Source of the DNA: Skeletonema tropicum
Lineage: Eukaryota > Bacillariophyta > Thalassiosirophyceae > Thalassiosirales > Thalassiosiraceae
Assembly: GCA_037178625.1 (NCBI GenBank)
Contig: CM074132.1
Span: 2,604,001 to 2,668,000 of the forward strand
Reading direction: 5' to 3'
DNA: 64,000 nucleotides
In this document: one piece after another, positions 1-64,000 of the stretch
How positions within the stretch are numbered: position 1 is the stretch's first letter
Layout: each line of letters begins with the position of its first letter
Translations under genes and position numbers: made by a program
The notes under the pieces: generated by a model
Seen by the model: the letters and a program-made list of their open reading frames with translations, nothing else
The model's database searches: none
What the model was told of the DNA's origin: nothing

Positions 1-959
1 ATGAGGCCCACAAGCGTTCGCACTTCGCTAGCGTTGGTAGGCCGTTTCAAATCAAGAACCGCTTGAACTTTCTTCTGCCAAGGTTGAATGCCATCCTTGG
101 AGACCCAATGACCAAGGAAGTCCCCTTCTGCAATACCGAATTCGCACTTCAAAGGGTTAACACTAAACCCTGCCTCTTCAAGGCGCCTGAACACTTCGTT
201 GAGGGTGCGTGTATGGTCTTCCCAAGTATCTGACCATATGGCGATGTCATCAATGTAAACTTCAACGTCATCTAAATCTCGAAGAACTTCCTCAATAACT
301 GACTGCGCAAATGCTGGAGAGTTGCGGAGACCCATAGGAGCTCTCGTCCAACGAAAGAGACCGAACGGTGTTGATATAGTGGTGAGGTCCTTAGCTTTGT
401 CCGTCAATTCAAACGAATAGAACATCATGCTCAAATCAAGTTTCGTCATGTACTGGAATCCCGAACGCTTTCGGATCAGGTCTTGGATGATAGGGAGAGT
501 ATAATCCTTGGGTTTGATGACCTTATTGAGCTCACGTAGATCTGCTATGAAACGAACTTTGCCATCTTTCTTGGGAACAATAAACGAAGGCAGTCCCCAT
601 GCAGACGGGCCAGAGACTCTTTCAAGAACACCTATGTCGATGAGACGCAGCAACTCCTTCTTGAATGTTTCCATATGGACTCGAGGAGTAGGGTAAGGCC
701 GCCGAAAAACTGGTTGTGCTCCTGGTTGTAATTCAATATCCATCTTGGCTCCTTTGTAGACATGAAGCTTGCCGTCGAAGAGCTTGTAATGCTTGCGTAA
801 CATCTCGCTGAGGTCCTGGCGCTGAGTCGGAGACAGATGCTGACAATTCTCTTTGATGACCTCATCCACATTTATCTCGTCATAGGTTGAATCAGCAATT
901 GACGTAGCGAAAGAGTCGAGGTAGTTCAGATCGTCATCGCTCCTTTGTAAAGTTGGAGT
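1..959 (-). CDS. pol: Pol: reverse transcriptase (partial at left edge)
   Basis: The minus frame with codons starting at positions equal to 2 modulo 3 is open from a stop at 960-962 to the window edge. It translates to a Ty3/gypsy reverse transcriptase. Visible motifs are the block VPKKDGKVRFIADLRELN (about 590-535), a KLDLSMMFYSFEL palm motif with the first catalytic Asp, and the YIDDI catalytic loop (near 265). After these comes LGHWVSKDGIQPW, typical of the start of the thumb/connection. No initiator is expected: pol overlaps the end of the protease frame by about 25 nt and sits in the +1 frame, so it is probably made as a Gag-Pro-Pol fusion by +1 frameshifting, as in yeast Ty3. The 3' part is outside the window. 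Confidence 0.88.
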
Positions 960-2022
960 TCATTGGAATGCGCTTGCCCTGCCACCCGAGCTCGAGTCTT
1001 TCGTAATCAACTATTAGACCTATCTTCCGCAGGAAATCATTACCAAGTATCAAATCAAACGAACACTTGGCGTCAAAGACGAGGAACTCTTGACTGTCAA
1101 CGGTGAGGTTGGCATCGAATTCAGGGAACTTGATTCCTTCACCGAGGAGGGATCCAACTGGTGCATAGTTGCCTGCAATGGTATTACATATTGTTGTTTT
1201 TGATGGTTGAAGAAGGGCTGCTCCGGGTGGTAAAACACTACGGTGAGCCATCGATACGCTGCCACCGGTGTCAAAAAGGCACTTGAGGAAGCGATTGGAT
1301 TCGACTCCATTGACTGACTTGACCATAGCGTATGCAGTTGCCATAGGGACTGTTCTGCCTTTTGAATCTACTTGGAAGGTGATCTGAGGGTCACTGAACT
1401 GAAATGACTCGAGGATCGCCCCAAATTGCTTGACTCGTTTGTCACAAATGCTTGGTAGCTGCAATGCTGCTCCCAAATCGACTAGTTCATTGCCGTAAGA
1501 TTCAACGACTGTATCTGGAAAAATGTTGAAATCCCAAGCTTCCGCATTAGATTGGCCTGGGATTGGATCGAGCACGTGATATTCAGGACAATCCACTCTC
1601 TGCGCTTCGATAGCGACTACTTCATTAGTGAAAGGAATGTTGTTGATGGTTGCAGCTAGTGCATCCTCCGCAAAGTGACTATTGAACAATTCGTTCAAGA
1701 ACTCATCATCATGAAGTTGAGCGTCTGATGCGATGCGGTCGAGCATTGGTGCAGGGCTAGAAGCTGGCTGCGCTCTTGGATCCTTACATATCGGGACTCC
1801 ACTATTCAAGCTGGGCTGTGCTTGCAGAGCGGCAGGAACTGTATTATTGTTCCCGCGGATGCAACATGGAAGTTGAACATCAATCGCGCTCGGAGGCTCT
1901 GAGGTCACATTGTTGACATGATACTCAAGAGCAGCTGGGGCATTAGCATACCCTGTTACTTCTTCAAGGCTCGTAGAATAGATATCGATGAAAGTAGTGC
2001 AATTCCCAACAGGGTCGGCGTT
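934..2022 (-). CDS. Retroviral-type aspartic protease region (Pro), in frame with gag after UGA
   Basis: The frame continues gag directly after the UGA at 2025-2023 and is open to the UGA at 936-934, about 362 codons. A single DTG catalytic motif (CLFDTGGSVSMAH) near 1280-1250 and the flap/C-terminal signature ILGNDFLRKIGLIVDYERL near 1045-1000 identify a retropepsin that acts as a dimer to cut the polyprotein. About 200 residues of undefined linker precede the protease core. A GTG codon at 1908-1906 is the first alternative start, and no ATG lies near the gag stop. Synthesis as an extension of Gag is therefore more likely than independent initiation. The last codons overlap the pol frame. 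Confidence 0.8.
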   Translation of the reverse strand, partial: NADPVGNCTTFIDIYSTSLEEVTGYANAPAALEYHVNNVTSEPPSAIDVQLPCCIRGNNNTVPAALQAQPSLNSGVPICKDPRAQPASSPAPMLDRIASDAQLHDDEFLNELFNSHFAEDALAATINNIPFTNEVVAIEAQRVDCPEYHVLDPIPGQSNAEAWDFNIFPDTVVESYGNELVDLGAALQLPSICDKRVKQFGAILESFQFSDPQITFQVDSKGRTVPMATAYAMVKSVNGVESNRFLKCLFDTGGSVSMAHRSVLPPGAALLQPSKTTICNTIAGNYAPVGSLLGEGIKFPEFDANLTVDSQEFLVFDAKCSFDLILGNDFLRKIGLIVDYERLELGWQGKRIPMNSNFTKER

Positions 2023-3369
2023 TCAGGCCTGATGAGGGACGAAGACTCGTTGACCTTGGGCATTAACTTGGATGGAATAAAGTTGCTGTTGAACAGGTGC
2101 TGACGGAGCTGTTGCTGCAGACGTAGCAAACATTGGAGCTGGTTGCGGAGGTGCTTGGGGAACTGGAGCTGGAGGTAGTTGAGCAGGTTGTTGAGGAGCT
2201 ACGAGGTAAGATCCATGTTGCTGTTGCGGGGGTTCTTGCTCGTTGCTCTTGAAACGACGCTCATAACCTTTCTTCCACCAATATGGGGCAGACGTCCTGG
2301 TTTTGCCTTGATAGAACTTCTCAGCAAGCTCCTTCTTGAAATTAGACCCGTTGAAACAATAGATACAGTCTTTCCACTTATGGTTGTGATCAGGATGAAT
2401 TGAACATTGCTTGGAGTGGAACTCCTTGCCGTTGTTGGTGTTGTTACTGTTGTTCCCATTGCCATTGCGACCGCTCTTATTGCGGTTATTCTTCTTCTTC
2501 TTCCGTTGACGTCGATCTTGGCCTCCATCTCCATCGGCTTCATCGTCATCGTCGTCATCCTTCCTCTTCCTCTTCTTCTCTTCTTGCTGTTGATACTTCT
2601 TTCGGACTTCCTTGCCGTAATCTCGAGACCACCAGGCCTCTAGATACTCCATTACGTCGGTCCATACAAGGGCGTTGTTACCATTACCTTGGAGGTCATA
2701 AACATCAACGTCCTTCTCATCTTGGAGGAAATCTTTGGCCTCCTCGGGGAGACCAAGCATCAGAGCAGTAGTCTTTTGCATATCGGAACATTGCGCTCCT
2801 ATACGAGGCATCATCTCACTGTATCTCCAAAGTTCTGACATTCGATCCACGAAGTTGCTTGGCTTGACTGGTAGGTTGAATTCCTTCTGGTGTTTGTACT
2901 GGATGCGAAGGATGTGCTGATCGAAGGCATCACCGGGGTTAGGATGTTTTGTCCACATGATGAAATAGGCACCAAGAGCATCCACGAAGTCCTGATCGGT
3001 CGCTTGATTATTGTTATCCCAGTAGTCATGTCCCTCATCCATCAGCTTCCTCCACGTGTTCTTTGCAGGTCCATCGAGAAGCTTCCCGTAGTTGGCGAAG
3101 CGAGTGGCTGGGGCCCATTGACATTCATCCGCCATGTTGACGTAGGATTCGGCTTGGCCCAAGTAATGTTCAAGTTCCGTACTAGGTGCGTTATCCCTGA
3201 ACACAATGAAGTCTTCCTCAATCTTGCTTCCATCTGGGCGAAGTCCATAAATCCTTTTACTTCCGAAACGAGGCATCTCCCTGAGCGCTGCTGCACTTTT
3301 GGAGGTGAGTTCGTTCCGAGCGTACCTGGTATGAAACAACCATGCGTTCTTTGATTTGTAGGTATTCAT
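2023..3369 (-). CDS. gag: Gag polyprotein of Ty3/gypsy element
   Basis: 448 residues from ATG at 3369. The N-terminal half has the hydrophilic helical make-up of a retrotransposon capsid (for example WAPATRFANYGKLLDGPAK and TWRKLMDEGHDYWDNNN). The middle has a charged KKRKRKDDDDDDEADGD stretch followed by a Lys/Asn-rich basic tract. A Cys/His cluster, C-x3-H-x2-H-x-H-x3-DC-x2-C (CSIHPDHNHKWKDCIYC), could be a non-canonical nucleic-acid-binding knuckle in place of the usual CCHC. The C-terminus is Gln/Pro/Ala-rich and ends at a UGA. The call relies on position upstream of protease and reverse transcriptase plus composition. Confidence 0.8.
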   Translation of the reverse strand: MNTYKSKNAWLFHTRYARNELTSKSAAALREMPRFGSKRIYGLRPDGSKIEEDFIVFRDNAPSTELEHYLGQAESYVNMADECQWAPATRFANYGKLLDGPAKNTWRKLMDEGHDYWDNNNQATDQDFVDALGAYFIMWTKHPNPGDAFDQHILRIQYKHQKEFNLPVKPSNFVDRMSELWRYSEMMPRIGAQCSDMQKTTALMLGLPEEAKDFLQDEKDVDVYDLQGNGNNALVWTDVMEYLEAWWSRDYGKEVRKKYQQQEEKKRKRKDDDDDDEADGDGGQDRRQRKKKKNNRNKSGRNGNGNNSNNTNNGKEFHSKQCSIHPDHNHKWKDCIYCFNGSNFKKELAEKFYQGKTRTSAPYWWKKGYERRFKSNEQEPPQQQHGSYLVAPQQPAQLPPAPVPQAPPQPAPMFATSAATAPSAPVQQQLYSIQVNAQGQRVFVPHQA

Positions 3370-3532
3370 TTTGTACGTAGTTTTTCTTCTTGGTTGGTTT
3401 ATATGGGAGTATTAATACTGTGTCCAATCTAGCTAACAATTGAGCTTATTATTGATCAATAGATGTAACGAATAGAATTATTATGACTTAAAATATAAAG
3501 GAAACGATCAACGTTTTTGGATTCGGTTGCTT
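3370..3532. other. AT-rich leader upstream of gag, no gene seen
   Basis: This is the expected 5' untranslated or LTR region of the retroelement on the minus strand. No TG...CA LTR boundaries and no recognisable tRNA-Met primer site were found. A second copy of the LTR would be needed to define it. Confidence 0.4.
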
Positions 3533-3964
3533 TCATTGGCGATGGCCGCGAGAAAGCATTCCGAAACATATGGCGATGGCCGCGAGAAAGCATTCCGAAA
3601 CATATTGAGAAACGAGAAACCAGATAACATAAATATGAATTTGATTGATGTCCGACACTACGTAGGTGTGACAGACACCAGGTTTTAAATTCTTCCAAAA
3701 CTCCGGCACGGCCTTTTTGTCGTTCCGGTTGAGATCCTTCCAATCGAGATGATTAGGATAGTCTTCTCTGAGGTATTTAATGATCTTCCCAATGTACGTC
3801 TCGAGGACTGCTGATGTCACTAGGCGAATACTGTCGCTGATCCGCAGACGTTGCAGATTTTCATCAAAGTTGATGGGGATAAATCGTGACGCTGTAAACC
3901 TGCAAAGATCAATAACGATAGATTCTGGATCGACAAGCTCTTCCGGTTTATTTCTGCAGGGCGA
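3533..3964 (-). pseudogene. Remnant resembling the N-terminal region of a tyrosine-recombinase-like mobile-element protein
   Basis: A minus frame open from a stop at 3967 reads PEELVDPESIVIDLCRF, then a helical segment VLETYIGKIIKYLREDYPNH and LDWKDLNRNDKKAVPEFWKN, and then dissolves into sequence without character before the 34-bp duplication. The 'xxYIGKxxxYLRxxYPNHxDW...PEFW' pattern recalls the N-terminal part of the large recombinase-like proteins of stramenopile mobile elements. The resemblance is from memory of the pattern and is weak. No start codon, catalytic residues or ends of an element are visible, so this is at best a fragment. Confidence 0.3.
3537..3604. repeat. 34-bp perfect tandem duplication
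   Basis: Two adjacent identical 34-bp units (3537-3570 and 3571-3604), starting TGGCGATGGCCGCGAGAAAG. They fall at the 3' border of the recombinase-like remnant on the minus strand and look like a simple duplication or the footprint of a rearrangement. Confidence 0.9.
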
Positions 3965-4080
3965 TCACGAGACTTTCGATATGCAACCCACAGTCTGAAT
4001 GCAGACTGGTCGTTTCGAAGGGTACCAATTAATTGCTTCGCCGAGCTTGCGTTGGCCTCGGGGGACTGAGCCGCCGCCGC

Positions 4081-4348
4081 CGCCGCACTAGGCGGCGTCC
4101 TAATACACCGCTTTAGCGAATAAAGCGGAGGTTATTGTTTCGAACTCTCAATCTCATGGTGGACAGTACAGTAGTGATTCTTTTCGGCCATCATATAGTG
4201 ATAGTCTCTCGAAAAAGTTGGTGGTTATTTGTGTATTATCGTGGTTATTTTGAAGAAATAACGGGGAGAACAGCCTCACCAAACACCCGGCTAAAATTCG
4301 CCACTTCGTGGCGGGAGACGGCGAATTCGCGTCTTCGACGCGAATTCG
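4081..4348. repeat. Cluster of perfect short hairpins
   Basis: Four perfect inverted repeats lie within 270 bp. 4081-4097 is a GC-only 6-bp stem with loop ACTAG. 4108-4128 has stem CCGCTTTA/TAAAGCGG with a 5-nt loop. 4299-4313 has stem CGCCAC/GTGGCG with loop TTC. 4322-4348 has the 12-bp stem CGAATTCGCGTC/GACGCGAATTCG with loop TTC. No coding frame is supported here. They could be ends of degenerate mobile elements or structured RNA, and function is unknown. Confidence 0.75.
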
Positions 4349-4659
4349 GGCAAAATTCCTTCCTTTTCATCTGGGCGCGGCTGCCTGCTTGCTGCTTGTG
4401 GTGCATGCTGCGCCTGCTGCCGCCGGCCCTTGCTCTAGAGAGCTGTTCGTTGTTACATTCCTTTTCCACAGTTGGTGCTGTTTGCTGTTTGGTTAATCCA
4501 CGATAATATTCGCTGATAATTTTGCATTGGATAGTCTGCGTAGAGTAGTGTCGGCTGTACATTTTCATTGGTCAAGCATCTCACATCTCAAACACATCTT
4601 GCTACTTGACTTCGCGCGTTGACTCCAAAAACACGTAAATAATAACAACACCTCTGGAT

Positions 4660-4911
4660 ATGCCCATCTCAGAAAAGGCACAAAGAGCCTGGAAGGCAGG
4701 CACAGCCGTTATTACGGCATGGACGGCATGGTATGGATTGTTTCACATTGATTACGGTCCACACGAGCATGTTTTCTCAGATTTACAACGATGGTATAGA
4801 AGGAAAATAGATGATATGTTGGGAATTAATTTAGATGCTGCTAGACAGATTGAGAATAGTAAACAACAACAGGCAAGTGGCCTACAACAATCAGGGGATG
4901 AAAAAAGATAG
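4660..4911 (+). CDS. Small single-pass membrane protein, possibly SMIM4/UQCC5-like
   Basis: 83 residues from ATG at 4660. A short basic N-terminus (MPISEKAQRAWKAG) is followed by a hydrophobic segment at about 15-32 and a soluble tail with the motif FSDLQRWYRRKIDDMLGI and a Gln-rich end. The topology and the 'xVFxDxxRxYRRK' stretch just after the membrane segment weakly resemble SMIM4/UQCC5, a small mitochondrial factor for complex III assembly. That assignment is tentative. The ORF is complete, has its own start and stop, and is flanked by non-coding sequence on both sides. No intron is evident. Confidence 0.5.
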   Translation: MPISEKAQRAWKAGTAVITAWTAWYGLFHIDYGPHEHVFSDLQRWYRRKIDDMLGINLDAARQIENSKQQQASGLQQSGDEKR

Positions 4912-5218
4912 CAATACCATATTGTGATATTTCATGGACACATGATGTGGGAATTACAACTCGATAGTAGAAGAACAAGAACCAAAAATTATGCACTACT
5001 GGTCGAGTATTTTCCAGAAATATAGTCATCACACTTCTCCAAATATGGTTACTTGGTTATTAACATAAAATCCATGTCTGTGTGAAGACGGAAACCACTC
5101 CCCGACTGTGATACATTCTTTTATAACACAAAACATCTCTTTCGCACAGACTATCATTGATCACAAAAACAATGGAACACAACATCTGCTCCTAGCTTAT
5201 ACCAACATTAGATCGTAC
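4912..5218. other. Intergenic (convergent), nothing recognised
   Basis: A 307-bp spacer between two convergent genes. It presumably contains both 3' UTRs and poly(A) sites. No ORF, repeat or RNA gene was seen. Confidence 0.6.
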
Positions 5219-5950
5219 TCAAGGCATCGGTAACATAGCATTGCTTTCCATCTCTGGCTCGTCACCATATTCAGTAGGGATAAGAGGCTTGTGCAGTACC
5301 ATCAATAGACGCCCTGTGTTGTACTTCATACCGCCCTTCACACTAGCGTGGATTGATTCCTGAGTGGTGATTAGAATAGAAAGAATGGATGAGAATGAAT
5401 CATTTGGGTTAGCCAATTTGTCACAAGACCAATCCATGTTCATTTTGGAAACAACTTAATCAACCTCCCCCCCCAAAACCACACAAGATTTCCGATTTTT
5501 AAATGGGATCTCTTCACATCATAAAGTGTGTTTTGTTACTTAGGCGCAGACATGGGGCATTATCCGCTTATCCAGGCTGATACCTCTAGTTTATCTGATA
5601 CTCTGCATCAAATGATGTTGTCGTTGTGTTGTTCTCAAGCAACATAATAATATTATTATGTGTGTGAAGGCATATTGTAGCTTTTGTTTTGTGCACGTTG
5701 TTTGTATACATGCACACACATCGTTTTCAATAAAACAACACAAGCTCACCATCAGCTCCATCCATTCCCCTTCCTCCCCCTTCGGCATGCGACTATATCC
5801 TTTCGCCGCAATGTAATTGAACGCCTCCTCGAAGAAATCAAAATAGACTCTCTGTCCCTTTTCTTCTCGGACGAGGAAGTCACCTTTTTCAAAGCCCGCG
5901 GATATTGTGGCTATACACCGGGGGTATTTGCGTGTTATTTCGGATGCCAT
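5219..5950 (-). CDS. Two-exon gene for a conserved-looking 113-residue protein of unknown function
   Basis: Exon 1 is 5950-5750 (67 codons, from MASEITRKYPRCIATISAGF) and exon 2 is 5359-5219 (47 codons with stop). They are joined across a 390-nt intron with a GTGAGC donor and an ACTCAG acceptor, both in phase 0. The join gives ...GEWMELM|ESIHASVKGGM... and leaves an uninterrupted 113-residue protein. It is soluble, with no signal peptide or membrane segment. A charged middle part (GDFLVREEKGQRVYFDFFEE) is followed by a Met/Pro-rich C-terminus. No family was recognised. The intron is much longer than the ~90-nt introns elsewhere in the window, so an extra small exon cannot be excluded. The ATG at 5950 is preferred over the upstream one at 5995 because the stretch between them is low in coding character. 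Confidence 0.6.
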
Positions 5951-6351
5951 GGTTGTTTTCTGCTGATGGATAAGTATGTAGGAAGATACAAGCACCGCTG
6001 TTCCTGATCGGCGTTCTCTTTGGCGGCTTGCTTGGGTTGATTGGATTTGCGGTCATTCACTTTTTGAATTTGTGTGTGTGTTGTTTTTCAACAGCCCTCC
6101 CTAATGTATGTGTATCGCAATGAAGAAATGTAAGTACCGCGGTTTGGTTGCAACGTCACAATTCAGTCAGGACGCAAGAAACAAGAATGGAGAAGAAGAA
6201 GCTCGCCGTTCGCCACAACCGCGAGCAAAGCAAGAAGCAACACAAGCCCTTGAATGAAACAGCAGCCTATACAGCAGCGAAGGGAGCAGGGCAAGCAAGA
6301 GCTAAGTAGCGGGCGGGGGAAGAGGCGTCGGCAAGTGCAAGTTTTACTACT
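5951..6351. other. Intergenic (divergent), nothing recognised
   Basis: About 400 bp between the two-exon gene (minus) and the CRAL-TRIO gene (plus). It should contain both promoters. No motif could be assigned. The purine-rich strand around 6180-6330 gives an open frame with no protein character. Confidence 0.5.
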
Positions 6352-7494
6352 TTGTTGGTTAGCAGCAATTTGCAATTTTTGAATGAAAATATCACGATGA
6401 CCGTCCTCCTAAGCAGCCGATCTCTCGTCAGAGGTATTTTCCACCACCATAAGAATGATCATCCATGCATTATTACACACTCGGGGTCCTGCTACCCAAC
6501 CAAGCTGCAGGAGGCTTCGACGCACGAATTATCTGATGATGATGAATCTGTTGAGAGACAGCAACAACCACAACAGCTGCGAAGATCAGAAGATGACAAT
6601 AACCTCCCTCCATTGATTGACGACTGTTCGGAGCTAGAACAATCACGACGAACTGCAATTGCCAAATCACAAGGATTCGACTATGATGAAGAGCAAGGAG
6701 TCAAAATGATATTAGACGCACTCACTCCGCACGAAAAGCTACACATGTCGGATGAAAATATGCCATTGCGGCAATATCGTGCAGATAAAGGGAATGTACC
6801 ACAGGCCATTCGAAAAATCAAGGCGACCATTCAATGGAGACAAGATTTCAATGTGGAGGATATCAAACGATGTTTTCGTGATCGAAACAATCCTGATCTA
6901 CCCATTGAAAAACAGAAAGAATTGAATCATCTCGCGGATGTTATAGCGAAAGAAAATGAAACTGGAAAGATCTACACTCGGGGATATGATTTAGAAGGAC
7001 GTGCGATTCTCTATCTTACGCCTGGCCTTGAGAATTCACGTTGCGAAATTGATAATATGCGTCATCTTGTCTATCATCTTGAAAGAGCAATTGCATGCAC
7101 ACGATACAAGAGTGGACGACAAAAGGTTTGCATTGTGATTGGGTATCAAGGATTCAGGGTTGAAAATGCTCCGCCAATGTCAGTTGTGAAACACACCTTG
7201 CAGATTTTACAGGGGCACTATCCTGAAAGGATGTATAGAGCATATATATGTGATCCTCCATTGGTCTTTCGAATGTTCTGGAATGTGATCAAACACTTTA
7301 TTGATCCGGCTACATTGGACAAGATTGCATTTTGTACGGGAAAAGAAGGGAAGGCTTTGTTGGAGAGAGATTTTGATACCAATACTACCGAGAAGCAGGC
7401 TGGAGGACAGAAAACGTTACGGAAATTTTGTTCTAGAGAGTTTTTGTTTGATACTCCTCATCACTGTACCTTTGACGAAGAGGAAGGGAGGTAG
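6352..7494 (+). CDS. CRAL-TRIO (SEC14-like) lipid-binding protein
   Basis: 380 residues, or 365 from the likelier Met16 (MTVLLSSRSLVRGIF). After a disordered acidic/Gln stretch, a CRAL-TRIO N-terminal helical segment spans about 105-165 (ending KATIQWRQDFNVEDIKRCF). The CRAL-TRIO lobe spans about 185-355, with IYTRGYDLEGRAILYLTPG, the helix MRHLVYHLERAIACTRY, VCIVIGYQGFRVENAPPMS and the lid region LQILQGHYPERMYRAYICDP. These proteins carry phosphoinositides or other hydrophobic ligands between membranes. The C-terminal tail ends in an acidic EEEGR. The gene is intronless and convergent with the PiggyBac-derived gene downstream (142 bp between stops). Confidence 0.85.
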   Translation: MLVSSNLQFLNENITMTVLLSSRSLVRGIFHHHKNDHPCIITHSGSCYPTKLQEASTHELSDDDESVERQQQPQQLRRSEDDNNLPPLIDDCSELEQSRRTAIAKSQGFDYDEEQGVKMILDALTPHEKLHMSDENMPLRQYRADKGNVPQAIRKIKATIQWRQDFNVEDIKRCFRDRNNPDLPIEKQKELNHLADVIAKENETGKIYTRGYDLEGRAILYLTPGLENSRCEIDNMRHLVYHLERAIACTRYKSGRQKVCIVIGYQGFRVENAPPMSVVKHTLQILQGHYPERMYRAYICDPPLVFRMFWNVIKHFIDPATLDKIAFCTGKEGKALLERDFDTNTTEKQAGGQKTLRKFCSREFLFDTPHHCTFDEEEGR

Positions 7495-7636
7495 AAGACA
7501 TTGAGGTCTTCGTTGTGACTAAATAGAAGTACTGTACGAATTGTTCATCCTTCGCTGTGCTTTTTAAAGTCAATACAACATTGTAAAGATTACAAAAGAA
7601 GATAAGGCATAAACTAAATTTAGAGATTTTCTACAA

Positions 7637-8410
7637 CTACACATCAAGCGTACTGTTTCCTACAGGATCATTCACAGCAGAGGCAGCGTGGTGGACGCTG
7701 CCAGCAGTGTCAACCTTGGGAATCTTCGGAATGATACCCCCATGAATATCCGTCACATTTCCACTACGCTTCTTATTCTCCCTCTTGGCCTTCAACATAC
7801 CATTCACAATCTCATGCTGACTGACCAAATCATCACATGAATGCCACCTGTAATGGCAAGAATGATCGGGAGAGCCTTGATAATCCACACAGAGAGGTAC
7901 TTGGCACGTGGAACACATCCAACTAGTGTTTCGGTTAGCTTTCCCTCCAGAACATAAACGGCAGATCAAACGTCCTTCCTTGTTTCCAGCTCCATACGTT
8001 CCATCACTTTTCTCCGTTTTGGGGATGCGAATGGGCTTGTGGCAGTGCTTCTCACTGTTGTGAAAGCGAATCTTCATCAAGTCCACCTCCTTGGTAAACG
8101 CCTTGGTGAAATTACGCTTCAAAGGCCACGTCTTGGCTGCCTTTCTTGATTCAATAATTTCTTCAATCTCCGCATCATCCGTTTCACCAGGGCGTGTCGT
8201 CCAAGTTTCCGTAGTAGCACCTCCCTCGCCCTTGTTAATGTACTTGAACTTGGTACGAATCTGTCCACTCTTGAGAGCCGCCAATTCTTCTTTCATCTCT
8301 GCATTCATTTTGGTCAAATTGTCAATGGAAGCTTGCATCGCCGCCATGAGCTGCATCTGCTCAGTTTGACGAGCGACGATTGACTTGAGGGTGCCTTCGA
8401 TGTCACTCAT
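7637..8410 (-). CDS. PiggyBac C-terminal zinc-ribbon protein, paralogue 1
   Basis: 257 residues. An N-terminal coiled-coil-like segment (about 8-48, TEQMQLMAAMQASIDNLTKM) is followed by a conserved linker with EIEEIIESRKAAKTWPLKRN (about 82-101). Then comes a Cys/His module: GRLICRLCS, NRNTSWMCSTCQVPLCV, and CHYRWHSCDDL. The C-x2-C...W-x-C-x2-C-x-x-PLC...C/H-x-x-W/F-H spacing matches the zinc-binding C-terminal domain of PiggyBac transposases, which contacts DNA ends. No DDE catalytic domain is present, so this is a domesticated or solo zinc domain and not a transposase. It shares the architecture and linker of the gene at 9110-10382, from which it diverges outward across a 0.7-kb spacer. Confidence 0.7.
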   Translation of the reverse strand: MSDIEGTLKSIVARQTEQMQLMAAMQASIDNLTKMNAEMKEELAALKSGQIRTKFKYINKGEGGATTETWTTRPGETDDAEIEEIIESRKAAKTWPLKRNFTKAFTKEVDLMKIRFHNSEKHCHKPIRIPKTEKSDGTYGAGNKEGRLICRLCSGGKANRNTSWMCSTCQVPLCVDYQGSPDHSCHYRWHSCDDLVSQHEIVNGMLKAKRENKKRSGNVTDIHGGIIPKIPKVDTAGSVHHAASAVNDPVGNSTLDV

Positions 8411-9109
8411 TTTGATGTTTTTGTCGGTCAGCTGATGATCGACCTGGCTGTGTAGAGGTTCGTAGAGACATGGTAAAACATGTGATATTCATGAGTACAT
8501 GGGGCAAAAGAATTGCATCACCAGATAAGTGTGTTACAAGAGCAAGATAGTTGGGCTTCTCGACCCTAAGCCCCGTCGGTGACATCATATCATGTGCTCC
8601 AACGCATTCGGCCGGAATATGATGCACTACGACGAAACTGCCGCCGGCGGCTGGATGATACTGCCGTCGCCAAGCTTCATGTCTCTACGAGTTCTATTAC
8701 GGCAACCGCGTGCCCATTGTCACTGCCACTGACATTTTTGATATGCACATCAATCAATCGACTCACCAGTTTGGAGATTATTATGGTGCGTGAAATGCCC
8801 GGGGATAACAAACGGAAGAAAATGGGATTTTTGATTTTTAATACCCGGCGAATCACTTACGTTGCACTTTGGCTCGCCCAAGCGTGATAGACAGGGCATG
8901 CATTGATAAGGAACCCGAACCCGACATCATCAAGCTACTTGTCATTAATTCACGTCATAGTAATTCATTTCTTCTAACCCTGCTTATTATTCCTTTGTGG
9001 CTCGCCAAAGCGCACATTTTCGAAGACAAAATCATCACAACATCGACACCATGAATGATGGCATGAGCCAATACATGGTCACAAATATACCTCTAAAGAA
9101 CAAGTCAAA
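8411..9109. other. Divergent intergenic region between the zinc-ribbon paralogues
   Basis: Contains a 12-bp inverted match, CGTAGAGACATG at about 8460-8471 and CATGTCTCTACG at about 8679-8690. These could be a vestige of an inverted duplication that created the two divergent paralogues. Several short frames here have no protein character. Two ATGs at 9051 and 9060 lie upstream of the chosen start at 9110 and are out of context. Confidence 0.5.
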
Positions 9110-10382
9110 ATGAATGATGCTCTGGATCCGCCTCTTCTGCCACCAATAGAAGCAGTCGAGCAAGAAGTCCAGGTTCCTCGCACTGTCATGGGCGCTCTTA
9201 AGAATCAAACAGAGCTCATCAAATCCCTCGAAAACTCCTTGTACATTGCTTTACGACCGCTTATGAATGGTAGGTTTGTATTACCAGCCTTACCCACACC
9301 ACTTACCGAGGCTGACGATGCAGATGAAACAATCGATCCGGATGCTGCATTAGAAATCATTCGGCAGCAAACTGAGGCTATCACATCATTACAAAAGAGT
9401 GTAGCCAAAATGAGACCAATGATTAGCAGTCTCGTCGCTTCCAATAATACCACAATATCATCATCACCGACACGACAAAGAGGAGGTACATCAGTTGCAG
9501 GAAGGACATCACCATTACCAGCGGCAAATCATACTACTATCAAGTATCGAACATCTATCCAGCGAGGTGGTAATAACAACATTCACAATCCACAACCCAA
9601 AGCCAACACGGTCCAACCCAAAAACTTTGCAGAGGCATGCAGTTCCTATCTAACACGTGCACGAGAATCATCCAAGGGGGGGATTCAATCACTTGTTCTC
9701 CCCCTGCCTCCAACTGAAGAGGGTGTAACAACTACTGATGAAGAGATTGGGGCCATTATTGAAGCTAGGAGGGATAAGGGACAGTGGCCTGTGAAGCGGA
9801 ATACTTATAAGCAGTTTACGAATGATGAGGAGTTGGTGAAAGTGAGATTTCATCGGTCGCAAAAGTATCCTCATTTACCGTAAGTAATTGTACCTTTCCT
9901 TGTTGTTAGGCTGCTCATATCATGTAAAAATGAAGCCTCTAATCTTCGTTTATCCATCTCTTGTCGTTTTCAGAACACGCATTCCCATCACAGAATCCAA
10001 CAAGGAAGGTCGACTCAACTGCCGTCTCTGTTCCGAAAGTCAGGGGAATTCCCGCTCCACATCTTGGATGTGTTCCGTGTGTGAAATTCCTCTCTGTATA
10101 CAAATTATGGACGGGGATGAGACGAATAATGAAACGCATCATGTGAAATTCCATACAGTGGAGGATTTGATTGCCGAGCATAGAGTTTGTAATGCTAAGT
10201 TGAGTGATGTGAGGGGAGCTAGGAAGGAGATGAAGCAGAAAATGCCACCAAAGTCGGACGGTGATAATGGTGCGGGTGATGGTGGATTTGATCCGTCGAC
10301 GGTTGTAGTGGAGCCAACGCCTGTCGGTGACATGAAGTTAGATATTTGTGCTGGTGCTACTAATGAACTTGAACATGTGTGA
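9110..10382 (+). CDS. PiggyBac C-terminal zinc-ribbon protein, paralogue 2 (two exons)
   Basis: Exon 1 is 9110-9879 and exon 2 is 9974-10382. The 94-nt intron has donor GTAAGT and acceptor TTTTCAG, and the join keeps frame (HLP|TRIPIT), giving 392 residues. The N-terminal ~200 residues are Ser/Thr/Asn-rich with helical pieces. About 215-255 holds the same linker as paralogue 1 (EIGAIIEARRDKGQWPVKRN). Exon 2 holds the zinc module: GRLNCRLCS, STSWMCSVCEIPLCI, and HHVKFHTVEDLIAEH. As in paralogue 1, no DDE triad is present. The ligand pattern is that of the PiggyBac C-terminal cysteine-rich domain. The role is unknown, and binding to DNA or chromatin is the natural guess. Confidence 0.7.
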
Positions 10383-10567
10383 ACTTCAGAGACCAAGAGA
10401 ATACATATGGAAGGGTATAGGGTTTTGATTGCTTGGCTTTCATTTTTTATTGTTTAATTTGTGCATTTCTTATCTAAATTAAGCGTCGTAGTCCGTGAAC
10501 TAAAGTGTTTTGATACAGTGTGCTACATAGCATAGGTACATCGCTTTGGTCATATTCACATGTAACT

Positions 10568-13500
10568 CTACAAAAATTGGACGAGAGTCGTAGCTAGCGC
10601 CGCAGAAACGAGAGAGACGGTTGTTGTGGTATCTGAAAAGAAAGATGTCGCAGACGATGTGGTAGTGGGTTCACCAAGGCCCCACCAAGGACTCGTCTCA
10701 GTAGCTCCACCATTGATAGTGAGCTTGATAGCGGAGGCACCAGGTGATGTTAAATACAAAACCTCCGGGGTAGAGGAATCTGTCTTCAAGAGGATTGGTC
10801 CTTTTGATACGGCAGAAGAGGGCTCAATACTTCGTGAAGCAACAGTTAAAACGGGCAGGTAGTCTGGCATCTCTGATATCAACCTGACAGGATTGAAATC
10901 ACCAGTGCGCACTGAGAAGCGGTACGTGACACCCGTGACGAGATCAATCTCGCCATCGTAAGTCTTATCGAAGTAATGGCTCGACGCGATCAAAGACCCC
11001 TTGTCTGCATCAAAGTCGATGAAAAATTCATTGTCACATGTAAACCCTTCCCATTGAACATTTAAGCAACTCCCACCTGTGCACATAAAAGTCGTCATGG
11101 GAATAGAGAGAGAATAGTTAGAAGGAGTGGTACATTCACTTTCACCTGGCGAATGACAAAAGTGAACTCACCTGCATCACAAGATGATCCATCATTTCTT
11201 GGTAAACACACGTGGCAGTAGTACCCTCCCAAAAGCAAAGCATCAAAGTTAAGATCTCCATCATATTCGCAATCTGTTCTGTTGGCAAGTAAGGCAGCTG
11301 CAGCATCCATTCCAGCCATTGACTGCACGTCTGGGTTGTCACTTGCGTATCCGTCCGTATGAACTTGCTCAAATAGCGTGCCGTTCGGAATAACTCCGTC
11401 AACTTTGCAGTTGTAATCACGAATCAATGAAAGAGAAACCCCGTCACAATCTCTTTCTACTTCAGCTTTTGCAGCCTCGAGTGTTGTATGGAATGTAGGG
11501 TTTGCGACAGACTGGTAGGTACATTGGCCATCCGTAAACCTCGCTGTATCTACCTTGACAACTTGGTTTGTATCCATGTCAACAAAATAAATGTTTCCTG
11601 TTTCAGGTGATACTGTCAATCCACCAATTGATGTGTATCCAGACGAAGCAAGATCAATACTCTGTAAAAGGGTACCAGTTTCAACTTCATAAGCAAGAAT
11701 TCGGCCTCCCTGCTCGGCTACGAAAAGACGTGAGCCGTCGAGACTCAGTGCGAGACCGGTTGGTTTGTCGAGACCGCCTACAAATTCTTCGTCCTGATCA
11801 ACACACTCATAAATCGAGTATTCAAACGACGGCAACCTGTTGGAAAAGATCGGATACTCTTCTCTCGCTGTTCTGGAGTAACGACCGGTATTAACATCGA
11901 CTGCAACGATAGAACCTTTGCCTGGGTTTACAATAAACAGCCTACGCTTGTCTGGATGCACCACCATACCAGCATGCACGTTTTCATCACTATATAGCTT
12001 GACTTCAGTATAGCGCCTCACTCTGTGGAATTTGAAGGCAGGATATGAGGCACGAAAAGGAAGACGAAAACAACACAAAAAGATCTTTCGAGTCAACTTA
12101 CGATGCGATGCTGTGGTCCATACTGCCAGGACCATGAGGCTGTTGGAAATCAAACATTACCAATTGGCCCCCGTTTCCACTATTGTCTCCAGTCGTGTCA
12201 AAGGCCCAGTACACAGCACCGTAGGCAGTCACAACTTCAGGATCGTGAGTGATACCAATACAAGCTGGAGATTCATGTAACATGTCGGCATGCAAAAAGA
12301 AACATTGATCACCTGAATCGCCACTACAGTCTTCGCCAAGACGATTCACGGTATTCTTCTTGCCCACCTTGATCGGAGAAGTAGTATCCGTGTCGTAAAG
12401 AGTAGGCCCCATGAAGTAGTTGGGTTCTTTCGATCCCAGATAATCGTTCAAATTGTCATTGCACACAGCAAAGTAGTTGACAGTGTCTTGATCAATATTC
12501 CTTCCGGAATCCTTTACAGTATTAAAGGACAAGGCAGTCACATTGTTCATGTAGTGGTAGTACCCACGATCCTTTCTAGAAAAAGTCTGTTGGGCTTCCG
12601 TACCCAATGAAGCAACAATCGTGACATCATGACTGTTACCATTTACAACCCAAAGCTCCTCTCCCTCATCAGGACTAAAGACACGTCCCTCCGAACGCTT
12701 GCCCAAGTGAATGCCTGGAGTAGGATGGAATGCCAGATCTCTAGGAGAATCCAACCCAGATGATACAATTACATTCGCTTCATACGTCAGTCCAAATTCG
12801 GGTACGCATTGCTCTGGGCATTCTGGCAAAGTGAGTGGGCATGGTCGCGTCTCCACCGGCAATTCTGCATTCAAGGCATATCGGAACTGAATCCCTCCAT
12901 CACCACATGTTTTTGAGCATTCTGACCAGTCTGACCAAGTTGTGGATTGACATACCGTAGAAGAAGGTTGGTTGAAGATGTTGCTAATTGTTGCAGGTGT
13001 AGTTGTTGTTGTTGTTGTATCTACCACGACATCCGGGACCATAGGTGCAGCTGTAGTGGTGGTAGTGGTGGTTGTTGTTGTTTCCTCTTCTTCTTTTGCC
13101 AAAGCATCAATTTGCTTATCATAAATGGCATAAATCTCCTTTGTAAGAGTTGCATCCAACCCCAATGCTACATCATCAGTACAATCATAATAACTGACAT
13201 ATCCGCAACAGGGACCAACACTCTTGTACATTAAAACCAAATTCTCATCAAGAATGATGTAGGAAGGATGCGGATATGGTGAAGTAAAGAAAAAATCTCT
13301 CAGGTCGTACTGTTGGTCACTCACGGTAAGCGGTTGTGTCGTCGGTTTTACTCCATTGTTGAGCCCCAAAGTAAGCGCATCACTCTGATAAATACCAGCC
13401 CATGTAGCACAGTTCCCTCCACCCTTGAGAGAAGTCACAAAATTCACTTTCCCATTCGTCTCATCATGAATGCGCTGGGCGATCCCAGCAAACACCCCAC

Positions 13501-13780
13501 TCTCTCTTCTGCCCGCCTCACATCCCGTGTAATAATTTGCAATTACCGTGACATGTCCCGGTTGCTGGAACTGTGAGAAGGACAATTTGGCATTCGACAA
13601 GGCAGCCGGATGGCAAATGTCGTGTAGACGAGTGGCGGCGGAGTTTTCGACTGGTGAGCCGGGACACAAATGCGATGAATCGTTTTCATATCCGAGTGGC
13701 GGACAACTGGCAGAGCAGCCGACATTGTTTTGGGCGGATGTGAGTGTTGGCAGGAGCCAGAGGAGGAGGAATTGCTTCAT
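10568..13780 (-). CDS. Large secreted TSP1 / beta-propeller protein, three exons, probable GPI anchor
   Basis: Exons are 13780-12102, 12022-11172 and 11076-10568, with introns of 79 and 95 nt (donors GTAAGT and GTGAGT). The total of 3039 nt is in frame and gives 1012 residues. The start at 13780 (MKQFLLLWLLPTLTSAQ) is chosen because it begins a clean signal peptide. An 11-residue longer start exists. A possible thioredoxin-like stretch around VTVIANYYTGCEAGRRES comes first. Thr-rich linkers follow (TTTTTTTTTT), then one thrombospondin type-1 repeat (TTWSDWSECSKTCGDGGIQ), then NHL/SMP-30-like propeller blades (VHPDKRRLFIVNPGKGSIVA, LSLDGSRLFVAEQGGRILAY, TVSPETGNIYFVDMDTNQVV). A DOMON- or Cu-oxidase-like region rich in Cys may follow. 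The C-terminus ends in a short hydrophobic tail (TVSLVSAALATTLVQFL), as for GPI anchoring. It is likely a cell-surface adhesion or recognition protein. Confidence 0.8.
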
Positions 13781-14191
13781 TTTGTTGTTTCGTAGGATAA
13801 GTATTATGATCATGTAGCATCGTGATTGCTTGCCATTTTTTCATCTACAAGAAGCGATGCAATGGAGTCAGAAAAGCAAAGAAGGTTGATCTTGGCAAAT
13901 CAGGCACGCAGGGTGACTCATGAGCAACCGGTACCCGAGACCGTTTGATTGGAAGAAAGTGAGTGGTGTGAGCTACTCACTTTTTCTCAAGAAGGAAGGA
14001 AGAGTTTTCTTTGAGATTCAAGAATATTTTACTGTGACTTCCTTGAGGAAGAGTCATGAGTGAATGTGATCATTTCATACCATACACTTATACTTATTTC
14101 TCTAGAGTGATCTCGACAGAATCAAAGAAATTGTACACTCATCACCACAACCACAGTGCCTATTCATTCTCAATTAAGTTCTTGTCTTCGA

Positions 14192-15268
14192 TTAGGGGGC
14201 CCTCTGACCTGTCTGAACAGCAATGAGCTGCTGGAGCGTAGCTGTATCTTCAGCATCACGCAAAACAAGCCATTGTTGAATAGCTGCGATATAACTCGAT
14301 TTGCATGGCTCGGAGTAGAATTGCGCAGCTTCCTCAATAAGGTTAACTGCCACAATGCAATCTTCGCCCCCATTATCAGCACATTTCTTGTTACCTTCAT
14401 TCAATACAACCGAAAACTCTTTCCACCCTAAGAAATCAGCGTATCCCTCCTGGTCCATGACACACATCCCAACAATACTTACAAATCCCAACAATGCGTT
14501 GAAAATGTTGACGTAATTACTCCACTCAATGATATTACCGCCTTGATCAGGAAAAAGGTTCACATCACTATCAATCGGAGTGAACGCTTGTTCAGTTTCA
14601 TCGAGGACAAGGGGGCAGGTTGAAAGAAGAATGAACAAGTCATCAACTGAGTATTCACCGACCTCCCCATGTTCTACGATGTCTCCAGAGGATTCATCGT
14701 AAACGTAATGCGATGCGGTGTAGTTGCCGTAAAGGGCGCCTTCGCCCCAATATCCAAGAGCTTGGACTTCACAGACTGCATTATTCTTGTCTGCATCAAG
14801 TCCCTTGACCTTGTCGCCTGGTTCAGCTTCTTTCAGAGTAATGACAGTGACGGAATCATCATCATTCACTTTGAACAATCCAGCGTCACCAGACACGCAA
14901 GATCCCTTGCCAGATTTTGGAAATGGAGAACCCTTGCCAGATTTTGGAAATGGAGAACCCTTGCCAGATTTACCGAGAGAATTGACTCGAGCCCCAACCA
15001 CAGATTTGTTCTTGGCGGCTACACTACTACTAGCTGCTACTGCCACAAGAAGTGTGAGAAGGATTGCAGAACCTGCAACGATGCCATAACGTTTGTACGA
15101 GGTAACGGTCTCGTCATTGGGATTGGGAGTGGCTTCGGAGGCGTCAAGCTCAATATCATCACTGGTGATGCGCTGAGGAAGAGAAAGAGATGTCTCCACG
15201 CCTTCCTCATCCGGAGCCTCAGCCTCGGTCGGGTTGAAGTTGAATTGATTGCGTGCGGACAAGGACAT
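14192..15268 (-). CDS. Type II membrane protein with Hedgehog/intein (Hint)-like domain, copy A
   Basis: 358 residues. The N-terminus is acidic and cytoplasmic-like, with one membrane segment at about 61-85 (YGIVAGSAILLTLLVAVAAS). A Ser-Gly-Lys-Gly/Pro-Phe repeat follows at about 98-122 (SGKGSPFPKSGKG). From Cys124 the sequence fits the start of a Hint fold: a Cys nucleophile after Gly-Ser, LKEAEPGDKVKGLD (block of the 'xxGDxV' type), EVQALGYW, and a TxxH motif at 184-187 (YGNYTASHYVY). An NxC-like end such as LLSTCPLVLDE comes near 212-223. Hint domains self-cleave by an N-S acyl shift at the Cys. Here that would release the luminal C-terminal part from the membrane stub. It is identical to copy B. 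The Hint call is by motif pattern only. Confidence 0.65.
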   Translation of the reverse strand: MSLSARNQFNFNPTEAEAPDEEGVETSLSLPQRITSDDIELDASEATPNPNDETVTSYKRYGIVAGSAILLTLLVAVAASSSVAAKNKSVVGARVNSLGKSGKGSPFPKSGKGSPFPKSGKGSCVSGDAGLFKVNDDDSVTVITLKEAEPGDKVKGLDADKNNAVCEVQALGYWGEGALYGNYTASHYVYDESSGDIVEHGEVGEYSVDDLFILLSTCPLVLDETEQAFTPIDSDVNLFPDQGGNIIEWSNYVNIFNALLGFVSIVGMCVMDQEGYADFLGWKEFSVVLNEGNKKCADNGGEDCIVAVNLIEEAAQFYSEPCKSSYIAAIQQWLVLRDAEDTATLQQLIAVQTGQRAP

Positions 15269-15525
15269 GTTGTGTACTCTTCTATCGTCAATAGATTATG
15301 TCGACATGACGACGACCTCTCTACTTTGAGGTACTCAACCGACAGATTTTTATTTCAGATTCGCAGCGGAGTCACGTCGTTGATCTCGGCGTTTTCTTTC
15401 ATTCAAAAAGCCAACCGGTACTCTGGGGTCTAAATTGTACAAAGGAATCATATAACAGAAATGATTTCCTCCACCTCTTTCATCAATTTGTAGCGGTTAA
15501 AAATATACGTATGTAGGAATAAGTA

Positions 15526-15819
15526 AGACGGTTAGAGTAACTTTTACACCTTGCGCATGACAGACCAAGTTTTTTGTGAAATAGAGGGTATCCGGTACTC
15601 AGAAAGGACTAAGTAAATGTACTAGAAGACCCTGTGTGTGATAGATGTTCTTGATATCGTTGAAAACCTCATAAAAATGCTTTCAGGTGATGTATATGAT
15701 ATGAATAATGATTTTTGCACACGGCTGCCCTAACGCTAGCGGTTTACTAACTAATTTGTGAGAGTCCAAAAAGAAAAATATGAGACGGACAGGGGGTGTA
15801 AAAGTTACTCTAACCGTCT
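15526..15819. mobile_element. 294-bp MITE with 25-bp terminal inverted repeats, TA target duplication (copy A)
   Basis: Ends are AGACGGTTAGAGTAACTTTT... and its reverse complement, perfect over 25 bp, flanked on both sides by TA (15524-15525 and 15820-15821). Size, AT-rich core without ORF and TA flanks fit a Tc1/mariner-type miniature element. It predates the segmental duplication, as the same element sits at 20031-20324. Confidence 0.75.
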
Positions 15820-17129
15820 TAAGTATGCAAAGAGAATCCCAAAGTTGTTACAATACAAGGGTTCCCGTGATACAAGACTCCTCCTCTCTCTAGCTAGAGA
15901 GAGAGGAATCAGTAAATGGTGGCTTTCAAATAAAGATTCTCGAGGCAGTTCCACGACCGCCAAGAAATTGCAATCACTATTGTGCGTGCGGCGGCGGGAA
16001 CAAGCTTCTTACTCCTAACGCTGTGAGTCACGAATATACGGGACTAGAGCCGCTCCGAGGACAGGTATAGCTGTCTTATCTCCTTGACTCCATTGAGTAG
16101 ATTCCTACGTATCTCGTGTACAAGATGTCATCCGGCATTTCAATTTCGCGAAAAAATACATTTCAAAATTTTCCCGCGTCTTTTGTTCCAACAGTCCAAC
16201 ACTTTCAAGCACAAAAAACACATAATTCAAATAAATAAATACAAAATTAATCAGATTAGATATCTACACGAGTATAATACATCATGGGGAAATGAACCAA
16301 AATACCATGATGCCGGCATAGTGGGAAAAATCGTATCTCCTCAACTCTCCAGAAACTTAGTTGGCGCTAGGCCCATCTGAGCAGCTGAGATCACGGAGAA
16401 ACTTTTGATCTACCTGGCCCACTAAGTTACAATAGTCTCGCCCCAAACCTCCAAACCAAAATTAAGCCTACGAAATCACGAAAAACAACCCCTGCCGTCC
16501 TCCAATTCCTCTCAATATGAATGGTACAATCGGTCTCTCTCCATCAATCCTCGCTGTCGCTTATACATATAGACATTAGGTGTTGGTGTGGCACATTGCT
16601 AGTGACTTCATATGGCCATAGCACTCCGTCGGGCACCAATATTGCTGCTACACATCACATCATCGATTACAAACAAATGTCACCCATTTCATTGTTCTAT
16701 TCCGACCTCTAATCATGGCGATACAACTAAACACGACACAAGAGCTATCAATAATATGTAAGGATCGCTTTGTATCGTGAAGTTGACAAATATCTGTCTC
16801 ATGCATCTCCTCGACTCGATCAAGTGGATTTTTTTATGTACGTAGGAATCGTCCAAGAAGCGGTACCAAAGTGGCGCCAACGATCATTGAGCACAACATC
16901 ACCACCATGGGATTTCCGCACGAGTAGCGTACTTTACTAAGCATGGTGAATGGTGATGTTATAGATATAATGCTCGGGATGTTTACATAGATATATATGA
17001 ATTTATGAAGTTCCTACATTGGAATCAGTGAATACTCGAGGCAGTTCATGTGTGCAGTTTCCTCACAATTTTCATCGAAACTACTTACGAGAAGTACTTA
17101 CATCAACACATTTAAGCATCTATTACTAC
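15820..17129. other. Intergenic part of copy A; empty sites of the two copy-B insertions
   Basis: No gene was seen. Position 15914-15917 (TAAA) is the unoccupied target of the 1652-bp element found in copy B, and 16157-16159 (TAC) is the unoccupied target of the ~2-kb insertion. A run AGTCCAAC at about 16192 is present here and absent from copy B. Confidence 0.7.
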
Positions 17130-17818
17130 CTAATAGGAATCTTCATCACTGCTGCTCTCCATAACACGTTTGCGAGCACTGGTGGGAGTTTTGGCTTTTG
17201 GTTTTCCTTCACTTATTTGTACATCAGAATCAAATACATTATCATCTTCGGAACCGTTCGTGCTGGATTGGGATTTGTGCTTTACTTTGGCCTGAAAGCT
17301 CTTTGATTTGGTCCATTCATCCTCCTCGCTTTCCTCCATTGGCTGAGGGTCGAGTATCTCTAATTCGTCATCATCCGATGAAGAGGATTCTCCTCCTTCT
17401 GCTTCTGACTCGTTGCGGAGAGCTGCGTTGCGTCTGTTCTTCTTCTGTAGATTTTCGATGATTTCTTCTTCGGGAGACTTAAAGTCGGAACCACCATTTA
17501 AGTTGGATGGAGGCGTGAAGTATGGATTGATAGGAACGTCAGCAGCAATTTCTTCGTCGTCATCAGCCAAAAAATCATCCATATCCTGCCCGTGTTTCAT
17601 GTAAGGTGCGGATACTTGATTCCAAATCTTTCGAGCACGATTCGGAAAGCTAAGGCTAAAGTCAGAGCTGTAGTCTGGTTCGCTTTTGTCGATTTGACTT
17701 AAAAGAAGAAGGAAGGATTGATTTTCTCCCGAGTTCCAGTACCTCATCATGTCGCCTTGAACTGTGTTCCTTCTCAAATTCTTCTGAAGCCAGCGTTGTA
17801 ACAGACCATCTCCAGCTC
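17130..17818 (-). pseudogene. Truncated duplicate: C-terminal end of the acidic nuclear protein gene
   Basis: The same sequence as the last ~230 codons of the gene at 25341-28406, ending with the identical stop. The open frame begins at an internal Met (MRRNTVQGDMMRYWNSG, 17777) because the duplication stops abruptly at 17818. Retroelement sequence follows instead of the upstream coding part. There is no promoter of its own, so it is most likely a non-functional by-product of the tandem duplication. Confidence 0.85.
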
Positions 17819-18361
17819 AAGTGTCTTGAACGACGTCGGGACTTCACCCCCCTCTGCTTCACGGCTGATGGAATGCCAGGTAGAGAGGCCTTGAATGCGA
17901 TGCGTCAACTGGGTACACACTTAGCTGAAAAGTGGGAGCGTCAGCGTAGCCAGATGATATTCTATGTGCGGGTACGCATGTCCCTTGCCCTAGTCCGGGC
18001 AAACTCCCTCCTGCTCAGAGGGAGTAGGGACAGGCACCACCGCATCCGGCCACTCATTGAGAATGGGCCGGGGATGTCCAACTGGCACACCTGGAGTGGG
18101 GAGTAATCCCCTCTCCCCCACCCCTGCGGTGGCAGAGGTTGAGTGAGGACTCTCACTCTCACCTGTCGAGAGGCAGTTGAGAGTAGGAGGGAGGAGGAAC
18201 ATACCATCACCTAGCACAGGTGACAAGAGGAGTGCGGACTTGCCACTGAACTAGAGATACCTAGACTGCACTCCTCTTATTACCTAAAATGGGCAAGTTC
18301 AGATCCAGCTTGCCCAGTAAACAGCTCCTGAATACCATCCTAAACTAATCACTTATATCCA
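17819..18361 (+). mobile_element. 3' fragment of a non-LTR-type retroelement at the duplication junction
   Basis: The plus strand reads CLERRRDFTPLCFTADGMPG, then EALNAMRQLGTHLAEKWER, then YVRVRMSLALVRANSLLLRG, and stops near 18107. This is the C-terminal pattern of reverse-transcriptase ORFs seen in stramenopile non-LTR or unclassified retroelements. The remaining ~250 bp is a 3' UTR whose last 48 bp (18309-18356) recur exactly at 56866-56913, where a poly(A) tail follows. Here the tail is missing and copy B begins at 18362, so the piece is truncated at both ends. Confidence 0.75.
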
Positions 18362-18696
18362 ATGCAATGGAGTCAGAAAAGCAAAGAAGGTTGATCTTGG
18401 CAAATCAGGCACGCAGGGTGACTCATGAGCAACCGGTACCCGAGACCGTTTGATTGGAAGAAAGTGAGTGGTGTGAGCTACTCACTTTTTCTCAAGAAGG
18501 AAGGAAGAGTTTTCTTTGAGATTCAAGAATATTTTACTGTGACTTCCTTGAGGAAGAGTCATGAGTGAATGTGATCATTTCATACCATACACTTATACTT
18601 ATTTCTCTAGAGTGATCTCGACAGAATCAAAGAAATTGTACACTCATCACCACAACCACAGTGCCTATTCATTCTCAATTAAGTTCTTGTCTTCGA

Positions 18697-19773
18697 TTAG
18701 GGGGCCCTCTGACCTGTCTGAACAGCAATGAGCTGCTGGAGCGTAGCTGTATCTTCAGCATCACGCAAAACAAGCCATTGTTGAATAGCTGCGATATAAC
18801 TCGATTTGCATGGCTCGGAGTAGAATTGCGCAGCTTCCTCAATAAGGTTAACTGCCACAATGCAATCTTCGCCCCCATTATCAGCACATTTCTTGTTACC
18901 TTCATTCAATACAACCGAAAACTCTTTCCACCCTAAGAAATCAGCGTATCCCTCCTGGTCCATGACACACATCCCAACAATACTTACAAATCCCAACAAT
19001 GCGTTGAAAATGTTGACGTAATTACTCCACTCAATGATATTACCGCCTTGATCAGGAAAAAGGTTCACATCACTATCAATCGGAGTGAACGCTTGTTCAG
19101 TTTCATCGAGGACAAGGGGGCAGGTTGAAAGAAGAATGAACAAGTCATCAACTGAGTATTCACCGACCTCCCCATGTTCTACGATGTCTCCAGAGGATTC
19201 ATCGTAAACGTAATGCGATGCGGTGTAGTTGCCGTAAAGGGCGCCTTCGCCCCAATATCCAAGAGCTTGGACTTCACAGACTGCATTATTCTTGTCTGCA
19301 TCAAGTCCCTTGACCTTGTCGCCTGGTTCAGCTTCTTTCAGAGTAATGACAGTGACGGAATCATCATCATTCACTTTGAACAATCCAGCGTCACCAGACA
19401 CGCAAGATCCCTTGCCAGATTTTGGAAATGGAGAACCCTTGCCAGATTTTGGAAATGGAGAACCCTTGCCAGATTTACCGAGAGAATTGACTCGAGCCCC
19501 AACCACAGATTTGTTCTTGGCGGCTACACTACTACTAGCTGCTACTGCCACAAGAAGTGTGAGAAGGATTGCAGAACCTGCAACGATGCCATAACGTTTG
19601 TACGAGGTAACGGTCTCGTCATTGGGATTGGGAGTGGCTTCGGAGGCGTCAAGCTCAATATCATCACTGGTGATGCGCTGAGGAAGAGAAAGAGATGTCT
19701 CCACGCCTTCCTCATCCGGAGCCTCAGCCTCGGTCGGGTTGAAGTTGAATTGATTGCGTGCGGACAAGGACAT
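18697..19773 (-). CDS. Type II membrane protein with Hint-like domain, copy B
   Basis: The protein is identical to the copy at 14192-15268: membrane segment at 61-85, SGKG repeats, presumptive Hint Cys124, and TASH at 184-187. No disabling change has arisen in either copy, which fits a very recent duplication or an assembly that placed two alleles side by side. The upstream region shared by both copies extends ~640 bp beyond the start before the first insertion in copy B, so both should carry the same promoter. Confidence 0.65.
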   Translation of the reverse strand: MSLSARNQFNFNPTEAEAPDEEGVETSLSLPQRITSDDIELDASEATPNPNDETVTSYKRYGIVAGSAILLTLLVAVAASSSVAAKNKSVVGARVNSLGKSGKGSPFPKSGKGSPFPKSGKGSCVSGDAGLFKVNDDDSVTVITLKEAEPGDKVKGLDADKNNAVCEVQALGYWGEGALYGNYTASHYVYDESSGDIVEHGEVGEYSVDDLFILLSTCPLVLDETEQAFTPIDSDVNLFPDQGGNIIEWSNYVNIFNALLGFVSIVGMCVMDQEGYADFLGWKEFSVVLNEGNKKCADNGGEDCIVAVNLIEEAAQFYSEPCKSSYIAAIQQWLVLRDAEDTATLQQLIAVQTGQRAP

Positions 19774-20030
19774 GTTGTGTACTCTTCTATCGTCAATAGA
19801 TTATGTCGACATGACGACGACCTCTCTACTTTGAGGTACTCAACCGACAGATTTTTATTTCAGATTCGCAGCGGAGTCACGTCGTTGATCTCGGCGTTTT
19901 CTTTCATTCAAAAAGCCAACCGGTACTCTGGGGTCTAAATTGTACAAAGGAATCATATAACAGAAATGATTTCCTCCACCTCTTTCATCAATTTGTAGCG
20001 GTTAAAAATATACGTATGTAGGAATAAGTA

Positions 20031-20324
20031 AGACGGTTAGAGTAACTTTTACACCTTGCGCATGACAGACCAAGTTTTTTGTGAAATAGAGGGTATCCGG
20101 TACTCAGAAAGGACTAAGTAAATGTACTAGAAGACCCTGTGTGTGATAGATGTTCTTGATATCGTTGAAAACCTCATAAAAATGCTTTCAGGTGATGTAT
20201 ATGATATGAATAATGATTTTTGCACACGGCTGCCCTAACGCTAGCGGTTTACTAACTAATTTGTGAGAGTCCAAAAAGAAAAATATGAGACGGACAGGGG
20301 GTGTAAAAGTTACTCTAACCGTCT
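20031..20324. mobile_element. 294-bp MITE, copy B
   Basis: The second copy of the TA-flanked element at 15526-15819, carried along by the segmental duplication and not an independent insertion. Confidence 0.75.
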
Positions 20325-20421
20325 TAAGTATGCAAAGAGAATCCCAAAGTTGTTACAATACAAGGGTTCCCGTGATACAAGACTCCTCCTCTCTCTAGCT
20401 AGAGAGAGAGGAATCAGTAAA

Positions 20422-22073
20422 TGGGTTCCCTCCTGGGGCCACTAATTAGCGGAAAAACCACTAATTAGTAGTCAGTTTACGATCTCCTACGACCCCCTTA
20501 TAATCACTCAAACGTTATCAAATTCAGGTGGCACCCTCTTCAATGTCTTGACAAGGCGTACACCTATTATCTCACGTGTTCCCTGGAGAGGGCCCAACCT
20601 ATTAACGTTCAAACACTAGCCTACTGACAAATTTGGCGAACAGCCGACGAGTTTTTTTCGGAAGTTTTGCAACTTCAACTTGGGGGTACGTAGGAATTGA
20701 TATCAAAAATGTTGCCACCCGTAGAACTCACATTTCATCACACCATCACCATGGCGAAAGAGGCCCAGCATACGAGCCGTCGTATCTGCATTTAGTAGAT
20801 GCTTTTACCCATCAGAAAGCATACCACAACAGTCACAATATGAGTGGCTAACCAGGTGGTCGAAGAAGAGCATCGAGATGGCCTGGATCCTACAACAATC
20901 ATGCACAAACTTCACCGGCAACCGGATGATGTCCCAACCACCATGCAAAGTTATTTGCAGTCGACATACGACGGTATTCTACTCGAAAACAACGATCCCT
21001 ACCCAAAGCGGCCAACCTATCTACAGATGGGGACATGGAAAGCGGCCCATCTACCCAAGAGAGTTCGTTTTGGTTAGCATCTCACATGAATTGAAGCGAC
21101 GGGGATGCGATGATGACGATTTATCGACACAAATATAATGGCAATATTCAATAATTATTCGACAAATCAACCGCTTTAAATGGAATAAAACAAAGACAGC
21201 ATCATATGATATTAATTATAGGAATATTGTTGGTGGAATGGTCCAAATTAATGACAGGGCGGCTGCAGGTGATGCCAGGTTGTGGTGTAGCGCATTTTTT
21301 CCAAAAAAAAATTGGCATCCATCAGCACCAAATCACCACTCTATGATGTATGTTTGGCCAATAAGTAATGCAAATCCGATGGTGATCTCTTGCACAGCGA
21401 CCACAACGACATTAATGTACACGACGATATCCTTTGATTGGCTGTTATCTCCGCTAAACCTGCGCCTACACCTCATTTCAGCAGAATTTGCGTTAATTTG
21501 CGCCCTTCTCGTGTCAAGATATCGCATACTAGAGTTGAGAATTCTCCACCCCAACGTGATTTTCGTCGTCAATCAGCCAAGTAAATGTTAGAACAACATC
21601 ATATGCAGTGCAGGAAAGCTTCCTGCTCTCCTATTCGCCCCAACAGGCGAGCTAGACGGTCAAGCCCGTGCTTGAATTCAAGCCAGATTTTACAAAATGT
21701 CGGCAGAAGGTTGGCACACAGTACATCAAGGATAGGCGTGCCACATGCCGCATAGAGGTCAAAACCTACTCCACATATCATAAGAAGGTTCCCATGTGCA
21801 CTGTTTGTTGGGGGAAGCATAAACAATTACACAACAACACATAATTCTCGACCACTAATTAGTGGTCACTAAAATAGCGATTTTATGGTGTGTATATAGC
21901 TATCTCTACTTCTATTTGGGCGTTTTCATTGCGGATTTTTGGGCTTGGACTCTGTTGTAGAGGTCTTTGGTGGTGTATTCCTTGAATGTTAGGGTTTGGG
22001 AGGTGTTAGAATGTCCTCTAACTACCCCCTACGTATGACCACTAATTAGTGGTTTTGGCCAGGAGGGAACCCA
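20422..22073. mobile_element. 1652-bp non-autonomous TIR DNA transposon, young insertion
   Basis: Ends are TGGGTTCCCTCCTGG and its reverse complement (15 bp perfect), flanked by a TAAA direct repeat (20418-20421 and 22074-22077). The empty site with one TAAA is seen in copy A at 15914-15917. Subterminal copies of CCACTAATTAG lie near both ends, and the 14-bp palindrome CCACTAATTAGTGG occurs at 21852-21865 and 22039-22052. The interior holds only short frames (for example 20844-21077) and no transposase motif was recognised. It is therefore probably mobilised in trans. A 3- or 4-bp T/A target duplication would suit PIF/Harbinger or a related group, but the superfamily is not assigned. Confidence 0.8.
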
Positions 22074-22324
22074 TAAATGGTGGCTTTCAAATAAAGATTC
22101 TCGAGGCAGTTCCACGACCGCCAAGAAATTGCAATCACTACATATTGTGCGTGCGGCGGCGGGAACAAGCTTCTTACTCCTAACGCTGTGAGTCACGAAT
22201 ATACGGGACTAGAGCCGCTCCGAGGACAGGTATAGCTGTCTTATCTCCTTGACTCCATTGAGTAGATTCCTACGTATCTCGTGTACAAGATGTCATCCGG
22301 CATTTCAATTTCGCGAAAAAATAC

Positions 22325-24374
22325 TTACCAAAAATTACGGTGTAAAATACGTCGGAATTCGGTATTCTGTGTACTTTCCCGGTGTAACTTTTACACTTTT
22401 TCTTGAAATACACGAATATATTTTATCTCAATTCCTCTTGCTTTGTTGGCTCTTTGCTGCGGCAAGTAAAAATACACGATATTACTCCATCTTCCGGTGT
22501 AACTTTTACACCGGGAGACAAACCAGCCCAGTGGACTGCCCACGGTCATACTTTTTGCGGCGATGCCCGTAAAGTACGTTCATGCGTTCACCAAAATTCA
22601 AAAATTCGTCACACTGCTCAATGGCAATGGCAACGCAATGGCGACATGGACATGGCACCCTATCACACAACTAATATCCAACTCACAATCACCGCCCACA
22701 AAGATGCCGGATCCAATGAAGTCAAAGGGCCGCCCCAGCAAGAACAAGAAGAAGGCGCCGACGAAATCACCGCTGCGAATGCATCCCGCTCCTGCTGCCG
22801 ATGCAAGTGCAAGGGCATCCACCGATCGTGTTGAAAAGATCCTAAGTTATGATATAGAAAAAGAGTGTTTTTGATGACGGCAGCGTTGCAACTTTCCTCA
22901 TTTGGTTTGGTTCGTCTTTTCGATAACCGCATAGAAATTGAACGATGAGCACCTGGAAAAGATGATAGATGCTGACAATGAAGATCAGAACAAAAATGAT
23001 CACAAGAGGACGGCTCTCCGAAATTATATCGTCGATGCTGTTGACGCGCTCAAACCATTGCGTGATAGGCACCACCATATCAGTTTCCTCAGGATAGATG
23101 GGGTGAAGCTCTTGATTATGATATAGTTGTGGAGTACATATGACTACTAAGTTTAATGTTGCTGTGGTTGAACGTTCATGCGCCGAGAAGTACATGAAGG
23201 CGCTGAAAATAACAGATGAAATCACCCCCGACATTGCAGTCGAAGATGGTAGAGTCTTCCAATCGAGCAATATAATGGAAACGCAGTGCAATTGCTTGGG
23301 TCTACGAAGTAGCAGTAGCAAGAGCGGAGATGCCTTTTGCGCAAGATCTTGGGACCTACATTAATAACACGCCACGTTGCTGCAGCAAGGCAACAACTCG
23401 GTCTCAAGCTCACGAAGGGCGAAGACGTGATGAAATCCGAAGCATACGAAATAATAAAGAGCATTTGAAAGTGGAGAGAGAGAGAGATTTTCAATCATCT
23501 CATGCTTCTTTTGGACTGGAACTTGATGAAGAGCAGTGAGAACTGTTTGAATGTGAAAATATGTGAAAATGATACGCATTGACTTCGAGGAAGTTTACTT
23601 GAATTGTTTGTATTCGATAAGGAGAAGGGTAAGCAGCGTGAGGCATGCACGGTCCATAGCACTGCTTCGCCAATCAAGAAAAGCCTCACATCTGTCTCGT
23701 GCTGTTCGCAAGGTAGATCTTTGCGTGTTTTCTGGCACCAATACCAGTGTACTAGGTAGAGTAGTCGAATGCATGATCTCGTTGAGGAAATCAAGGATGA
23801 TTTTTACGACATTGGGATCAACTGGCAAGAACTTGGTACTCATTCTACTTGAAAGGCGTCGGAAGTATGGTCGCCAATGCCAGCACTGTGGGCCCATCGA
23901 TTGTTGCCTTGTGTCTACGAGCGGGCTGGAAGCTTGGAGGTGTGACGGAGATGTATCACTTTCGTTAAGACGCAGGTGATTTGAATGTGGTAAGAAGAGC
24001 TGCCTGTCTCGATATCGAGACGACATATTATGGATATCGCCGCCATATTTCAACTGTTCGGAATTGGACCAAGATAGCAAGCTTGCGGCAATGGCAACGG
24101 CCAAAGCTGACCGCTGGCTGAAAGAGCGCATTCCAAAGTTTTGGAGATTACAAAAGAACAGCAATAGGCAGATGAAAATCTTGTGTAGGTCTACATTAAA
24201 TAATGCACATTTTTACTTCAACAACCTCATTCGTTTCATTGCTGTATGTAACTTTGCGTGGTCTGGAGTGGGCGGTCTTGAGGGCACGAGCGGACACCTT
24301 GGAGGCAAATTATACCCCGTTGACAGGGCCTTTTGTACCCGGTGTAACTTTTACACCGGAATTTTATCCACTTG
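22325..24374. mobile_element. ~2.05-kb insertion with tyrosine-recombinase remnant and repeated palindromes
   Basis: Present in copy B, absent from copy A, and bounded by a TAC direct repeat (22322-22324 and 24375-24377). It carries three copies of a near-perfect palindrome with core CGGTGTAACTTTTACACCG (22379-22396 partial, 22494-22514, 24339-24359). Both ends have related sequences of the form AAAATTxCGGTGTAAAA. The terminal bases are not a clean inverted repeat. Inside, on the plus strand, lies a broken tyrosine-recombinase-like gene. A short direct repeat with a tyrosine recombinase would fit a Crypton-like element, but this is inference. Confidence 0.65.
23560..23990 (+). pseudogene. Degenerate tyrosine-recombinase-like catalytic region
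   Basis: One plus frame reads DDFYDIGINWQELGTHST up to about 23848. After a one-base frame change it continues KGVGSMVANASTVGPSIVA and LCLRAGWKLGGVTEMYHF (about 23852-23970). The pattern 'ELGTHSxRKG...GPSxxxxCLRAGWxLGxVxxxY' is the box-II region (HxxR) and active-site Tyr area of recombinase-like proteins common in stramenopile mobile elements. The conserved Arg of THSxRKG is lost at the frameshift, so the gene is dead. The upstream part is too decayed to trace. Confidence 0.55.
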
Positions 24375-25340
24375 TACATTTCAAAATTTTCCCGCGTCTT
24401 TTGTTCCAACACTTTCAAGCACAAAAAACACATAATTCAAATAAATAAATACAAAATTAATCAGGATTAGATATCTACACGAGTATAATACATCATGGGG
24501 AAATGAACCAAAATACCATGATGCCGGCATAGTGGGAAAAATCGTATCTCCTCAACTCTCCAGAAACTTAGTTGGCGCTAGGCCCATCTGAGCAGCTGAG
24601 ATCACGGAGAAACTTTTGATCTACCTGGCCCACTAAGTTACAATAGTCTCGCCCCAAACCTCCAAACCAAAATTAAGCCTACGAAATCACGAAAAACAAC
24701 CCCTGCCGTCCTCCAATTCCTCTCAATATGAATGGTACAATCGGTCTCTCTCCATCAATCCTCGCTGTCGCTTATACATATAGACATTAGGTGTTGGTGT
24801 GGCACATTGCTAGTGACTTCATATGGCCATAGCACTCCGTCGGGCACCAATATTGCTGCTACACATCACATCATCGATTACAAACAAATGTCACCCATTT
24901 CATTGTTCTATTCCGACCTCTAATCATGGCGATACAACTAAACACGACACAAGAGCTATCAATAATATGTAAGGATCGCTTTGTATCGTGAAGTTGACAA
25001 ATATCTGTCTCATGCATCTCCTCGACTCGATCAAGTGGATTTTTTTATGTACGTAGGAATCGTCCAAGAAGCGGTACCAAAGTGGCGCCAACGATCATTG
25101 AGCACAACATCACCACCATGGGATTTCCGCACGAGTAGCGTACTTTACTAAGCATGGTGAATGGTGATGTTATAGATATAATGCTCGGGATGTTTACATA
25201 GATATATATGAATTTATGAAGTTCCTACATTGGAATCAGTGAATACTCGAGGCAGTTCATGTGTGCAGTTTCCTCACAATTTTCATCGAAACTACTTACG
25301 AGAAGTACTTACATCAACACATTTAAGCATCTATTACTAC

Positions 25341-28300
25341 CTAATAGGAATCTTCATCACTGCTGCTCTCCATAACACGTTTGCGAGCACTGGTGGGAGT
25401 TTTGGCTTTTGGTTTTCCTTCACTTATTTGTACATCAGAATCAAATACATTATCATCTTCGGAACCGTTCGTGCTGGATTGGGATTTGTGCTTTACTTTG
25501 GCCTGAAAGCTCTTTGATTTGGTCCATTCATCCTCCTCGCTTTCCTCCATTGGCTGAGGGTCGAGTATCTCTAATTCGTCATCATCCGATGAAGAGGATT
25601 CTCCTCCTTCTGCTTCTGACTCGTTGCGGAGAGCTGCGTTGCGTCTGTTCTTCTTCTGTAGATTTTCGATGATTTCTTCTTCGGGAGACTTAAAGTCGGA
25701 ACCACCATTTAAGTTGGATGGAGGCGTGAAGTATGGATTGATAGGAACGTCAGCAGCAATTTCTTCGTCGTCATCAGCCAAAAAATCATCCATATCCTGC
25801 CCGTGTTTCATGTAAGGTGCGGATACTTGATTCCAAATCTTTCGAGCACGATTCGGAAAGCTAAGGCTAAAGTCAGAGCTGTAGTCTGGTTCGCTTTTGT
25901 CGATTTGACTTAAAAGAAGAAGGAAGGATTGATTTTCTCCCGAGTTCCAGTACCTCATCATGTCGCCTTGAACTGTGTTCCTTCTCAAATTCTTCTGAAG
26001 CCAGCGTTGTAACAGACCATCTCCAGCTCTCACTTGAAAGCGCTTGAATAAATCATTCCCTTCGATATCGGATAGATTTACACCATGCACTACCTTTAGA
26101 TGCTTCTTCAATCCAGAAAGCAAACGAAAGCAGAACGTGGCTGCAACTTCGAAAGCTTCACCATCCAGGTTTCCAAGTATTGTCAGAGGATCGTCCACAA
26201 AAGCAAATCTATCCACTTTTAAATCATCTGCCTGTTCATCTCCACTCTCATCATCTTCAATCATCTCTTCATCATTCTGGCATCCAAGTCTACGATCTGC
26301 CTCGATGTAACACAATGGACAGCAATATATATCGGAACTTCCCATCAACGTAGTAATGAATCTATTGAAACGATCTTGAAAGTTTACGCCATTGCCTTCT
26401 TCATCGTCCCCCACAAAATTACCATCCTCATCGAATTCATCAAGCTCATCTAAATTGCTGACACCGAGTCTTCCACCCTTGATCTTCTTGTATACTGCAC
26501 TCTTTTCAATGACAAGAGCCGATCTACCAAATCTTGATGCAATTTGGTCAATCAAGTCATCCTCCATTGGTGCTCTAAAGTGAGGAGGTTGAAGAAATTT
26601 CAATGGTTCCGAAGACGTATTCGTGTTGTAAGAATCATCACCACCCCCCTTGGCGGAAATAGCAATACGGTAGAGTGTGTCGAGAGTGAAACAGTGACGT
26701 GATTTTCCATCTGGTGCGACGTAACAGACGTGGGGTTTGTTCTTGGGCAGATTCATCATGGTAATGTCGTCAATGAGTGAGGAACAATTGATGCAGGTTG
26801 TGCGCAATCCACTGTGAGGGGTTGGCAGTGCATCATCTTGCTTGTCGCTATTGTCACTATCGCTACTGTCCATGTACGGTCGTCTCTTTCTCGTTTTTGA
26901 CGTTTCTTTGCGTTTGTTCGAAGAAGAAGAAGGCTTGAATTCCTCGTCGTCATCATCATCTTCTTCTTCGTCGTCGTCGTCACTACTGCTACCATCCTCA
27001 CGAATATCCAACGGTGTACGACCCCCCAACCCACCTGCCCTGGCCCTCTTCCGTGTCGCTGGAGTTCCATAACTCCCCGGGGCTTTGGTAGCCGGCGAAG
27101 TCAAAATTGATGGAGCAGTTTCTTCATCATCAGTAGCTTCATCCGCAGTGCCAATGTCATCCTCATCTATCTCGGTATAGTTGGGCTTAACTTTGCCCCG
27201 TCGTCCTCGAGTTTGTTGTTTCCGTGTACTGCGCCGTTTTTTAGATGTGATATTGTCATCACTTTCTATTTCAAAGTCATCATCATCATCATCATCATTT
27301 GACTCGTCTTGGTCACTACTACCACTATTATTTTCATCATAATCTTCATCAGTGGATTCATCACCCAATTTACGTTTTCGTTTTTTTGCAGATCCCTTGA
27401 CAGCAGCTGTGCTCTGCTGTAACCGCCGCCTATCATCTGCATCGTCTTTCCTACTACCATTATTATTCACCCCTAAATCATCATCATCATCATCATTGGA
27501 ACCATCTCCATTTTCCGATGAACTATTTTCCAACAACTCCTTATCATCCTCTTCCAACACACCACCAAGAGCCTCACGTTCGGATTTCATGTCCTGTTTC
27601 ACTACTTGAGACATGCGTTGTTTGGTTTGTTGGGAGCAGGATCGACGGGGACGACGTGTCCCACTTGGTGTTGTTTCGTATTGAATTTCTTCTTCAGATG
27701 ATGATGATGATGATTCTTTGGAGGTTTGTCGTGTACTTCTTCTTCTTGTAGATCTAGATGTTTGAGTACGCGTTGCAGGTGGTGATGATTTCTTTGCTTT
27801 GGCTGCTTTGGTGTTCTTTTTAGTAGTAGTGGCACCACGTCGTTTGCTAGAGGAAGAAGATGGAGGTGCACCAAAATCAGAATCAGAATCGGATTGACTT
27901 TCGCTACTAGATTCGGATAGTTGTTTTTCATCTTCGTCCCATTGTTCTTCTTCTTCACTACCGCTATCTTTCATTTGTTTCTTGCTCTGGATACTGCTGG
28001 TTTTTGCTTTGTTATTTTTTGTAGTAGATTGTTTGGATTGATTACTTTTTCTCTGAATCTTTTTTGGTGGCGGTGAATCTGAAGAAGATGAATCCTCCTC
28101 CTCTTGGTCGTCATTTTTGTAATTATTGTTAGTCTGATCAACAGCAACCTCGTCGTCGCCATCATCATCATCGTCACTATCGTCGTCACTGGAAGAATCT
28201 TTATAAGAACCAAATCCTATCGTAGCCCTCGGTTTGGAAGGGCGACGGGCAAGTTGCCTCCTCCGACCAGAGGAATTGGCAGCTGCGGCTCTCTTCTTTT

Positions 28301-28406
28301 TCTTGGCAGCGCCGTTATTGTCGTCATCATCACTGCCGTTCCAATCGTCGTCGCTACGGTCGTGGCTGGAGCTTGCGACGGAGGAGGAGTCTTCTTCACT
28401 GCTCAT
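25341..28406 (-). CDS. Large acidic, Ser/Asp-rich nuclear-type protein with Cys/His finger-like motifs
   Basis: 1021 residues. The first ~520 are low complexity: runs of Ser, Asp and Glu separated by Lys/Arg clusters (KKKKRAAAANSSGRRRQLAR, TRKRRPYMDSSDSD), typical of nuclear or nucleolar proteins. The ordered core begins near 530 with TTCINCSSLIDDITMMNLP, then HVCYVAPDGKSRHCFTLDTL. A second Cys pair (IYCCPLCYIEADRRLG) and LLSGLKKHLKVVHGVNL look like a split C2H2-type finger. Then RVRAGDGL-like and KNLRRNTVQGDMMRYWNSG follow, and a second acidic tail. No family was recognised. A chromatin or ribosome-biogenesis role would be a guess from composition. The 3' ~690 bp are duplicated at 17130-17818. 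Intronless. Confidence 0.75.
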   Translation of the reverse strand: MSSEEDSSSVASSSHDRSDDDWNGSDDDDNNGAAKKKKRAAAANSSGRRRQLARRPSKPRATIGFGSYKDSSSDDDSDDDDDGDDEVAVDQTNNNYKNDDQEEEDSSSSDSPPPKKIQRKSNQSKQSTTKNNKAKTSSIQSKKQMKDSGSEEEEQWDEDEKQLSESSSESQSDSDSDFGAPPSSSSSKRRGATTTKKNTKAAKAKKSSPPATRTQTSRSTRRRSTRQTSKESSSSSSEEEIQYETTPSGTRRPRRSCSQQTKQRMSQVVKQDMKSEREALGGVLEEDDKELLENSSSENGDGSNDDDDDDLGVNNNGSRKDDADDRRRLQQSTAAVKGSAKKRKRKLGDESTDEDYDENNSGSSDQDESNDDDDDDDFEIESDDNITSKKRRSTRKQQTRGRRGKVKPNYTEIDEDDIGTADEATDDEETAPSILTSPATKAPGSYGTPATRKRARAGGLGGRTPLDIREDGSSSDDDDEEEDDDDDEEFKPSSSSNKRKETSKTRKRRPYMDSSDSDNSDKQDDALPTPHSGLRTTCINCSSLIDDITMMNLPKNKPHVCYVAPDGKSRHCFTLDTLYRIAISAKGGGDDSYNTNTSSEPLKFLQPPHFRAPMEDDLIDQIASRFGRSALVIEKSAVYKKIKGGRLGVSNLDELDEFDEDGNFVGDDEEGNGVNFQDRFNRFITTLMGSSDIYCCPLCYIEADRRLGCQNDEEMIEDDESGDEQADDLKVDRFAFVDDPLTILGNLDGEAFEVAATFCFRLLSGLKKHLKVVHGVNLSDIEGNDLFKRFQVRAGDGLLQRWLQKNLRRNTVQGDMMRYWNSGENQSFLLLLSQIDKSEPDYSSDFSLSFPNRARKIWNQVSAPYMKHGQDMDDFLADDDEEIAADVPINPYFTPPSNLNGGSDFKSPEEEIIENLQKKNRRNAALRNESEAEGGESSSSDDDELEILDPQPMEESEEDEWTKSKSFQAKVKHKSQSSTNGSEDDNVFDSDVQISEGKPKAKTPTSARKRVMESSSDEDSY

Positions 28407-29067
28407 TGTTGTGCAATAACTCTAGAAGTATTAACATGGTGTAGAGTAAAGTGCTACTGAGTGCATTTTCCTTCGACGGCGCTGGCAATGCGATGACGAT
28501 GATGATGTTACCGCGAAGAAGTCCAAAGTGTTACATGTTACCAATCTCGAAACTGCATGAGACGAGTTTTTGACCCCAAACACAATTTTCTACAAAAGTG
28601 TCAAGACTAGTATGAATTTTATTGGTGAAGCTTAGATAGACCTCTCGACCGTCTTGATACTCTTGTAGACACTTCGTCGACACTGTCATGTTTGCTCCGA
28701 GGTGAGAGTCAAAAACTCGTCTTGCAGTTTTGTTTCTCATCGAGTCGATGCATGCCTCGATCTCGATCAATACTTATGACCGATGAAGCCATCCATTGAA
28801 GCTGCCAGCGGATGAGATAGTCCTCTTGCTTCCGCCCACGTCAAATCACAGCCTACAATAATATTCCATAATATGTTGTAATCGTTCAAGTAGGTAGTCA
28901 CCATGATGTTACCTCGCCTGTTACGTCGAATGGTGACGTTTGTTACAGGATCAAAGCGCCTACCACATGCCCTACTTTGATACTCACCTCTGTACCACCT
29001 TCACATCACATGCACCATGATGTCAAAATCACAACATACATGGAACATATCCTATTCCTAAATAACA
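28407..29067. repeat. Divergent intergenic region with a spaced ~25-bp inverted repeat
   Basis: 28549-28574 and 28708-28731 are inverted copies sharing AGACGAGTTTTTGAC and most of a further 9 bp, 133 bp apart. The short minus-strand frame covering them has no protein character. The structure could be a small foldback element or a structured transcript. The rest of the spacer should hold the promoters of both neighbours. Confidence 0.6.
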
Positions 29068-30204
29068 ATGTTCGTCAAGAAAGATCTTCGTAAGATCCCT
29101 CAGATCCTAGCAGACGCCTCTCAACGCGCTGCCTCGTCTCCACCATCCCCATTGGATGAAGAAGATGCATCAACGCCACCCACAAAAAAGGCTAAGAATG
29201 ACAACAAAATCATTACTGAAATGAGATTGGGCCGACGTGCACCTGAATTCCTCCCATCGTGCAATGCATCTATACTCCTTCAACCAAAGTTTCGCCCGGC
29301 ACTGGACAATTTGATACAGCTATCTCTGTATGACTGTGGGCTGACTTCGTTGGATGGTATAGAACTGCATCCTGCTGCTACCAATGACGACGATAGCATA
29401 TCGTCAACAACGACTCTATTTCCAAGATTGGAACAACTTGACATTGGAAGAAATCCAAAATTGACAAATGAATCACTACCAGTCTCATTTCATACACAAT
29501 TCCCATCTCTACTCGAACTATGGTGTGATGATTGTTCCTTTGGACCACAAATTCCAAAGACACTCCTTCAACTCGACAAGGTACACGTAGTTCGAATGAC
29601 ATGTAACAAACTACAAGGACAATTGGAAGAGGGTATAGGAGTTCAATATTGGAACGGTGTGCGTGTATTGGCAATGGATGGGAATCAATTGGATGGAATA
29701 GGTGAGGGGATTGGAAGGTTGGAATTCTTGGAAAAATTGCACTTGAGGCAGAACAAATTGAAAACATTGCCAGAGGGTGTTCCAAGTGTCAAGAATGCAA
29801 GTTTGACAATGCTATGTTTGTCATCGAATTTATTGACATCTCTTCCCAAGTCAATTGTGGATGTTGCCGATACCTTGACCGAACTTTATGTCAATGGCAA
29901 CCAACTTGACACAGTTCCAGAAGGTCTGGCAGAGAAATGTACTTGGCTCCAAAAGTTCAATTTGGCACACAACAACATTGATAAGGAAGAGTTACTGCCC
30001 AAAGACTTTGTAATGCGATTTGGATTACCGGATGTAGTAACGGGACAGTGTACCAATGATGAACAGTGTGTGGTGCGGTTGGAGGGGAACCCGTTGGCGG
30101 AGAGAAGGAGGAAGGCTTATTTGGAGGAAGAAAAGGCGAAAGCCAAGGCGTTGGAGTTGGAGAGGGCAGCTTTGGAGATGGAAGTGGATAGTGATGATGA
30201 ATAA
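29068..30204 (+). CDS. Leucine-rich repeat protein
   Basis: 378 residues, intronless. The N-terminus has a disordered Ser/Pro-rich stretch with a basic PTKKAKND cluster (possible nuclear signal). LRRs run from about 85 to 330, for example LIQLSLYDCGLTSLDGIEL, LEQLDIGRNPKLTNESLP, VRVLAMDGNQLDGIGEGIGR, LEKLHLRQNKLKTLPEGVP, LTMLCLSSNLLTSLPKSIV and LTELYVNGNQLDTVPEGLA. They have the LxxLxxLPxxI form of plant/protist intracellular LRRs. A Glu/Lys-rich helix (RRRKAYLEEEKAKAKALELE) closes the protein. It is likely a protein-interaction scaffold with unknown partner. It converges with the SEC14-GOLD gene (about 100 bp between stops). Confidence 0.85.
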   Translation: MFVKKDLRKIPQILADASQRAASSPPSPLDEEDASTPPTKKAKNDNKIITEMRLGRRAPEFLPSCNASILLQPKFRPALDNLIQLSLYDCGLTSLDGIELHPAATNDDDSISSTTTLFPRLEQLDIGRNPKLTNESLPVSFHTQFPSLLELWCDDCSFGPQIPKTLLQLDKVHVVRMTCNKLQGQLEEGIGVQYWNGVRVLAMDGNQLDGIGEGIGRLEFLEKLHLRQNKLKTLPEGVPSVKNASLTMLCLSSNLLTSLPKSIVDVADTLTELYVNGNQLDTVPEGLAEKCTWLQKFNLAHNNIDKEELLPKDFVMRFGLPDVVTGQCTNDEQCVVRLEGNPLAERRRKAYLEEEKAKAKALELERAALEMEVDSDDE

Positions 30205-30249
30205 GAGACCTCTCTGCATACATGTAATTTCCACGGTCAATTGATGATG

Positions 30250-30274
30250 ATATATATATATATATATATATATA
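30250..30274. repeat. (AT)n microsatellite
   Basis: About 12 uninterrupted TA units in the 102-bp gap between two convergent genes, probably within a 3' UTR. Confidence 0.95.
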
Positions 30275-30306
30275 CAAGTCGAAACTGTACACTGTGCACG
30301 TTTAAG

Positions 30307-32277
30307 TTACATTTTTCCTAATATCAGGAATACACCAGGACCACTGATAGACTTCAACCGAACAGCAAAGTTGCCAGGTCCTTTTACCTCTCCGACAACC
30401 ATAGAATACGGTGTATCTTCCTCTTCCCCGACCACATCTGTTTCAATCATCGGAGATTCAGATCCCTCGCGAATGATTGCAGCAGTGGCCCCACTCTTAC
30501 ATCGTGTATAAATTGTCACTGTCATTGTTTGGCCTTCCTTCAATTCAAAATCTTTACTTTTCTCTTGATGATTCTTTAAGTGCATCACCTTATTCAGAGC
30601 CACCACCTGTCTACTATCCTGTGGTTTGGAAGCGCCACCGTTGCCAGCACCAGTTGCTCTTACCCCTGCTGCAGCCTGAGCAAGAGATGGTCCCGTGCCA
30701 CCATAATCAGATGGGATTTGTGAATTGTCAATCAGATCTTGCATACGGGCAATGCCCTTTTTCGAGTTGGTGAACACTTCAATTTTTGACGCTGTCCTGG
30801 CATCGATTAATTTTCGTACTACAGACCAAACTAATCCGAACCAGCTTGGTGCATTGATGATAAGAAGACAGTGAAGAGTCTCTGGGAATGATGCCATTAC
30901 TTTTGCTCCCACTTTGATCATTTCAAGTGTGTCTGAATTCACCTGCGACCGCGATACTCCGGCCAAGTCATAAATAGTCATATTTTCAGTTCGAGCAAAG
31001 GCAGGATTGATACGCCTCCCCTCTTCTAACAGGTCCGTGTAACCGTGCATCATACCATTCCAATAGAACTGATCGGCATTTTCAATCTTCAAAAGACATT
31101 TGATCCCGTCTGGTTGTATAGATCCTAACTTCATGTACATCACAGGACACCCATTGCGCGCGTTTCCACAATATACTTCTGGGTATTGAGATAGGAAAAC
31201 ATCTCTTGAAAATCCCAATGATTCACTCAAATTGGGATAAAAGCCATGCTTCTTTGCTGTTTCAAATTCTTCCTTAGCATCGCCCAACAACTCAAACACC
31301 GCATCAACATCAAACTTGCGTGCTCGTAGCCATCTGCAAAGGCTATATGCCTCCTTTTCCACAACTGAAAAACTCCTCACAATTTCAGCGTAAATCGGAT
31401 CTCTACTCTTCAATTCAGACTGGAAACGCTTCACAGACTCGAGTTCCTCTTCAGTTAACGCTCCCGGAAATCCTTTTTCGGAAACAACGCCGGGAAGTTT
31501 CAAGTCTTCCAGAAGCACACTGGTACAATCGAAGATATCATTGGCATTCTGTTTCTCAGTAAGAGACATTAATCGTTGCGCTTGATGTTCCATTGCCGAC
31601 GCTGCCATTTCTGTGGCTTCTTTGTTTTGTTTTGATTGCTGCACATCCTCTTCACCGTATTGATAGGATTTCAACAGGCTTTTCATATTTGATGTACTCA
31701 CTGGTGACTTGAGTGTAGCATCCACAGCTACTGTCGGAATAGGAGGATATAGGTGAATACCCTCAAAGATCTCTTGAGGTATTGCGGCGTCATCCTTGGC
31801 AGAAAAGAAGAATTGACCATCAATTTCATGCGCGACAAATGAATCGAAACTATCCACCTCCTGAAACCACTCATCATCTGTACCTTCATGTGTCTCAAAG
31901 AAGAGACTAGATCTTGCGGATGTAACACTTCCACAGCTACTGATATTACCTATACCAGGCGGTGATGGTATCTGGCGTATTTCCAAGGGGGCACCCTCTT
32001 CGAACTTGTCGAGCATTTCAACTCTTTCATTGTTGATGTCGTCGACGGCATTTTTCTTTCCTTTCTTACGTTTTTTCTTGGAGGCATTGAAGCATGTGAA
32101 AAGAGAGGATATGCACCCCAGTTTCGACTTTGATTTTGCCATCTTCTTTTCTGTCATTTGAAGGATACTCCAGGTAGATGGCAGTGGAAGTGTATGTACG
32201 TTCAAACTCTCTTGAGGATGAGTATCGATAGGGCTGTTTGAGTGAATCTTGTGTAGTGAATGATGTGCTGGAGTCAT
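30307..32277 (-). CDS. SEC14-GOLD type lipid-transfer protein
   Basis: About 656 residues from the ATG at 32277. The frame is open to 32424, but the first 49 codons cover a GC-rich stretch with a repeated GGTCGGTGACTGGAC and look untranslated. Starts at 32157 or 32142 (MAKSKSKLGCISSLF) are also credible. A basic KKKRKKGKK cluster near the N-terminus could bind acidic lipids. The CRAL-TRIO domain includes RWLRARKFDVDAVFELLGDA, GCPVMYMKLGSIQPDG, MTIYDLAGVSRSQVNSDT, LHCLLIINAPSWFGLVWSV and SDYGGTGPSL. A C-terminal GOLD-like beta-sandwich follows (FELKEGQTMTVTIYTR to GPGVFLILGKM). This architecture exchanges phosphoinositides at membranes and links to secretory cargo through GOLD. Confidence 0.85.
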   Translation of the reverse strand: MTPAHHSLHKIHSNSPIDTHPQESLNVHTLPLPSTWSILQMTEKKMAKSKSKLGCISSLFTCFNASKKKRKKGKKNAVDDINNERVEMLDKFEEGAPLEIRQIPSPPGIGNISSCGSVTSARSSLFFETHEGTDDEWFQEVDSFDSFVAHEIDGQFFFSAKDDAAIPQEIFEGIHLYPPIPTVAVDATLKSPVSTSNMKSLLKSYQYGEEDVQQSKQNKEATEMAASAMEHQAQRLMSLTEKQNANDIFDCTSVLLEDLKLPGVVSEKGFPGALTEEELESVKRFQSELKSRDPIYAEIVRSFSVVEKEAYSLCRWLRARKFDVDAVFELLGDAKEEFETAKKHGFYPNLSESLGFSRDVFLSQYPEVYCGNARNGCPVMYMKLGSIQPDGIKCLLKIENADQFYWNGMMHGYTDLLEEGRRINPAFARTENMTIYDLAGVSRSQVNSDTLEMIKVGAKVMASFPETLHCLLIINAPSWFGLVWSVVRKLIDARTASKIEVFTNSKKGIARMQDLIDNSQIPSDYGGTGPSLAQAAAGVRATGAGNGGASKPQDSRQVVALNKVMHLKNHQEKSKDFELKEGQTMTVTIYTRCKSGATAAIIREGSESPMIETDVVGEEEDTPYSMVVGEVKGPGNFAVRLKSISGPGVFLILGKM

Positions 32278-32550
32278 TGTGCGTTGTGTCTTGCTTGGGC
32301 GGTGCGTTGGTGTTGTGGTGGGTGGCGCAGGAGGCCCGGCACATAAAAGAAATGGCGCGGCCCTGCATGTCCGGGACTGGCGCCGGTCGGTGACTGGACT
32401 GCACTGGTCGGTGACTGGACGCATCGAGTATCAAATCTTGTTAAATTTTCTACCTTCGTTTCTTACATTACAAATAAGCAAGGATAATGGTAGCTATCAT
32501 TATGTAGGTGGGAAGCCCGCCATTTCGTGGTCTTGCATCTTTCATCATGC

Positions 32551-34018
32551 ACTAGCCTCGCTGACGCTCGTCTAGCCGCTGCGCGGGTTTTCTAAATAAG
32601 AGAGGAGGCACCGGCTATCTACTACGATATTGATTGTGTCTACTTATATACATAGCAGTATTGAAATAGTATGTTATGTAACACTTTAATAATTATGTAA
32701 TAAAGGTTGTACATTGCCTTCTACGAATGCTGTGTAGTGATTACTGAGACACGGTTGGGAGAATATTGATTTATGTCAGAGGGATTATCTATGAAGAGGT
32801 TTAATGTGAACGTGTGGAAACGATTGAAGAGAGGTAGGAAGAAATTAGAGCGAGATGTAAATCATTTGGTGAAATAATATTCTACAGGACTGTTAGTATG
32901 ATTTGGCAGAGTTAGTACCCACTCTCGGATTCCTTCTTAATGTTGGTGAAAGTGGTGATGTAATTGACGTTAGAAGTTAAGCCAATCAAAGAAAGAGTCA
33001 ATCGAAAACTCTAAAAACGGGGGGGGGGGCAAGGGGTAAATCAAGATCAAAGAAAGAGTCGATCGAAAATGCCCGTGAAGGCCAAAGGACACGCGTTCGC
33101 ATCAACTTGTTTCATGATGTGTTCGCATCAACTTTCATGCTTCTCATCAGCTCCAGAAGAAGTTGATTGATATTTAGTAAAAGTTTACAGTGAGGGCTTG
33201 TATCTTATCTATCTCCATATAAAGAAAACACAAGGAAGCCTCCTGTAAACTCAAAACCCTATTTCTGACACTCACACATCAACTGTACCCTTACTAAAAA
33301 TTAGAACCCTATTTCTTGACACTCCACATCACACGTCCAAATCAAAGTTATCTTCCTCCAGTTAGCTCCCTCCCTCCATTTTTGTATGCTTTGATGCGTT
33401 CGCATCAACTTGTTTCATGATGTGTTCGCATCAACTTTCATGCTTCTCATCAGCTCCAGAAGAAGTTGATTGATATTTAGTAAAAGTTTACAGTGAGGGC
33501 TTGTATCTTATCTATCTCCATATAAAGAAAACACAAGGAAGCCTCCTGTAAACTCAAAACCCTATTTCTGACACTCACACATCAACTGTACCCTTACTAA
33601 AAATTAGAACCCTATTTCTTGACACTCCACATCACACGTCCAAAGAAAGAGTCGATCGAAAATGCCCGTGAAGGCCAAAGGACACGCCAAAGGGCCCGGA
33701 CCGACCGAACGACTTAGCTCATCTATCTCCATATAAAGAAAACACAAGGAAGCCTCCTGTAAACTCAAAACCCTATTTCTGACACTCACACATCAACTGT
33801 ACCCTTACTAAAAATTAGAACCCTATTTCTTGACACTCCACATCATTTCTGACACTCACACATCAACTGTACCCTTACTAAAAATTAGAACCCTATTTCT
33901 TGACACTCCACATCACACGTCCAAAGAAAGAGTCGATCGAAAATGCCCGTGAAGGCCAAAGGACACGCCAAAGGGCCCGGACCGACCGAACGACTTAGCT
34001 CCTCTCATTATTTAGATG
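32551..34018 (+). repeat. Left arm of a large inverted repeat flanking the amine oxidase gene
   Basis: Matches the reverse complement of 37920-38942. The outer end reads CTAGCCTCGCTGACGCTCGT. The first ~420 bp are about 98% alike by eye, and both arms end inward at ATTTAGATG. The left arm lacks ~345 bp present in the right arm (around 38175-38518). Instead it carries internally iterated blocks. A ~250-bp block occurs at about 33093-33342, 33396-33644 and partly at 33720-33925. A 43-bp or longer block containing ATGCCCGTGAAGGCCAAAGG occurs at 33052, 33645 and 33926. A G-run lies at about 33020. No transposase is encoded. Confidence 0.85.
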
Positions 34019-34293
34019 CCGCGGCGCCCGGCGCGGCTCGATCCTCGATCGCATCCCTACCTGTTCTTTTACGCCCGCCACCATCCAACAGCATCCAACG
34101 CACTAGTTCCGGGTTACGGCCATCACTGTCACTGTGGTGCCTATCATTATCTGAAATTAGCACAACCCATAATAATATTGGAGGAGAGTGAGGGAGACTC
34201 TTTCGTGTTCATTTTCTTCAGGTCTTCCTGCAAACAGCCGCTGACATCATCTGACATCTGACATCAAACCAACATACAGATACTCAACAGATA

Positions 34294-37200
34294 ATGACGA
34301 AGCCATCACGGAGCAGTTCTCGTCTTCGAACGTCGCCTCGTAGAGCTTCTAAACAGGGAGAAAGCGGGCTTGTGGGAGGTGAAGAATTACAGTGCAGTAA
34401 AAAACGTAAGGCGACATCAGCAGAGCTGGATCAAAAGAATGAAGTGCGTCGATCATCGAAGCGGCTGAGAGAGCAGCGAACTCCCGAAAGAACCGCTAAT
34501 AATGGTGCTACAAAAATCGAACCAGTCATAACAATACAGTCAGCAGGGGGGCGAAAGATTCCAATGAGATCTGCTCGGAATCGGCCTTCCTGGCGGCATC
34601 ATGATAGCTATACAACACGTAATAAATCAAACACAAAGAGCAAAAAGAGCGAGAAGAGCAACAATACAGCAACAAAACAGAAACAAACAATTATCAGTAA
34701 AGCTCGACGTCCTCCACGTGTTATTATTATTGGCGCAGGTATATCCGGTTTAGCCTGTGCACGTGAACTTAGTGAACGTCGGCATGATGTTCTTGTGTTA
34801 GAAGCTAGAAATAGATTGGGAGGGAGATTGAGAACGATAGATCTAATGATGGATGATGCTGAAACAGTAAGCGGCAGACAGGATGAAGTATGTGACGTAC
34901 AAAGCGAATTGTTCCAGGTAAAAAAATGGTCACCCGTCGACGTCGGCGGTGCTTTCATTCATGGAACGGGAGTTTACACTGCTACGGATTCGCATTCATC
35001 ACATGTTGGTTCACATGATTTTGGGACCAGCAAAAGTAGAAGTCGTGATGGATCAAAACTTAATAGTCGACAAGACAGCGATTCTGGTCCGATGAGGAAA
35101 TCAAAGCGGCTCTGCAACGTCAAAAGTGATCAGAAAGTAATTTACAAAGAAGGCAAAGATGCCAACGAGAATAAATTCAAGCGTGCCAATGGCAATGGCC
35201 TGCTAAATCCAGTATACAGTCTTGCCCAAAAGCTACGACTACCTCTCCATGCTACAGCCGGTGCTCATACTTGTCTGGTAGATCATAATGGAGCAAAAGT
35301 AAGTGACGAGGTTGATGAGAAAGTTTCGCATGATTTCAATCAGGTTTTAGATCTAGCAACTAAATGCTGTGAGAGTGGACGGTATGAATGGAATGATAAC
35401 ACTGATGGAGATGGAATCAATGGTGGTGCTTCAGATGCGATTATTAGACCAGGAGACGATTTCGCCAACGTGTTCGAAGAATGTAAGAAGCATCATTTTG
35501 ATAACTCTCCTAGAAGCGCTCAAGATCTTGACTCCAGTGATGAAGCAGTTCGTAACAACTTGTTTCAGTGGCATATAGCCAACCTTGAAATGAGCTCAGG
35601 CGCACCTATGAAGCAGCTGGGACAGAAATGGAACAAAGATGAACCATTTGGTTATGGTGGAGATCATTCTTATTTTGAATGTGGCACTCGTGATATCATA
35701 ACAGCTTTAGCAGAGGGGTTTGACTGCAGGGGTATAAGCAAACAATCTTCTCTTTTGAATGCCCCAAACTCAATTGACAAATCATCTTTGAAGAGGGGAA
35801 TTATTCAGTGTGGGATAGAGGTGAATGGAGTTAAAGTAATTGAGAGAGGAGAGGCCAAAGAACGCAGAAGATACAGTAGGCGGCACCCGATTGCATTGGA
35901 TGAGTCGAAACTCCGCCGATCACGCCGATCTAACAAAGGAAACCATATCCATTCAGGATCGCCTTCTTCACCAAATGGGAAACAAAATATACTTCCATCC
36001 TTTACATCGTATGCAAATGAAGAGAGTACTGTTGTCCATGTGACCACAACTTGTGGACTGACGCTTGAAGCCGATGCTGTCATCGTTTCAACACCGCTGG
36101 CAGTACTATCTGCACCACCAGGAGCTCCCGGTCACATTGCGTTTAGCCCTCCCTTGCCTGACTTCAAAACGAATGCAATGGATAGATTGGGAGTTGGTAC
36201 TTACAATAAGTGCTGCATGTCTTTTGAAAAGGCTTTTTGGAAAAATCTCTTTCCAACATCAAATGAGATGGACCAACGACTAGACTTTGTTGGTCACGCA
36301 GCCAAAGATCATGGGAAAGATATTTTGTTCTTGAGCATCAAGAACTCTCCAATTTTGGTGGCAATTTACGGTGGTTCAGAATACTCGAAGAAGGTGGAAA
36401 GCATACATGATGAAGAAGTTGTTGGAGAGTGTATGGAAGTTTTGAAAAAAATGTGCATCAAGGCACAACATTCACAAAGTCGTAGGACTAGGCAGCAAGT
36501 TGATGATATCACAATTCCAGAGTGGCCCATTGATTATTTCGTTTCGCGTTGGGGCTCAGATCCTTATAGTCGGGGTGCTTTCTCTTATGTTCCCCCTGGT
36601 ATCGATGGGTTTGAGGAGTTGTTGGCAATGTCAAAGCCAATTTATGATTTTTGTCCAGAGCATGAAACTCCGAGCAACAGGCCAAAAAGACCTTTAATAT
36701 TGTTTGCTGGTGAAGCAACGACTCCCTATCATCCGTCCACAATTCATGGCGCCTTTGAGAGTGGGATTCGTGAAGCATGCAGACTTGATTTAGCCCTAGA
36801 GCCAGACCTAAGTGAGTTCAAATTCAATGACTCGTTCATCTACAAGCCGACATTTTCAGTGCGACGTGCAAATGTCGTTCGCTCGAAAGCGGCATCAGCC
36901 ACTAAATCAGGACATCTCCTCAGTGAAACAACTGGAAGTGGAGATTGGAGCTTTGACAACGATATTAGCATCTTAAGAGGAGTTGAGAGTTTTGGTTGCT
37001 CTGTTGAAGGCATGGCAAAAATCAAGTCGAAAATAATGGCCTCAGATAACACGTACAAAACAGCGGATTTATTGAACAGGTACAAATTTCTCCGAAGTTT
37101 CCTTGATGATAAACCAGAAGCAAGCTTGGGCTGGGACAAGAGCGAGTGGTCCCTTCCCGAAGGAAGCTGGCTTGCACCAGGGGTGAATCAATCTATGAAG

Positions 37201-37542
37201 AGGAAAGCACCCATGGAAGCGAAGAGAGTTGCTGCATCACAGCTAAAGCTGCTGTCTGACGTCAAAGTCGGAACCAAACTGGCAATTTTATGGCCCGATG
37301 ATGAGATATATTATCGGGGAATTGTGAAAGCTCACCACTCCATGGTCTCTGGAAAGTATGGGAGCTGCTATGCGGAAGAAGACAAAGGCTTTGTATACAC
37401 AATTGATTATGATGATGGAAGCGAAGAGACTCTTAATATGGCACATGAAAGATTCCACATCATCAAAGATTTGGCTGAACCTTCTCGACGGTCATCTAGA
37501 AATGCGAAGAAGAAGTGGGACGCATCCTTTGAACTCCATTGA
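34294..37542 (+). CDS. LSD1-like FAD amine oxidase with C-terminal Tudor-like domain
   Basis: 1082 residues, intronless. The first ~140 are basic and Ser-rich (nuclear-type). The FAD-binding motif is at 142-180: VIIIGAGISGLACARELSER, with GxGxxG at 147-152, then VLEARNRLGGRLRT. The VDVGGAFIHGTG motif follows. The substrate part contains long low-complexity inserts. Later blocks are VIVSTPLAVLSAPPGAPGHI and LILFAGEATTPYHPSTIHGA-FESGIREA, the typical C-terminal FAD contact of flavin amine oxidases. At about 985-1065 a small beta-barrel (VGTKLAILWPDDEIYYRGIV, then VYTIDYDDGSEETLNM) resembles a Tudor/Agenet reader. No SWIRM domain or tower is visible. A chromatin amine oxidase or histone lysine demethylase is the best call, and polyamine oxidase is the alternative. 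The gene lies wholly inside a large inverted repeat. Confidence 0.85.
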   Translation: MTKPSRSSSRLRTSPRRASKQGESGLVGGEELQCSKKRKATSAELDQKNEVRRSSKRLREQRTPERTANNGATKIEPVITIQSAGGRKIPMRSARNRPSWRHHDSYTTRNKSNTKSKKSEKSNNTATKQKQTIISKARRPPRVIIIGAGISGLACARELSERRHDVLVLEARNRLGGRLRTIDLMMDDAETVSGRQDEVCDVQSELFQVKKWSPVDVGGAFIHGTGVYTATDSHSSHVGSHDFGTSKSRSRDGSKLNSRQDSDSGPMRKSKRLCNVKSDQKVIYKEGKDANENKFKRANGNGLLNPVYSLAQKLRLPLHATAGAHTCLVDHNGAKVSDEVDEKVSHDFNQVLDLATKCCESGRYEWNDNTDGDGINGGASDAIIRPGDDFANVFEECKKHHFDNSPRSAQDLDSSDEAVRNNLFQWHIANLEMSSGAPMKQLGQKWNKDEPFGYGGDHSYFECGTRDIITALAEGFDCRGISKQSSLLNAPNSIDKSSLKRGIIQCGIEVNGVKVIERGEAKERRRYSRRHPIALDESKLRRSRRSNKGNHIHSGSPSSPNGKQNILPSFTSYANEESTVVHVTTTCGLTLEADAVIVSTPLAVLSAPPGAPGHIAFSPPLPDFKTNAMDRLGVGTYNKCCMSFEKAFWKNLFPTSNEMDQRLDFVGHAAKDHGKDILFLSIKNSPILVAIYGGSEYSKKVESIHDEEVVGECMEVLKKMCIKAQHSQSRRTRQQVDDITIPEWPIDYFVSRWGSDPYSRGAFSYVPPGIDGFEELLAMSKPIYDFCPEHETPSNRPKRPLILFAGEATTPYHPSTIHGAFESGIREACRLDLALEPDLSEFKFNDSFIYKPTFSVRRANVVRSKAASATKSGHLLSETTGSGDWSFDNDISILRGVESFGCSVEGMAKIKSKIMASDNTYKTADLLNRYKFLRSFLDDKPEASLGWDKSEWSLPEGSWLAPGVNQSMKRKAPMEAKRVAASQLKLLSDVKVGTKLAILWPDDEIYYRGIVKAHHSMVSGKYGSCYAEEDKGFVYTIDYDDGSEETLNMAHERFHIIKDLAEPSRRSSRNAKKKWDASFELH

Positions 37543-37919
37543 TGCATCATTATGATAACACGTGTACCAAGAGATGAAGCCTGAGAGATTATTGTCACGC
37601 TATCGATAGTAGTAAACAGATCGAGAGAAGTGTGCTTGGATCGGCCAGACTCAAAGCCCTACCATTCTCTACAGAGAACAGGGCACACAGTCCAAGTCAT
37701 CACTTAAGACTAGTTGTCACGATAGATGACCCCCTTCACTCCTTTGTACTGATACTATCGACAGGACGATTCACAATCACCTAACACTTTCCCCACAGAC
37801 AGCCCTACCACGCACCGCGTGCGTCCAAATCTCAAATCTAAACCGAACTCTAGAGGCCTCCCGGGATAGTGAGCTCACGGGCGTGCCCACAACATAGTCT
37901 GGTTTGAGGATGGAGAGGC
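37543..37919. other. 3' flank of the amine oxidase gene inside the inverted repeat
   Basis: Unique sequence, with no gene seen. It ends where the right repeat arm starts. Confidence 0.5.
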
Positions 37920-38942
37920 CATCTAAATAATGAGAGGAGCTAAGTCGTTCGTTCTGTCGTTCTGTCGGTCGTTCGTTCTGTCGTTCTGTCGGTCGGTCGT
38001 TCTGTCGGTCGGTCGGTCGGTCGGTCGTTCTGTCGTTCTGTCCGGGCCCTTTGGCGTGTCCTTTGGCCTTCACGGGCATTTTCGATCGACTCTTTCTTTG
38101 ATTGGCTTGATTTGACCCCTTGCCCCCCCCCGTTTTTAGAGTTTTCGATTGACTCTTTCTTTGATTGCCTTAGAAAGAACACGGATTCGGAACAATGTTC
38201 TACCCAGAACACGGCGTTTCTTACACAGGTATCTACTCTCAAGGGGAGGTGCAATGTGATACCACCCTATCCTCTGCCGAGATCAACCTTCATCTCCAAA
38301 CACACCTCATCCATGTCTCCAACATCCTCAACAACGTACAGGAGGATTTGGATGATGCAAAGACCACGATCGAACAGGTCAATTGCTCCTTGACTAACTG
38401 GAAAACAAAATTTGATATTGTGTGTAACTTAGCACAGAGTTCTGGGGTCGATCTTGAAACCCTCAACAATATCAGAAATGAACATGATACTCTTACATTG
38501 TACAACAAGGCTCTCACTTCTAACGTCAATTACATCACCACTTTCACCAACATTAAGAAGGAATCCGAGAGTGGGTACTAACTCTGCCAAATCATACTAA
38601 AAGTCCTGTAGAATATTATTTCACCAAATGATTTACGTCTCGCTCTAATTTCTTCCTACCTGTCTTCAATCGTTTCCACACGTTCACATTAAACCTCTTC
38701 ATAGATAATCCCTCTCACATAAATCAATATTCTCCCAACCGTTTCTCAGTAATCACTACACAGCATTCGTAGAAGGCAATGTACAACCTTTATTACATAA
38801 TTATTAAAGTGTTACATAACGTACTATTTGAATACTGCTATGTATATAAGTAGACACAATCAATATCGTAGTAGATAGCCGGTGCCTCCTCTCTTATTTA
38901 GAAAACCCGCGCAGCGGCTAGACGAGCGTCAGCGAGGCTAGT
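37920..38942 (-). repeat. Right arm of the large inverted repeat
   Basis: Reverse complement of the left arm. It carries a GTTCTGTCG/GTCG-type simple repeat expansion at about 37944-38042, where the left arm has only GGACCGACCGAACGA, and it keeps a ~345-bp stretch with an open frame that the left arm has lost. The outer end is GAGGCTAG at 38941, immediately abutting the terminal repeat of the Mutator-like element. Confidence 0.85.
38195..38581 (+). CDS. Hypothetical 128-residue helical protein inside the right repeat arm
   Basis: Open from ATG 38195 to the stop at 38579-38581. The sequence is rich in Asn, Leu and Glu with heptad-like stretches (HLIHVSNILNNVQEDLDDAK, NIRNEHDTLTLYNKALTSN), suggesting a coiled coil. 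Most of it lies in the segment deleted from the left arm. No homologue was recognised. It may be a repeat-encoded protein or a chance frame. Confidence 0.35.
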   Translation: MFYPEHGVSYTGIYSQGEVQCDTTLSSAEINLHLQTHLIHVSNILNNVQEDLDDAKTTIEQVNCSLTNWKTKFDIVCNLAQSSGVDLETLNNIRNEHDTLTLYNKALTSNVNYITTFTNIKKESESGY

Positions 38943-39359
38943 TCCTATTATTGGCAGTTCAGGTTCAGTTATTAGGACGGAGTCCCATTATTTCCAACCC
39001 AAAGGTCCGGGTACTGGATTTCTTGTACACAAGAACCTCCTCTATTTCAAATCCGCTCCAAGCCAACGGTGAGTTCACTTCCACGACCTCACCGCACCTC
39101 CCACACCCACTACACCTACCACCTACCTACCACCGCACAATGAATGTCACCTTGACAATGGAAGGGCCGTCTCCTATGCGAAGCGAGCGCAGCGAGCGGA
39201 GCATCTCCATGGGGAAGATGAGCCGAGCGGAGCGATACGATGTTCTAAGTGGAGCGTTGCTCTCACAGAGAACTATATTCAGTCTAAGTCAGATGCGTAC
39301 AGTGTCGGTCCTAATAAGAAAGATATAAATATAAAGTTTACCGAGGGACTATTGCAGTT

Positions 39360-40926
39360 TTGCGCTACTTCTTTCTATGTCCTGAGGTTGTCACTTTCGA
39401 TGTGACGAGCCATACAAACAAGAATGGGTTCCACTTGTTGACCTTCTCATGCCGCACAAGTGTCGACAAGCAGGTTGTTTTCTGCCGTGTGTGGTTGCCT
39501 GACCAACGACGAGCATCCTTTCGGTATGTGTTTCAGGAAGGCTTGAGGAAAATATTGCCCGCACATGTCTTAGCAAGAGTTCGCTTCTTAATCTGCGATG
39601 GAGATCCACAACAGAATGCGGAGCTTCGAATCGCGATCAAATTGTTATGCCCACACGCTAGAATTGGCGGATGTTCCTTTCATATGTTCGGAAATGGTTG
39701 GAATAGGCATGTGGGTAGAATTGGATCAAATAGTGGGCAGAGACTTCCGGAATAGAGACAAGTCTTCTTGGTCAAATCTTCCGACTGGCCCGCATTTACT
39801 GACTTACGCGGAGGGGTTGATGGTCCAATCACATAAGAGAGCGCAACTTTACAAAGTTCGCCGTGTTGGCAGAAGTCGGTTTCAGGTTGTGTATGTGGGG
39901 GAAAATTGTGACCATTCCTTTGTCTCTCGCTATATTGATGATTGGTCGTCCGCCGAGGATGATGATGCCACAATTTCATCAGACGACACAAATGGCAAGG
40001 GTAGCGAAGAAGAGGATGACATTGGAGGTGCATATTGTCCACGTTTCAGCAGAGCATATACTGTTGATTTGAATGAAACCTGCAGTAGCTGTGATTGTTA
40101 TCACTTTCAGCGAGCTGGATTTCCCTGCCCACATATGAATGCATCGGCAAATGCAGTTTGCGACGCAAATGGTACAAAGTTCGAAGGATTTGGACATCAT
40201 AGTGTCAGTGTAAGATGGTGGACAAATTACATGTATTGGGGATATAGGTGTCCAGAATGTCCTGAAGAAAAAGAGATGCCGAAACTTTTTCATCATCTTG
40301 CCAAGAATGATGCTAAGGGGCCGCAGTTTTGCCATGTCATTCCTTCGTCAATGCCGATCAAGCCACCCGTTGAACCCTTGCCTGCTGTTGAACGGATCAA
40401 GAACTATCCGAAAGCTTCACTGCCCTCTCTCTTGCAACATTACAGGTCTGACAGATTTGATATGTTGTTGTCAGAAACTCATCTCCCATCTGGGTCTCAA
40501 GAATTGGAAGCCTCTGTTGATGATGATTACATTCTTGGTGAAATTGATGTGCTTCGTGCCTCAAGCGATGGTAACTTTGAAGCCATCATGGATGAATTGA
40601 ACCAACAAGATACCCTTTCTTTGCAAGAAGTCGATTCTACTAGAGATGTACAGGTCGCATTGAAGCCAGTCTTTAATGAAGCATGTGATCTCCTCAAACA
40701 ATGCCCTGAAATGGCACCAGAGTTTGAGCGCATGATGAAGTCGTGCATTGCTGACATGCACAAGAAAATAGCTGCAAAGGAAGCCGCATCTCAAGACTCT
40801 TCAACTTCGCCGACGACGGAACCCACTACGGCTGGAAAGAAGAGGTCTTGGAAAGCTGTTACTTCTAGAGAGTACAATGGGCCACCAAGGGTAAAAGTTG
40901 CTAAGAATAGTAAATTTTCAAGTTAG
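39360..40926 (+). pseudogene. MULE transposase, broken by frame change and internal loss
   Basis: The first part (frame of 39360-39755) has the catalytic-core blocks VTFDVTSHTNKNGFHLLTFS (Asp with the N of DxxxxxN), FLICDGDPQQNAELRIA (second Asp) and GGCSFHMFGNGW (the C-x2-H element). The second part is in another frame (open 39598-40926). It carries a SWIM zinc finger, CSSCDCYHFQRAGFPCPHMN (CxC...CxH), then an uncharacterised tail ending near 40926. The ~100 residues that normally separate the C-x2-H block from the SWIM finger are shortened. The frame changes between about 39690 and 39755, so an active enzyme is unlikely unless an unseen intron repairs it. Confidence 0.75.
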
Positions 40927-41188
40927 TGTTGTAATTACGGTGTTGCTGTCCACTTTTGGTGCGTCGGCGAAATGGGATGCACATGATATGACTTCGGTCC
41001 ACTAGCGTGCGTCAATACTTGGTACAGCAAGCAACCATCAACTATTTTATTGCAAGTGGCTGCGACCTTTGGAGCTGCATGACTAAGTTCGACAACAAAG
41101 AAGGCTGCACCTCAAAACTTCGCCGACGTCGGACACTACTACTTCTGGAGAGAAGAGGTCTTGGAGAGCTGTTACAGAAATAGTGTCT

Positions 41189-41525
41189 ATTGCAGGTCGG
41201 TGGGACGAGTCATCCGCAGTAGGTTTTATCCGACGCATCGGTTGAGACGCCGAAACTTTAACACCCACTACTGATGACTCATCTTTCCTCTCGATAATTG
41301 ACAACGTCTGTAGTCGGAGGAATGTGTATTTCAAAAATGACTTCTTACCTTTTGCCGCCCAAATTCTTCGCGTGCAGTAATTCGGAATTCATCGAGAACG
41401 TCAAGAGTGTCCATTGCAGGTCGGTATGAAGAGTCACGCGCAGTTGGTTTTATTCGACGCATCGGTTGAGACGCCAAAACTTTAACACCCACTACTGATG
41501 ACTCATCTTTCTTCTCAACAATGGC
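41189..41525 (-). repeat. Diverged ~115-bp direct duplication with conserved minus-strand reading
   Basis: 41189-41300 and 41408-41525 are similar by eye (roughly four in five bases). On the minus strand both read KDESSVVGVKVxASQPMRRI followed by KPTAxDSSxRPAxDT, with changes mostly at degenerate positions. This suggests a duplicated exon of a second MULE-carried or older gene. No complete ORF was found. Confidence 0.5.
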
Positions 41526-42430
41526 CACCCCTTTCGTCTCAAGTCAGTTCTTCTCCATGGAACACCGTTGGAGCAGGTCAAGAAAATAGCACAGAGAGTA
41601 AACAGAAAAGCAGCCCGAGCAGCCTTGAGGAAGCTTGTTGACACAAGTGCAGATAAGCTACCTAGATATTCCTTTCTTTTCTAATGCCATCCTTGAAGTG
41701 ATCACTTGATACTTGAGTGAGTTGTCATTTCTGATTGACCAGAGCCCTCTTCTTCCCTGACAAAATACCGAACCCTTGTTGCACATCAACATCACTTGTA
41801 TCACCGGGTGATTCTATGTGTCCCAAAGGGGACGAACGTTGAATTCGTTGTGGTGGAAGCGACTCATGCTTTATTAGGTCCGTCTTCGTCCTTGCCTTGG
41901 CCCTTCGGCATTCAACACAAGCCATGATAGATGGAATAGAGAGAATTACTTTATCCTTCGTCAAAAGAGACATGTAAGTGGAAATGTTAGAGCATGGTTG
42001 AAGTTAATACGAGTCGGTGGCATGAAAAGAGTTGTTCTCACCAATTATTTTTGGTATTTGTCCGTTCTGTTCACAGCAGAAAATAATTCCCATCATGCTC
42101 CGTTCTTTGACATATCCATAATTTATCATGTCCGTACAGTGTTGACGTTATACATTGCGGATGATGAGAGGGCAGGTGGAGGCGGCCGGCGGTCCGCAGC
42201 GTCTTATCATGGTCAATAGGTAATTCAAGCAGTGTTGTCGATGGGTTGAGCGAGCGAGGTGGTTTCGGGTTGCTGTTTTATTTGAGTTTTGATGAATTTG
42301 GGGTGACCGTTTGCTTTTTTGAAAGTTGGATTCTCATTCTTGTGTGCAAGAAATCCAGTACCCGGACCTTTGGGTTGGAAATAATGGGACTCCGTCCTAA
42401 TAACTGAACCTGAACTGCCAATAATAGGAA

Positions 42431-42824
42431 TGGGATTTTTGTCATTTTGAGGGTATATTTTGTCATTTCACGGGTATCTATATTTAGCTGTTGTTGTGCC
42501 TACGCGGTTGCTGCCCACATCACATACAAGAGAGTAGAGAGTAGGTACCTACCACCCTACATAGGATCTTCAGACACCTGTCTGAGTCACTTGGAGGACT
42601 CAGCACGCAGAGTCCCTCTGAAGAGGACTCCCAGTTATGACAGAAGACCTTATGTAGAGGGTGAGAGAGTACTAAAACCGATGATCCGTCGACCGTCGAT
42701 GGGAATTGTAATGCTACGAATTAGGCAGGCAAGGAATTAGGCAGGCAATGGAGATAGCTACCTTTTTGGCAGTGAGAAATCATCATCTTTCTCATTCTTT
42801 AACCGATTATAATTATAATCATTC
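42431..42824. other. Intergenic, upstream of SMU1 homologue
   Basis: No gene was seen. It contains inexact repeats of GGAGGACTC/GAGGACTCCC around 42592-42632. Confidence 0.5.
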
Positions 42825-44975
42825 ATGATGTCCTCAATCAACGATGGCAGCAGCAACAAAATCGACATTCCCTCCGCCGACATCCTCCGCCTGATTTTGA
42901 CCCATCTCACCGAATCAAATCTACATCAATCATGTGAGGCGCTATCTCAAGAAGCTGGGGTGTCCATGGCAGGTCTGGTCGGCCCCTCCAAAGGACAGCT
43001 AATATCCTGTGCCGAGGGAGGACGTTGGGGTGAATGTTTAGAAATTTTGGCTGGACTAGATTTACAGCGGTATCGAAGGGGTTACATTGATGATTATTGC
43101 AAGGCACATGGACATGATGGTGACGACGATGGTAATGATAATGGTAATGATCATGAAGCAATAATTACCCCGCTTGAGAAGGTAGTGTCTCTAACACATG
43201 AAATGACAATTCTCGAGCTTGGTGACCGAGGGGAATTCGAGCTAGCCTACGCCACGTTGCGGATGTGCTCGGAGATGCTGGATAAAACGCTGCCGGTCCA
43301 TGGCGATGACGTTGACAATAATGATGATTTGAAGGATAATAATCATCAAATCAACACCAACAATAATGAAAACAATTTGGGAATGATGTCCTCTAGATCA
43401 GGCGATATTGAAAGACGAGTTACTGCATTATCGTCGGTGCGTTCGTCTGGGGCAGATTCTTCACTTTTGCTACCAACCAATTATTACGGACCGTCGAATC
43501 AAACTCAACAAAAGCGTCGCCATTTCATATCTAAATTGCTGAGTAGGCATGTACCGGATGCACCGTCGGGGAGATTGTCGTCATTACTACAGCAGAGCGT
43601 CAAATGGCAGTGCCATACCGGGGCTTTCCCTGCAATACAAAAGCTATTCCAGGACCAGGTTGAGATTGACGATGATAATGTTGATGGTGGCAAGAAGAAA
43701 AAGAAGAAGCGAAAGGCACCGAAAAAGTTCGATTTGGTATTGGGTAATGTGGAATTGGTTGGGAGCAGTGATAATAAGAAGCATAAACGCAAATCGTCCT
43801 CTACAAAGGATGTGATAGTGGAACGCATCCCATCGCGTGCAAAGCAGACTATTCGACTAGGAAAGAAGAGTTACATAGAATCCGCTATATTCCTACCAGA
43901 TGGTAGTGGGCTAGTCACGGGCTCAAGTGATGGCTTTATTGAAGTTTGGGGGGAGCGAACTAGGTCTGGTGATGAGGAAAGCTCCCCCAACTCTCTACTA
44001 CAGAATGACATCGATTTTGAAAAGTTACGAACCTCAGATTTACAATACCAAAAGAATGATGAGCTCATGATGCAAGATTCATCTATTTTGGCCATGGACG
44101 TTTCACATGATGGGACCATGCTGGCTTCGGCTTCATCGTATGGTGACGTTTGTGTTTGGAAGATTGCGGATGGACGGTTATTGCGAAAGTTAGAGAGGAC
44201 ACATGGTGGAAGTGGGTCCAATGACAAGGGCTGTGCTGTTACCTGCCTTCAATTTTCTCCTGACGGATCTAAAGTATTGACTGGTGGGCATGATTCAACA
44301 TGCCGTGAACATGGTCTTCTTTCCTCACGAATGATCAAAGAGTTTCGTGGGCACAAGTCATATATCAACTGCTGTCGTTATGTCGTTCTTCCCAACTCGT
44401 CGGTCGTAACTCACAGTGAGTCTAATGGCGAACGCAACTTTTTAGCAGTGGTTACTGCGAGTGCAGACGGTTCGGTGATGATCTGGAATTGCCGTAGTGC
44501 TGAGCCTCTGCGGGAAATTATCCCACCAATATCCACATCAAGCAATCGTTCGATTCATGATGCAGAGTCCATTGTTAGCAATAGGAGTATCCACACTGTA
44601 CTTCATCTGCACTCTCCTCCAAACACAATGATTGTTGTCCCTCGATCAGATCGGGCATTTTTGATGTCACTATCCGGGAGCATTTTGCAAACATATGTCA
44701 GAGATGATGTGCAGGGTACTGAACTCCTCGCTGCGACCGTTAGTCCAAGTAACCAATGGCTGTATGTTTCGGCAAATGATGGCAAGTGTATCGTGTTTGA
44801 TTTGAACTCAGGCAAGGTGGAGAAGATCCTGACAACTTTTTCTCAAGAGTGTGTTGGGAAGAGTAACACAAATTGTGAGATCAGCGGAATACTGCATCAT
44901 CCTCACTGCAGCTTGATTGGTGGATATAGCAATGATAAATCCCAGAAGCGTGGTACGTTAAGCATCTGGAAGTAA
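42825..44975 (+). CDS. SMU1: SMU1-like LisH/CTLH WD40 spliceosomal protein
   Basis: 716 residues, intronless. The N-terminal LisH/CTLH region is at about 17-80 (ILRLILTHLTESNLHQSCEA, EGGRWGECLEILAGLDLQRY). Disordered Asn/Asp inserts follow, then the SMU1-type linker (GRLSSLLQQSVKWQCHTGAF). The WD40 propeller runs from about 345 to 716: IRLGKKSYIESAIFLPDG, LVTGSSDGFIEVWG, LASASSYGDVCVWKI, VTCLQFSPDGSKVLTGGHDS, MIKEFRGHKSYINCCRY, VVTASADGSVMIWN and LHHPHCSLIGGYS. Blocks and order match human SMU1, which acts with RED/IK in activation of the B spliceosomal complex. Longer than the human protein because of low-complexity inserts (for example NDNGNDHE and a KKKKKKRKAPKK cluster). Either Met1 or Met2 may be used. 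Confidence 0.88.
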   Translation: MMSSINDGSSNKIDIPSADILRLILTHLTESNLHQSCEALSQEAGVSMAGLVGPSKGQLISCAEGGRWGECLEILAGLDLQRYRRGYIDDYCKAHGHDGDDDGNDNGNDHEAIITPLEKVVSLTHEMTILELGDRGEFELAYATLRMCSEMLDKTLPVHGDDVDNNDDLKDNNHQINTNNNENNLGMMSSRSGDIERRVTALSSVRSSGADSSLLLPTNYYGPSNQTQQKRRHFISKLLSRHVPDAPSGRLSSLLQQSVKWQCHTGAFPAIQKLFQDQVEIDDDNVDGGKKKKKKRKAPKKFDLVLGNVELVGSSDNKKHKRKSSSTKDVIVERIPSRAKQTIRLGKKSYIESAIFLPDGSGLVTGSSDGFIEVWGERTRSGDEESSPNSLLQNDIDFEKLRTSDLQYQKNDELMMQDSSILAMDVSHDGTMLASASSYGDVCVWKIADGRLLRKLERTHGGSGSNDKGCAVTCLQFSPDGSKVLTGGHDSTCREHGLLSSRMIKEFRGHKSYINCCRYVVLPNSSVVTHSESNGERNFLAVVTASADGSVMIWNCRSAEPLREIIPPISTSSNRSIHDAESIVSNRSIHTVLHLHSPPNTMIVVPRSDRAFLMSLSGSILQTYVRDDVQGTELLAATVSPSNQWLYVSANDGKCIVFDLNSGKVEKILTTFSQECVGKSNTNCEISGILHHPHCSLIGGYSNDKSQKRGTLSIWK

Positions 44976-45466
44976 AAGTAACTCTAGGCAATGAAGCAAG
45001 TAAGAGTAATCATGTATGTAACTACAAGTAGTTATCTTCTGTCGAAAGATCGGTGCGATCTGGAAAATATGTAGCTACCGTAGCACATGTTCGTTTCAAT
45101 AGCATAGATAATGTCGCCTCTTGAGGGCCCATGCAGACGTACTTCAAAATTTCTGTTACATACAGAAGTACATAAGTAAGTACTTACACATGCATCTTCT
45201 GTCGAAAGATCTCAGTCCCGGGCGGTTCTCTGGTCCCAGAAAATTTCCACAATGACACGTAGATACGTACGTAGGAATTCAGTTTTGTGTCAAACCAAAA
45301 TTTGACGCCAAGCATGTGAGTGAGAGTAGTGTTGAGTCGCTCAATACATACTGGTTACTGGTGTTTGTGAGGTGCACTGTGGTGCGTCTCAAGAGCCAAA
45401 TAATTATATAATAATATTATCCATAGAGAACAGCGATATAATAGAGAACAGCGATACAATAGCACC
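44976..45466. promoter_or_regulatory. Intergenic region with two copies of an 18-bp motif
   Basis: ATCTTCTGTCGAAAGATC occurs at 45034-45051 and 45194-45211, 160 bp apart. Each has dyad symmetry (ATCTT...AAGAT). They precede the secreted Tyr/Gly-rich protein gene and could be regulator sites or traces of a small repeat. The 5' UTR also has a doubled AGAGAACAGCGATA (about 45425-45457). Confidence 0.5.
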
Positions 45467-47203
45467 ATGATGAACTCATCAACAGTAATCACTGGAATAA
45501 TAGCGCTTACAGCTTCCTTGGTTTCCGCTCAGTACTATGATCAAGGTTACTATGGCGGAGGCGCCTATGGAGGAGGTAATCCTTATCAAGGGAATCCCTA
45601 CAACAGCAATGGGGGATACTACGGACCATACCAGGAAAATTACTACCAGCAACCCTACGGTGGAGGCAATTCCTATGGCGGAGGAAATAGCTACGGCAGC
45701 GCAGGAGGGTATCCTGACAAGAACTACCAAAATTCCAACTCAGCGTACAATGTAAAGCCCTACGGTGGAGGAAACAGCTACGGACAAGGGTACTCTGACA
45801 AGACCTACCAGTATTCCAACTCAGGGTATAAAAATGATAACTATAGTGGAGGCAATTACGGTGGATACGGTGGAGGCAACTACGGCAATGGAGGACAAGG
45901 ATATTCAGTCAAGAGCTACCAAGACTCTAGCTCCAAACACGATGACTACGCTGGAGGAAGCAGCTACGGACAGGATAACTCCGACAAGAGCAACCAAAAA
46001 GATTCTAACTTGGAGTACAAAAAAGATGATTATGGTGGACAGAACACCAAGATTTGTGCAAGTCCATGGAAATGCTGTAAGGCACGTCGAACGAGACATC
46101 CGAATGCAAAACAAATTTGTGATGGCTGTGGCAATAACGTGTGTAACACCAACGACCCTAATCATTGGAGCAGAATAAAAACTCCCAAACCGACTCAAAA
46201 TCCAACCAATAAGCCAACCAATAGACGATGGAGCAACTCTGCGTGGGGTAACGACGGATGGAATGGTGGCAACACTTGGGGCGGTGGTCAGAAGAGCAGC
46301 AGCAAGTGGGGAAGTGATGGTTCATGCTGCCAGACACTTGACGCATGCCCATTTAGTTTTCCCGTTAGGACAGACACGTTAGTACTGAGTGAGACAATGA
46401 ATCAAAGGCTCAGGCTCAAGGTTTGCTGCAAACAGTCGCGAGACAGCTGGGGTGACAAGTGGGGTGGTGGAGGTGACAAGTACGAACCTACAATGTCTCC
46501 AACAATGTCTCCAACAGATGAAACCAGGCGAACACGCAGGCTAACATCTGAACCCAGAGGGAGGGAGTTGAATTATGGCAACTCATATCAGGGACATTCC
46601 TACGGCAACGGGGGATACTACGGACCATACCAAGAAAATTACTACCAGCAACCCTACGGTGGAGGAAATACCTACGGTGGTGGAAATACCTACGGTGGAC
46701 GAAGCAGCTACGGACAAGGGTATTCTGACAAGAGCTACCAAAATTCCAACTCAGCGAACAATGCAAAGGCACATGGCGGTGGTTACTACGGAGGAGGCGA
46801 CTACAGTGCAGGCGACTACGGTGCAGGCGACTACGGAGGAGGCGACTACGGTGCAGGCGACTACGGTGCAGGCGACTACGGTGCAGGCGACTATGGTGCA
46901 GATGACTATGGAGCAGACGAGCACTACAGCGGTGGGGACCATTCGGGCAAGAGTTCGATCACTTTTCTAGAAAATTGCCCCAACCAGTACGATCCAACTT
47001 TTGCACCAACCCTGTCACCCACTCCTGACCGAGTGAACATACTTACAGATGGTCCAACCCTCTCCCCAACCCTCTCTCCAACCCTGTCACCCACTGGGGA
47101 CCGAGTGAACCTACGTACAGATGGTCCTACAGTATCTCCAACCATCTCTCCAACCCTCTCTCCAACTCTCTCTCCAACAACTAGTCCTACAGAAGATAGA
47201 TAA
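45467..47203 (+). CDS. Secreted Tyr/Gly-rich, PTxSPT-repeat protein
   Basis: 578 residues. The signal peptide is 1-21 (ALTASLVSA|QYYDQG). There are two long Tyr/Gly/Asn-rich stretches built on YGGGNSYGGG and YYGPYQENYYQQPYGGG (about 22-190 and 365-440). Between them lies a Cys-containing part with ICASPWKCCKARRTRHP, ICDGCGNNVC and SCCQTLDACPFSFPV...KVCCK. A GDYGA tandem array follows at about 443-485, and a Thr/Pro/Ser tail of PTLSPT repeats from 511 to the end. No enzymatic domain is present. The composition is that of extracellular matrix or cell-wall proteins. Tyr-rich stretches could be cross-linked and the PTxSPT tail glycosylated. Convergent with the next gene (64 bp between stops). Confidence 0.75.
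   Translation: MMNSSTVITGIIALTASLVSAQYYDQGYYGGGAYGGGNPYQGNPYNSNGGYYGPYQENYYQQPYGGGNSYGGGNSYGSAGGYPDKNYQNSNSAYNVKPYGGGNSYGQGYSDKTYQYSNSGYKNDNYSGGNYGGYGGGNYGNGGQGYSVKSYQDSSSKHDDYAGGSSYGQDNSDKSNQKDSNLEYKKDDYGGQNTKICASPWKCCKARRTRHPNAKQICDGCGNNVCNTNDPNHWSRIKTPKPTQNPTNKPTNRRWSNSAWGNDGWNGGNTWGGGQKSSSKWGSDGSCCQTLDACPFSFPVRTDTLVLSETMNQRLRLKVCCKQSRDSWGDKWGGGGDKYEPTMSPTMSPTDETRRTRRLTSEPRGRELNYGNSYQGHSYGNGGYYGPYQENYYQQPYGGGNTYGGGNTYGGRSSYGQGYSDKSYQNSNSANNAKAHGGGYYGGGDYSAGDYGAGDYGGGDYGAGDYGAGDYGAGDYGADDYGADEHYSGGDHSGKSSITFLENCPNQYDPTFAPTLSPTPDRVNILTDGPTLSPTLSPTLSPTGDRVNLRTDGPTVSPTISPTLSPTLSPTTSPTEDR
46797..46920 (+). repeat. 15-bp coding minisatellite (GGCGACTACGGTGCA)n
   Basis: About eight head-to-tail units with few substitutions encode the GDYGA repeats of the secreted protein. 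Their near identity at the DNA level points to recent expansion and probable length polymorphism. Confidence 0.85.
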
Positions 47204-47267
47204 AAAAGGGTGGCTGGAGCTGTGGTGTAACTTTCATGTTGAATATATTTTAAGAAAAGTTTATTGA

Positions 47268-48848
47268 TTAGCACCTTTTGAATTCGTACAAAACATAGAC
47301 AGAGCTGGATAGCTCATGAAAATGCAGGAAACAATCCTCTTCGTCTCCGCTGTTCAATGGGTTTCCTCTGTATTCATCCGGCGCCACCTCCTCTTTCACA
47401 CACTCAAACCCTTCTGATTTCATTGCGGCAATGAACTCTGGAAGGCCATCCCGCCCTCCATCTGGAGCGACGTATAGAAATGATCCTCCACCATCAGAAT
47501 CATTACCTTTGAGTAATCCAGTAACCACTTTCTTCAACAAAGGCACAATGTCTTTTTGATAAATGCAGTCTGAGCAAATCACATAATCTAATTTTTCAGA
47601 TGGCCACGTAGAAATGTCCCCCCAATCAATTGAGCTACCGGTAGCAACATCATTGCACTGATTCAATTCAATATTGTGGTGTATGTTGTCAATTGTCTGC
47701 GGATTCAAATCGGTAATTGCAACTGACTTCGGCTTGCCATGCACTGCTGCAGCCAATGCTGGAATACCACATCCCGCACCCAACTCAAGTATCGTCTTGC
47801 TTTTCATTCGTTCCACCATAGAGGGAGATGCCATCCAACGGGCCATTACGAGGGAAGCACACCATATTCCTAATCCAGTCGTATCTTCGATTGCTTCGGC
47901 ACCGAAGGGATTATCAGCGTGTGCAATTGGCTGATGTTACATCATGAATATTAGAGCAATGAATAAATAAGTTCGGGGGTAATCAAATGGACACAATTAT
48001 GCTGTATACAAGTGAGCACTCACCAGTTCTCGAATCGACACACAAGGGCCATCCTCAACTCCACAATCTCGTAAGAAGTCAAATTCATGCACAATACTCT
48101 TCTTCCCACCATCGCCACTAGTCTTCTTCTTTACATCGCCACCTTCACTACCATTGACGCCCATCTCATCATCATCCACAGCTTTCCCATCCAATCCGCC
48201 AATCAACCGCTCTTCCTCTGCCGAATCATGATTTAGCAAATGTTCCACAGTCTTCGTGTCTCCCGATTGGAATCCCTCAGTAAGAGCCGATCTACCAAAA
48301 TTATTTTTCAATAGCACATCTAATGGTTGTTGCGACTTGTTCTTCTTATTGGTTTTTGCCGTGGCGTCATAATGATTTAAGAGCATATTAACTACCTCTG
48401 CATGACCGGACGCTGCTGCCCAATGTAACGGAGTATTCCCATTGTCATTCTGAAGATGATCAGCTCCTCTACTGAGCAATAGCTGAACTGTGGACAAGTG
48501 TCCGTTGGCAGCCGCTTTGTGCATTGATGTGGATTGAGAGGTGTCAATGGCATTCACTATGGTTGGTTGTTTCACTGACCACACATCCAAAATGGCACGG
48601 CAGGCATCGACTTCGCCATATCTAGCACAATCGATAAGTTCGGATGATGCTTCTTCAAAATCGGCTAGTTCCGATGCATCTTGGAGTAATGCATCAAAGT
48701 CCTCTTGTGGGCATTCGAGTGGTGGATCGGGAGTGATTTCCTTCGCTTTTGCTGACTTTTTATTGTTATTGCTCTTCTTTCGTTTGGGGTTGTTGTTTCC
48801 ACCTCCTCCTTTTTTGTTGGGGGCTTTTGCCGATGATGTGCTCGACAT
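47268..48848 (-). CDS. Ankyrin-repeat / METTL21-type methyltransferase fusion (two exons)
   Basis: Exon 1 is 48848-48024 and exon 2 is 47930-47268. The 93-nt intron (GTGAGT...ATCAG) is in phase 0, giving 495 residues. The N-terminus is Lys/Asn-rich. Ankyrin repeats span about 75-215 (TSMHKAAANGHLSTVQLLLS, NTPLHWAAASGHAEVVNMLL, NNFGRSALTEGFQSGDTKTV). The join reads SIREL|PIAHADNPFG-AEAI, followed by DTTGLGIWCASLVMARWM. The class I methyltransferase domain then has motif I ILELGAGCGIPALAAA, ITDLNPQTIDNI and the CSDCIYQKD post-motif. The 'G-xx-W-xxS-xxxxRW' lead and short fold resemble the METTL21/EFM-type protein lysine methyltransferases. The substrate is unknown, and ankyrin repeats would supply specificity. 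Confidence 0.85.
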
Positions 48849-49318
48849 GGTTTGGTTGTGCTTTATCTGGGTACGATGTGCCTACACCGACGCTGTTTTT
48901 TGTGCCCTCCTCAATTGATGATCAAATGATTTCTAGAGGCAGCGATAATACTGTATTGTGATCAATAATACAACACTTCTCTACCTCCTCCTTGCTGCAA
49001 GCTTCTTGTTGGCTTCGCTCGGCTTGCACAAGCTGTGGCTTGGTCGGTGCTTTTGCTTTTGTCTTCTATCTTGGTGGCAGGGTTCGCTGAGGTTGCTTGG
49101 TGTTGGTTGTTGGCATTTTGAACGAGTACAGACGGGATAAAAGGGCGTGCCCGCAGGGTATTTAGGCGGGCGGGCCTATTTAACTTCAGCGGAGGGAACC
49201 GCGTCGTAGCAAATAAATAAACCTATCCTACAACAACTTCTGTTCATTCTTTGAAGACATCTTTGGTGTACTATTGCTGTTATTGAATACAAATTCAATA
49301 GACATGAAGAGTATTTAA
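48849..49318. other. Upstream region of the ankyrin-methyltransferase gene / 3' side of the esterase gene
   Basis: No gene was seen. There is a GC-rich imperfect inverted repeat at about 49149-49178 (GCCCGC...GCGGGC). Confidence 0.45.
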
Positions 49319-50710
49319 TTACAAGTCAATGTTAACTCGGCGGCTGTGTGCTTTCTTCATCTCAGTATACCACTCTTTCATGGTATCCTTAAAAACAGTT
49401 GGTTCGAAGATGTAATGCCCAGTATGGCCAGAAGAAGTTTCAATGTAACTGATCTGAGGTTGCCTTTCAGTATTGTTTGAGGACGTTGCTTCCACTTGTT
49501 CAATCACCTCTTCGTAAATATGCTTGAAATAAACGCCGCCACTCTTTAAAGGGTCCCCATTTGCAGTAATTAGAATGAGACTTGGAAGTTGCATTGTATT
49601 ACTTTCGTCAAAAGAACGCTTCCAATTTGCAGCATCGATGGCACCTCCCGTGATATCCACGTTGGTTGTAAGCTTTCCATATGGAATGCTACTTTCAACA
49701 TCATGATTTGTTTGCATTCCAGTCATTGCCTTGAGTGACCATTCTAGCCAGTCAACCGGGGGCATTCTCGTATAGCTATATCTACGGAAGGAATCAGAAT
49801 CCAACGACCAAGTCTTTGGATTACCATCCTTTGTTGGAATAGGTACCTTCGGCTCGTCCACATAAAATGAGTCAATGTTCATATCTAATGATTTGAGTGT
49901 GACCTCCATCGCAATGGTTCCCCCTGCTGAGACACCACTGATGTGAATTCCACCTTGACCAAGATTCATATTGTTGACGAGATGGTTCAATGCCAACAAA
50001 GAATCTTCCGTCGCCGCGGGATATTGATGTTCAGGAGCAAGGCGGTATTCAACAATCGCCCATACCGCATCATCCATGAATGAATTTGCTGACTCGTTAC
50101 TATTATCGTCATCCTCTTCGCCTAATTGATGTAGATATTCAAACATTTGAGCTGCTAACGTATCCTTTCCACCCCTCACAGTGAATCCTCCACCATGCAT
50201 ATAAAGAATGAGAGGAGCCTTGCTATCATTATCTTTTGCGGCAGTAGCTTCAGCGCTCACGTTCTTCTTCTTGAGCAATGTCACATGCATAGGGCTGCTG
50301 TCACTTCGTTCAATATCTATGACTTGCACATCAAAGAGAGCATTTAAATCAACGGAACCATCCGTCTTCTCCAGAAATGCTCGTACTGGAGTCATACACG
50401 AAGTCGCCTCATCTGCCTCTTGTGCATTTGCCCAATCAACTGTGGTTGGACATTTCACCAATTGGCTAACAGGGACCAGCTTTCCAAGCAAATACCCCAT
50501 AAAGTATCTGACAGCCCAATGCAATTCTGTAGTTTGCCAAATTGGAACGGCCTCATGAGAAATTGGTCGGTCTAACGTATGTGTTGAGAGTGATTTGCAA
50601 AGGAGTCCAATGAGTATTGCAAAGAGAAGTGCAGCGATGGAGAAACAGTTGCGGCGAAAGAAAGAGGGACTGCTGGAGCCGCCGCGGCGTGCTCCTTTCT
50701 GTTGACACAT
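49319..50710 (-). CDS. Membrane-anchored alpha/beta hydrolase, GDXG esterase/lipase family
   Basis: 463 residues, intronless. A basic N-terminus precedes one membrane anchor at about 23-40 (FSIAALLFAILIGLLCKS), giving type II topology. The oxyanion motif HGGG is at 172-175, then EYRLAPEHQYPAA at 221-233. The nucleophile elbow GVSAGG puts Ser at about 261. The probable acid is D386 (TANGDPLKSGG) and the His is in SGHTGHY (429 or 432), so the full triad is present. This family hydrolyses short acyl or carboxyl esters. The luminal placement of the domain suggests an ER or Golgi esterase. It diverges from BOP1 with ~440 bp between starts. Confidence 0.88.
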   Translation of the reverse strand: MCQQKGARRGGSSSPSFFRRNCFSIAALLFAILIGLLCKSLSTHTLDRPISHEAVPIWQTTELHWAVRYFMGYLLGKLVPVSQLVKCPTTVDWANAQEADEATSCMTPVRAFLEKTDGSVDLNALFDVQVIDIERSDSSPMHVTLLKKKNVSAEATAAKDNDSKAPLILYMHGGGFTVRGGKDTLAAQMFEYLHQLGEEDDDNSNESANSFMDDAVWAIVEYRLAPEHQYPAATEDSLLALNHLVNNMNLGQGGIHISGVSAGGTIAMEVTLKSLDMNIDSFYVDEPKVPIPTKDGNPKTWSLDSDSFRRYSYTRMPPVDWLEWSLKAMTGMQTNHDVESSIPYGKLTTNVDITGGAIDAANWKRSFDESNTMQLPSLILITANGDPLKSGGVYFKHIYEEVIEQVEATSSNNTERQPQISYIETSSGHTGHYIFEPTVFKDTMKEWYTEMKKAHSRRVNIDL

Positions 50711-51153
50711 TGTTGTTGACTAATTACAATAAAATGCTCTTCTTATCAATGTTTACTTATTTGAAGCTTCTCCCTGCTTACTTATGTACTGACATTGTCT
50801 GCACGACAACTAACGATGTCATCATTGCGATGATGTGGTGGTGAACAAAAACGAACAGAGAGGAACAGAGATCACAAACTTCCCCCCGAGTGGTTGAGTT
50901 ATTTGCACATCAGAACACCTTTGTGTGCATCATTTTCTAGCTTTCTTTCGTTATTTCATCACAAATTCATAGAAGTTTGACAGACCGTTTCTGCACAATG
51001 TTTCGAGCCATCACCACAGCCAACCAAAACACAACATCTCATCTGCTCATGATTGTTCCGACAACTTGCAACCTAACTATTGCACAACCTAACTATTGTC
51101 AACTCGCATTCAGCATCTCTTACAACATCACACACCAACGTCTTACCAACACG
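50711..51153. promoter_or_regulatory. Shared divergent promoter region of the esterase and BOP1 genes
   Basis: The frame of BOP1 is open upstream to an ATG at 50977, but the 59 extra residues are Thr/Asn-rich without family resemblance, so this is treated as 5' UTR. No specific element was recognised. Confidence 0.5.
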
Positions 51154-53836
51154 ATGGCAAGAAAGAAGCAAGCAGCAAAGAAGCCTGTAAAAGAGGCTTC
51201 CCCTTCCTCAGACGACGAGGAGATTGATTCTCAAACTCCCGGAGTAGAACCCATCGACTCGGATGAAGATGCAAGCAGTAGCGACGATGGCAGCGAAGAG
51301 GATGAAGAAGAGTATGATTCAGAAGCAGTTGATGAAGACAGTGAAGGTGATGATGATGATGCATCATCGGTCGAGGTATCCGATGAATACGATACTGATT
51401 CGGATGAATTCGAAGAGCAGGGATCGTCTGATGACGAAGAGGATAGATTGCAACGTCAACATGATTTGGAGGAGAGTGATGAAGATGTAGAGATTTTGGA
51501 TGATATTGATGTGGTGGATGCTCCACGTAGCTGGCCCAAGGCAGCTGCCGCTGGGAGTAAGCGTGGTGGTGATGGTAAGAAAGTTGACGCTGCTGCGTCG
51601 GCTACACCCGACCAAAACATCAATAATCCTGCTGCTGCAGCTTGGATGCATACCGACAACCTCTCCTCGGATGATGAAGATGACTCTGGTGAAATGAATC
51701 GCATAGGTCGGATCCCCCTTCACTGGTACGACGAATATGATCATATTGGATACGATGGTCATGGGAAGAAGGTGATTAAAGACAAAAACTCGAGTGCAGG
51801 TAAAGATTTGCTTGACCAGGTCATTGATGCCGCCGACAATAACGAAGCCGAAGGCGGTGGCAAATTCACCGTCTATGATGCACTCAATGCCAGAGATGTG
51901 ACATTAACACCTCGCCAAATTGAACTCATCCGACGTCTCCAGGGTGGAGCATTCGCCCATCCCGAACACGATGCCAATCCAGACTACATTGATTACTTCT
52001 CGGGAGTGGATCCACTCAAGAGTGGATTGAATAGTGATCGCTATGAGAAGAAATCACGATTCCAGCCCAGTAAGTGGGAGAAGTTGCAGGTGCGACGATT
52101 GTTGCATAGGCTTAAATGCGGGAGTATTAATATGGATTATTTGGAGGGGAGGGTGCGTGATATGAATGATCTTGTGAAGCGTAGTGATGGAGAGGATAGT
52201 GACAAGCCGTTCCAGTTGTGGAAGGGTGATGAGGAGGATGAATTGGCATTGAGGAAGGGACCGCAGCACATGCCTGCACCCAAGGTTCCTCCACCAGGAC
52301 ATGCATTTAGTTATAACCCTCCTGGAGAATATCTGCCCACAGAGGAAGAATTGAAGGAGTGGGAAGATATGGATCCATCCGATCGCCCTTATGGTCACTT
52401 CATCCCTAAAAAGTTTGACAATTTGAGGAGTGTAGGTGCATATGAACATTCCGTGAAGGAACGATTCGAGCGATGCCTCGATCTATATTTATGCCCACGT
52501 GCAATGAAACGACGGTTGAATATTGATCCCGAAAGTTTGGTCCCCCAACTTCCCAAGGCGAGTGATTTGCGTCCCTTCCCCACAACCAAGTGTATTGAGT
52601 ATTGTGTTCCAGGAAAGCAGGATGAGGCTGTTGTGGTGCGATGTTTGAGCGTGAGTCCTGATGGTCAATTCTTGGTTAGTGGAGATGAGGCTGGGGTTGT
52701 TCGACTTTGGGAGGTGCAGACATCTCGTTTGTTGAAGAGTTGGGACTTGAATAACTATATCGACAATGAAGAGGAGGTAAGTGTTGCTGCAGTGCAAGAT
52801 GCGACTGTTGCGTATAAGAGGAAAGTGAATTTGACTCAATTATATCGTCTATTTATATCGAATTTTACAGGATGCATCCGAAGACAGCAAGAAGCCGATC
52901 GCGGCCATTGAATGGAACCCAAACCGATCCCATCATTGCCTCCTCGCTGCCATCGGAAACTGTGCCGTCGTTATCTCGACTGGCACTGGACGTTTGGACG
53001 ATGCTGAAGTGACAGACGCTTTGCTTTCTGCTGCGTTCTCTTGCAAGGATGGGGGTAACATTCCTGCTGACTCTCGTGCGGCCAAGGCAGTTAAATGGTC
53101 ATCTCTTCGTAAGAAAAAGCAGGCGTCCGACAAAGCTACCATTAGCGCATTCGGTAATAGATCTGGTCCGGTTGCCCTCCTACGCACTAATCGTGATGTT
53201 TCCTCGGTGCGGTGGCATCGAAAGGGTGACTATTTTGTTACAGTGTCTCCAAAGGCTAACGCAGCCGCAGTATTGATCCATCAATTAAGCAAGGTTGCTT
53301 CCCAACAACCATTTGGAAAGATGAAGGGAGAGGCGCAGTTGGCTTGTTTTCATCCTCAGAAGCCATTCTTGTTTGTGGCGAGTAAGGAGCACGTGCGAAT
53401 TTATCACTTGGTGAAACAAGTTATGGTGAAGCGCTTGCTGTCGGGATGTCGTCATATTTCTTCCTTAGATGTGCACACTTCTGGTGATCACTTGGTTGTG
53501 GGCAGCCTTGATAGGCGCCTGGTTTGGTTTGATATGGATCTGGCGAATACACCATACAAAACTCTCAAGTATCACGAACGGGCGTTGCGATCAGTTGGTT
53601 TCCATCCTCGTTATCCTCTCATGGCAAGTGCTTCTGACGATGGGTCGATCCATGTGTTCCATAGTATGGTCTACTCTGACTTGATGCGCAATCCATTGAT
53701 TGTGCCGGTGAAGGTTCTCAGGGGACACTCTCCCGTGAATTCATTGGGCGCCTTGTCAATGGTGTTCCATCCTACTCAACCTTGGTTATTCTCCTGTGGG
53801 GCTGATGGTAGAATACATCTCTTCCAAGATTTGTAG
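51154..53836 (+). CDS. BOP1: BOP1/Erb1 ribosome biogenesis WD40 protein (two exons)
   Basis: Exon 1 is 51154-52776 and exon 2 is 52871-53836. The 94-nt intron has donor GTAAGT and acceptor TTTTACAG, phase 0, and the product is 862 residues. The Asp/Glu/Ser-rich N-terminus is as in Erb1. The BOP1NT region follows: IPLHWYDEYDHIGYDGHGKK, LTPRQIELIRRLQGGAFAHP, PFQLWKGDEEDELALRKGPQ and the MDPSDRPYGHFIPKKFDNLR stretch, YEHSVKERFERCLDLYLCPR. WD repeats start at VRCLSVSPDGQFLVSGDEAG and end GADGRIHLFQDL. With PES1 and WDR12 this protein forms the PeBoW complex, needed for ITS processing and 60S maturation in the nucleolus. MARKKQAAKK at 51154 is the preferred start. 98 bp separate its stop from that of the convergent JmjC gene. 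Confidence 0.92.
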
Positions 53837-53934
53837 GAACATCAAGATTGATAAAGATTTAATGGTTGAGCTCCCTTAGACTAACAGTAATTGACAGGTT
53901 TCGCAACAAATTTTATTTTCGACTTAGTTATTGA

Positions 53935-55491
53935 TTATTCACTTTTGTCTGTGAAAGGCAGACAAGACGCCAGGTCCTCTCTACCGTTCTCCCTCAAACC
54001 AGCGTACCACCGCACAGCGAACTCAGGCTCTTCTTCGACCACATCTTCACACATTCGTTTGAATGGGCCGAACTCAGATGCATAGTTGTGTGTGACAGCA
54101 ACCGTCAACTCTAGATTCAATACGAGATGCGGCCAGCTATGAATAAAAGTACAAGTCAGAGAGAATGATGAGTGTAGCTTCACGAGAATGCGACTATGTC
54201 AAAAAAGAAAGGAGAAACAGCTTTTCACATACCCTGCAGGAACAAAGACAGTTTCACCATGATTTTGTAGAATCTCAACTGGCTTGTATTCAGTTGGCCA
54301 CGACGTCGAAGTTACCTTTTCATAATAGTCTGCAAACCAAATTGAAGAGGGGATCTGAGGTTGGCCTTCAATCATCCCTATCAACTCATGGGGCGTTTCG
54401 GGAGGAAAGAGCAACCATCTCTTACGTCCCTGAAGAACGGTGACCCATGCGTTGGTCCATAATGGATCGACATGAAGTCCTGTTCCACTTCGCTCCGGTC
54501 CAATCAAAACCCATCTGTAGGGTGGTCGTGGGACTTCCTCTGCTGTTTCATCTTCATCACTTTCTGATCCACCTTCAAGCTCAAATAAATCTTGACTAAA
54601 GCACTTTGGAACTGTATACTCATTCAGCAATACCTTCGTAGGATCATCGTCCCCAAATTGTGAGTCATAAATGCCCAAGGGAGAATCATCTGATTGACCT
54701 TCGGGTGATGTAATATATTTTGCATATGTATTCAATGACATCATTTCACCGTGTTGATCAGAATAGCGCCATGAAATATTTCCAAATCGAGATACAAGAT
54801 TTGCAAATGTCCAACCCCCTCGCCCTTTCGCTGTCATTAAATCTGAATTGTCGCTCATATCTGCCCAGCCTTCAGTTGTTGGTTCATTCTTTGAATAATT
54901 CGCTTCGTCGTAGTCTGGCATAGCAGGCCAATTCAAAGTTGCACCCATTATCTTGACGGGCCTATTCTTCTCTTCAAACTCTAACGAGAAATATGTCACT
55001 TTCCGACGCTCCTCATTGCAGCCATTACCATTCACATAATCAACGAGAGTACACATGTCATCATACTCGACAACAGGCGCATCACGATCTGCTGGTGGCG
55101 GAATGCATAACTTCTCTTTTGTACAGTGCCACCAGCTGTTACCTCCGCTACTGGTAATAAATGGAAATTGTGATTCTCTACGAAACAGTGTTGCTCCGGA
55201 TCCAATGTTAAGACACCCGCCCAACACCAATTCAATACTATCTATACGCTTCTTGTCTATAGACACGCACGGAGCAAGTCGTCTCGCCCTCCAGCCTGGC
55301 AAGTCACATCCATCAGTCAGCGGTGGATGGACGGACTCGTCGGTTTTCTTTTCATCTGAAGATGACGAACCATTCTCCTCGTCCTCTTCCTCCCAAAGCA
55401 AAAGATGTGGCCTTTCTGCCGCTTTGACTACTCTAACTTCATAACGCTCTTCGGCATCAAGATAGCGGTCGTTGATATAATTTGTTGGCAT
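53935..55491 (-). CDS. JMJD6-like JmjC 2-oxoglutarate oxygenase (two exons)
   Basis: Exon 1 is 55491-54233 and exon 2 is 54136-53935. The 96-nt intron has donor GTATGT and acceptor TTCATAG. The codon for Gly420 is split, and the total is 486 residues. The JmjC core reads RWVLIGPERSGTGLHVDPLW (about 326-345), with iron ligands His340 and Asp342. Then NAWVTVLQGRKRWLLFPPE and ETVFVPAG|WPHLVLNLE follow, where His423 is the third ligand, supplied by exon 2. Block order matches JMJD6 (lysyl 5-hydroxylase or arginine demethylase activity has been reported for that family). The N-terminal ~300 residues contain acidic inserts. An intron-retaining transcript would lose His423 and be inactive. Confidence 0.88.
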
Positions 55492-57597
55492 GATAATATT
55501 GGCGCTTCGTTCAAAGGCAGTTGAAGAGACTATGCCGTCAGTACAAGTGATAGTTGTGGGGCTTTAGGTTATTTCTGTGCTAAGTACGCACCCTGGTCCA
55601 AAATCGAGATTTTGCTTCATAGCATTAACATCTTTTTTCTGTTTTAACTTTTTGTCTCCATTTTAGAGTAACTTTCGGGCATGCCCCCGAGGGCAGACTA
55701 CATAATGATCGAACATACGTAAGTTTTGATACTTATTACCCGTAGACAAGCTACCATGTTCTACTTTTCAACCATGGCTTCCGTCAGCTTCCGTCACTTG
55801 ACAACTACGCAGCATGATAAAATGTACGAGAGTGCAAAACAGTACTATAACAGCCATAACCTACCATGGAATAATAACGTGTAAGATTTCAGGGTCTAAC
55901 TCAGTGTAACGGAACCAACCTCTTGGGTACAAACTTCAATTTCAATCAAGTCAAATATGTAGTGTTGATATCCATTAACATTATTTTGTAACCATGTGTA
56001 ATGAATTATCTTTTCAATAACATGAAGCCGCGATGATGACTCAACACTCTATTAAAACATATGCCTCTCTGGCTTTATCGCTGGAGTTAGATTCTCTTGA
56101 CGGCACTATACAATCACACCCACGTCTCATAATATTGATTGTCTTTCTGGGGGTCTTTCCCTGTAATAACAACAGATGCTAACATGAAACCCATGAAGTG
56201 ACGAATTCATCAAGGATGCCTGTTGTTGATTGTTGAGTAAACCGACCTCCCTCCCTGCAGCATCTTAATTCTATTCTGATATGCATCAAGTATAGATAAC
56301 TACGATTGAATCTGTCGAAGATATGATTGCCCTGTGTCTCATTTCGGTGATGACAGTGCTACATAATGGATGCGCTCGCGGCACTTCTATTGACGGCGTT
56401 GGCCTTGAGAGTGACAATACACAGTGAGATCTTTTTATGGTATTCATAGATTCATTTATGCCAAGCGCAAATACTCCCTAGCTCGCACAATATTGACTGG
56501 ATACCCGGATCGACTGTCCTTAATCGATTCCTAAGAAATATTCGAAATGATTTGTTGTGATCGATTCGGGTAGCCGACCACTCCCCAAGGTACTAGCGCA
56601 TGTTGAAGTGGCGATAATATATTATTTCAGACTTCAGACATGACATAATATCATCTCCGTGTCGAAGGAGTTCTCTAACGGATCACGGTATCGGTACGTT
56701 TCTTTGGCCGTGGATGTCCCATGTTACTAATCATTTAGCGGTAGGATGTGCTCTCAACACCGTCGATGAAGAAAGTCACCTACAAAGAGCGTCGGTATTG
56801 TTGACCCCATCGCATTCCACAACACACGACACTACTGCTGAAAATACTCTCTAGCTCTCTCAATACTTGCCCAGTAAACAGCTCCTGAATACCATCCTAA
56901 ACTAATCACTTATTTATCTTATAAAAAAAAAAAAAAAACAAGGCAGCGGGATGAATGCAATGGTGGCTGTGGTTTGGGTTTTGGGTGGTGGTGGATGGGT
57001 GGTGGCGGAGCCAGGAGCTGTCATTGTCACATCCCCATAATCTAACGCGCTCGGTACTCGGTACTTCATGTATATATAAAGAGTGGATTTTGCGTGGTGG
57101 TGCGGGATGTGATCCATCTAACGCGCTCGGTACTCGGTACCCCTTCACCTTCAAATCATCGGACGGCCGGCCGGCCGATCGCGACATACAATGACGCCGC
57201 GCCGGCAGCACCATTCCTTACACAATAACCAAAGTCGCACAACGAATTACAACACAACATCAATGTTTCATTAAACATACTCCTAATATAGGTGCGCACC
57301 AATGTTTTGCCGTTGATTTCGTGGAATCATCGTATTGAGTGAATTCCAAACACACATCATCGAACATGTAGCTCATTTTTTGTATTTTCGCATCGTATTC
57401 ATATATTTAATATGTGATAATGCCGCTCATACGTCCATCTGACATAATATCCCACTGCAAAGTCACGAATAAGTTGATATCATTTCCACAGTGTCTCTGA
57501 ATTTTGTGCGTGTGTGTAATCGTCACTGAGAAACTCCTATCAAGGCTGCTCCCACTGCAGCAGTCTACAGCGTCAAAAGAAATACATCGACGAAATA
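55492..57597. other. 2.1-kb gene-poor region
   Basis: No convincing ORF on either strand. It contains a retroelement 3' tail (56866-56938), a 25-bp direct repeat beginning ATCTAACGCGCTCGGTACTC at 57040-57064 and 57116-57140 with a TATATATAAA between, and a GGCCGGCCGGCC palindrome at about 57164-57175. The 57240-57597 end should hold the promoter of the BTB gene. Confidence 0.6.
56866..56938 (+). mobile_element. 3' end of a non-LTR-type retroelement with 16-nt poly(A)
   Basis: 48 bp (56866-56913) identical to 18309-18356, followed by TTATCTTAT and A16 (56923-56938). An extremely 5'-truncated insertion with tail is the classic outcome of target-primed reverse transcription. No clear target-site duplication could be set by eye. 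Confidence 0.75.
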
Positions 57598-59370
57598 ATG
57601 GACGATCTTGAACAGGCGAACAAACGACTCAAGGTCACCCTTGATGAATTTGACCGCGAACGCGCGATACAAATCAATAAACTTGAAGAGAAAGAGAAGC
57701 AGCTCCGTGATCGTCTCAGAAAGCTTGACGAAGAGAAGCACAAAACTGCTTCTGCCAATGGAAATGTTGGTGCGTCCGATGATGACATAATAGAAATTAA
57801 TGCAGGAGGGAAAGTTATAGCAGTGAAGCGTGCAACATTGACGCAGCTGAAGGGATCAAGATTTGAGGCGGTGTTTAGTGGACGTTGGGAAAAGAAGCTA
57901 GCTTTTGACAGTAGTGGGCGTCTGTTCTTGGATGTGAATAGTGACTGCTTTCAGGCTATCGTGGACTACATGAATGAGTTGGCTATCTCGTCCGAAGACG
58001 AACCGCCCGAGCCGCCAACGGTGGACTATGAGCTTCAGCATATTCTTGAGCATCAAATGAAGCTTTTTGGAATCTATTTCGATCCGCAAATCGACAGCAA
58101 CATTGTAACTCAAATTTCCGATGCGACGATATTCAAGAATTTGCTAGAGGAGGATGGATCTGGTGGGGAACTGAGACTCCTCTATCGCTCATCAAGGGAT
58201 GGTATTTCAGCCTCAGCATTTCATTCGAAATGTGATAACAAAGGGCCGACGGTTGCGATCATTGAGACGATGGGAGGTGATGTGATTGGAGGATACTCAA
58301 ACACTTCATGGAGCAATAACAATAGTGTTGCCCCTGCAGACAAAGCCTTTCTCTTCGTGCTGTCGGGGTTTGGAATTTCATCTCCTTGCAAGATGAAGCT
58401 TCAAAGTGCAAAAGATAAGAAGGCAATCTGCAATTATAATGCATATGGCCCTTCATTTGGTGCTGGACCAGACCTTTATGTGAATGGTTCAACAGTGAAG
58501 CTCAACAGTGGACAAACCTACGATCGTGGTCCGTTCAGGCAGCGCACTTGCAAGTATGATATCAAAGAGATAGAAGTCTTCAAAGTAACTAATGATCCAA
58601 CTCCTCTTCCAAATCCAATAAAGAAGCGGTCACTTCCTGAAAATTCTGTGGAGAGAGCCGCAGCTGTTGATATGTTCTCAAAGAAAGTCAACGATGCCAT
58701 CAATGAGAAGTGGACCAAGCTTCAAGAGCTTGAGGCGGAGGTTCTCTATCTCGAGCAAAGCTTCAAGGACGAAGATCATTTCATCGAGTCATTCGGAAGC
58801 GGAGACACCAACAATATTATCATGCTCAATGTCAGCGGGACAATGATGGCCACATCACGTGCCACGTTGCTACTCTTTGAAAAATCCGTGCTTGCACAGC
58901 AGTTTGATGACTCAAAGTGGACAGAACAAGGATCGTCAAGCAACCGTGTTAAGGATTGGACTCCAGATGATGTCATGAATTGGGTGAAGAGTGTGAGGGA
59001 TGTTCCCGACGATATTGCTGCTCTTTTCTCGGAGAATGAAATCAAGGGATCAGAGCTCCTTGCATTGAATGAAAGGGGATTAGAGATGATAGGAGTAAAG
59101 CGTGCAGGAACCATCTGTCTGTTATTGAAAGAGATCAAGCTGCTCGAAGAGGCAAGTGAGGATACTGCCACTCTGATCGAGTATAGTCCTTACTGTTTTG
59201 GCAAGATATTGGATTATCTCCGTTTGAAGCGCCTTCATGGTCTCGGTCTGATTGATGAACCCGCCCTGCCTACTGTGCGTGAGACTCAGAAAAAAAGGTT
59301 CGAGAAAGTAGTGAAGTATTATTTCCCTGGAACATGCTTTCATCTTGGGGTGAAGTGGAGTATGGAGTAA
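57598..59370 (+). CDS. BTB(KCTD)-TLDc-BTB protein with a SAM domain inserted in the second BTB
   Basis: 590 residues, intronless. An N-terminal coiled coil spans about 3-50 (ERAIQINKLEEKEKQLRDRL). The first BTB of the potassium-channel T1/KCTD kind is at about 63-165 (IIEINAGGKVIAVKRATL, FEAVFSGRWEKKLAFD). A TLDc-like domain is at about 170-345 (LRLLYRSSRDGISASAFHSK, GPTVAIIETMGGDVIGGYSN, KAFLFVLSGF). A second coiled coil precedes a second T1-like BTB at about 404-440 (IIMLNVSGTMMATSRATLLL), which is interrupted by a SAM domain at about 450-517 (WTPDDVMNWVKSVRDVPDDI, LLALNERGLEMIGVKRAG). It then resumes (TLIEYSPYCFGKILDYLRLK). A Cullin-3 adaptor or scaffold role is inferred from the BTB domains. 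Confidence 0.8.
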   Translation: MDDLEQANKRLKVTLDEFDRERAIQINKLEEKEKQLRDRLRKLDEEKHKTASANGNVGASDDDIIEINAGGKVIAVKRATLTQLKGSRFEAVFSGRWEKKLAFDSSGRLFLDVNSDCFQAIVDYMNELAISSEDEPPEPPTVDYELQHILEHQMKLFGIYFDPQIDSNIVTQISDATIFKNLLEEDGSGGELRLLYRSSRDGISASAFHSKCDNKGPTVAIIETMGGDVIGGYSNTSWSNNNSVAPADKAFLFVLSGFGISSPCKMKLQSAKDKKAICNYNAYGPSFGAGPDLYVNGSTVKLNSGQTYDRGPFRQRTCKYDIKEIEVFKVTNDPTPLPNPIKKRSLPENSVERAAAVDMFSKKVNDAINEKWTKLQELEAEVLYLEQSFKDEDHFIESFGSGDTNNIIMLNVSGTMMATSRATLLLFEKSVLAQQFDDSKWTEQGSSSNRVKDWTPDDVMNWVKSVRDVPDDIAALFSENEIKGSELLALNERGLEMIGVKRAGTICLLLKEIKLLEEASEDTATLIEYSPYCFGKILDYLRLKRLHGLGLIDEPALPTVRETQKKRFEKVVKYYFPGTCFHLGVKWSME

Positions 59371-59529
59371 CAATTTGATTGGGGCGAAAGGTGTATCGAG
59401 TTGGAATTATTGCAGACTTGCTTTCTATGAAGTAGTCAATCGTAGTTATCAGTTACAAGTGTGTTTAATAATGCTCAAAACATGTCACTAAGTAAGTTCA
59501 ATTGGAAGAGATTTGATACATCTTGCGTC

Positions 59530-60660
59530 TCAACAGCACGGCCCACTTCGCAATTTCCTCACAATTTCAAGGTATTTAGGACTGTCTGGCGAGATGTGCC
59601 CCTCCCTCAGCATAAAATCTATGATGACAGGATAACAGTTTGGTTTGATTGGGTCGTCATATTCCGGATGCATAGATTCAGCAATTTCTTCTAGTGACCA
59701 AGTAAAGAAGCTTTCAACCTCTCCATCATTGGCTGAGGGGACAAAGTCTTTTGGCAACATCAAATCAAAACAAAATAACACTACACGATTCATGACTCCC
59801 TCTCCCTCCTCCTTAAGTTTTCCTCCATAGCATTCATATGAAATTACCCCAGCGGGTTTGATACCACGCTTAGCCAATTCTTCCGGAATCCCTGCCTCTT
59901 CCTCACATTCTTTAATGACATTATCCATCAACGACAATCCCGCTGGTTGACCACCAGCAACAACATGATCCAAGAAGGATGGGAATTTTGATTTTGTCTT
60001 GGAACGTCTTGCCATCCACATTTCTACTTCTTGGTTATCATCTTCTGGTATGACTAGCCCATTTATGTGCACACCATACTCCATTACTCCCAATAATGAC
60101 GCAGCTGCCCGTTCAATCAAAAAGACGGGTGACGTCACTTGATCAAAATTGTTGGCAACCGGATACAATTCGTCTCGCCAGCCAGTTATGTAGCCGCTAT
60201 CACGTAATTCTTCCATAACAGATGCAACTGCCTTTGTTCTCGATTCAGGGGTGTCACCGGCAGCTTTACCAAGTGTGAGAGTGGAATCAGAATCATCTTT
60301 TTGAAAAATAGAAGGGGAAGTGTTGCATAATCTATCGGCAACTTTCGGTGTAACTTTACCCAACTTTTGTCCGTCTACTACAAAATCTACCAAATTGATG
60401 TCATTCGGCATATGATTGCACTCGTTGATTCTAAACAGCATGTGATCCATTAAAGATGGTTCATACCAAAGGTTGTTGTTATCGAGAGAAGAATACACTC
60501 GTACATTTCCTACTCTTTGAGGATTATGTGATGGAACTGCTCGTGCTGCCATCTGACGGATGAAACGAAGTCGGTGGGGAGGAGCGAATGAGGTTGCCGA
60601 TTTCAACAGCAGCATCATTCCCATAGCTATTAATGATGATGAAGAAGAGTATAATGGCAT
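59530..60660 (-). CDS. Plastid-targeted Nudix hydrolase (DUF4743-Nudix type)
   Basis: 376 residues from ATG 60660 (the frame opens 25 codons earlier). This start gives a signal peptide MPLYSSSSSLIAMGMMLLLK followed by SATS|FAPPHR. That is the ASAFAP-type cleavage motif with Phe at +1 and a basic transit region that sends diatom proteins into the complex plastid. An N-terminal DUF4743-like part follows (VDFVVDGQKLGKVTPKVAD). Then comes INGLVIPEDD, and the Nudix box GGQPAGLSLMDNVIKECEEE-AG, in which Lys replaces the usual Arg before the ECEEEAG acids that bind metal. Plant relatives (NUDT20/24-like) act on damaged thiamine diphosphate or similar pyrophosphates. The exact substrate here is unknown. 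Confidence 0.85.
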   Translation of the reverse strand: MPLYSSSSSLIAMGMMLLLKSATSFAPPHRLRFIRQMAARAVPSHNPQRVGNVRVYSSLDNNNLWYEPSLMDHMLFRINECNHMPNDINLVDFVVDGQKLGKVTPKVADRLCNTSPSIFQKDDSDSTLTLGKAAGDTPESRTKAVASVMEELRDSGYITGWRDELYPVANNFDQVTSPVFLIERAAASLLGVMEYGVHINGLVIPEDDNQEVEMWMARRSKTKSKFPSFLDHVVAGGQPAGLSLMDNVIKECEEEAGIPEELAKRGIKPAGVISYECYGGKLKEEGEGVMNRVVLFCFDLMLPKDFVPSANDGEVESFFTWSLEEIAESMHPEYDDPIKPNCYPVIIDFMLREGHISPDSPKYLEIVRKLRSGPCC

Positions 60661-60938
60661 GATGTCATCAACATAGCGCTGGTCTACGCCAAATAAGAAT
60701 GCCGCTGCTACGCACAAGGCAATGTCAAGGTCCATCGTGGAAGGAGCTCAGAGCTCAGAGCTCAGAGAGGAGTTGGAGGCGGTAGGAAGGAGGTGGGTGT
60801 TTAGGTGAGGAGATGAGGAGGGGAGTTGGATGGATGCGAACGCTAAAACGCGAACTCGCACATCTATCAGGACGAATGCAATGATAGAACAATGAGGACA
60901 TTCATTATTGTTGTTATAACGTTATTACAAGTTACAAG

Positions 60939-61637
60939 ATGAACGAATTCGCCCCCAACGTATGGATTGCCGACGGACCCGTGGTAGATTTCTACGGGTT
61001 TCCCTACCCAACCAGAATGGTGATCATTCGCCTCAACACTGGGTGCTCTTGGATATGGTCACCAGTACAAATGAATGATGCTCTAGCCGACGAGATAAAA
61101 TCCAAGGCCGGTGAAGTCAAATACATCATATCTCCGAACAAAATCCACCATTTATTCTTGAAGCAGTGGGCAGAGAAGTATCCAGAAGCAAAAGTTTATG
61201 CGCCTCCTGGATTGGAGGAGAGAAAGATAGCCGATGGTATTCGCTTTGATGCAACATTCGGTCCAGACGAAAATGATCCACCATTTCATGATGAGATCGA
61301 CAGTGTGATTGTGCAGGGTTCTTATTTTATGGAGGAAGTAGAATTCTTCCACAAAGCATCAAAGACAGCCATAATATGTGATATAATTCAACGTCATCCC
61401 GATGAAGAAATGACTGGATTCAAGGGGATGCTCATGCGCCTCGATGGTCTGGTTGGAGACAATGGGAGTTGTCCCCGAGAGTGGCGATTTTCGTTTTGGC
61501 CATTTGGCAAAGAAAAAGCGAGGAGAGCTAGAGACACCATGTTAAGCTGGAAAGCAGATAAGTTGATTGTTGCTCATGGAAGTTGTGTTGAAGAAGGAGC
61601 TGCTGCTGTGATTGAACGAGCATTGTCTTGGATTTGA
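60939..61637 (+). CDS. DUF4336 family protein (metallo-beta-lactamase-like fold)
   Basis: 232 residues, intronless. It begins MNEFAPNVWIADGPVVDFYG, with YPTRMVIIRL and a WSPVQMNDAL strand. Then YIISPNKIHHLFLKQWAEKY holds the paired His in the place of the metallo-beta-lactamase HxHxD loop, and KVYAPPGLEERK and LIVAHGSCVEEGAAAVI follow. This is the pattern of DUF4336 proteins, found in bacteria, algae and plants with unknown chemistry. The metal site appears reduced (HH without the following D). No targeting peptide is present. Divergent from the Nudix gene with 278 bp between starts. Confidence 0.75.
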   Translation: MNEFAPNVWIADGPVVDFYGFPYPTRMVIIRLNTGCSWIWSPVQMNDALADEIKSKAGEVKYIISPNKIHHLFLKQWAEKYPEAKVYAPPGLEERKIADGIRFDATFGPDENDPPFHDEIDSVIVQGSYFMEEVEFFHKASKTAIICDIIQRHPDEEMTGFKGMLMRLDGLVGDNGSCPREWRFSFWPFGKEKARRARDTMLSWKADKLIVAHGSCVEEGAAAVIERALSWI

Positions 61638-61812
61638 ACAACTCATCACAGCGCCGAGCAAGACTGTCATTATAGCGGTCATGGATACTCTTCTCATTGT
61701 CAATCTACAAGTGTCGCGGCTGCTTCAACTACATGTATAATAAACACAGATATGCACATGCGTCCATTCCTGCGCTGCTATGACAACTCAACAACTTGCA
61801 GTTTGACATTGA

Positions 61813-63279
61813 CTACTTCAGCCAATCACGCGAGTTGGCCCCATCATTTGGCTTGTAGTATATTGTACCCACTTGTCTCTGACGAACGTTATTTGGGATA
61901 ACAGTATCCCTTGCACGTGGTCGGGGACGTTTTGTTGATGCCTGCCTCTTTCTGGCTTCAAGACGTGCTGCACGAATGCGCTGCAGTCTTTCAGCAACAT
62001 CAGGTGGTATTGTCGATCCTGCTCTGGTAGGTGAGACTTCATTAACTGGGTCTTCCCTTGTTTTTGGTTCTTGATTGCTGGTACTTTCTTCTGGCTCATT
62101 GATGACGGTAGCACGATCTTCGTCATCTTGTTGACGCTTCGCACGGATACTGCTCAACCTCTCGGCAACGTTGCGAGGAATGACCTTTTTGCTTTTGCTT
62201 TGACCACCCATAGCAGCACTAGCTGCAGCCACCATATCCAAGTTATCAGACTTAACGCTTGGCTTCTTCAGGTCGCTTATCTTTTCCAACGCACCGTTCA
62301 AGATGTTCTTCTTCATACTTCCCCATTGTTGAGTCGCCTTTGCCTTACTTTGGACGTTATTCCTCAAAGCAGCCCACCCAAACTTTACATTCTCCGAGTC
62401 AGCGGGATTTGCGTCATCTTGAGCTTCGTCGTCCTCCTTTTGGTTTTCGTACCAGTCTCGCAACCCAGCATTTGGATCTCCAGTGTGACTCAAGACGGCA
62501 ACAGCACCGCCTGTTTGGTAAGTGCGAAGCAAGATTTGGACATGACGTGGATTGAACTCATTTCGATTCTTTCCAGTATGGTCGAAAGTATCCTTCGAAG
62601 AACGTTCAATTTCTTCCCAAAATTGAATGCCAAATACTTTCTTTTGCAGCTTGCGCTGTATCTGGAACATGGGGAATAGCAACGTCTGATGAGTAGCCGT
62701 GAAGGATATGAACGCATTCAAATTGAGTGCACCCCCACGCTCAGCAGCATATTCAGTTGCATCTCTCAAGCATAGCTTGCCGCCGTTGGCGCCGAATAAG
62801 TCCTTTACCATATTCTCAATCTCAGGAATGGATAACTCTCCATCGCAATCCAAATCGTACATGTCGAATGTAAAGTTGGAAAGGCTATCAATCTTGAAGG
62901 TACAAACATTCCAAACTGATACCATGAACTCCAAGAAGTCAATATCACCGCCGCCAGTCGTATCAAAATATGTGAAGCATCTTTCTGTCCATTTCGACCA
63001 ATCAAGATCGAAGAAATCCAAGAAGTGCTCTATTTGAATCGCACCACTGGAATGATTTATTTTGCAGAATAGTTTCCAGAACTTTTCGATGGTACGTCGC
63101 TTCCATCCTAATGCGGCAAACGTCATCTCCCAATTTCGATTCGTTGGTCGGTAGGGAGGAATGAAGTACTTCTCATGGTAATGTTTCTGGGCCTTTTGAC
63201 TCAAAATAGAAGCATGCTCTCGAAGCGATTTGCCTCTGTTAGCACCGATTGGGTCTCGAAGACGTTCTACTTCTGGCAT
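61813..63279 (-). CDS. EF-hand calcium-binding protein with repeated VAERLxxIRA motif
   Basis: 488 residues, intronless. Helical N-terminus. A pair of EF-hands has loops at about 106-117 (DTTGGGDIDFLE) and 142-153 (DLDCDGELSIPE), both with acidic residues at 1, 3 or 5 and 12 suited to Ca2+. A diverged EF-like helix region precedes them (HFLDFFDLDWSKWTERCFTY). The C-terminal third is basic and disordered. A motif occurs twice (PRNVAERLSSIRAKRQ, PPDVAERLQRIRAARL) with a partial third (PNNVRQRQ), which may be a short peptide docking site. Widespread in protists and sometimes ciliary. The family was not named with certainty. Confidence 0.75.
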   Translation of the reverse strand: MPEVERLRDPIGANRGKSLREHASILSQKAQKHYHEKYFIPPYRPTNRNWEMTFAALGWKRRTIEKFWKLFCKINHSSGAIQIEHFLDFFDLDWSKWTERCFTYFDTTGGGDIDFLEFMVSVWNVCTFKIDSLSNFTFDMYDLDCDGELSIPEIENMVKDLFGANGGKLCLRDATEYAAERGGALNLNAFISFTATHQTLLFPMFQIQRKLQKKVFGIQFWEEIERSSKDTFDHTGKNRNEFNPRHVQILLRTYQTGGAVAVLSHTGDPNAGLRDWYENQKEDDEAQDDANPADSENVKFGWAALRNNVQSKAKATQQWGSMKKNILNGALEKISDLKKPSVKSDNLDMVAAASAAMGGQSKSKKVIPRNVAERLSSIRAKRQQDDEDRATVINEPEESTSNQEPKTREDPVNEVSPTRAGSTIPPDVAERLQRIRAARLEARKRQASTKRPRPRARDTVIPNNVRQRQVGTIYYKPNDGANSRDWLK

Positions 63280-63545
63280 TCTTCTGTTGTTATGATCAGT
63301 GAAAGTAAGTTGTTAGTGGCATCCTCGCTTCGGCTTCGGTTGAAGTTTAAACCACAACGCGCGCGAACATTCAAATTCGAAAGCATAAATTCTTGAGTGT
63401 ATTTTCATATTCATATCATGTGTCATTTTGAATAATGCTTACTCAAACCCCTACTTTGTTCGTTCCCTTGTTGACATAATTATACCCTTGCTTTGATCGA
63501 TCGGCAACCTCCTCTTTTGATACATTCGACAGTATTATCGAAGTC
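63280..63545. promoter_or_regulatory. 266-bp divergent promoter region (EF-hand gene and NME7)
   Basis: The shared upstream region of two divergent genes. No motif was identified. Co-regulation is possible if the EF-hand protein is also flagellar. Confidence 0.45.
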
Positions 63546-64000
63546 ATGGAATGCAATGAAACTGACATCATATTCAGCTTTATCGCCGAGTGGCTTGACC
63601 CGCACTCACAACTGCTCAAGGAATACCTATTGACGTATCACGTAAATGCATCAGAAGTGGAAATGAACGACCTCAATACACGTAGAAAGTTCCTGAAAAG
63701 GACCAAATTACCGCCTACGTTGAACCAATCAGATCTTGTGAAAGGCTCAACAATTGTCTTATTATCACGTCAGCTAAAGCTTGTTGACTATGCAGACACG
63801 GCAACACGTCAACTTCTTCAGGAGAAAGAAGAGAAAATGACAATACTTGTGACTCCAACTCTCACTGACTCTATCGGTGACATTGTCATGAGAGTTGAAA
63901 GACTGGATTGTGTCCTAGTAGACATGAAATCAATTCACTTTTCTTCAAGCATTGAAGATATCAATGAAGCAGCACAACTTTTGCCAGGGATGGAGCTCAA
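63546..64000 (+). CDS. NME7: NME7-like nucleoside diphosphate kinase family protein, 5' part (cut by right edge)
   Basis: 151 codons from ATG 63546, open to the window end. The first ~90 residues are a DM10 domain (FIAEWLDPHSQLLKEYLLTY, VEMNDLNTRRKFLKRTK, STIVLLSRQLKLVDYADTAT). They align block by block with the N-terminus of animal NME7. The start of the first NDPK module follows (MTILVTPTLTDSIGDIVMRV). The canonical KPD of NDPK (LxKPDA) reads VTPTLTDS here, as expected if the first module is divergent. NME7 associates with the gamma-tubulin ring complex and axonemal doublet microtubules. Its presence suits a centric diatom with flagellated sperm. The catalytic modules lie outside the window. 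Confidence 0.85.
   Translation, partial: MECNETDIIFSFIAEWLDPHSQLLKEYLLTYHVNASEVEMNDLNTRRKFLKRTKLPPTLNQSDLVKGSTIVLLSRQLKLVDYADTATRQLLQEKEEKMTILVTPTLTDSIGDIVMRVERLDCVLVDMKSIHFSSSIEDINEAAQLLPGMEL

Follow-up and report, generated by a model that had tools for sequence, protein, structure and literature searches.

Two Divergent Copies of a Non-Autonomous Helitron Family around an LSD1-Like Amine Oxidase Gene in Skeletonema tropicum

Introduction

Helitrons make no target-site duplications, and in canonical members the 3' end is preceded, at a distance of about 10-12 nt, by a short hairpin. A Rep-helicase is not required of a non-autonomous member. Foldback elements and Pack-MULEs are characterized by long inverted arms with a gene between them. 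According to the available text of PMC5148889 and PMC4344730, canonical Helitrons start with 5'-TC, end with 3'-CTRR, and have an A/T target. The available part of PMC5148889 also describes Helitron2, which inserts between TTTT and T or C, and Helentron, which inserts in TT, and it gives hairpins at both ends. In the Helraiser model, as presented in the accessible portion of PMC4778049, transfer starts at the 5' end and stops at CTAG, and capture occurs by read-through past the 3' end.

To date, Helitrons have been reported in another diatom, Cyclotella cryptica (available sections of PMC7466962). The transposable element table of the S. tropicum genome paper, in the part of PMC11032307 that is accessible, has rows for DNA, LINE, SINE, LTR, Other, and Unknown and no rolling-circle row. 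A search of the open literature by title and abstract found no published description of the family analyzed here.

Here, we have analyzed a stretch of 64,000 nucleotides on chromosome 6 of S. tropicum (C6:2604001-2668000, hereafter the window) together with the genome searched, which comprises 78.39 Mb in 125 contigs. The arrangement is an ordinary one, in which two copies of a non-autonomous Helitron family, undescribed as far as searched, lie around a host gene. A giant gene-capturing foldback, one of two initial interpretations of this locus, is a false lead and is replaced by a defined family, present in this marine diatom in approximately 200 copies. The locus also carries a caution, in that divergent neighboring Helitrons can mimic a long inverted repeat.

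Structure of the Flanking Elements

A self-comparison of the window revealed two inverted arms, at 32551-32977 and 38516-38942, which are 427 nt long, 98% complementary, and separated by a spacer of 5538 nt. Shorter inverted matches were found between the arms, namely one of 50 nt (32978-33027 and 38123-38172), one of 49 nt (33046-33094 and 38054-38102), and two of 68 nt, and a further match (39 nt, 33980-34018 and 37920-37958) corresponds to a second end common to both elements. The 427-bp match is well above chance expectation and is a match between two members of one family, each arm being the 3' part of a separate non-autonomous Helitron.

The left element occupies 32552..34016 on the reverse strand (1465 bp), with its 5' end TCTAAATAAT at 34016, its 3' end ...GAGGCTAG at 32552, and A and T as flanking bases. 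Its conserved 3' part, i.e., the left arm, lies at 32552..32977, and internal direct repeats of 249 nt are found at 33093..33855, where two of the copies are identical and a third is at 62%, both features being on the same strand. The right element occupies 37922..38941 on the forward strand (1020 bp) and extends from TCTAAATAAT, preceded by A, to GAGGCTAG, followed by T. Just inside its 5' end is a GTCG/GTTC tetranucleotide repeat (37947..38042, bounds set by eye), followed on the same strand by an open frame of 135 codons (38174..38581), which is the 5'-truncated tail of a MORN-repeat open reading frame, and by the conserved 3' part, or right arm (38516..38941), which starts within this MORN-derived frame. 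The last 426 bp are common to the two elements at 98.4%, and the similarity beyond them is patchy because the internal repeats differ. Both 5' ends point toward the amine oxidase gene, at distances of 277 bp (left) and 379 bp (right) from its coding sequence, and the common 3' parts of the pair look like a long inverted repeat because the elements are divergently oriented.

Much of the earlier note agrees with this structure: it had reported two highly similar arms in inverted orientation and exactly one complete gene between them, and both are present. The arm length of approximately 1-1.5 kb that it gave fits the two elements as wholes, although their inner parts match in patches only, and the outer ends that it gave are indeed defined but off by one base, as 32551 is the flanking A and 38942 the flanking T of elements that end at 32552 and 38941.

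Ends, Target Site, and Copy Number of the Family

The left and right elements and other family members have the same form, in which TCTAAATAATGAGAGGAG is preceded by A, GAGGCTAG is followed by T, and the 3' terminus is CTAG. Among the fetched copies, the common sequence starts at TCTAAATAAT, with different sequences before it, and ends at CTAG, with different sequences after the next T. Genome pattern searches, into which the TC of the 5' ends and the CTAG of the 3' ends were built, yielded 201 exact 3' ends, of which 200 (102 + 98, with one exception) are followed by T, and 212 exact 5' ends TCTAAATAAT, of which 201 are preceded by A and 11 by another base. The latter base is G in six of the 11 cases, three of which directly abut the CTAG of another copy. 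Thirty fetched elements that are distinct in length or flanks were compared, two pairs of flanks being represented twice among them. Both the A and the T flank are present in 28 of the 30; the two exceptions are L031, whose 5' end abuts the CTAG of another copy, and L033, which has G after CTAG. Equal flanking k-mers of 2-8 bp were observed for just two of the 30 elements (a match of 2 bp in one case, and a match of 6 bp in the other, whose flank is of low complexity), and hence the family makes no target-site duplication.

A precise A/T empty site was found for a nested element of 668 bp in locus L054, which sits between CTCTCTTA and TTTAGAAA within the 3' end of another copy. When its flanks of 60 + 60 bp were joined, 38 alignments at 97-99% to uninterrupted 3' ends were obtained in the fetched loci, the aligned length being 100 or 102 columns in 37 cases and 75 in the remaining one. 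By our own count, they represent about 32 distinct places once overlapping loci were dropped. For the elements of L024 (913 bp) and L027 (507 bp), related uninserted sequences at 82-89% were detected, with small indels near the junction; uninserted relatives of these sites lie in the window at 16842-16948, 25053-25159, and 55743-55835, with identities of 89% and 82%. A comparison of L021, L022, and L023 gave no usable empty site, as the loci cease to be homologous a few bases short of the element. With regard to secondary structure, the 3' hairpin has a 4-bp stem approximately 24 nt from the end, and its folding is no better than that of shuffled sequences (z -0.3). In addition, there is a subterminal inverted repeat, formed by the 5' TCTAAATAATGAGAGGAG and a similar stretch on the opposite strand that is located 39 bp from the 3' end.

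The earlier note had suggested looking for the same arms elsewhere, and they are indeed present, mostly singly, throughout the genome. A DNA search with positions 32551-34000 returned at least 124 matches, and the left 427-bp arm at least 39 further places on 17 contigs, 37 at 99% and two at 96%, with 40 of 294 candidates scored. Allowing up to three mismatches, the outer 49-mer occurs at 184 genome places and the 5'-end 27-mer at 236. The arm is therefore a dispersed repeat, belonging to a family of approximately 200 copies. Pairing of the two ends was assessed with 100 listed 3' places (of 184), 85 of which fall in the region common to both lists, and 100 listed 5' places (of 236). Among the matches listed, a 5' end in the correct position and on the same strand lies no more than 20 kb away for 65 of the 85 3' ends, and 20 have no 5' partner. 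As one of the 65 pairs (10,038 bp) re-uses the 5' end of another pair, they represent 64 distinct elements of 224-5085 bp. The wrong arrangement within 6 kb was seen in four pairs, namely two formed by the window's own elements with each other, one on C10, which lies between two neighboring elements, and one on C1.

The Enclosed Amine Oxidase Gene

The gene between the elements lies at 34294..37542 on the forward strand and encodes a protein of 1082 aa in one uninterrupted frame, from the ATG at 34294 to the stop codon at 37542. A Pfam scan detected an Amino_oxidase domain (E 2.8e-52), and the best matches among solved structures were KDM1A (LSD1) chains (E down to 5.4e-47), with KDM1B next. 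As a Pfam scan of the 1082-aa protein at E 0.01 found no SWIRM domain, the designation LSD1 would be too strong, whereas LSD1-like, the name used in the earlier note, is a fair one given that the amine oxidase domain is closest to KDM1A chains. Of 7992 candidates that were scored, at least 74 were homologues, including an orthologue in Skeletonema menzelii (79% identity, 99% coverage) and proteins of Thalassiosira (45-49%), and these relatives identify the amine oxidase gene as an old host gene. A captured or foreign origin of the gene is ruled out by the S. menzelii orthologue, with its 99% coverage, together with the Thalassiosira relatives.

A Collinear Copy and the Origin of the Arrangement

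A second copy of the gene is located at C6:3032325-3035600, approximately 0.39-0.41 Mb away on a chromosome-scale scaffold and in the same orientation, and its protein is 99% identical. Of 3246 coding positions (1082 codons), 23 are different between the two copies (dN 0.005, dS 0.014). Except for insertions and repeats, the sequence around the second copy is collinear with that of the window over about 52 kb: stretches from 10958 to 58060 of the window align to L017-L019, with large blocks at 97-99% and some short blocks lower, and 60783-63442 aligns to L055 at 97.1%. On the left side, homology to the collinear copy ends at 32531 and restarts at 34089, and thus the left element is absent from that copy; on the right side, homology fades at 37834 and restarts at 42751, and thus the right element is absent as well, along with approximately 3.8 kb more. 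The collinear copy contains no base-clean empty site for the window's own two insertions, the left side showing short differences and the right side the extra sequence of approximately 3.8 kb.

Very probably, the arrangement arose when two members of one non-autonomous Helitron family inserted independently on either side of the old host gene, a reading for which the element boundaries, the A and T sites, the lack of target-site duplication, the predominance of single copies, and the armless collinear gene all speak. The elements would have moved by rolling-circle transposition that depended on a trans-acting Rep-helicase, and each would have inserted in an event of its own. Relative to both 5' ends the gene is upstream, so that transfer from either of them to CTAG would leave it behind and neither Helitron would carry it. 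The earlier note had offered, as one of two explanations, that a host gene had become trapped between repeat copies, and this is what was found, the repeat being a Helitron. Its other explanation, a single composite transposon of the foldback or Pack type, bounded by the arms, that captured the gene and moved with it as a unit, would account for outward-facing arms with 98% complementarity around exactly one gene, and for a near-identical second gene copy in the genome. However, each arm has its own 5' end beside the gene, single arms prevail in the genome, and among the 199 3' ends considered (of 201) just four neighboring pairs within 10 kb face outward, compared to four inward and six tandem pairs. 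There is also no target duplication at the outer ends, contrary to what that explanation had anticipated, the outer flanks being TCATGCA and TTCCTAT. Moreover, the second gene copy lies in an armless collinear segment, and it is therefore a segmental or allelic copy and not a transposed unit. Altogether, we consider such a composite element extremely improbable. The earlier note had held that the composite element would be contradicted by a syntenic armless locus and by single arms elsewhere with their own target duplications; in this genome the armless locus and the single arms are both present, and the target duplications are not.

The proximity of both insertions to the gene might alternatively indicate that the outward-facing copies supply it with a promoter, a terminator, or hairpin-RNA regulation, and that the pair is not a neutral coincidence. 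The number of outward pairs within 10 kb appears to agree with this, since uniform placement expects 1.3 and the observed four were reached in 3.8% of simulations. However, neighboring pairs of all types are in excess (14, compared to 5.0 expected with SD 2.2; reached in 0 of 2000 simulations), which points to general clustering and not to an effect of outward pairs, and two of the four outward pairs share one locally duplicated stretch of C14. The family is clustered and the window's pair is not exceptional. A regulatory role of this kind is very unlikely. A separate question concerns the armless copy itself, which could be the alternative haplotype, placed in the same chromosome by scaffolding, in which case the Helitrons would be heterozygous insertion polymorphisms and not differences between paralogues. 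We regard this as an even chance: the long collinearity at 97-99% in large blocks and the low divergence of the two genes argue for it, as does the S. tropicum CNS00166 assembly, for which the available part of PMC11032307 gives a heterozygosity of 0.73% and mentions that redundant, highly heterozygous allelic sequence may be retained, whereas the chromosome-scale scaffold that carries the armless copy, its shared orientation, and its distance of about 0.4 Mb argue against it.

Relation to Known Helitrons and Transposase Source

The two insertions, read as Helitrons, resemble non-autonomous members of canonical Helitron1 in their 5'-TC and 3'-CTRR (here CTAG) ends, in a target between A and T that is not duplicated, and in a variable interior. 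They differ from Helitron1 in their weak 3' hairpin and in that no autonomous partner with these ends was found in four 10-kb Rep loci. In contrast to foldback elements and Pack-MULEs, the arms are two separate elements that make no target-site duplication, and single copies dominate. Lepidopteran Hel-2 Helitrons, as characterized in the available text of PMC4344730, share subterminal inverted repeats, a variable tetranucleotide repeat after the 5' repeat, AT flanks, and TC/CTRR ends with the present family, whose host is a diatom; the likeness is one of structural features. The asymmetric terminal inverted repeat, formed by the 5' end and a 3' stretch, recalls Helitron2 and Helentron as they appear in the accessible part of PMC5148889, although insertion between A and T and the TC...CTAG ends set the family apart from what is described there. 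Its head-to-tail junctions, in which CTAG is directly followed by TC, match in form the circle junction of Helraiser shown in the available portion of PMC4778049.

A profile search with PF14214 detected 67 Rep matches in the genome, and two families were analyzed in four loci of 10 kb each. L047 and L048 are 99.93% identical over 7279 bp and contain separate DUF6570, Helitron_like_N, and PIF1 frames, whereas L045 and L046 contain a single frame of 2225 aa with DUF6570, PIF1, and a sub-threshold Helitron_like_N (25.9 bits in the whole-protein scan, cut-off 28.9; 32.3 bits at the same place in the genome search). In these four loci (L045-L048), no autonomous partner with an A-flanked TCTAAATAAT and a T-flanked CTAG end was detected; for L047/L048, the family's 5' end may fall outside the 10 kb examined. 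Within 5 kb of the exact 3' ends listed, there is one Rep match only, a 282-bp antisense fragment in a 974-bp member on C21.

MORN-Repeat Cargo

The 135-codon frame of the right element is the tail of a frame of 188 aa in which a MORN repeat scores 22.8 bits (cut-off 22.5; E 8e-05). A query of 197 residues holding the 188-aa frame matched 84 genome places; by our own count, 73 of these matches reach the last residue of the query, and their start points are graded. In 74 of the 84 cases, the match is followed on its own strand, at a distance of up to 1.5 kb, by an exact family 3' end. The other 10 matches comprise two distant ones (27% and 34% identity) and eight close relatives, one of which is a fetched family member and the other seven N-terminally incomplete matches, so that no host parent of the MORN cargo outside Helitrons was seen among the 84 genome matches. 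With regard to proteins outside the S. tropicum genome, five of 10 candidates match the query without its first Met, the best being an MMETSP transcriptome record with 97% over its full length and the others showing 61-88%, including S. dohrnii.

It is conceivable, albeit unlikely, that this is a Helitron family with a complete MORN-repeat gene as stable cargo, in which case the 427-bp arm would consist of the last codons of that gene joined to the Helitron 3' end, and that the flanking pair gives this LSD1-like copy, and not the armless one, element-borne regulation. Gene cargo, head-to-tail copies, and near-identical ends together suggest that the family may have been active recently, and it offers a usable case for the study of Helitron gene capture in diatoms. 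Some longer family copies hold a complete MORN-repeat open reading frame. The complete 188-aa frame is present at six places, namely C4:4225649 (covered by both L028 and L049), L050-L053, and L054.

MORN-repeat ORF in the Helitron family, and Rep domains in the genome

A genome search found a 188-aa MORN-repeat ORF complete at six places, all of which lie within members of the Helitron family (L028:750-1313 on the minus strand and further loci L050-L054). This ORF also occurs as a graded series of 5′-truncated copies with a tail common to all, including the related frame at 38174-38581 in the right Helitron of the window. No host parent was seen in the S. tropicum genome, where 74 of the 84 matches have an exact 3′ end of the family no more than 1.5 kb downstream.

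In a profile search of the genome for the Helitron Rep domain, 29 of the 67 matches had E <= 1e-19. A 282-bp fragment of this domain lies antisense in the interior of a 974-bp family member on C21 (L056:2095-3068). Two copies of an autonomous-looking Rep/helicase family (L047 and L048) are 99.93% identical across 7.3 kb and part after ...GGGCCGAT, not after CTRR.

Three pairs of Helitron copies directly abut head to tail, at C3:213502/213503, C8 (L031:844/845) and C20:1184570/1184569. Their junction, CTAG|TCTAAATAAT, has the same form as that of a Helitron circle.

Collinear segment on C6

On a single scaffold, C6:2614958-2667442 and C6:3020001-3057000 lie some 0.4 Mb apart and are collinear, with large blocks 97-99% identical; the latter represents either a segmental duplication or a retained other haplotype. 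It lacks the approximately 3.8 kb adjoining the right Helitron (38942-42750), within which lies a 444-aa SWIM zinc-finger frame (39592-40926).

Elsewhere in the window, 14192-15525 and 18362-20030, spaced about 4.5 kb apart, have in common a pair of frames, 367 and 260 aa long, that overlap each other and gave no Pfam match at E 0.001. One and the same part of L017, within the collinear segment, aligns with both stretches.
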